Origin: a virus
DNA: 21,833 bases
IMG/VR virus record: IMGVR_UViG_3300032053_000603
Span: 1 to 21,833 of that record
Reading direction: 5' to 3' (one strand)
Shown: one piece after another, positions 1-21,833 of the stretch
Position numbering within the stretch: position 1 is the first letter of the stretch
Layout: each line of letters opens with the position of its first letter
The notes under the pieces: generated by a model
The model's database searches: none
Told to the model about the DNA's origin: nothing
Seen by the model: only the letters and a program-made list of their open reading frames with translations
Made by a program: the position numbers and the translations under genes

Positions 1-2
1 CC

Positions 3-128
3 GAATACGATGAGACGGATCTGAAGGACATAGACTGGCTGTACAGCAGGCTGGCGAAGCAGAAGCAGGAAGAGGCTAAGACGGCAAAGCAGGCGATGAC
101 AGGCAAGACGGAATTACCCCTGGAGTAG
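3..128 (+). CDS. C-terminal end of an upstream tail-region protein (partial)
   Basis: An open frame enters from the left edge and ends at TAG 126-128, giving the last 41 residues of a protein whose start lies outside the window. The tail is charged and probably helical: it is rich in Lys, Gln, Glu and Ala (for example LAKQKQEEAKTAKQ) and ends in LPLE. The next gene starts three bases after the stop, so both probably share a transcript. I do not recognise the family from this fragment. Its place just before a tape-measure candidate would fit a tail assembly chaperone or another tail protein, but that is inference from position only. Confidence 0.7.
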   Translation, partial: EYDETDLKDIDWLYSRLAKQKQEEAKTAKQAMTGKTELPLE

Positions 129-131
129 ACG

Positions 132-1556
132 ATGCCAATAGACCCGAAGTGGCGAGCGAAATACCAAAGGCCGGACGTGACTTTTACGAGGGAGTCAGCT
201 AATGTCATAAGGACTCTTCGCGCAAAGTATGCGACCGACTACCAGCTCTTCTTTAGGAAGATGATGCAGGTATATGCGCCGAAAGGCAAGACCTATGCGG
301 AGCTGCAGGGCGGTCTTTATCTCACGGCAAAGATCATACGCGGGTTCGATGCCATGCTTGGGACGACAGGCAGGCCAGCTACCGACGCTGAGATAGACAC
401 TCTGTTCCAGAACGTGGAAGAGCTCGAGCTTCAGATGCAGTACTTCCAGCGGATGTACGCAAAGAGTGTCAAGTTCCGCAGGGAGGCAAAGAAGCTTGAG
501 GCCATGTCAGGAGTCAACCTGTCAAACATGGCAGGCGTGTCAGGGATGGTAGATCAGGAGCTAAGAGAGCTCGGCCTGCAGGGTGAGAAGCCGCAGGACT
601 TCCTGAAGAAGCATGCGCCGGAGCTGTATGAGATGGGGACAGGGGTAGGAAGATTTGCCCTCCAATCGATGCTGGGGCCGTTCTATGAGATGGGAACGAT
701 GGCATGGAGAGGGGTCACAGGTATAGCAGGAGGCCTGCGAGGACGGCAGATCGCCAGGCGAAGGACAGAGCTTGGTAGAAGGTTCTCTCCGCTTGGGATG
801 GACTTAGGTGAAGACATGATGGGTGGTATGGGACGGGGCCGCACAGCCGGAGGCGGACGGGGCATCAAGGACATATTCGGCATGGCAGGCCTTGGAGGTG
901 GCATGACATCGAAAGCAGGGGATATAGGAGGCGCCACCGTAGCAGGCATGGCGGGGTTCTTTGATACAGAGGCATACAGGTCACGATGGACAAAAGAGGT
1001 ACTGCAGCTCCTGAAGAATATGTCAGGAGGGCCGGGAGGTGGCACAGGATGGCTATCTCAGCTGGGCAAGCTTGTGCCCGTGCTCGAAATAGTGGCCGTT
1101 GCACTGGCAGGCATAGGCGGATGGATGCTCGGCCGCAAGATAGATGAGGGCATCAGGAAGACCGTAGGCGACAAGGCATACGACAACTTCTGGCTGTCGA
1201 TGGCAACAGGAGGCAGGCAAGGTGAAGGGATACCAAAGACCCTGGCAAGTATGATGTTGCCTCAGATGGGCCCATCAGCGGAGAAGACCCTGCTGACCAA
1301 GAAGTCGTTCGACATAATGAGGTCGAAGGGCATGGACGTGACGCAGTACTTCTCCAAGGATCAGATCGCTATATACGATGCCATGAACAAGATCGGGAAT
1401 GCGGTTCAGTCAGGCCTCAAGGCCGTGACAGACACATTTCAAAAGGCGTTCCCTGGCCAGGGCACGATGCCAACAACAGGATCGACGCAGGCCATGTACA
1501 GGCCAGACGATCCATTGACAGATAATCTCAACAGGACTGATGAGGAAACAGCATGA
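132..1556 (+). CDS. Tail protein, possible short tape-measure protein
   Basis: A 474-residue protein with no clear family match by eye. Residues 1-130 are charged and helix-prone. A long Gly/Met-rich low-complexity stretch follows at about 175-300, with repeated GGMG, GRGR and GGG runs. A hydrophobic segment lies at about 313-335 (VLEIVAVALAGIGGWMLG) and could be membrane-spanning. The C-terminus is polar. The stop overlaps the next start as ATGA. It sits where Mu- and P2-type clusters place the tape measure, immediately before the tube-end and hub genes, and hydrophobic segments in an otherwise helical protein are common in that family. It is short for a myovirus tape measure. The function is therefore positional inference; it could instead be another virion protein, with the true tape measure upstream. 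Confidence 0.5.
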   Translation: MPIDPKWRAKYQRPDVTFTRESANVIRTLRAKYATDYQLFFRKMMQVYAPKGKTYAELQGGLYLTAKIIRGFDAMLGTTGRPATDAEIDTLFQNVEELELQMQYFQRMYAKSVKFRREAKKLEAMSGVNLSNMAGVSGMVDQELRELGLQGEKPQDFLKKHAPELYEMGTGVGRFALQSMLGPFYEMGTMAWRGVTGIAGGLRGRQIARRRTELGRRFSPLGMDLGEDMMGGMGRGRTAGGGRGIKDIFGMAGLGGGMTSKAGDIGGATVAGMAGFFDTEAYRSRWTKEVLQLLKNMSGGPGGGTGWLSQLGKLVPVLEIVAVALAGIGGWMLGRKIDEGIRKTVGDKAYDNFWLSMATGGRQGEGIPKTLASMMLPQMGPSAEKTLLTKKSFDIMRSKGMDVTQYFSKDQIAIYDAMNKIGNAVQSGLKAVTDTFQKAFPGQGTMPTTGSTQAMYRPDDPLTDNLNRTDEETA

Positions 1557-2485
1557 GTGACTTTTTCGGGGACTTCATAAATCAGCAGGGAACCAGGACG
1601 ATGGGGCTGCTCCAGGGTCTTGGAGTGGGGGTTGCCGCATCGACACAGGCTAATGCGATAGGATATGCATCCTCCTTAATAAGCCAGCTGGTCTCCGGGG
1701 CGAATATACAACACGGGCGATACGTATACAATCAAAGCGCCCTGGCGATATCTTCGGCCAAGATACCTGTGATGGAGTACAGTGGTGTCGTTCCTGATGT
1801 TCAAGGAGGCATCCCACCGCAGTATATGGTGACGATACAAAACTCATATAACAAGGTCATAAGAGCAACGCTTCAAGAGTCATTTATGATGAGCACGACA
1901 TCGGACTGGATTCCATTCCTGAACCCCAAGATCAGCGACAACCTGGTGAAGCTCGGCGCACTGTTCCACATGTCACTATTCCCAAGATTTGCATCCAGGC
2001 GCGTGTGGCGTGGCACGTCACCGATCCAGATGAAGCTGAGGCTGAAGTTCGAGGCGGTGAACAATTCATGGCAAGAGGTAGTCCTGCCATGCCTTCGACT
2101 CATGCAGATGTCCCTACCCGGTGAGGGAGGGATAAAACCATTTCAGATGTTCGGATCTTCTTTTACAATACCTGTACTTGAACCGCCGGGCCCCAGCCCG
2201 TTCATGCTGAACGAGGATGTCAAGACAAACTTCGAGACCGGCAATCTAACCAGCTTCACGAACAGGCTTAACCAGATCGTAGTATCGGGATCAGACCAGA
2301 TCAGGATCAAGATAGGCAGGCTGGTGGAGTTCAACAATGTTATTGTAGAGAGTGTGCAGGTGGAATACCTGAACAAGTTCGGATCGGACGGCAAGCCCGT
2401 TGGCGCAAGAGTAGAGATAACATTCTCGACATACGAGATATACACCAAAGAGGCGATAGAGGAATCACACAACCCGCAGGGATAA
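1553..2485 (+). CDS. Putative baseplate tube-cap/initiator protein (T4 gp48/gp54-like)
   Basis: A 310-residue protein overlapping the previous gene by four bases, with GAGGA upstream of its ATG. The N-terminal 60 residues are small and hydrophobic (GLGVGVAAS, SSLISQLV). The middle carries WRGTSPIQMKLRLKFEA at about residue 151, and the C-terminus is beta-rich and ends near VEITFSTYEIYTKEA. A tryptophan-containing segment followed by a lipocalin-like or tube-like beta region is reminiscent of T4 gp48/gp54, which cap the hub and start tube polymerisation. The gene lies directly before gp53-like and hub genes, which suits that role. I base the assignment on weak motif resemblance plus position. 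It could also be a different hub-associated tail protein. Confidence 0.45.
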   Translation: MSDFFGDFINQQGTRTMGLLQGLGVGVAASTQANAIGYASSLISQLVSGANIQHGRYVYNQSALAISSAKIPVMEYSGVVPDVQGGIPPQYMVTIQNSYNKVIRATLQESFMMSTTSDWIPFLNPKISDNLVKLGALFHMSLFPRFASRRVWRGTSPIQMKLRLKFEAVNNSWQEVVLPCLRLMQMSLPGEGGIKPFQMFGSSFTIPVLEPPGPSPFMLNEDVKTNFETGNLTSFTNRLNQIVVSGSDQIRIKIGRLVEFNNVIVESVQVEYLNKFGSDGKPVGARVEITFSTYEIYTKEAIEESHNPQG

Positions 2486-2486
2486 A

Positions 2487-2855
2487 ATGGACAGGACCGT
2501 ATTCTATGCGAAGGAGACAGTAACAGATCAGGTGACGGGGGTGCGCCAGCAGGAGCTGGACTATCTGCACAACAGCCTGAACAACTTCGTGATGACATAT
2601 CTCCCGTCATATTATAGGGTGGAGGAGTCGGACATATACAGGCCCGACACGATCAGCCAGAGGAACTACGGCACGATAGGGTATTGGTGGATCATACTGT
2701 TTAAGAACGGCATACACGATCCATTCAACGACCCACAGGTGGGGCAGCAGTTTACCATACCGAACGTGCTGGACATATACAACTTCTGGAAGAACTTCAG
2801 GGTGGTCGCACCGAGGCCGAACGTGCTATTAAAGCCGTCAGGAGTTAGTCCATGA
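2487..2855 (+). CDS. Baseplate wedge protein, gp53/LysM-like
   Basis: A 122-residue protein. Residues 50-95 read YRPDTISQRNYG, then GYWWIILFKNGIHDPF, then VGQQFTIPN. This is the pattern of T4 gp53-type and LysM-type baseplate proteins: a start-up turn, a double Trp helix, an NxIxDPF turn, and a short strand ending in IP. In the T4 family this protein helps join wedges around the hub; in Mu/P2-like phages a LysM protein occupies the same place. It starts one base after the previous stop and overlaps the hub gene by four bases. It is shorter than T4 gp53 and looks like a compact version. The family assignment is fairly secure; the exact structural role is inferred. Confidence 0.72.
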   Translation: MDRTVFYAKETVTDQVTGVRQQELDYLHNSLNNFVMTYLPSYYRVEESDIYRPDTISQRNYGTIGYWWIILFKNGIHDPFNDPQVGQQFTIPNVLDIYNFWKNFRVVAPRPNVLLKPSGVSP

Positions 2856-4039
2856 GCATCGCCGTACAGGGTAACTATACATTGAATATAAAGTTCGGTG
2901 ATACAAACATACCGTTGAACCCGACGGCCATGGACGAGTTCACGATCATACAGGACATGAACAGGTTCCTGCCTTACTTCAGGCTACGATTGATGGACTC
3001 AAGCGGCATATTTACACACGTTGCCCCGTTCGACAAAGGCATGAGCAGAGTGTCTGTGCAAGTCGCAGGCAGCATAGGAACAGACATACAGAACGCCTAC
3101 AGCTTTGTAGTGTACAGGAGATTCCCCGAGTCGATGTATGTTGTGTCGAACCACTATGACGTGGGTGGACTGCTGGATGTATCGAACCTGTTCAACCCGA
3201 GCATATGCAGGGCGTTCGTTGATACCATAGGCAACGTCGCGGCCTACATAGCGATCAACGAAATGGGGTGCGACGATATAGATATAAGCCAAAGTCTCAT
3301 GACGTTGACAAAGAAGATACTGCAACCGAGATGGACGAACGCACAACTGTTCAAATACTGGAAGAGGACGCTTGGAGATACGGGCGGGTATTGCTATATG
3401 CCATTCATCAAGGTAGTCGACGGCAACTTTATATTTACGTTGAGAAGTCTAAGCGACATGATGAATGCAAACCCGGAATATAAGTTCATCGTCGGGGATA
3501 GGCCATACATGGACTACCTGCCGGTGACGGACTACACCATATTCGACAACTATAAGATACAAGGCATCAAGGGAGTGAAGACGCAGGAATACTTCTACTT
3601 CGATTACAACCTGGGCGAGCTCATCGATGCACGTGACAACTATGAGGACTACGTATCGCTGTCCGACTTTATTACAGCCGACATAGAGGACTCCGAAGAG
3701 AGCATCACGATCCAGAACCTGGGAAGGACGAACGAGTTCACAGAGACATTCGTAGGCAACGAAAGAGCAAGATACTACCGCAGGATCAACGACCTGACGA
3801 AGATGTGGATATATACCTGGGGTCTTGCCAACGTAGTGCCGGGGCAGGTAGCACAGGTGCTGTTCGCGCAAGGGGCGCAGGCAGGTAACATATCAGCATA
3901 TCAGTATTCAGGCAACTGGCTGATCGAGCGAGTAGTGCATTCGTTCGGATCAACATTTTCGACAAAGCTATTGCTAACAAGGGCAGGCGTGGATACCGAT
4001 AAAGATACGACGCTCATTCCTGCCATAAAGGTAGTGTAA
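2852..4039 (+). CDS. Baseplate hub protein (T4 gp27 / P2 gpD / Mu gp44-like)
   Basis: A 395-residue protein with AGGAGTT before its ATG and an ATGA overlap with the gp53-like gene. The N-terminus has paired beta-strand segments (FTIIQDMNRFLPYFRLRLMD) typical of the first hub barrel. The C-terminus, residues 353-379, contains GNWLIERVVHSFG then TKLLLTRAG, the closing strand pair seen in gp27/gpD/VgrG hub domains. The protein should form the trimeric hub that links the tail tube to the spike. The next gene encodes that spike, which supports the call. It is aromatic-rich (many Tyr and Phe) in the middle. The family is confident from architecture and context, although no single catalytic motif exists to confirm it. 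Confidence 0.78.
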   Translation: MSIAVQGNYTLNIKFGDTNIPLNPTAMDEFTIIQDMNRFLPYFRLRLMDSSGIFTHVAPFDKGMSRVSVQVAGSIGTDIQNAYSFVVYRRFPESMYVVSNHYDVGGLLDVSNLFNPSICRAFVDTIGNVAAYIAINEMGCDDIDISQSLMTLTKKILQPRWTNAQLFKYWKRTLGDTGGYCYMPFIKVVDGNFIFTLRSLSDMMNANPEYKFIVGDRPYMDYLPVTDYTIFDNYKIQGIKGVKTQEYFYFDYNLGELIDARDNYEDYVSLSDFITADIEDSEESITIQNLGRTNEFTETFVGNERARYYRRINDLTKMWIYTWGLANVVPGQVAQVLFAQGAQAGNISAYQYSGNWLIERVVHSFGSTFSTKLLLTRAGVDTDKDTTLIPAIKVV

Positions 4040-4782
4040 TGGCACCGTCAAACTTAAATACGAAGTTTATAGGGATGTACAGGGGGCAGGTCTTTGACAA
4101 CATGGATCCGCTGAAACAGGGCAGGATCAAGGTGCAGGTATGGCCTATGATGTCGGAGATCGTGAATGCTGACCTGTTACCGTGGGCCGTACCAGCCATG
4201 CCCTTGTGGGGTGGCGCAGGCAGTGGGTTCGGGATGATGGCGATACCGGCAATAGGGACGCACGTCTTCGTATTCTTTGAGGCAGGCGACGTCTATCAGC
4301 CTGTGTATTTTGCAGAGGCGCAGAATGCGATGGCTGGGATACCTGCAGAGGTGGCAGGTGACTATCCATACACTCGTGTGATGAAAAGCCCGAGCGGTGT
4401 CAAGATCATGGTGAACGACGCCAATGGATCAATCAAGATCGCCACACCGCTTAACTCGACTATTGAGATTGATGGCACAGGCAATGTCAAGTTAACATCT
4501 GTGGCCGGGGTGAGCATTCAAGCTGTTGTGGATATCGCTTTGCTTGCTACGGGAGCTATCATAATCACAGCCACAGGAGCCGTTAATATAACCACACTTG
4601 GTAACATTACAGTGAACGCGGTGAACGCGGCTATAAACGCAAGTGGAACAGCAAAGATACTATCAATAGGAAAGACGACCATTTCTGCCACCAACGACGT
4701 TGAGGTAGCAGCATCAGGCACAGCTAAAGTCATGGGGCAGAACGTTGTAATAGTAGGCTCTTTAGGAGTAGACATAAACTGA
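4039..4782 (+). CDS. Baseplate spike protein (gp5/gpV-like OB-fold plus beta-helix)
   Basis: A 247-residue protein whose ATG shares one base with the hub stop. Residues 10-97 form the gp5/VgrG OB-fold: MYRGQVFDNMDPLKQGRIKVQV, where the turn matches the family's DPxxxGR(V/I)KV, then LPWAVPAMP, then IPAIGTHVFVFFEAGD. Residues about 119-247 consist of short alternating hydrophobic strands (VKIMVND, SIKIAT, NVKLTS, AIIITAT, NITVNAV), as expected for the triple-stranded beta-helix needle. There is no lysozyme domain between them, unlike T4 gp5, and no histidine-rich apex as in P2 gpV or Mu gp45. The next gene supplies a separate PAAR tip, so the needle probably ends in that protein. Confidence 0.88.
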   Translation: MAPSNLNTKFIGMYRGQVFDNMDPLKQGRIKVQVWPMMSEIVNADLLPWAVPAMPLWGGAGSGFGMMAIPAIGTHVFVFFEAGDVYQPVYFAEAQNAMAGIPAEVAGDYPYTRVMKSPSGVKIMVNDANGSIKIATPLNSTIEIDGTGNVKLTSVAGVSIQAVVDIALLATGAIIITATGAVNITTLGNITVNAVNAAINASGTAKILSIGKTTISATNDVEVAASGTAKVMGQNVVIVGSLGVDIN

Positions 4783-5057
4783 TGGCAACGAAGAAGATAG
4801 CATGCCTGGGAGACCCGGCAAGCCACCCAGGCGTGATCAACACCAGTGGACAGACCGGAATGAATAAGGCAGGAGGAGTGGTGATAGCAGTACAGGGCGC
4901 GACATTTGCTTGTTTGACACCGGGGCACGGGACAACGCCGATAGCTCCTATAACAACGAAGAGCAGGATCGAGAGCAAGCTGATTATAACGGAAGGTGCG
5001 GTTGCAGGGTGCGGTGCAGTAATAGCCCCTCCTCCAAGAAAGGTGCTTGTAGAATGA
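4782..5057 (+). CDS. PAAR-domain spike tip protein
   Basis: A 91-residue protein starting on the last base of the spike stop. It has the three-part PAAR pattern: DPASHPG (residues 11-17), GATFACLTPGHG (39-50) and TEGAVAGCGAVIAPPP (70-85). PAAR proteins cap the gp5/VgrG needle with a small metal-bound cone. The likely ligands here are His15, Cys44, His49 and Cys77. The best-studied PAAR proteins use three His and one Cys, so this one seems to have two of each; ligand choice by eye is uncertain. It is a bare tip with no fused effector domain. Its stop overlaps the next start as ATGA. Confidence 0.88.
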   Translation: MATKKIACLGDPASHPGVINTSGQTGMNKAGGVVIAVQGATFACLTPGHGTTPIAPITTKSRIESKLIITEGAVAGCGAVIAPPPRKVLVE

Positions 5058-5188
5058 GCGGAGACGTAATGACGACTCAGAAGCTGATCGACTACAGTTG
5101 TGCTGGCATCCTTGGGATATTCATTTGTGCATGGGCCATCTCGGTAACATGGATGAACCTGTGGGGCAGAAAGAAAGGCAAGAAGTAA
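5054..5188 (+). CDS. Single-pass membrane microprotein (44 aa)
   Basis: A short frame from ATG 5054 to TAA 5186-5188, joined to the PAAR gene by an ATGA overlap. The same frame is open further upstream inside the PAAR gene, but that extension is just an alternative frame of PAAR, and the coupled ATG is the better start. The N-terminus is polar (MSGDVMTTQK). Residues 16-35 form one hydrophobic segment (CAGILGIFICAWAISVTW), followed by the basic tail WGRKKGKK. This predicts one membrane span with the positive end in the cytoplasm. The next gene begins one base after the stop. I do not recognise a family. A holin-like or virion-membrane role is possible, but nothing in the sequence proves it. 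Confidence 0.7.
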   Translation: MSGDVMTTQKLIDYSCAGILGIFICAWAISVTWMNLWGRKKGKK

Positions 5189-5189
5189 C

Positions 5190-5570
5190 ATGATGCAAGC
5201 AGAAGTATGGTCAGATCTGGATGCAAGGTTCTTGACCGACTCTCAGGGAGCGATCAAGAAGGTGACGAATGTCGATTCGGTCATCACATCTATCGACAAC
5301 ATCTTGGGAACAGCACGGCTGGAGCGGGTGATGCTCCCCGACTTTGCGATCAGGCTAAAGGACATCCTGTTCGAGCCGATGACGGAAGAGTTCATGCAGT
5401 TCCTTTCAGATCAGGTTAAGGCGGCGGTAGAGACCTGGGACGACAGGGTGACTGTCTTGGCCGTAGATGTATGGTTCGACCCAGACAAAAACTTTGTAGA
5501 GTTCCGTCTGGAGTTCGCCATAAAAAGCTTTCAGAATATATTTACCTACACAAAGAGAGTAAACTTCTAA
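5190..5570 (+). CDS. Baseplate wedge protein, gp25/TssE-like
   Basis: A 126-residue protein of the gp25-like lysozyme-like fold family (also TssE in type VI secretion). Residues 38-64 carry the family core: ILGTARLERVMLPDFA, then LFEPM. This is the usual I(L)xTxxGERxxxPxFG...LFEP pattern, with the first Gly of GER replaced by Leu. Two ATG codons are adjacent (5190 and 5193) and either could be used. The protein joins the inner wedge of the baseplate to the sheath, and the next gene encodes its usual partner, the gp6/J-like wedge. Size and position are normal for the family. Confidence 0.88.
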   Translation: MMQAEVWSDLDARFLTDSQGAIKKVTNVDSVITSIDNILGTARLERVMLPDFAIRLKDILFEPMTEEFMQFLSDQVKAAVETWDDRVTVLAVDVWFDPDKNFVEFRLEFAIKSFQNIFTYTKRVNF

Positions 5571-5580
5571 GGGGGATGAG

Positions 5581-7413
5581 ATGTCGACACTAACGCCACT
5601 TGACTATGCAAATTACGACTTTGATACGCTGACACAGCAGCTCGTAAACAGGCTAAAGGCCAACCCGGACTCACCGTGGAAGGACACCTACCGATCGTCA
5701 ACAGGGCAGATGCTGATAGAGCTGTATGCGTACATAGCGAACCTTGTTCTGTACTACATCGAACGCCGGGCAGAAGAGTCCTACATCGAGACGGCACAGC
5801 TAAAGTCAAGCGTGGTCAACCTTGTCAGGCTCGTTGGATACATTCCAACCAGAGCCGTGTCATCTACAGGCCAGCTTCAGTTCTCAAAGAATACGGCGTG
5901 GGCGGTAGATATCACGATCCCACAGTACACCGAATGCCGAACCAACGCAGGCATGAAGTATCTGACCAACGAGCAGAAGATCATACAGGCGGGGCTTGGT
6001 GTGGGTGATCCTGTAGACGTTCAAGGCATACAAGGATCTATAGTGCAAGTGACGTTCTCATCGAACGGAGCAACAGCGCCAGCGCAGTCGTACACCATAA
6101 GCGACACACAGATAGAGAACGACAGCTTCCCCGGCCTCATCGATCCTGATACGACGTTGGGCGTGTTCGTCAATGGCACACAGTGGCATAGGGTAAGCTC
6201 GTTCACGTCATCGACGGCTGACTCTCAGCACTACATGATACGGGCAGAGCTGGATGATACGGTATCAGTGCTATTTGGGAACAACCAGTTCGGCAAGGCG
6301 CCTGGAGTGGGAGACCAGATAATAGTCAAGTACATCAGGTCGGAAGGTGCATCCGGCAATGTGTTTGAGGCAGGCAAGATCATCAGCATATATTCCCCTT
6401 TGTACGACGCGAACAACGTCCTCGTGACAAGCAAGGTATCAGTAACCAATGCGAGCCCGAATGGACTATTCACCGGCGGTGCTGATTCGGAAAGCATAGA
6501 TGAGATAAGAGAGAACGCCCCGAATGTTTTCAAGACCGGTGATCGTGCGGTGACAAAATCGGACTGCATCTCCATACTCGAAAACATACCCGGGATAGCC
6601 AATGCGAACGTGTGGGGTGAGCAGGAGGAGTATCCTGCAGGGGGCGCCCCTGCAAGCGCAATGAATGCTGTTAAGATTGTCACCATATTCTCCAACTTTA
6701 CAGAGCCGACGCCAAACTTTAAGACCACGGTAATAAATCCCATCCTTACAACCAAGGCCACGCTCACGGTAAAGTTTGAGTACACATCTCCCAAGGTCAT
6801 CGAGATCGTGCCGACAGCAACAGTGCGGATCCATCAGGGCTATACGATATCCGCGGCAGAGCAGAATATCAACACCGTGCTGCAGGAGAACTTTGTGCTG
6901 GGGACGACAACAAGGCTGGGGCAATCGATAAGAGTGTCCCAGATCGTGCAGGCCATCAACTCGCTGGCAGAGGTGGCATACTTACACATGGAGCTTGTGG
7001 CGAGGAGCGAAAACCTGGCTAACTACGATGTGCACCATGACTTTGGATGCATACTCCTGGCAAATCCCATACAGACGGGTACGGTCAATGTGTATGTGGG
7101 GCAATCGGATGACGTGGCACTGTTGGTAGGAACGGATGACGGTGCAGGAACATTCACTCCCACAGTTCCAAATCCGCTTCCTCCAGGATTTCAGTTCCTT
7201 GGCGGTGAGGTGCAGTACAACGCAGGGCCGAACCCGATAGGATACTGTGGGTTGGATATGCTGAACCACTTGCTTCCGCCAGGAATGTTCATATGGGTTA
7301 AATATCTTCAGGACAATACCTCGATCGGATTCACGGGGGATATTATCGTGGACAAGGACGAGGTCTGCAGGCTGTGGGAGGATCAAGGCGACCTAACAAT
7401 CGACTTTGAATAA
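5581..7413 (+). CDS. Baseplate wedge protein, gp6/gpJ-like
   Basis: A 610-residue protein preceded by GGGGGATGAG. Residues 40-92 have the N-terminal helix pair of J-like proteins (TGQMLIELYAYIANL then YIETAQ, LVGYIP). At about residue 299 is the hallmark GGADSESIDEIRENAP, followed by AVTKSDCISILENIPGI, which matches the Baseplate_J family. In T4 the homologue gp6 forms the ring that holds the wedges together; in P2 and Mu the shorter gpJ/gp47 do the same. At 610 residues it is nearer the size of T4 gp6 than gpJ. The C-terminal 110 residues (from about 500) are beta-rich and look like an added module. It pairs with the gp25-like gene just upstream. Confidence 0.9.
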   Translation: MSTLTPLDYANYDFDTLTQQLVNRLKANPDSPWKDTYRSSTGQMLIELYAYIANLVLYYIERRAEESYIETAQLKSSVVNLVRLVGYIPTRAVSSTGQLQFSKNTAWAVDITIPQYTECRTNAGMKYLTNEQKIIQAGLGVGDPVDVQGIQGSIVQVTFSSNGATAPAQSYTISDTQIENDSFPGLIDPDTTLGVFVNGTQWHRVSSFTSSTADSQHYMIRAELDDTVSVLFGNNQFGKAPGVGDQIIVKYIRSEGASGNVFEAGKIISIYSPLYDANNVLVTSKVSVTNASPNGLFTGGADSESIDEIRENAPNVFKTGDRAVTKSDCISILENIPGIANANVWGEQEEYPAGGAPASAMNAVKIVTIFSNFTEPTPNFKTTVINPILTTKATLTVKFEYTSPKVIEIVPTATVRIHQGYTISAAEQNINTVLQENFVLGTTTRLGQSIRVSQIVQAINSLAEVAYLHMELVARSENLANYDVHHDFGCILLANPIQTGTVNVYVGQSDDVALLVGTDDGAGTFTPTVPNPLPPGFQFLGGEVQYNAGPNPIGYCGLDMLNHLLPPGMFIWVKYLQDNTSIGFTGDIIVDKDEVCRLWEDQGDLTIDFE

Positions 7414-7424
7414 AGGGGGATACA

Positions 7425-7934
7425 ATGATAGGCACAAAGAAAGGGTACAAAGGAGTATGGCGCATAGAGCACCGTGACAGGAACGGGAGGCTTTTGTGGT
7501 CAGAGGACAAAGAGAATGCGCTCACCAATCAGGGCGAGAATAATATCCTGAACGTGTACTTCAGGAACCTGGGAGCGCCCGCCACAGGGTTCTTCGTGGG
7601 GATGTGCAACGGATCGATGGACGTGGGAAGCACGCTTGCCACAGTGCCGAATGAGCCTGTAGGTAATGGGTATGCCCGTCAAGCCGTCCTCAGGGACGAA
7701 TCGGACTCAGGATGGCCTGTAATTGAGCTACATGAGGGAAATTACAGGGCTATATCGAAGCAGGTACAGTTCATGGCTGCTGGAGGCACTATTGGGCCTG
7801 TGAACATCATATTTCTGTGTACAGTGATTACAGGAATCAGTGGACTGCTGACGGCATTCGTCAACCTGTCCCTGCCAAGAACATTGCTGGATGGAGACAG
7901 CTTACTGGCGAGGTATACAGTAACGCTACAATAA
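7425..7934 (+). CDS. Small virion structural protein
   Basis: A 169-residue protein with GGGGGATACA before its ATG. It begins with an edge strand and turn (WRIEHRDRNGRLLWSEDKENALTNQG, where the core is the DRNGRLL turn) and ends with LLDGDSLLARYTVTLQ. The middle contains GMCNG, then ATVPNEP and YARQAVLRD. This layout (short strand, Asx-Gly turn, N-x-G-x-N-I helix, 'GTG-like' loop, Y-x-R, final GDxLxxxYxxxL strand) is common in small tail or appendage proteins of uncultured phages. It loosely resembles the 158-residue protein at 11945-12421. Position between gpJ-like and gpI-like genes suggests a baseplate-attached protein. Exact function unknown. Confidence 0.6.
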   Translation: MIGTKKGYKGVWRIEHRDRNGRLLWSEDKENALTNQGENNILNVYFRNLGAPATGFFVGMCNGSMDVGSTLATVPNEPVGNGYARQAVLRDESDSGWPVIELHEGNYRAISKQVQFMAAGGTIGPVNIIFLCTVITGISGLLTAFVNLSLPRTLLDGDSLLARYTVTLQ

Positions 7935-7937
7935 ACT

Positions 7938-10052
7938 ATGACATACACCGAAGAACTAGAATTTACGATACAATCGACGCAGCAACTGCTGAATAGGCCG
8001 CAGTCTGCCGTGGGCGAGTTCATAGCCTTTGGCGACGGCTTGAACCCGGCGTTCGATCACGATACGACATATCTTGAATTACGGCATGGCTTCGTCACGG
8101 TAACGGATGGGGCGGAGACGTATCAGGATGACGGCAACGGCAACCTCGTAAATGTTGCCGTGCCTATCGTGGCAGAGCTGTTCGCGGTAGGACGATCCCC
8201 AGGTGATCCGCTTATAAACTCACCGACATTCACAAATACGATAATCAATCCTGGGATACAGCCTGGATCGATCATGATAACGGACGGCGTTGAAACATTC
8301 TTTGATACAGGAATCGGGCCTCTGGAAGGAGCGCTGGGTGGATTTGGATTTGCTGACTATGCATCAGGCACGATAACCATCACGTTTACATACATACCTC
8401 CTCCCGGCACACAGATACTTATCAACTATACCAGCATAGCATCGGGATTGCATGGCACGGTGAACTATGTGTCAGGGCACATACACGTAGTGTTTACCAA
8501 TCCGCCCTTACTGGGCGCGATCATAACAACAAGCTACCAGTGGCAGCAGTATTATCCGACAGCGATATACGTTTTCAATCTGGGCATACTGATGACATCG
8601 ATAACGGACGTCGATGTCGTCGCATCGAAGTATGTGGATCTGATACAGCTCGTGCCTGAGAAGTTCAGGGGCGCCGAGATCCTGCAGGAATATCTGCGGG
8701 CAGTAGGTCTATACACAGGCATATGGCTGACCAAGATCGACAACATGCTGAAGCTGTTGGATATATATTCTGTGAGCGACCAGTTTAAGGAGACGATACC
8801 AGCACATAACCTGGTGTTCGATGAAGAGTACATGTCGAGGCTGGGAGCGCTCATAGGGCTGACGATCACCAAAGGAAGGAACCCTGGAGAGACGGAAGAG
8901 CAGTATAGGGACAGGTTACGACGCCAGCTCATCAATGCGATCGACTGGTATAAGATCAAAGGTACATATCAGGCACTACAGGACGCAATATACATCACGA
9001 ACCAGGCCATAGCAGTGAAAGACCTGTACACCAACGACTACATCAACTTCATTCAGGAGGACTGGTTCATAGCAAGCTATCCAGGGGAGAACCCACCGGG
9101 GCTGGATGCTACATACTACAAGTCACCGCACTTCGGATTGCAGATCGTTCTGAACCAGGTATTTATGCAGCCACCGGCTAACCCATACCTGTGGAAGGGT
9201 GATGACAAGTTTGCGAACGTGAGGGCGCTGGTTGAGGAGATACGGCCTGTCAACACCGTGCCGACATTCATCATTGAGATGGACGCACAGTGCAATGAGG
9301 ACGGCACCTTATATACAGTATCAGCAACACAGGTTAAGTCCATAAGACTATATGAGCCGTGGGTATTCACCAGGCAGTACTTTGATCAGGATCACCTGGG
9401 GCCGGGGCAGACATTCCACTTCGACAACGACATGATCATACCCATAACGGCAGAGACGTATGGGACTGGTGATGGAGGAACCGTAACCTTCATTCACACA
9501 ATGGACAACGTGGGATTCAAGATTAGAGAGGGATTCGTCACCGTAACGGATGGGGTAGAGATATTCATAGATAACGGGGACGGTACGCTCACAGGCAACC
9601 TTGGTGGTGTAGGAACTATTAACTATACGAATGGAATATGTAATGTAACATTCCAAGGCGCTCCTGCTAAGGGCGTGGGCATAACGACCGACTATCAATA
9701 CTTCTTCGGATCAGGAAGGTTCTTTGACTTCTCCCAGTTGGCATTTTTGGAATCTGTGACAGTATGGAAGCTGGGAACAGGCAACAAGGGAGTATCACCG
9801 GATACACCCGGATGGAACCTCGTAACCATAACACATACAGGAACGATGGCGTTCCCCCAAACGATACGAATCCTTCCCGATAGGACAGAGTACGAAGTAG
9901 TAGTGAATCAATCAATAGTAGAAGCGGGCGGATTCTCCGAGCTTGGGCTATACCTAAGCGACGGTACAACGTTGGTGATAGGATGCACATTTCCTGACAT
10001 ATTCAAAATAGCTGGCGTCGAACTGAGGATCATACTAAGGCTACTAAAATAA
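7938..10052 (+). CDS. gpI-like baseplate protein with inserted beta modules
   Basis: A 704-residue protein. Residues about 232-360 match the P2 gpI/tail-protein-I family: YVDLIQLVPEKF, then VGLYTGIWLTKIDNML, then EEYMSRLGALIGL, then EEQYRDRLRRQLINAI, then KGTYQALQDAI. This domain attaches fibres to the J-like wedge. Around it are related beta modules recognised by FVTVTDGxE...GxVNYxxGxxxVxF: one at 511-589, one at 89-168, and one split into 33-72 and 170-203, so the second lies inside the first. The C-terminus (600-704) is another beta domain. P2 gpI is about 176 residues, so this is a greatly enlarged version. The modules may contact a fibre or a receptor; that is inference. Confidence 0.8.
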   Translation: MTYTEELEFTIQSTQQLLNRPQSAVGEFIAFGDGLNPAFDHDTTYLELRHGFVTVTDGAETYQDDGNGNLVNVAVPIVAELFAVGRSPGDPLINSPTFTNTIINPGIQPGSIMITDGVETFFDTGIGPLEGALGGFGFADYASGTITITFTYIPPPGTQILINYTSIASGLHGTVNYVSGHIHVVFTNPPLLGAIITTSYQWQQYYPTAIYVFNLGILMTSITDVDVVASKYVDLIQLVPEKFRGAEILQEYLRAVGLYTGIWLTKIDNMLKLLDIYSVSDQFKETIPAHNLVFDEEYMSRLGALIGLTITKGRNPGETEEQYRDRLRRQLINAIDWYKIKGTYQALQDAIYITNQAIAVKDLYTNDYINFIQEDWFIASYPGENPPGLDATYYKSPHFGLQIVLNQVFMQPPANPYLWKGDDKFANVRALVEEIRPVNTVPTFIIEMDAQCNEDGTLYTVSATQVKSIRLYEPWVFTRQYFDQDHLGPGQTFHFDNDMIIPITAETYGTGDGGTVTFIHTMDNVGFKIREGFVTVTDGVEIFIDNGDGTLTGNLGGVGTINYTNGICNVTFQGAPAKGVGITTDYQYFFGSGRFFDFSQLAFLESVTVWKLGTGNKGVSPDTPGWNLVTITHTGTMAFPQTIRILPDRTEYEVVVNQSIVEAGGFSELGLYLSDGTTLVIGCTFPDIFKIAGVELRIILRLLK
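8034..8546 (+). repeat. Nested beta modules in the gpI-like protein
   Basis: Residues 33-72 and 170-203 of the gpI-like protein together align with the uninterrupted module at residues 511-589 (9468-9704): FVTVTDGAETYQDD and LHGTVNYVSGHIHVVF match FVTVTDGVEIFIDN and GVGTINYTNGICNVTF. Between the two halves sits a complete copy (residues 89-168) with SIMITDGVETFFD and FADYASGTITITF. The bases encoding FVTVTDG are almost identical at 8091-8111 and 9534-9554, which suggests a fairly recent copy event. Confidence 0.7.
9468..9704 (+). repeat. Third, uninterrupted copy of the FVTVTDG beta module
   Basis: Residues 511-589 of the gpI-like protein hold a full module beginning GDGGTVTFIH and running through FVTVTDGVEIFIDN, GDGTLTGNLGG and GTINYTNGICNVTF to ITTDYQYF. 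It is the reference for recognising the split copy near the N-terminus. Confidence 0.75.
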
Positions 10053-10064
10053 CGGAGGAACAAG

Positions 10065-11291
10065 ATGGCTACCCAAACTATAAGAGTAAGATTCTTCGAC
10101 CCGGTTGAAGCGCACGTGGTCAACGAACGATTCCAGGATGTCCGAGTGGTGGGCATATATTCGGGTGGGTATCTTTCGAGAGTCAACGACACCCAGGTAA
10201 ACGTGTCACAGCTCGTGTGTGAGATAAGCGACGGGCAGTACCAGATTAGAATGATGACTGACGGGCCTCAATTGGTAAACGTAACGAGTGGCACTCAGTA
10301 CGTTATACTACGATGGTTGTACAATGGCACAGTATCAAACGATGTGCAATTCCTTGCTGTTGATTCGGGCGGCCTTCAGGTAAATGATGTTATCATAGGG
10401 TTCTGTCATTACACAGGGCCAGCGCTGGATAGTTTTTTATATGACAAAAGAACCACTCCTGATACACACGACCTGTTCCTAAAGGTAGAGCCGACTGACC
10501 CCACAACAATGAGCATTAAGGTAAGACCGGGCAGAGTTAACTATGGAGTGCTTAATTACTCCGTTCCTGACACTGACTTGCTGCTTGCAATGCCTGCTGC
10601 CAACCCAAGGATTGATGTGGTGTATATTGATACGGACGGTGTGCCTAAGGTCAAGACAGGGGATGAAGCAGCCAGCCCTATCGCAAAACCCTTTCAAGGA
10701 AAGATCGCGCTGGCAAAGATAGCCATGTCTCCTGGAATGGGCACGATAACAAAAGAGGATATTACTGATGTAAGGTCATTTATCACTGGCGGCATAGTTC
10801 CCGGTCAAGTGGCTGGAGATGTGCTATACTTTAATGGAGACCCACTTGTAAACGCCTGGGACAGGCTGCCAATCGGCACAGCAGGACAACGACTGCGGGT
10901 AAATGTAGGAGCAACGGGGCTGGAGTATGTTGATGTATACAGATTGCTGGTATGGTACGTTGATGGCAATCTGGTCATAGGAAACAGCAAGAGCGTCACG
11001 CTACGGATGCCATTCAACGGAGCATTCGTGCGCGCCGATGCATATGTTGTATCAGCTCCGTTGGGCACTCCAATCAAAGTGCAGATCAACAAGAACGGTG
11101 GGAACATCTGGTTCCCCGCACCAGATCACAGGCTCACAATATTAGCAGGTGTGACGAACGGAAACACCCTGTCATTTGACACGATCACGTTCGTAGCAGG
11201 CGACGTGTTCACGATGGACTTGAACCAGGTAGGAAGCACAACAGCAGGCATGAGCCTGACTGTTCTGCTAACGGTCAAGGAGACTCCGTAA
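10065..11291 (+). CDS. Tail fibre-like protein
   Basis: A 408-residue protein with GGAGGAACAAG before its ATG. After a beta N-terminus, residues about 148-235 form a conserved phage-fibre block: MSIKVRPGRVNYG, then NPRIDVVYIDTDG, then GKIALAKIAM. Near residue 249 is VAGDVLYFNGD, then WDRLPIGTAGQRLRV, a stalk motif frequent in tail fibres. The last 120 residues are beta-rich (RLLVWYVDGNLVIG, TLRMPFNGAFVRADAY, KVQINKNGGNIW) and look like a jelly-roll tip. It directly follows the gpI-like protein, the usual place for a fibre. The family is recognised from these motifs. The receptor is unknown. Confidence 0.78.
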   Translation: MATQTIRVRFFDPVEAHVVNERFQDVRVVGIYSGGYLSRVNDTQVNVSQLVCEISDGQYQIRMMTDGPQLVNVTSGTQYVILRWLYNGTVSNDVQFLAVDSGGLQVNDVIIGFCHYTGPALDSFLYDKRTTPDTHDLFLKVEPTDPTTMSIKVRPGRVNYGVLNYSVPDTDLLLAMPAANPRIDVVYIDTDGVPKVKTGDEAASPIAKPFQGKIALAKIAMSPGMGTITKEDITDVRSFITGGIVPGQVAGDVLYFNGDPLVNAWDRLPIGTAGQRLRVNVGATGLEYVDVYRLLVWYVDGNLVIGNSKSVTLRMPFNGAFVRADAYVVSAPLGTPIKVQINKNGGNIWFPAPDHRLTILAGVTNGNTLSFDTITFVAGDVFTMDLNQVGSTTAGMSLTVLLTVKETP

Positions 11292-11737
11292 TGGCGCAAA
11301 GCGTATTACTGTTTAGCTTTCCCGCGCAGTCACAGAGCGCAAGGAATGTGGCTTCAATAACACAGACACAGAACTTCCTTACACCAATAGACGTAACAAA
11401 GGTGGTATATAGTGGGACTGCATACGCATCTACGGATGGATACAGCTCGTTCTACAACAAAGGATGGTCAGTTACCATTGAGATATATTCCGATGGGGCG
11501 TGGGTGCTTGTTGATAGCTGTGGTGGGACGTCAAGCGGCGGCGGCAGCCAGGGGTGCACTGTCGGTGGCACAAAAGAAGGTACAGTAGCGGTGCCTGTGC
11601 TATATCCGAACGTGACAGCAGCACGGTGGACAGCGACCGCGCATGCATACTCTGACCACGACCAATATGTAGCAGTGACATTAAGTGCATATCAACTGTT
11701 CGTTCTATCAGTTAGCGATACGGGGTACATAGTATGA
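11291..11737 (+). CDS. Small beta-rich virion protein, Gly/Ser-rich
   Basis: A 148-residue protein whose ATG shares one base with the fibre stop. Residues 45-75 form strands (SVTIEIYSDGAWVLVDS), followed by a Gly/Ser/Cys loop (CGGTSSGGGSQGCTVGG) and more strands (RWTATAHAYSDHDQYVAVTL). The two Cys flanking the glycine run could form a disulfide. I do not recognise a family. Being coupled to the fibre gene, it may form a tip, cap or decoration of the fibre. The stop overlaps the next small gene as ATGA. Confidence 0.6.
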   Translation: MAQSVLLFSFPAQSQSARNVASITQTQNFLTPIDVTKVVYSGTAYASTDGYSSFYNKGWSVTIEIYSDGAWVLVDSCGGTSSGGGSQGCTVGGTKEGTVAVPVLYPNVTAARWTATAHAYSDHDQYVAVTLSAYQLFVLSVSDTGYIV

Positions 11738-11880
11738 GAAATCCATTCAGATGGGTATTGGAAGAGATCGGATTATTGCTTGCGGTGATCATGATGATCA
11801 TATGGATAAGACCATGGCGCAAGCAGAGGAATTCTGGCGATCAATGTTGGTCGTCAGATTACGGGTGCGGAATCGATTAG
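11734..11880 (+). CDS. Single-pass membrane microprotein (48 aa)
   Basis: A short frame from ATG 11734 to TAG 11878-11880, joined to the preceding gene by an ATGA overlap. The N-terminus is MRNPFRWVLEE. Residues 12-25 are strongly hydrophobic (IGLLLAVIMMIIWI), then a basic stretch RPWRKQR, then a polar tail with two Cys (CWSSDYGC). This predicts one membrane span, with an N-terminus short enough that the span could also serve as a signal anchor. A longer frame overlapping it (11751-11972) has an unnatural composition and no coupling, so I prefer this one. It resembles the 44-residue microprotein at 5054-5188 in size, topology and ATGA coupling, but not in sequence. Function unknown. Confidence 0.65.
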   Translation: MRNPFRWVLEEIGLLLAVIMMIIWIRPWRKQRNSGDQCWSSDYGCGID

Positions 11881-11930
11881 GCCGCACGGTGCACTTCACC
11901 GGACGGAGTGATCGAGGACGTACGATTAAC

Positions 11931-11937
11931 AAGGAGG
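11931..11937 (+). promoter_or_regulatory. Strong Shine-Dalgarno (AAGGAGG) for the 158-residue protein
   Basis: AAGGAGG ends seven bases before ATG 11945. It is one of the best matches to the anti-Shine-Dalgarno consensus in the window and lies in the 64-base gap after the second microprotein, so this gene does not depend on coupling. Confidence 0.7.
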
Positions 11938-11944
11938 AAACACA

Positions 11945-12421
11945 ATGCGTAAAGGGGCGAAGGATGCAATAGCGGTTAGAGGATTTGCCCGATTTCAGCT
12001 TGTAGACAGTGAGACCGGCAAGCCTCTCGGCAGGCCCTCGAAGTGGTACAGGAACACCGTTGTGAACCTCGGTTTTGCATATTATGTGTGCGGATCTATC
12101 GGAGCGATCTCGAACTCCACGCAGGTCACATACATGGCAATCGGAACCGGGACAGCACCGGGTGCGGCCGATACTTCGCTGCAGGGCGAAGTCGGTGCAA
12201 GGGCGACGACCAACAATTCTGTCATGTCCAGCAAGACGCTTCAGACGACAACCCAGTTCGCTGGGTCAACTCTGACGGCGTTCCCTGTGACAATACAGAA
12301 CGTGGCGTTAGTTAACACCAGCTCGGGCGGAACCATTCTGTCTGGCACAACCTATGCCACATCACAGTGGAATAGCAACCAGAACGTGAATGCAACCTAC
12401 CAGCTGAGGTTCAGCGCATAA
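11945..12421 (+). CDS. Small virion structural protein
   Basis: A 158-residue protein with a strong Shine-Dalgarno sequence. It begins with GFARFQLVDSETGKPLG, then NTVVNLGFAYYVCGSI, then YMAIGTGTAPGAADTSLQGEV, and ends in beta strands (NVNATYQLRFSA). The sequence of N-x-V-x-N-x-G followed by an IGTGxxxxxxxDTxL loop is a recurring pattern in small tail-associated proteins of phages. It resembles the 169-residue protein at 7425-7934 in layout, so the two may be distant paralogues. A role in the fibre or baseplate periphery is inferred from the neighbours only. Confidence 0.62.
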   Translation: MRKGAKDAIAVRGFARFQLVDSETGKPLGRPSKWYRNTVVNLGFAYYVCGSIGAISNSTQVTYMAIGTGTAPGAADTSLQGEVGARATTNNSVMSSKTLQTTTQFAGSTLTAFPVTIQNVALVNTSSGGTILSGTTYATSQWNSNQNVNATYQLRFSA

Positions 12422-12422
12422 G

Positions 12423-12451
12423 CAAACGCTCCAGGAGAGCTGAAACGTTTG
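12423..12451. other. Imperfect inverted repeat after the 158-residue gene
   Basis: CAAACG (12423-12428) is matched by CGTTTG (12446-12451), and GCTC/GAGC inside it could pair as well. There is no T-run after it, so it is not a convincing rho-independent terminator. It may be an RNA hairpin or a cassette boundary just before the methyltransferase gene. Confidence 0.3.
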
Positions 12452-12471
12452 TAAATAGAAAGGTAAATCCT

Positions 12472-12993
12472 ATGAAAAGGAAGAAGGGCATATACAGAGT
12501 GCCAAAGGGACAATTCATCAACCTCGATGTAGGTTGTGGGTTGAATAAGACCAAAGGGTATGTGGGTATGGACATTCGAAAGGTCAAGGGCGTTGACATC
12601 GTCCATGACGTGGAAAGTGTTCCATATCCACTATCCGATGGCTGCTGCAACATGATTCTGATGAGCCATCTGATAGAGCACATCTGCCCGAAGCGCATGA
12701 TACACGTTATGAATGAGCTTTGGCGGATCATGAAGGTGGGAGGCCACCTTTACATATCGACTCCTTATGCAGGATCGCGAGGATGTTGGCAGGATCCGAC
12801 GCACTGTGGGCACTGGAACGAGACGACACCGTTGTACTTCGACCCGTATCCGTATGTACTGAAGGGCGAGCGGAGCATCCTGTATGACATCTACAAAGCA
12901 AAGCCATGGCAGTTGAGAGAGGACTCCTGGTTCGCCACCGGCAACCTGCAGATCATATATGAGAAGAGGAGGAACGATGAAAAGGGCAAATAG
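12472..12993 (+). CDS. SAM-dependent methyltransferase (class I, Methyltransf_11-like)
   Basis: A 173-residue protein. Residues 18-23 are LDVGCG, the glycine-rich SAM-binding motif I. GMD at 32-34 lies where the acidic residue that binds the ribose is expected, and DVESVPYPLSDG (46-57) plus HLIEH (66-70) match the later motifs of class I enzymes acting on small or sugar substrates. The lid is short, so it is a minimal enzyme. The next gene, a glycosyltransferase, overlaps it by 17 bases, so the two products probably act in one pathway, such as making and capping a sugar on a virion protein or host surface. The substrate cannot be read from the sequence. Confidence 0.88.
   Translation: MKRKKGIYRVPKGQFINLDVGCGLNKTKGYVGMDIRKVKGVDIVHDVESVPYPLSDGCCNMILMSHLIEHICPKRMIHVMNELWRIMKVGGHLYISTPYAGSRGCWQDPTHCGHWNETTPLYFDPYPYVLKGERSILYDIYKAKPWQLREDSWFATGNLQIIYEKRRNDEKGK
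12966..12972 (+). promoter_or_regulatory. Shine-Dalgarno that decides the glycosyltransferase start
   Basis: GAGGAGG lies four bases before ATG 12977. A further in-frame ATG exists at 12959 but has no such site and would add six residues (MRRGGT), so 12977 is the preferred start. The site lies inside the 3' end of the methyltransferase gene. Confidence 0.7.
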
Positions 12994-13888
12994 ATATCAG
13001 AGACTGGTAGCATTGACCAAAGAGGTCAAGAACAACGTGCCCGCCATGCGGAAGATATGCATAGCAGTACCAACGACAGGAAGCATGCGGATTGAGTGGA
13101 TGATGGGCAGGTACGGATGCATCATGCCGATCAACTGGTCGCATGGAGAGATATTGCAGTACTTCGACCAGTTCAGCCCGATAGGATATGTCGTGGCCGA
13201 CGCAAGGAACATCTGCGTTGAGTACTCGATTGCGCAGAAGTTCGAGTGGACGCTGTTCATAGACCACGACACAGTCATACCTCCGACGACGTTCCTTTTG
13301 CTCGGGGAGTGGATGCGCGCAATGACGCACCCGATCGTGGGGGGTCTCTACTATTGCAAAGGAAGCCACCCGGAGCCACTGGTGTTCAGAGGCAGGGGCA
13401 CCGGATATTATGATAGGTGGAAGTTCGGCGATGCTGTAGAGGTCGATGCACTGCCGATGGGATGCACGCTCATTCACAACTCGATCCTGAAACATCTGTA
13501 CGACAACAGCGAAGTGTATACCGTGGGGTCAATATACGGCCCCATAGTCGTGAGGCGCGTGTTCCAGACACCGAAGATATCGTGGCAGGATCCTGAGAAT
13601 GGCAGGTACAACTCGTACGCCGCCACGGAAGATCTCCCACTCTTCGATAGGATCATGAAAGACAAAGTCCTGGAGAAGCTGGGATGGAAGAAGCTGGCGA
13701 AGAAGCAGTATCCGTTCATCTGTGACACGCGGATCTTCTGCCAGCACATAGACGAGGCCGGGATACAGTACCCCGGGCAGATGTACAAGAACACAAAGCA
13801 GTATACAGGCAGTGACCTGCAGAAGATAGAAAGGAAAGGGGTATTCAATGTCGGACAATCAAAAGGGAGCCAATACTCCGGAGCTTGA
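12977..13888 (+). CDS. GT-A family glycosyltransferase (GT2-like)
   Basis: A 303-residue protein from the ATG served by GAGGAGG. It starts KICIAVPTTGS (from about residue 21), the first strand and loop of GT-A enzymes. VVADARNICVEYS follows, the ARN motif of many phage-encoded glycosyltransferases. FIDHDTVIPP at 94-103 contains D96-H97-D98, the DxD motif that holds the metal and nucleotide sugar. GLYYCKG and MGCTLIHNSIL form the acceptor half. The gene overlaps the methyltransferase by 17 bases and the next gene by 41 bases, so all three are co-translated. It may glycosylate a fibre protein or alter host glycans; donor and acceptor are unknown. Confidence 0.85.
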   Translation: MKRANRYQRLVALTKEVKNNVPAMRKICIAVPTTGSMRIEWMMGRYGCIMPINWSHGEILQYFDQFSPIGYVVADARNICVEYSIAQKFEWTLFIDHDTVIPPTTFLLLGEWMRAMTHPIVGGLYYCKGSHPEPLVFRGRGTGYYDRWKFGDAVEVDALPMGCTLIHNSILKHLYDNSEVYTVGSIYGPIVVRRVFQTPKISWQDPENGRYNSYAATEDLPLFDRIMKDKVLEKLGWKKLAKKQYPFICDTRIFCQHIDEAGIQYPGQMYKNTKQYTGSDLQKIERKGVFNVGQSKGSQYSGA

Positions 13889-14120
13889 GACGTTGAGCGT
13901 CAATGTAGGCGAGCACGTTCAGGCCAGCGAAGCTGTGGGAGGAGCGGATAAGTCTCCGTTTCAGAATCCGATGCACGACCCAAGGGTAGCAGGCATAGCC
14001 ATGGCCACCACGATCGAAGAGGTCATACGGTTGGCGCCATTGGCTATTCAAAAGAGCCGTGAAGAGAAGAAGCCTGCGATCATCACGGTGATAGGGTTTC
14101 TGGAGCCTCCTAAGAAGTAA
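13848..14120 (+). CDS. Small protein of unknown function (90 aa)
   Basis: A 90-residue protein with GGAAAGGGG upstream of its ATG, starting inside the glycosyltransferase gene. The N-terminal half is polar and probably disordered (ELETLSVNVGEHVQASE). The C-terminal half is helical then hydrophobic (TTIEEVIRLAPLAIQKSREEKKPAIITVIGFL) in two parts. No family recognised. It sits between the glycosyltransferase and the large acidic repeat protein, and could be a partner or chaperone of either; this is inference from position. Confidence 0.6.
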   Translation: MSDNQKGANTPELETLSVNVGEHVQASEAVGGADKSPFQNPMHDPRVAGIAMATTIEEVIRLAPLAIQKSREEKKPAIITVIGFLEPPKK

Positions 14121-14128
14121 GAGGGAAG

Positions 14129-17100
14129 ATGGCGTATACATATTCTGACTCAGGGCTACAATACGGCGGAGCGGGTTCTGATTACGACGGCAACCCGATT
14201 ACGTTATTGGTCGATGTTTACGACTCGATAACGGCATCGGAACAGGTGTCGATGGACATGCCGATTGGCACCAACGTCTTTGATACGGTCACGATCACGG
14301 AGGCAGTATCAGAAAGTTTGGATGTCCTCAATGCCGATGTCTCCGATTCGATAGCGATCGTGGAGGATCTAATAGGCGAAGTGGCATTGCCTGCCGACGT
14401 CTTCGATACGATCACGATTACGGAGCAAGTAGACATAAATCTGGACGTCCTCAACACAGACATCTTCGATACGATATCGATACTGGAAGAGATCACCACC
14501 GAGCTGGACGTCCTTAATATAACACCCGGTGAAGACATCCTTATCACCGAGGATGTCGGAGTGATGGATTTTCCCCTCAACGTCGGCCCTCTCACGGAAG
14601 ATATACTTATCACAGAAGCCGTCACCATATACCCCGACCTACAAGAGCTCAGTGTATTTGATACCATCACGATCACGGAGAGCGCGACAACCCTCCTGGA
14701 CGTGCTGTGCGTATTCGTGTACGATAGTGTGCAATATGGTGAGCCGACAGATCTGTATCCAGACCCGCTGTATGCGAGTGCTGTCGATACGATCTCGATT
14801 ATAGAGAACATTACAGAGTCCCTGGATGAGTTGTTTACAGATGTCTTCGATACCATCACGATCACAGAGTACACCGAAGAGTTTACGGACATACTGTATG
14901 CAGATGTCTTCGATACAATCACGATAGCAGAGAGCGCCTCACAGTTCCTGGACGTTCTCAATCCAGACGTGTTCGATGATGTGGCAATCACTGAAGATGA
15001 GACCACGCTACTTACCACGCTCAATGTTAGCGAGTTCGATTCAATAAGTATCGAAGAAGCGCTGACCCTATTCCTCGACGTGCTTAATTCCTCTATATAT
15101 GAGGACGTAGCGATCACCGAAGATGTAGGAGCCCTGGACTTCCCGCTCAACATAGGGCCGATATCCGATACGATAAGTACGACAGAAGTTGTAACGGCAT
15201 ATTTAGATGCACTGTGGACGTCGGTGCAGGACGATGTAACAATAGAAGAATTTGTATCTGATGTTCTGGATGTGCTGTATATATCTGTTGATGATACGGC
15301 AACGATTACAGAAACTGCTGATACGGCTCCCGGCATATTGTTTGTCGATGTATTTGATGCGACAACGATAACAGACCTCGTCACTAACATACGCCTGTCC
15401 GCCCTATTCGCAAGCGCGTTCGACACTGTAACGATAGCAGAGAATATAGATCTGTCACCCGATCCTCTATTTGCAAGCGTAGGCGACGACATAACAATAT
15501 TAGAGGATGTGAGCGTATCACCCGATCCACTTATTACGGGAACGGTATACGACGACATCAACATCACAGAGGATGAGACGACACTCTTGGATGCTCTCAA
15601 TCCAGACGTGTTCGATACGATAACGATCAGCGAGAACGAGACGACGCTCCTGGATGTCCTCACCCCGGACGTGTTCGATACGATAACGATCACAGAGGAC
15701 GAGAGCGTATTCCTCAACGCGCTATTCATAAACGAGTTTGAAGACATACCTATAACCGAGGACGAGACGACGCTCCTGCCAGAGCTCATCATAAGTGCAG
15801 AAGATGATATCAGCACCACAGAGAATACGGATCAATATCTGGACGAGTTGTTTGTGGACGTATTCGATATGGTATCTATATTTGACATTGCGCCGCTCAA
15901 CCCGGATGAGCTGTTCGCAACGATGTTCGAGGACATCCACATCACAGAGTCCGTAGCCGACTACGAGACAGAACTCTTTATAAATGTAGTAGACTTAGAC
16001 ATTATTACGGTCACTGAGAACGAGACCACTTTACTGACAACACTCGTTCCGAGCATGTTTGATACCCTCACGATCACAGAGGACATTACCTTGTTCCTCG
16101 ACGCGCTGTACCTGACCGTAATCGACTCACCTACGATATCCGAATTTGTACAGGCACAGCTCGACGCCCTGTTCGCATCCGTTACAGACGATGTCGCCAT
16201 AACGGAGTTTGCCGACATGCCGCTTGACGTGTTGGCCGTCGATGTGATCGACACCGTATCGATAGCCGAAGCGGCAGGAATGCTGGACTTCCCGCTGTTC
16301 GTAGGGCCGGTATCAGAGAACATAACGATCAGCGAAGTGCCGACCCTGGGCCTCGATGCCCTGTACGAATCGATAGAAGATACGATCATAACGATAGACA
16401 TATTCCTGCCAGACCTGCAGAGCAACATCTTTGCGACTGAGGGGACGAAGCACAGCTATAATGGAAGCCCAGCAACATATAGTGACCCCCACGTAACCTA
16501 CGACGGTGAAGAAGCGACAGTTATTATCATCAGTGAGTTCGTGCAGATGGGGCTGGTATCAACAATATCTGTCGGCGAAGACATCACGATTACAGAGTCA
16601 CTGACCGACTTCGTGGACACGCTGTACCTATCTGTGACCGAAGACATCACGATCACAGAGAATGTCACCAACAACATTCCGTTCATCGCCTTCGGGGTAT
16701 ATGACGACATCACGATCACAGAGGACATTGCAGCAGAGTCGTTTGTAGGCGTGAACACCTCCGAAACCGTCACGATCACAGAGGTCACCGACCTTCAGCT
16801 GGATCAGCTGTTCATAGACGTATCAGAAAATATAACCATCGATGACTACCCACAATTCGGGATAGGCGTCGAGATTCTCTCTGAAGAAGACATAGTGATA
16901 CAAGAGTATGTAAACCTCGCGGTGCCCGTGCGGTTTACCGTATTTGATACAGGCTCCATCGTAGAGGACGTGCTCCTGTACATGGCGATAGGACTGCTAG
17001 CGGAAGATCTGGTCAGCATCACGGAGTTCTTTGACTACAACCAGATATTCGGGATGTCGGCGTTCGACGACATTACCATAACAGAGGACTTCAACTACAC

Positions 17101-17407
17101 CCAAGAGTTTGACATGTTCGCCTTCGACGACGTGACCATAAGTGAGGCGACAGCCGAGGAGATGCCGGACGAGGGCGTGGTGTTCGAAGATATAATGATC
17201 ATCGAAGAAGTGATGATGTTCCTGACCGAGCTGGCAATCCCGCTCGTGTTTGAGAGCATAATCATAGACGACACGTTCACAAGGGAACAGCTGATAATCA
17301 TCAGGGGCATGCGGCGAATGCGTCTGGAATCAAAGATACCCAACCCGAAGTTCAAAACACAGAGCAAGATTGACTACTTTACACACGTTCAAGAAGTGGG
17401 GGTCTAA
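14129..17407 (+). CDS. Large acidic protein of about 48 21-residue repeats
   Basis: A 1092-residue protein with GAGGGA before its ATG. From about residue 25 to 1048 it consists of repeats of about 21 residues, typified by DVFDTITITE followed by DETTLLDVLNP. By eye I count about 48 copies of the DxIxIxE strand. I find only about three Lys/Arg residues in the first 1048, so it is extremely acidic; the last 44 residues are basic (RGMRRMRLESK, PKFKTQSK). Two blocks are separated at about 766-798 by a Tyr-rich linker. The regular strand spacing suggests a beta-solenoid or beta-roll, possibly bound to divalent ions. Position among fibre genes suggests a long virion fibre or adhesin. No family named with confidence. 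Confidence 0.75.
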   Translation: MAYTYSDSGLQYGGAGSDYDGNPITLLVDVYDSITASEQVSMDMPIGTNVFDTVTITEAVSESLDVLNADVSDSIAIVEDLIGEVALPADVFDTITITEQVDINLDVLNTDIFDTISILEEITTELDVLNITPGEDILITEDVGVMDFPLNVGPLTEDILITEAVTIYPDLQELSVFDTITITESATTLLDVLCVFVYDSVQYGEPTDLYPDPLYASAVDTISIIENITESLDELFTDVFDTITITEYTEEFTDILYADVFDTITIAESASQFLDVLNPDVFDDVAITEDETTLLTTLNVSEFDSISIEEALTLFLDVLNSSIYEDVAITEDVGALDFPLNIGPISDTISTTEVVTAYLDALWTSVQDDVTIEEFVSDVLDVLYISVDDTATITETADTAPGILFVDVFDATTITDLVTNIRLSALFASAFDTVTIAENIDLSPDPLFASVGDDITILEDVSVSPDPLITGTVYDDINITEDETTLLDALNPDVFDTITISENETTLLDVLTPDVFDTITITEDESVFLNALFINEFEDIPITEDETTLLPELIISAEDDISTTENTDQYLDELFVDVFDMVSIFDIAPLNPDELFATMFEDIHITESVADYETELFINVVDLDIITVTENETTLLTTLVPSMFDTLTITEDITLFLDALYLTVIDSPTISEFVQAQLDALFASVTDDVAITEFADMPLDVLAVDVIDTVSIAEAAGMLDFPLFVGPVSENITISEVPTLGLDALYESIEDTIITIDIFLPDLQSNIFATEGTKHSYNGSPATYSDPHVTYDGEEATVIIISEFVQMGLVSTISVGEDITITESLTDFVDTLYLSVTEDITITENVTNNIPFIAFGVYDDITITEDIAAESFVGVNTSETVTITEVTDLQLDQLFIDVSENITIDDYPQFGIGVEILSEEDIVIQEYVNLAVPVRFTVFDTGSIVEDVLLYMAIGLLAEDLVSITEFFDYNQIFGMSAFDDITITEDFNYTQEFDMFAFDDVTISEATAEEMPDEGVVFEDIMIIEEVMMFLTELAIPLVFESIIIDDTFTREQLIIIRGMRRMRLESKIPNPKFKTQSKIDYFTHVQEVGV
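14203..17272 (+). repeat. 63-base tandem repeat array in the acidic protein
   Basis: The array has a 63-base period that keeps the reading frame. Adjacent copies are closest at about 15602-15727, where the stretch coding for DVFDTITI recurs 63 bases apart with only one or two changes. Copies elsewhere have drifted, and a few are interrupted (for example near 14730 and at 16425-16520). In-frame repeats of this kind can shrink or grow by recombination. Confidence 0.85.
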
Positions 17408-17707
17408 ATGGCACTACCAGAGGAAAGACACTATGTAGGAGAGGTCGGAACAGAGATGATCATCGACTGCGGACGCGATATCTCGACGGCGGCAGATATG
17501 CGACTGCTCGTGAAGAAGCCTGACGATACAGTGGTCGAGTGGATCGCGGGGCAGTACCTTTCAAACAAGAACGCCATCAGGTACGTCACAGAGGCTGGGG
17601 ACTTCGACCAGAGTGGTGAGTACGAGATGCAATCAAAGATAGCCATAGGCGGATTTATAGGGCTCGGGAAAACTGTTAAGTTTATAGTATACGACCGGTT
17701 TGCGTAA
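17408..17707 (+). CDS. Small Ig-like appendage protein
   Basis: A 99-residue protein that begins immediately after the stop of the repeat protein. It reads YVGEVGTEMIIDCGRDIS, then ADMRLLVKKPDDTVVEW, then IRYVTEAGDFDQSGEYEMQ, and ends VKFIVYDRF. This is a recurrent small beta-sandwich in phages of uncultured hosts: a GxxGTxxxxDCGxDIS start, a KKPDxTxxEW hairpin, and an AGDFDxxGxYxxQ strand. Such proteins usually lie next to fibre genes and probably bind a fibre or host surface. The fold is inferred from the pattern; the partner is unknown. Confidence 0.65.
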   Translation: MALPEERHYVGEVGTEMIIDCGRDISTAADMRLLVKKPDDTVVEWIAGQYLSNKNAIRYVTEAGDFDQSGEYEMQSKIAIGGFIGLGKTVKFIVYDRFA

Positions 17708-17721
17708 AGGAGGAGGAAACA

Positions 17722-18132
17722 ATGCCAAAGTACCGTAACGACACTGCCGCTCGATTAGTAATCGATGGGCAACCCCTGGAAGTGGGTGATACAATAGAGA
17801 CGACAGGGTGGTACGTTATCGCGGGGCTGACTAAGCTCTCGGACGACCCTGTAAACGTGCCTGTTATCCTGTCACAGGTAGTAGCTGTATCGGGAGATGT
17901 TGATATACCGACCACAGCTAACAACCTAAATGTGGTAAGGTACACGATCAAGATCCGGGGACTTGTGGGGTCGGCAGGAAACACGATCGCATTCAACGTC
18001 GCAGGCACAACGCCAGTACTAGATATTGAAGAGGGCGACGAGTTCGTGTTTAACTGCATGGGCAGGTCAATCGTCAAGCTCGTCTGCACAATAGCCGCCG
18101 GCTCAATAAAGGTCGACGTGCTGAGATGGTAA
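17722..18132 (+). CDS. Small appendage protein, first of a paralogous pair
   Basis: A 136-residue protein with AAAGGAGGAGGAAACA before its ATG. Residues 1-50 are a separate short module (YRNDTAARLVIDGQPLEVGD, then TGWYVIAGLTKLSDDP). Residues 51-136 match the next protein: VDIPTTANNLNVVRYTIKIRG, then AGNTIAFNVAGTTPVLDIEEGD, then GRSIVKLV and KVDVLRW. The shared part looks like a compact beta barrel. The N-terminal module is often found on small proteins encoded near phage fibres and may attach it to the virion. No function is known. Confidence 0.62.
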   Translation: MPKYRNDTAARLVIDGQPLEVGDTIETTGWYVIAGLTKLSDDPVNVPVILSQVVAVSGDVDIPTTANNLNVVRYTIKIRGLVGSAGNTIAFNVAGTTPVLDIEEGDEFVFNCMGRSIVKLVCTIAAGSIKVDVLRW

Positions 18133-18144
18133 AAGGGGGTTTCG

Positions 18145-18438
18145 ATGCCTAACACTTTAATCAACCCCGTAGTATTGTCGACGCTGGTTATAGCACCGGG
18201 GACGGTGACCATACCAGCTACTGTAAACGGCCTGCGTGTGCAGAGGTATGCTATCTTCATACGGGGGATCGCGGGCACAGGCAACACCATTAAGTACAAC
18301 GTTGCAGGCGCGACTCCGATATTGGATGTGGAGGTAGGGGACAAGTATGTAATCAGATGCAACGGCAGGTCGATCGTTGCCCTTATCGTCGCATTAGGTG
18401 TCGGCGGTAAGATAAAGATAGACGTTCTAAAAGACTAA
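18145..18438 (+). CDS. Small appendage protein, second of a paralogous pair
   Basis: A 97-residue protein with AAAAGGGGG before its ATG. It aligns along nearly its whole length with residues 51-136 of the preceding protein (VTIPATVNGLRVQRYAIFIRG; GNTIKYNVAGATPILDVEVGD; GRSIVALI; KIKIDVLKD) and lacks the N-terminal module. A tandem duplication with loss or gain of that module is the simplest account. The two might form a mixed assembly; that is inference. Confidence 0.62.
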   Translation: MPNTLINPVVLSTLVIAPGTVTIPATVNGLRVQRYAIFIRGIAGTGNTIKYNVAGATPILDVEVGDKYVIRCNGRSIVALIVALGVGGKIKIDVLKD

Positions 18439-18458
18439 CAGGGAAAGGGGTACAAAAC

Positions 18459-18992
18459 ATGGCACTCGCACTTCCTATAGGTACAGACCTGTTGAGCAAT
18501 CCAGATCATAGTCTACTGCACAGGGTATTCGCGGTAGACCTGCTCGCACCCGAGCAATCTGTCATTGTCAACTCTTCGGGGACACTACAGGCAAAAGTAG
18601 GCATAGCAATCAGAGACAGTAGCACCAACTGGTACACGACATTCCAAGGAGGCGCACAGGCAGGGAATCTTACCTATACGCTTCCAACAGGATATCCTGC
18701 AGTAACCGGATATGTACTGTCCGGCACGACAGGCGGTGTGCTGAGCTGGATCGCGGCGACCGGCACAGGACTGTCATATACCACAAGCTTCACGAGCGCA
18801 AGCTTGGCGGCGGGGATACTTACTGTGACGCATGCGCTTGGCAGGAAGTATGTCGTGTATAAGATATACGACAACAACGATCTGGAGATCATACCAGACG
18901 GCGCAACAGCGACGGACACGAATACTCTTACGGTAGACCTGACGTCTTTCAGCCCGATAACGGGAACTTGGAATATCAGAGTCGTGGCGTAA
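18459..18992 (+). CDS. Tail fibre-like protein with receptor-tip domain
   Basis: A 177-residue protein with AGGGAAAGGGG before its ATG. The N-terminus has NPDHSLLHRVFAVD, an attachment-type segment also seen in phage fibre proteins. The middle TYTLPTGYPAVTGYVLSG then GGVLSW is the common fibre stalk pattern. The last 65 residues (FTSASLAAGILTVTHALG, VVYKIYDNNDLEIIPDG, VDLTSFSPITGTWNIRVVA) form a recurrent fibre-tip beta domain. It is short for a fibre, so it may be a side tip or adaptor. The large LamG protein follows 20 bases later. Confidence 0.72.
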   Translation: MALALPIGTDLLSNPDHSLLHRVFAVDLLAPEQSVIVNSSGTLQAKVGIAIRDSSTNWYTTFQGGAQAGNLTYTLPTGYPAVTGYVLSGTTGGVLSWIAATGTGLSYTTSFTSASLAAGILTVTHALGRKYVVYKIYDNNDLEIIPDGATATDTNTLTVDLTSFSPITGTWNIRVVA

Positions 18993-19012
18993 GCCGTCGA
19001 AAGGGGCTTAAA

Positions 19013-21833
19013 ATGAGAACAGGTATAAAGGAAGTAAAAGGCACACTCAAGGGAGGCAACTACACGCTAGTCGCCTCCAAATATATAGGTGACCCCGACG
19101 GGTATACCAAGCTTCTTACGCATTTCGACGGCCAGAACGCAGGTACTGCTATAGTTGACAGCGGAGATTCTGGGTACGTAGTTACTCAGGTAGGCACAGC
19201 GTCGTTGTCTACAGCCTTCCGTAAGATTGGTGGTGGATCCTGTTTCTTTGATGGCAATAGCGATTGGTTGACTGTCCCTGATAGTACCGACTGGTATTTT
19301 GGAACGATGGACTTTACACTAGACTTGTGGGTGAGGTTTAACAGTGTATCTCAATCCGTTCAAACCTTAATAGCACAATTTGTTGACGGGAGTAACTTTT
19401 GGGAACTTGATTATAACTTTGGGGGTGCGTCCGAAGATAAGCTGACATTTTATGCTTATTCGGGGGGAGAGTTAGGACATTTTGTAACAACTAGCACAAT
19501 GGGTTTGCTAGTGAATACTTGGTATCATATAGCCTTAGTACGTTCGGGTTCTACTTGCTATATGTTTCTGAACGGAACATCTCTTGCGGTAACACAAACC
19601 CAGCCGTTTGGAACGATGCCAGACCTGGCAGCTACGTTACGTGTTGGTAGTAATGGAGGCACTCAATATTCAAGTACGTACATAGACGAACTCCGTATCT
19701 CCAACACAGCTCGATGGACCCAGAACTTCACTCCACAGACAACCCCGTACACATCCGATTCCTACACCAAGCTCCTCCTCCACATGGAACCTCACGATGT
19801 CTGTGGCAACATCCCCACCTTCAACTCCACGGCCAAGCTATCTTCAAATCCAATTAAGAAGTTCGGAGCTGGATCTTTGCTCCTAGATGGCAACTCTGAC
19901 TATGTTACATACCCTGATTCAGCAGACTGGGCTTGGGGAACAGGAGCATTTACAGTCGATTTTTGGTATAAGTGTGGAGGTTCAGTTGGAGGATATATTG
20001 CTTTCTTTAACCAAGGCGAGAGCAATGTAAAGTATTCCGCTCTTTATTGGACTGGAAATACCTTACGCTATCAATGTTATAATAATGCAAATGTTATATA
20101 TGTATCGTGGTCTATAACTGAAGCAGTTTTAATTGGTAGTGCCACAGGTACTTGGAAGCATTTGGCAATAGTGAGAGATGGAACTGGAGCCGACTACTCA
20201 TTAAAATGTTACATAGACGGGGTATCCTTAGGAAATGGAACTTTAACTGGAGGTGCTTGGAATGCAGCACTTATAGATTGGGCAGGTGTATTTGAAGTAG
20301 GTGGGATGCAAGCTAACTCATTTTATTTCAATGGCTATATTGATGAGTTCCGTATTGTCAAAGGTACAGCTAAATGGACAGCGAACTTCACCCCATCTAC
20401 GACAGCATATACTGGCTCAGACATACCGACCAACGGGCTATTGCTCCATCTTGATTATGATTATCTTGATAGCTCTATTGCGGCTCACGGCGCAGGCACG
20501 GGGGTTGGTACAGCTCAAGTCACGACAATCAGCAGGATAGGTGCTGGCTCACTGCTCCTCGATGGTAACAGCGACTATGTAACCTATCCAGATAGTGCTG
20601 ACTGGAATTTAGGAAATACATTCACTGTAGATACTTGGATTAAGGTTAATGGTGCCACTGGAGATTTACAACAAATATGTGGGCAATTTCCAAATAATCA
20701 AAATGCTACTGTCTTATTGCAGGTTTATCCTGAAGGTAATGTTATATATGCTGGTTTTTATGTAGCTTCAGCCTGGACATTACGATTTTCAGCCCCTTAC
20801 ACGCCTCGATATGGGGTGTGGCAACATATAGCACTGGTAAGAGTTGATGGCGGTAATGCGGACACTTCTTGGAGAATCTTTCTTGATGGAGTGCAACTTG
20901 CATTAACAAAGACTCTTGGAAACTGGAACGCCGCTTTCCCGGTTCTTACAGCTTCTATGTATGTTGGTATGTCGCAAAACGCTTATTATTTTAACGGATA
21001 CATTGACGAACTCCGAATCTCTAAGGATACAGCCCGTTGGACTGCTGGTTTTACACCGCAAACTACAGCATACACTGCAGATACTTATACCAAGCTCCTC
21101 TGCCACTTCGACTACGATTACATGGACTCATCCACCGTAGGCAACCCCACAGGCACCGGGTACGGAGCAGTAGCCACCTCTGCAGTGCAGAGCAAGTTCG
21201 GTGGTGGATCGCTGCTGTTGATTAGTGCAAACAGTCAGTATGTAACATACCCGTCTACCACAGACTTTGGTTTTGGAACGGGGGATTTTACAATAGACTT
21301 TTGGATATATTTTAACACAGTCAACACCATACAAGTGCTGATGGATTCCACTACTAACGACAGAACTCTGATTATGGTGCATACAAACGGTAACTTATAT
21401 CTCGATCTTGTAGGAGTTGGTTACGGTTCAGCGTGGGTACCGTCAGCAACGACGTGGTACCATTTAGCGTTCACAAGATCTGGAACCAACCTAAGGTTCT
21501 TTGTCAATGGTGTCCAAGTCGGAGTAACTAAAACATCAAGCGATAACATTGCATCACAAGGAATTTATATAGGCAGACAAAACTCAGGAACCCCATATTA
21601 TACAAATGGCTACATCGACGAACTCCGAATCTCCAAGGGCATAGCCCGTTGGACATCCAACTTCACCCCACCAACCTCAGCTTACACCACCGATTGGTAC
21701 ACCAAGCTCCTCTGCCACTTCGACACCGATTTCTCAGACGCCTCTGGGATCTCGCACGGAGCAGGTACTGGAGTTGCAACAGCTCAAGTAACCTCACCAT
21801 CGAGGTTTGGATCGACATCGCTGCTTCTCAATG
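19013..21833 (+). CDS. Giant LamG/concanavalin-A-like repeat protein (partial)
   Basis: An open frame starts at ATG 19013 (AAAGGGG upstream) and continues without a stop to the right edge, giving at least 940 residues. After a 30-residue start it repeats a module of 204-222 residues. Each begins near TKLLCHFD, has GGSLLLDGNSDYVTYPDS, a strand FTVDFW, WxHxALVR, a YFNGYIDELRIS strand and WTANFTPxTTAYT. This is the Laminin_G_3/concanavalin-A-like fold, common in adhesins that bind sugars. Four modules are complete and a fifth has begun. The cores are AT-richer than their borders. It is probably a receptor-binding fibre or surface adhesin; the ligand is unknown. Confidence 0.85.
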   Translation, partial: MRTGIKEVKGTLKGGNYTLVASKYIGDPDGYTKLLTHFDGQNAGTAIVDSGDSGYVVTQVGTASLSTAFRKIGGGSCFFDGNSDWLTVPDSTDWYFGTMDFTLDLWVRFNSVSQSVQTLIAQFVDGSNFWELDYNFGGASEDKLTFYAYSGGELGHFVTTSTMGLLVNTWYHIALVRSGSTCYMFLNGTSLAVTQTQPFGTMPDLAATLRVGSNGGTQYSSTYIDELRISNTARWTQNFTPQTTPYTSDSYTKLLLHMEPHDVCGNIPTFNSTAKLSSNPIKKFGAGSLLLDGNSDYVTYPDSADWAWGTGAFTVDFWYKCGGSVGGYIAFFNQGESNVKYSALYWTGNTLRYQCYNNANVIYVSWSITEAVLIGSATGTWKHLAIVRDGTGADYSLKCYIDGVSLGNGTLTGGAWNAALIDWAGVFEVGGMQANSFYFNGYIDEFRIVKGTAKWTANFTPSTTAYTGSDIPTNGLLLHLDYDYLDSSIAAHGAGTGVGTAQVTTISRIGAGSLLLDGNSDYVTYPDSADWNLGNTFTVDTWIKVNGATGDLQQICGQFPNNQNATVLLQVYPEGNVIYAGFYVASAWTLRFSAPYTPRYGVWQHIALVRVDGGNADTSWRIFLDGVQLALTKTLGNWNAAFPVLTASMYVGMSQNAYYFNGYIDELRISKDTARWTAGFTPQTTAYTADTYTKLLCHFDYDYMDSSTVGNPTGTGYGAVATSAVQSKFGGGSLLLISANSQYVTYPSTTDFGFGTGDFTIDFWIYFNTVNTIQVLMDSTTNDRTLIMVHTNGNLYLDLVGVGYGSAWVPSATTWYHLAFTRSGTNLRFFVNGVQVGVTKTSSDNIASQGIYIGRQNSGTPYYTNGYIDELRISKGIARWTSNFTPPTSAYTTDWYTKLLCHFDTDFSDASGISHGAGTGVATAQVTSPSRFGSTSLLLN
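19109..21833 (+). repeat. LamG module repeats with conserved boundaries
   Basis: The module starts (first Lys of TKLL or its equivalent) fall at 19109, 19769, 20435, 21092 and 21704, giving periods of 660, 666, 657 and 612 bases. The last two starts share at least 20 identical bases, and the YIDELRIS-coding end of each module is also highly similar. The middle of each module varies much more. Confidence 0.85.

Follow-up and report, generated by a model that had tools for sequence, protein, structure and literature searches.

Long arrays of VxDxITVxE repeats encoded beside methyltransferase and glycosyltransferase-like genes in uncultured phages

Phage tail proteins made of short beta repeats are already known, and the stretch of DNA analyzed here raises the question of whether a further, very long example belongs among them. 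The window (the whole stretch of 21,833 nucleotides, which is also the entire IMG/VR record IMGVR_UViG_3300032053_000603) encodes T4-like baseplate parts (a gp5-like OB protein and baseplate J), a LamG protein and, among fibre genes, a highly acidic protein composed largely of units of about 21 residues.

Architecture and composition of the repeat protein

The repeat gene and its parts are as follows:

14120..14128, plus strand: possible ribosome-binding site, purine-rich AGAGGGAAG
14129..17407, plus strand: repeat protein gene, 1092 aa, ATG open reading frame
14129..14212, plus strand: N-terminal 28 aa with an aromatic/acidic triplet (YSDSGLQYGGAGSDYDG)
14213..17308, plus strand: 48 tandem units, each 20-23 aa long, with the consensus [SD]VFD[TD]ITITE-x(5)-LDxLxx (profile)
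16433..16504, plus strand: 24 residues that interrupt the array (aa 769-792), similar to the N-terminal motif
17273..17407, plus strand: the last 44 aa, basic (pI 10.5), with the stop codon

An earlier note on this DNA had described a reading frame of 1092 residues with about 48 copies of a repeat, and both statements hold: 44 units are picked up by a 10-residue profile, which detects 2.9 on average and at most 8 in 200 shuffled sequences, and four weaker ones, in register with the others, are added (aa 196, 748, 793, 917). At lag 21 the residues show an autocorrelation of 0.240; the highest value among 500 shuffled sequences is 0.128. The period had been called a strict 63 bases; 21 residues is indeed the modal spacing, but the strictness is not borne out, as spacings of 20, 21, 22 and 23 residues occur in 7, 26, 6 and 1 cases, respectively, the mean pairwise identity of units is 36% at the protein level and 47% at the DNA level, and Tandem Repeats Finder reports just 2.3 copies in the window (15563-15704). 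Since the closest pair of 21-residue units shows 73% DNA identity, the gene has, judging from its units, undergone no recent expansion or slippage, and we infer that selection maintains the array.

The array is broken only once, by the interruption at aa 769-792, in which YSDPHVTYDG is similar to the N-terminal YSDSGLQYGGAGSDYDG; a similar aromatic/acidic motif starts the repeat protein of contig L054. A second type of unit, DFPLNVGP-like and 22 aa long, is found at aa 132, 322 and 705 (190 and 383 residues apart), and the similarity between units is also maximal at offset 9, hinting at an old block duplication.

The whole protein has a pI of 4.05, with 21.3% D+E and 1.1% K+R. The count of about three basic residues ahead of a basic tail of 44 residues, given in the earlier note, proved accurate: K/R residues upstream of the tail are limited to R422, K774 and R935, and the tail holds nine. 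The strong acidity is unique to this protein within the window, its neighbors having 3-17% D+E and 3-15% K+R. Long antisense reading frames (e.g. 14218-15819, minus strand) were rejected as genes and attributed to the repeat composition, of which they are a by-product.

A family of VxDxITVxE repeats in uncultured phages

The repeat protein of the window shows no match in Pfam, PHROG, NCBIfam or PDB above the curated cut-off (or with E below 0.001 where none exists), in agreement with the earlier impression that it belongs to no characterised family; yet it has relatives, which form an unnamed family. The whole-protein query gave no match among viral contigs and phages because the patterns landed on variable stretches. 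Using a consensus query and spaced acidic motif patterns, we recovered related repeats, with the consensus VxD[ST][IV][TS][IV][TS]E, from about 50 further IMG/VR contigs. When every locus was surveyed with a profile, 59 non-identical open frames had three or more spaced units; they lie at 52 loci on about 50 contigs. One library family of unknown function, phrog_12240, matches the repeats of the relative L058 (7e-11), not the window protein. No repeat relative was detected in cultured-phage records, where the low-complexity filter may hide some, and scans of genome contigs gave no confirmed relative and therefore no prophage host. The literature searched contains no description of a VxDxITVxE repeat, and neither the repeat nor the gene cassette presented below appears to have been described before in the papers and libraries covered.

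We define the VxDxITVxE family by units that are 20-22 aa long and carry D/E at position 4, aliphatic residues at 6 and 8, S/T at 7 and E/D at 10; the window protein has such units together with linked methyltransferase and glycosyltransferase-like genes upstream (12472-13888). Across the family, D/E occupies position 4 in 98% of units and E/D position 10 in nearly all, only D4 and E10 being near-invariant, S/T is found at positions 5, 7 and 9 in 60, 79 and 63%, and positions 6 and 8 are hydrophobic, mostly aliphatic, in 93-97%; this conservation is partly circular, as the units were selected by a profile that favours those residues. Relatives (e.g. L006/L065, L049/L067, L008, L059 and L058) resemble the window protein in having 20-22-residue VxDxI[TS][IV][TS]E units, as many as about 60 in one protein, close to the same cassette, but many are less acidic, and LamG or other domains are often part of the same chain. 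All are unnamed and uncharacterised. L006 and L049 share a second unit type, which is DxVVEVGVV-like there and DFPLNVGP-like in the window.

The D+E content of the units varies between contigs from 12 to 26%, which makes the heavy charge a trait of the lineage and not a feature of the family. A basic C-terminal tail was likewise rejected as a family feature, being net positive in nine of 43 short C-termini. The C-termini of the L069, L079, L083, L117 and L128 proteins carry tandem Trp-centred motifs of about 10-13 residues (e.g. TTTWTDVSPSATTWEDVSP); motifs of this Trp type end many repeat proteins, and Tyr-based counterparts occur in the window N-terminus, the window interruption and L054.

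The near-invariant carboxylates raise the alternative of a calcium-dependent solenoid, in which stacked D4 and E10 would bind cations, leaving the chain loose in the cell and turning it into a rigid fibre outside, as in RTX proteins. The same carboxylates on successive coils would repel each other unless bridged, and their frequencies quoted above agree with such a role, with the bias of the profile-based selection. We nevertheless consider this reading decidedly unlikely: Asp and Glu at strand ends may equally cap turns, and the units of L046, L053 and L055, with about 12-13% D+E, have little acidity beyond positions 4 and 10. RTX Ca2+-binding repeats also place acidic residues at fixed positions of a short beta repeat, but the window repeat is 20-22 instead of 9 residues long, contains 3% glycine and lacks GGxGxDxLx. 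RTX membership was rejected, as these nonapeptides are absent from the unit consensus and composition.

The gene cassette around the repeat gene

The repeat gene is flanked by the following genes:

11945..12421, plus strand: opening gene of the cassette, for a gp80-like fibre protein (its family match is weak)
12472..12993, plus strand: SAM-dependent methyltransferase of the cassette (Methyltransf_11, phrog_6636)
12977..13888, plus strand: glycosyltransferase-like cassette protein that contains an IDHD motif; its identity to the counterparts in the cassettes of L046, L053, L002 and L006 is 37-56%
13848..14120, plus strand: small open reading frame of 90 aa between the glycosyltransferase-like and repeat genes, of unknown function (reading-frame listing and family searches)
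17408..17707, plus strand: 99-aa protein directly downstream of the repeat gene, no family match

The order gp80-like fibre, methyltransferase, glycosyltransferase-like and repeat protein recurs in many contigs, and in several contigs besides the window small proteins of about 100 aa come after the repeat genes. The window has two gp80-like fibre proteins, at 7425-7934 and 11945-12421, only the former scoring above the Pfam cut-off (31.7 bits versus 27).

The linkage was counted from both ends. The window glycosyltransferase-like sequence matched no relatives when used alone as a query; a five-row alignment revealed 75 loci with relatives of 25-62% identity. Of these, 34 have sufficient flank, and in 26 a repeat protein is encoded between -3.5 and +7 kb; a few of these loci lie on closely related contigs, so the 34 are not all independent. 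The controls gave 0 of 75 loci for composition-shuffled proteins and 0 of 17 for baseplate-J loci. Starting from the repeats, with the glycosyltransferase absent from the query, nine loci offered 1.4 kb or more of upstream sequence; both enzymes are strongly matched in seven, weakly matched in one and not matched in one. An initial count by a strict regular expression (18 of 48) is superseded by the profile-based one.

As the assignment of the second enzyme relies on the IDHD motif, a PHROG glycosyltransferase match (5e-4) and weak hints from Pfam and PDB, we label it "glycosyltransferase-like". Together with the methyltransferase, it would modify the repeat protein or a neighboring fibre. The near-constant linkage of the three genes suggests a glycan-coated fibre, in which the glycosyltransferase would O-glycosylate the outward Thr/Ser of positions 5, 7 and 9 (about 100-140 sites), frequently S/T in the family as described above, and the methyltransferase would methylate the sugars; the resulting long glycan brush would shield the virion or mimic the host surface. 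A precedent is offered by Mycobacterium phages, in which virion glycosylation is known to act as a shield (cited in PMC12619734). We regard this reading as rather unlikely, since exposed beta strands favour S/T in any case, the substrate could instead be the gp80-like fibre or the LamG protein, and the glycosyltransferase was assigned from weak matches. A broader version, in which a beta-repeat fibre with Thr/Ser ladders is a widespread virion module among uncultured tailed phages and the dedicated substrate of both co-encoded enzymes, and in which the repeat number determines how long the methylated glycan brush on the virion is, appears unlikely.

Association with the phage tail

Downstream of the cassette lies a gene for a possible host-binding protein:

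18968..21832, plus strand: LamG protein, truncated by the contig end, in which four ConA-like lectin domains are recognised (domain matches)

In L006 (L065), repeats and LamG domains occur on one polypeptide. Other members are joined to tail domains: the L144 repeat protein ends in DUF2460 (38.1 bits; cut-off 30.4), a domain of phage tail proteins, and the repeat protein of L055 starts with a domain that matches "minor tail proteins" of Streptomyces phages. In L003 the repeats lie upstream of a hub-like region (weak match, E 0.002).

Contig L028/L142 (IMGVR_UViG_3300032046_000289 for L142) is 99.7% identical to the window over 10.5 kb and extends upstream of it. Window and contig together encode the gp5-like OB protein, baseplate J, sheath, tube and LamG protein. 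A second repeat gene of this contig, truncated at its 5' end (L142:6280-7872, minus strand), specifies 530 aa or more and is followed by three small genes, the tail sheath and the tube protein. This second protein, too, has a short basic C-terminal stretch (SRVRRVIDLIRNP). By blastn, L028 aligns to window positions 1-112 and 807-11348, with a gap between them, suggesting a divergent or replaced stretch (112-807) within the gene at 132-1556.

The repeats thus occur in genes of the tail region or on one chain with tail domains, as expected of a virion tail protein. The cassette, the fusions and the second copy near the sheath in the same phage population are, like the array and the widespread family, direct observations, and they support a tail-associated role in adsorption or as a fibre; the suggestion of a virion fibre made in the earlier note is strengthened by them and by the gene context. 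The host-surface decoy offered there as another option gains no support from these observations and is not contradicted by them. From these features we infer that the protein is present in the virion, elongated and involved in adsorption. Its exact location may differ between phages, as the repeat gene lies in the fibre region in the window and beside terminase- or portal-type genes in other contigs.

One cultured phage offers a comparison. The "minor tail protein" gp11 of Streptomyces phage Galactica (MT316461, L135:5001-8312) is homologous to the L055 repeat protein in its N-terminal domain, and its C-terminal half consists of repeats of about 20 residues where the relatives from uncultured phages carry acidic ones. 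Unlike the window repeats, those of Galactica are basic (pI 12), Ala/Gly-rich and devoid of the VxDxITVxE motif, and no glycosyltransferase-like gene was found in the Galactica stretch examined. By its sequence gp11 would therefore be an analogue of the repeat protein, homology of the repeats being unsupported; this single cultured example suggests that a long array is wanted at that position and that its charge is adjustable.

Predicted fold and proposed function

AlphaFold monomer runs with 29 and 81 aligned rows gave low-confidence models (pLDDT 55.4 and 56.7, pTM 0.42 and 0.47), both composed almost entirely of strands and turns, with two to three strands per unit. Foldseek found no match to them below E 0.001; the weak matches are mostly beta-solenoids. 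The profile search of PDB pointed to the Hap autotransporter (E 0.017), and the alternation of hydrophobic and polar residues is kept over 81 six-unit stretches. The solenoid proposed earlier is therefore plausible: the beta-rich character was reproduced, but with low confidence and no significant structural match. Single-chain beta-solenoids (ice-binding proteins, hemolysin A, SufB/SufD, the Hap autotransporter) likewise have coils of about 20 residues and short strands; they are weak neighbors in structure and sequence, with no significant match and no defining sequence feature in common. An ice-binding function, brought up by the TxT ladder and by ice-binding proteins among the weak Foldseek matches, was set aside in the absence of a significant match.

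A need for three chains would also explain the low confidence of monomer models, which persists even with 81 aligned rows, and an intertwined trimeric beta fibre resembling phage shafts would suit the fibre-type gene context. We consider it possible, if somewhat unlikely, given that the weak Foldseek neighbors are mostly single-chain solenoids. Low model confidence and high acidity would also be expected of a disordered linker or a low-complexity sequence grown by slippage. This we hold to be very improbable, because the inward hydrophobic residues at positions 6 and 8 are kept in 93-97% of units in about 50 contigs despite the 36% identity of the units, and the best unit-to-unit DNA identity, 73%, argues against recent slippage.

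The explanation we favour, and consider fairly probable, is that the protein is a structural component associated with the tail of a contractile-tailed phage, its long chain of beta units forming a shaft or spacer of the adsorption apparatus. About 48 two- to three-stranded units would be chained into an extended structure, which probably presents or spaces host-binding modules such as LamG domains. Within each unit, I6-T-I-T-E10 would form a strand with I6 and I8 directed inward and Thr/Ser 5, 7 and 9 outward; the carboxylates of D4 and E10 would stack at the strand ends, where cations may be needed.

In the collections searched, the repeat is common in environmental phages and has neither a family model nor a cultured example, and many proteins of the adsorption region consequently go unannotated. 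The cassette of methyltransferase, glycosyltransferase-like and repeat genes provides a testable handle on the targets of the enzymes and on a sugar coat of the tail, and the repeat profile, combined with the cassette, would let annotators spot the adsorption region of such phages.

Follow-up and report, generated by a model that had tools for sequence, protein, structure and literature searches.

Whether a phage can change a binding protein one domain at a time is the question raised by the last gene of a 21,833-base stretch of viral DNA (hereafter the window, whose sequence is the virus record itself). This gene encodes LamG domains in series, and the original prediction held that their AT-rich cores, set between GC-rich boundaries, are imported and exchanged by recombination at conserved borders.

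A tandem LamG array downstream of baseplate genes

The gene direction in the window is the + strand. Within the first 10 kb, several genes have matches to baseplate or tail families (Pfam, PHROG), including those for a hub/lysozyme-type protein at 4039-4782 (PHROG 430, E 1.6e-19) and a Baseplate_J protein at 5581-7413 (Pfam E 1.4e-13); neither gp37 nor gp38 is named among the window's Pfam and PHROG matches. A methyltransferase-like gene (PHROG 6636, E 1.8e-8) and a glycosyltransferase-like gene (PHROG 34859, E 4.8e-4) lie inside the tail region at 12472-13888 and overlap by 35 nt. At 14129-17407, a 1092-aa protein with no Pfam match carries many short D-x-I-x-I-T-E-x type repeats; GC3 falls to ~0.3 across 50 codons near 15179 within its gene, to which a 533-aa ORF (14218-15819, - strand) is antisense. 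Two neighbouring small genes at 17722-18438 are apparent paralogues whose translations have a common N-V-A-G-x-T-P-x-L-D motif.

The last gene, from 19013 onward, comprises four complete Laminin_G_3 modules and one partial module. PF13385 matches it in four stretches with 230.8 bits (curated cut-off 27.6; E 9.4e-69), and each of the four complete modules passes this cut-off singly. The features of the array are as follows, with joints and cores placed by column mapping to the module profile.

19013-21833, + strand: gene for the tandem LamG (Laminin_G_3) protein; ATG at 19013, open at the window end, at least 940 aa
19103-19762, + strand: module M1, from the module alignment; PF13385 match 19250-19714
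19268-19678, + strand: core of M1 (profile columns 56-186), GC3 ~0.34
19679-19903, + strand: joint M1/M2 (YIDELRIS... through the start of M2), the zone kept in other phages while the core is replaced
19763-20425, + strand: module M2, from the module alignment; PF13385 match 19886-20362
19904-20335, + strand: core of M2, GC3 ~0.21
20336-20578, + strand: joint M2/M3
20426-21085, + strand: module M3, from the module alignment; PF13385 match 20561-21028
20579-20998, + strand: core of M3, GC3 ~0.22; contains the predicted 34% G+C stretch
20999-21241, + strand: joint M3/M4; contains the predicted 63% G+C stretch
21086-21697, + strand: module M4, from the module alignment; PF13385 match; AlphaFold2 beta sandwich, mean pLDDT 91.4
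21242-21610, + strand: core of M4, GC3 ~0.36
21611-21833, + strand: joint M4/M5, incomplete
21698-21833, + strand: module M5, from the module alignment; first ~45 residues only, cut by the window end

Each core spans ~140 residues and most of the beta sandwich, and each joint is made up of the last ~27 residues of one domain and the first ~50 of the next. The structure of M4 was modeled from an alignment (A2) of 51 sequences, the four window modules and 47 of 55 candidates. The predicted fold is all-beta and has the jelly-roll beta sandwich of Laminin_G_3; in this model, the terminal strands, residues 2-6 and 175-184, come from joint sequence, and most of the remainder comes from the core. The closest PDB structure is domain 4 of the arabinanase AbnA (5hon, TM 0.68). 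Viral LamG models mostly reach TM 0.7-0.9 against the M4 model, and its viral structural matches carry LamG, tail or baseplate wedge annotations. The predicted fold, together with the position after the baseplate genes, suggests that the array protein is a glycan-binding virion protein.

Cores and joints differ at silent sites

The window itself contains the modules, the borders and a contrast in composition between border and core. The hand counts behind the original prediction, 62 G+C of 180 bases at 20581-20760 and 38 of 60 at 21121-21180, are exact, and the sliding G+C profile it called for (120 bases) rises and falls with the module period. GC3 is 0.276 in cores and 0.490 in borders (460 and 412 degenerate codons, respectively), and G+C at codon positions 1 and 2 is nearly equal (0.463 and 0.486); the contrast is mainly a silent-site effect. 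The GC3 difference of 0.214 was reached by 0 of 5000 protein-preserving shuffles and by 4 of 871 circular label shifts, and because of these four the chance estimate stays at ~0.005.

Upstream genes have a GC3 of 0.48-0.73, mostly ~0.6, compared with 0.41 for the array gene overall. Relative to these genes, cores favour TTA, TTT, TAT, AAT, CAA and ATA. Three of these codons had been described as scarce upstream, and they are: TTA makes up 0.05 of Leu codons there and 0.41 in cores, and the corresponding values are 0.33 and 0.83 for TTT and 0.31 and 0.55 for AAT. Border usage also departs from that of upstream genes (mean log-likelihood −0.058; the upstream genes score +0.096 by the same measure). 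Compared to upstream usage, borders differ by +0.03 at C3 and −0.12 at G3, and cores by −0.18 and −0.14, respectively. The borders are hence not simply native: C-ending codons are regained, while G-ending codons are still low. The window's C3 contrast ranks 6th among 114 viral loci.

The description of the boundaries as nearly repeated at base level stands in part: border copies match at 60-74% ungapped identity across 84-156 nt, reaching 82% only for 38-nt stretches, but their silent sites are near random. Where amino acids are identical, the same codon is used at a rate of 0.423 in borders (0.381 expected from local usage) and 0.455 in cores (0.422 expected). The borders are therefore conserved at the protein level, and their silent sites are close to saturation. 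Homogenization of the joints at the DNA level inside the window array was considered and rejected on these rates, the borders lying near expectation and not above the cores.

The composition contrast recurs in other loci

We compared module relatives from several sources. A module profile, with the best 80 of 462 confirmed IMG/VR matches kept, gave 276 domains in 81 loci and 60 clusters at 85% protein identity on viral contigs. With amino-acid correction, border GC3 exceeds core GC3 in 42 of these 60 clusters (p 7.8e-7; 1.3e-6 when the window is left out). The same direction holds for 44 of 56 in a second viral panel (p 3e-7), drawn with a different query and the best 80 of 91 confirmed matches, and for 30 of 40 on bacterial or archaeal contigs (p 0.001). 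In a larger set of 216 loci and 174 clusters, 157 independent loci had enough flanking codons and sites, of which 116 show the contrast (p 4e-15). It is absent from isolate loci L102-L108, where borders exceed cores in three of seven. Contigs with module relatives (L109-L158) are binned to Woesearchaeota, Paceibacterota, Omnitrophota, Rhizobiales and others.

Compared to neighbouring genes, borders are as expected (mean −0.005) and cores fall short (−0.078). The core shortfall is larger where the GC3 of the neighbours is higher: in viral arrays of at least three modules (n = 64), the slope on flank GC3 is −0.39 for cores and −0.01 for borders. In AT-rich loci (flank GC3 <0.3), the contrast is gone but its sign is not reversed (26 of 50 positive, p 0.08). 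If cores were drawn from phages of mixed composition, the contrast might be expected to change sign there, which counts against exchange as its source. One- and two-module genes show the same AT shift in their cores, so composition alone is no proof of import.

Position-dependent codon selection would produce such a contrast with no import at all, with joints keeping C-ending codons favoured in translation and cores, where selection is weaker or different, drifting to an AT-rich mutational equilibrium. The first-panel border excess is indeed confined to C-ending codons (C3 +0.061, in 50 of 60; G3 +0.007, not significant), likewise in the window; cores lie under background even in AT-rich loci, and the core deficit extends to one- and two-module genes. 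On the other hand, GC3 is predicted by border membership (t 6.7) and not by column conservation (t 0.83), and motifs conserved within cores show no enrichment; translational accuracy at conserved sites was rejected as the cause on these grounds. The second viral panel has lower G3 in cores too (41 of 56, p 6e-6), and wholesale core replacement, described below, is left unexplained. We regard codon selection as an unlikely explanation, if one of real weight, although the richness of joints in C-ending codons may have a translational component. GC-biased conversion at joints was also rejected, since the rise in C-ending codons is not matched by G-ending ones in either the window or the first panel; the second-panel G3 difference, which is weaker, qualifies this rejection.

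Joints were also compared with flanking genes in the first panel, where 58 of 60 clusters had enough flanking codons and sites. In loci L051, L056 and L074, joint GC3 is 0.58-0.59 and that of flanking genes is 0.30-0.33, which the idea that joints follow the resident genome does not explain. These GC-rich joints also speak against recent acquisition of the whole gene from an AT-rich phage, after which the joints would have shifted faster than the cores to the resident composition. The low GC3 of the array gene relative to its upstream neighbours, with G-ending codons low in both zones, fits such an origin, yet the joints are the most conserved part and would be expected to change most slowly. 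We consider acquisition of this kind improbable.

Whole cores are replaced between conserved joints in related phages

In related phages, cores are replaced, single cores are retained, cores and borders are incongruent and module number varies. Cores do swap between fixed borders, as had been proposed, in several IMG/VR phage groups. One pair, L180 and L197, shares 99.1% identity across 2674 nt, as far as the beginning of core 1. This core is unalignable, a 366-nt joint follows at 91.8%, and core 2 is again unalignable; past it, identity is 97.7% over 710 nt, including the whole of module 3, and 97.5% further downstream. Two successive cores have thus been replaced and the third kept, with flanks and joints at 92-99%. 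In both phages, border GC3 is 0.62-0.70 and core GC3 0.29-0.39.

A second group separates the histories of core and border. L051 and L056 have flanks at ~90% (1403 and 475 nt; 90.7% as sister measure) and successive joints with 89% (272 nt), 85% (247 nt) and 77% (264 nt) identity, and no core aligns whole, only short pieces. The 5′ border of module 2 is 0.94 identical between them, yet core 2 is 0.40. Core 2 of L056 is instead 0.91 identical to that of L160, despite a flank at 75% and a 5′ border at 0.75, and the remaining cores of L160 are at 0.41-0.42 to their L056 counterparts. Core 2 of L056 thus resembles its counterpart in a distant phage more than the one in its sister, and the matching core and border trees that would have spoken for vertical descent are contradicted for these three loci. 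Similarly, module 2 of L200 and L208 has a core at 0.99 and a 3′ border at 1.00 with a 5′ border at 0.64 (flanks 81%), and L190 and L213 keep one core at 0.99 with five others at 0.38-0.44. Neighbouring cores are replaced or retained whole in L180/L197, L190/L213 and L037/L042. ORFs closed at both ends have four modules in L049, L051 and L056, five in L074 and six in L160, so module number varies among related arrays too.

Pairs were compared more broadly where each array has at least three modules and mean border identity is at least 0.70, after deduplication and removal of near-identical flanks (98% for a set of 29 pairs, 98.5% for a set of 85, the latter also without cores at or above 0.999). 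Among the 85 orthologous module pairs, which are not 85 independent events because they are border-selected and fall into five flank-linked groups, 57 of them in one loose group, core identity is below 0.5 in 72, 0.5-0.8 in eight and at least 0.8 in five. These five are all at or above 0.91, and the distribution is mainly two-peaked; unrelated cores have a median of 0.385 and a 99% quantile of 0.477 (30,171 pairs). Strictly all-or-none identity, as in the first 29 pairs (28 low, one high), was rejected on the eight intermediates of the larger set.

Cores might instead diverge in place, by fast point mutation or diversifying selection, with purifying selection on borders and no exchange. The cores may be exposed lectin faces, and some loci do show graded divergence: cyanophages L105-L108 have cores at 0.56-0.64 and borders at 0.76-0.86, and Rhizobium phages L102-L104 have flanks at 87-93% and cores at 0.54-0.77, with local drops to 0.41-0.50. 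Some one- and two-module genes can evolve vertically, as do L029-L035 relative to L095 (5′ border 0.51, core ~0.55, 3′ border 0.68-0.69). Against divergence in place stand the two-peaked identities, with 72 of 85 cores near background, the wholesale replacement or retention of adjacent cores in one array pair, and core 2 of L056, which matches the distant L160 better than the sister L051. It is contradicted for the arrays named above and possible for single-module genes; as a general account we consider it very improbable. With the counter-cases in one- and two-module genes, core replacement is best documented in tandem arrays.

A diversity-generating retroelement, which makes adenine-specific changes, has a negligible probability as the mutator of LamG cores: the cores differ along their whole length and in length, and PF00078 has 0 matches in the 21.8 kb fragment, that is, no reverse transcriptase. 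Phage receptor-binding proteins are common targets of such elements (PMC10743442).

The edges of the replaced unit are defined. Nucleotide identity, as a mean of 30 swapped pairs, stays at ~0.7-0.88 as far as profile column 56, drops to 0.2-0.5 through the core, short conserved motifs excepted, and recovers to 0.73-0.84 where NGYIDELRI begins (column 185). GC3 is high in columns 187-213 and from column 1 to ~42. The conservation profile of swapped pairs and the GC3 profile are correlated (Pearson 0.44), with two of 207 circular shifts as high.

Relatives of the window array

Peptide patterns for the whole array protein found no relative in IMG/VR, and DNA similarity found none of the array among 50,697 phage records. 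Of two border DNA patterns, the first gave one contig (L022) and the second none, and the window's M3 core as query gave two weak local matches only. Contig L005 is near-identical to the window and ends at window position 11348, short of the array. It is at least 99.5% identical per 500 bases from ~1001 to 11348 and 66-68% at 1-1000, where the first gene has 73.8% protein identity; by this comparison, window positions 1-1000 are a second sharply bounded variable stretch. With no relative found that covers the array, core exchange in the window is inferred from anatomy and composition. The predicted exchange of cores holds for relatives, where swaps are seen, and would extend to the window by likeness.

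The 3′ border of M4 has 80% nucleotide identity to its counterparts in L051, L060 and L028, a value higher than the 99% quantile (0.77) of unrelated borders. The idea that the window and other phages have one DNA joint in common at silent sites was rejected (same codon 0.324, expected 0.321).

A proposed route for core exchange

Taken together, we think it probable that the gene encodes a virion LamG array whose cores, of mixed composition, are exchanged between conserved joints by recombination, with a likely benefit for binding. The gene product would be a string of LamG-type (concanavalin A-like) domains carried on the virion. If related phages infect the same cell, homologous recombination at two consecutive joints would swap the intervening core, and nothing else in the gene, joints included, would change. 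Repeated exchange would mix cores from phages that differ in base composition, so that joints would follow the resident genome in composition and cores would trail it. The likely benefit is that the bound glycan or receptor could be changed at one array position at a time.

The observed replacements are most simply explained by homologous recombination within a pair of consecutive joints. For phage Rad52-like recombinases, 79% identity over 980 nt is enough and 67% over 500 nt is below detection (PMC3945230). Joints of ~250-370 nt at 77-99% identity are in or near the workable range by those figures. Since window borders match one another at 60-74% and those of sister phages at 77-99%, exchange with related phages is likelier than exchange within the window array. 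We infer that the window array works alike, that its recombination is homologous and that host binding is affected.

We put forward, tentatively and as somewhat short of an even chance, that joints act as DNA-level recombination handles across lineages, with LamG cores forming a common pool for phages of differing composition. Some joints are common to loci without a flank match of at least 300 nt: in L060 and L101, borders B5 and B3 are at 0.84 and 0.85 and core pieces at 0.28-0.61. In 13 loci with similar joints, a group chosen after that similarity was seen, joint GC3 is weakly tied to flanks (slope 0.35; 0.84 for the 45 remaining loci). If this is true, shared-handle joints would be comparable in effect to integron cassettes, without a dedicated recombinase.

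Comparison with known systems

The distal tail-fibre adhesins of T-even phages, reportedly described by Tetart et al. in 1998, have a specificity segment swapped by recombination between conserved motifs. The likeness is an adhesin segment swapped at conserved motifs; the difference is that here several lectin domains follow one another, with a two-domain joint as the motif and each position exchanged independently. Phage LamG/ConA-like virion proteins (PHROG 3545, 13163 and others) are of the same fold and family as the array, and the isolate LamG stretches compared here have one to three modules, unlike the long arrays.

Smug et al. 2023 (PMC10684548) describe, in the sections most relevant here, tail protein fragments shuffled among close phages, with a near-identical part kept and a neighbouring domain exchanged. 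That exchange is of terminal domains, whereas here internal cores are exchanged between two fixed joints, repeatedly along the gene; the words 'lectin', 'laminin' and 'concanavalin' are absent from that text. Metagenomic islands of cryoconite phages (PMC7468147) hold variants of ~40% identity in genomes up to 99% identical, which recur in new combinations and are read there as recombination. Those islands involve genes and large domains; LamG is not mentioned there, and the relevant passages give no base-composition signature. The relaxed recombination of Rad52-like enzymes (PMC3945230) is a plausible machine for joint-based exchange here. Across titles and the starts of abstracts, a body of literature without preprints and most subscription journals, neither serial LamG-core replacement nor this composition signature appears.

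The signature, third-position composition combined with joint conservation, could flag exchangeable receptor-type cassettes from single contigs of uncultured phages. The arrays also offer a natural series of variants that differ at one binding position and agree at the neighbouring ones, and core identity could thereby be related to host. The swapping of phage adhesins by recombination between conserved motifs is known, and the serial replacement of LamG cores would be a new form of it; this takes the general idea of mosaic phage adhesins to defined exchange units with defined edges.
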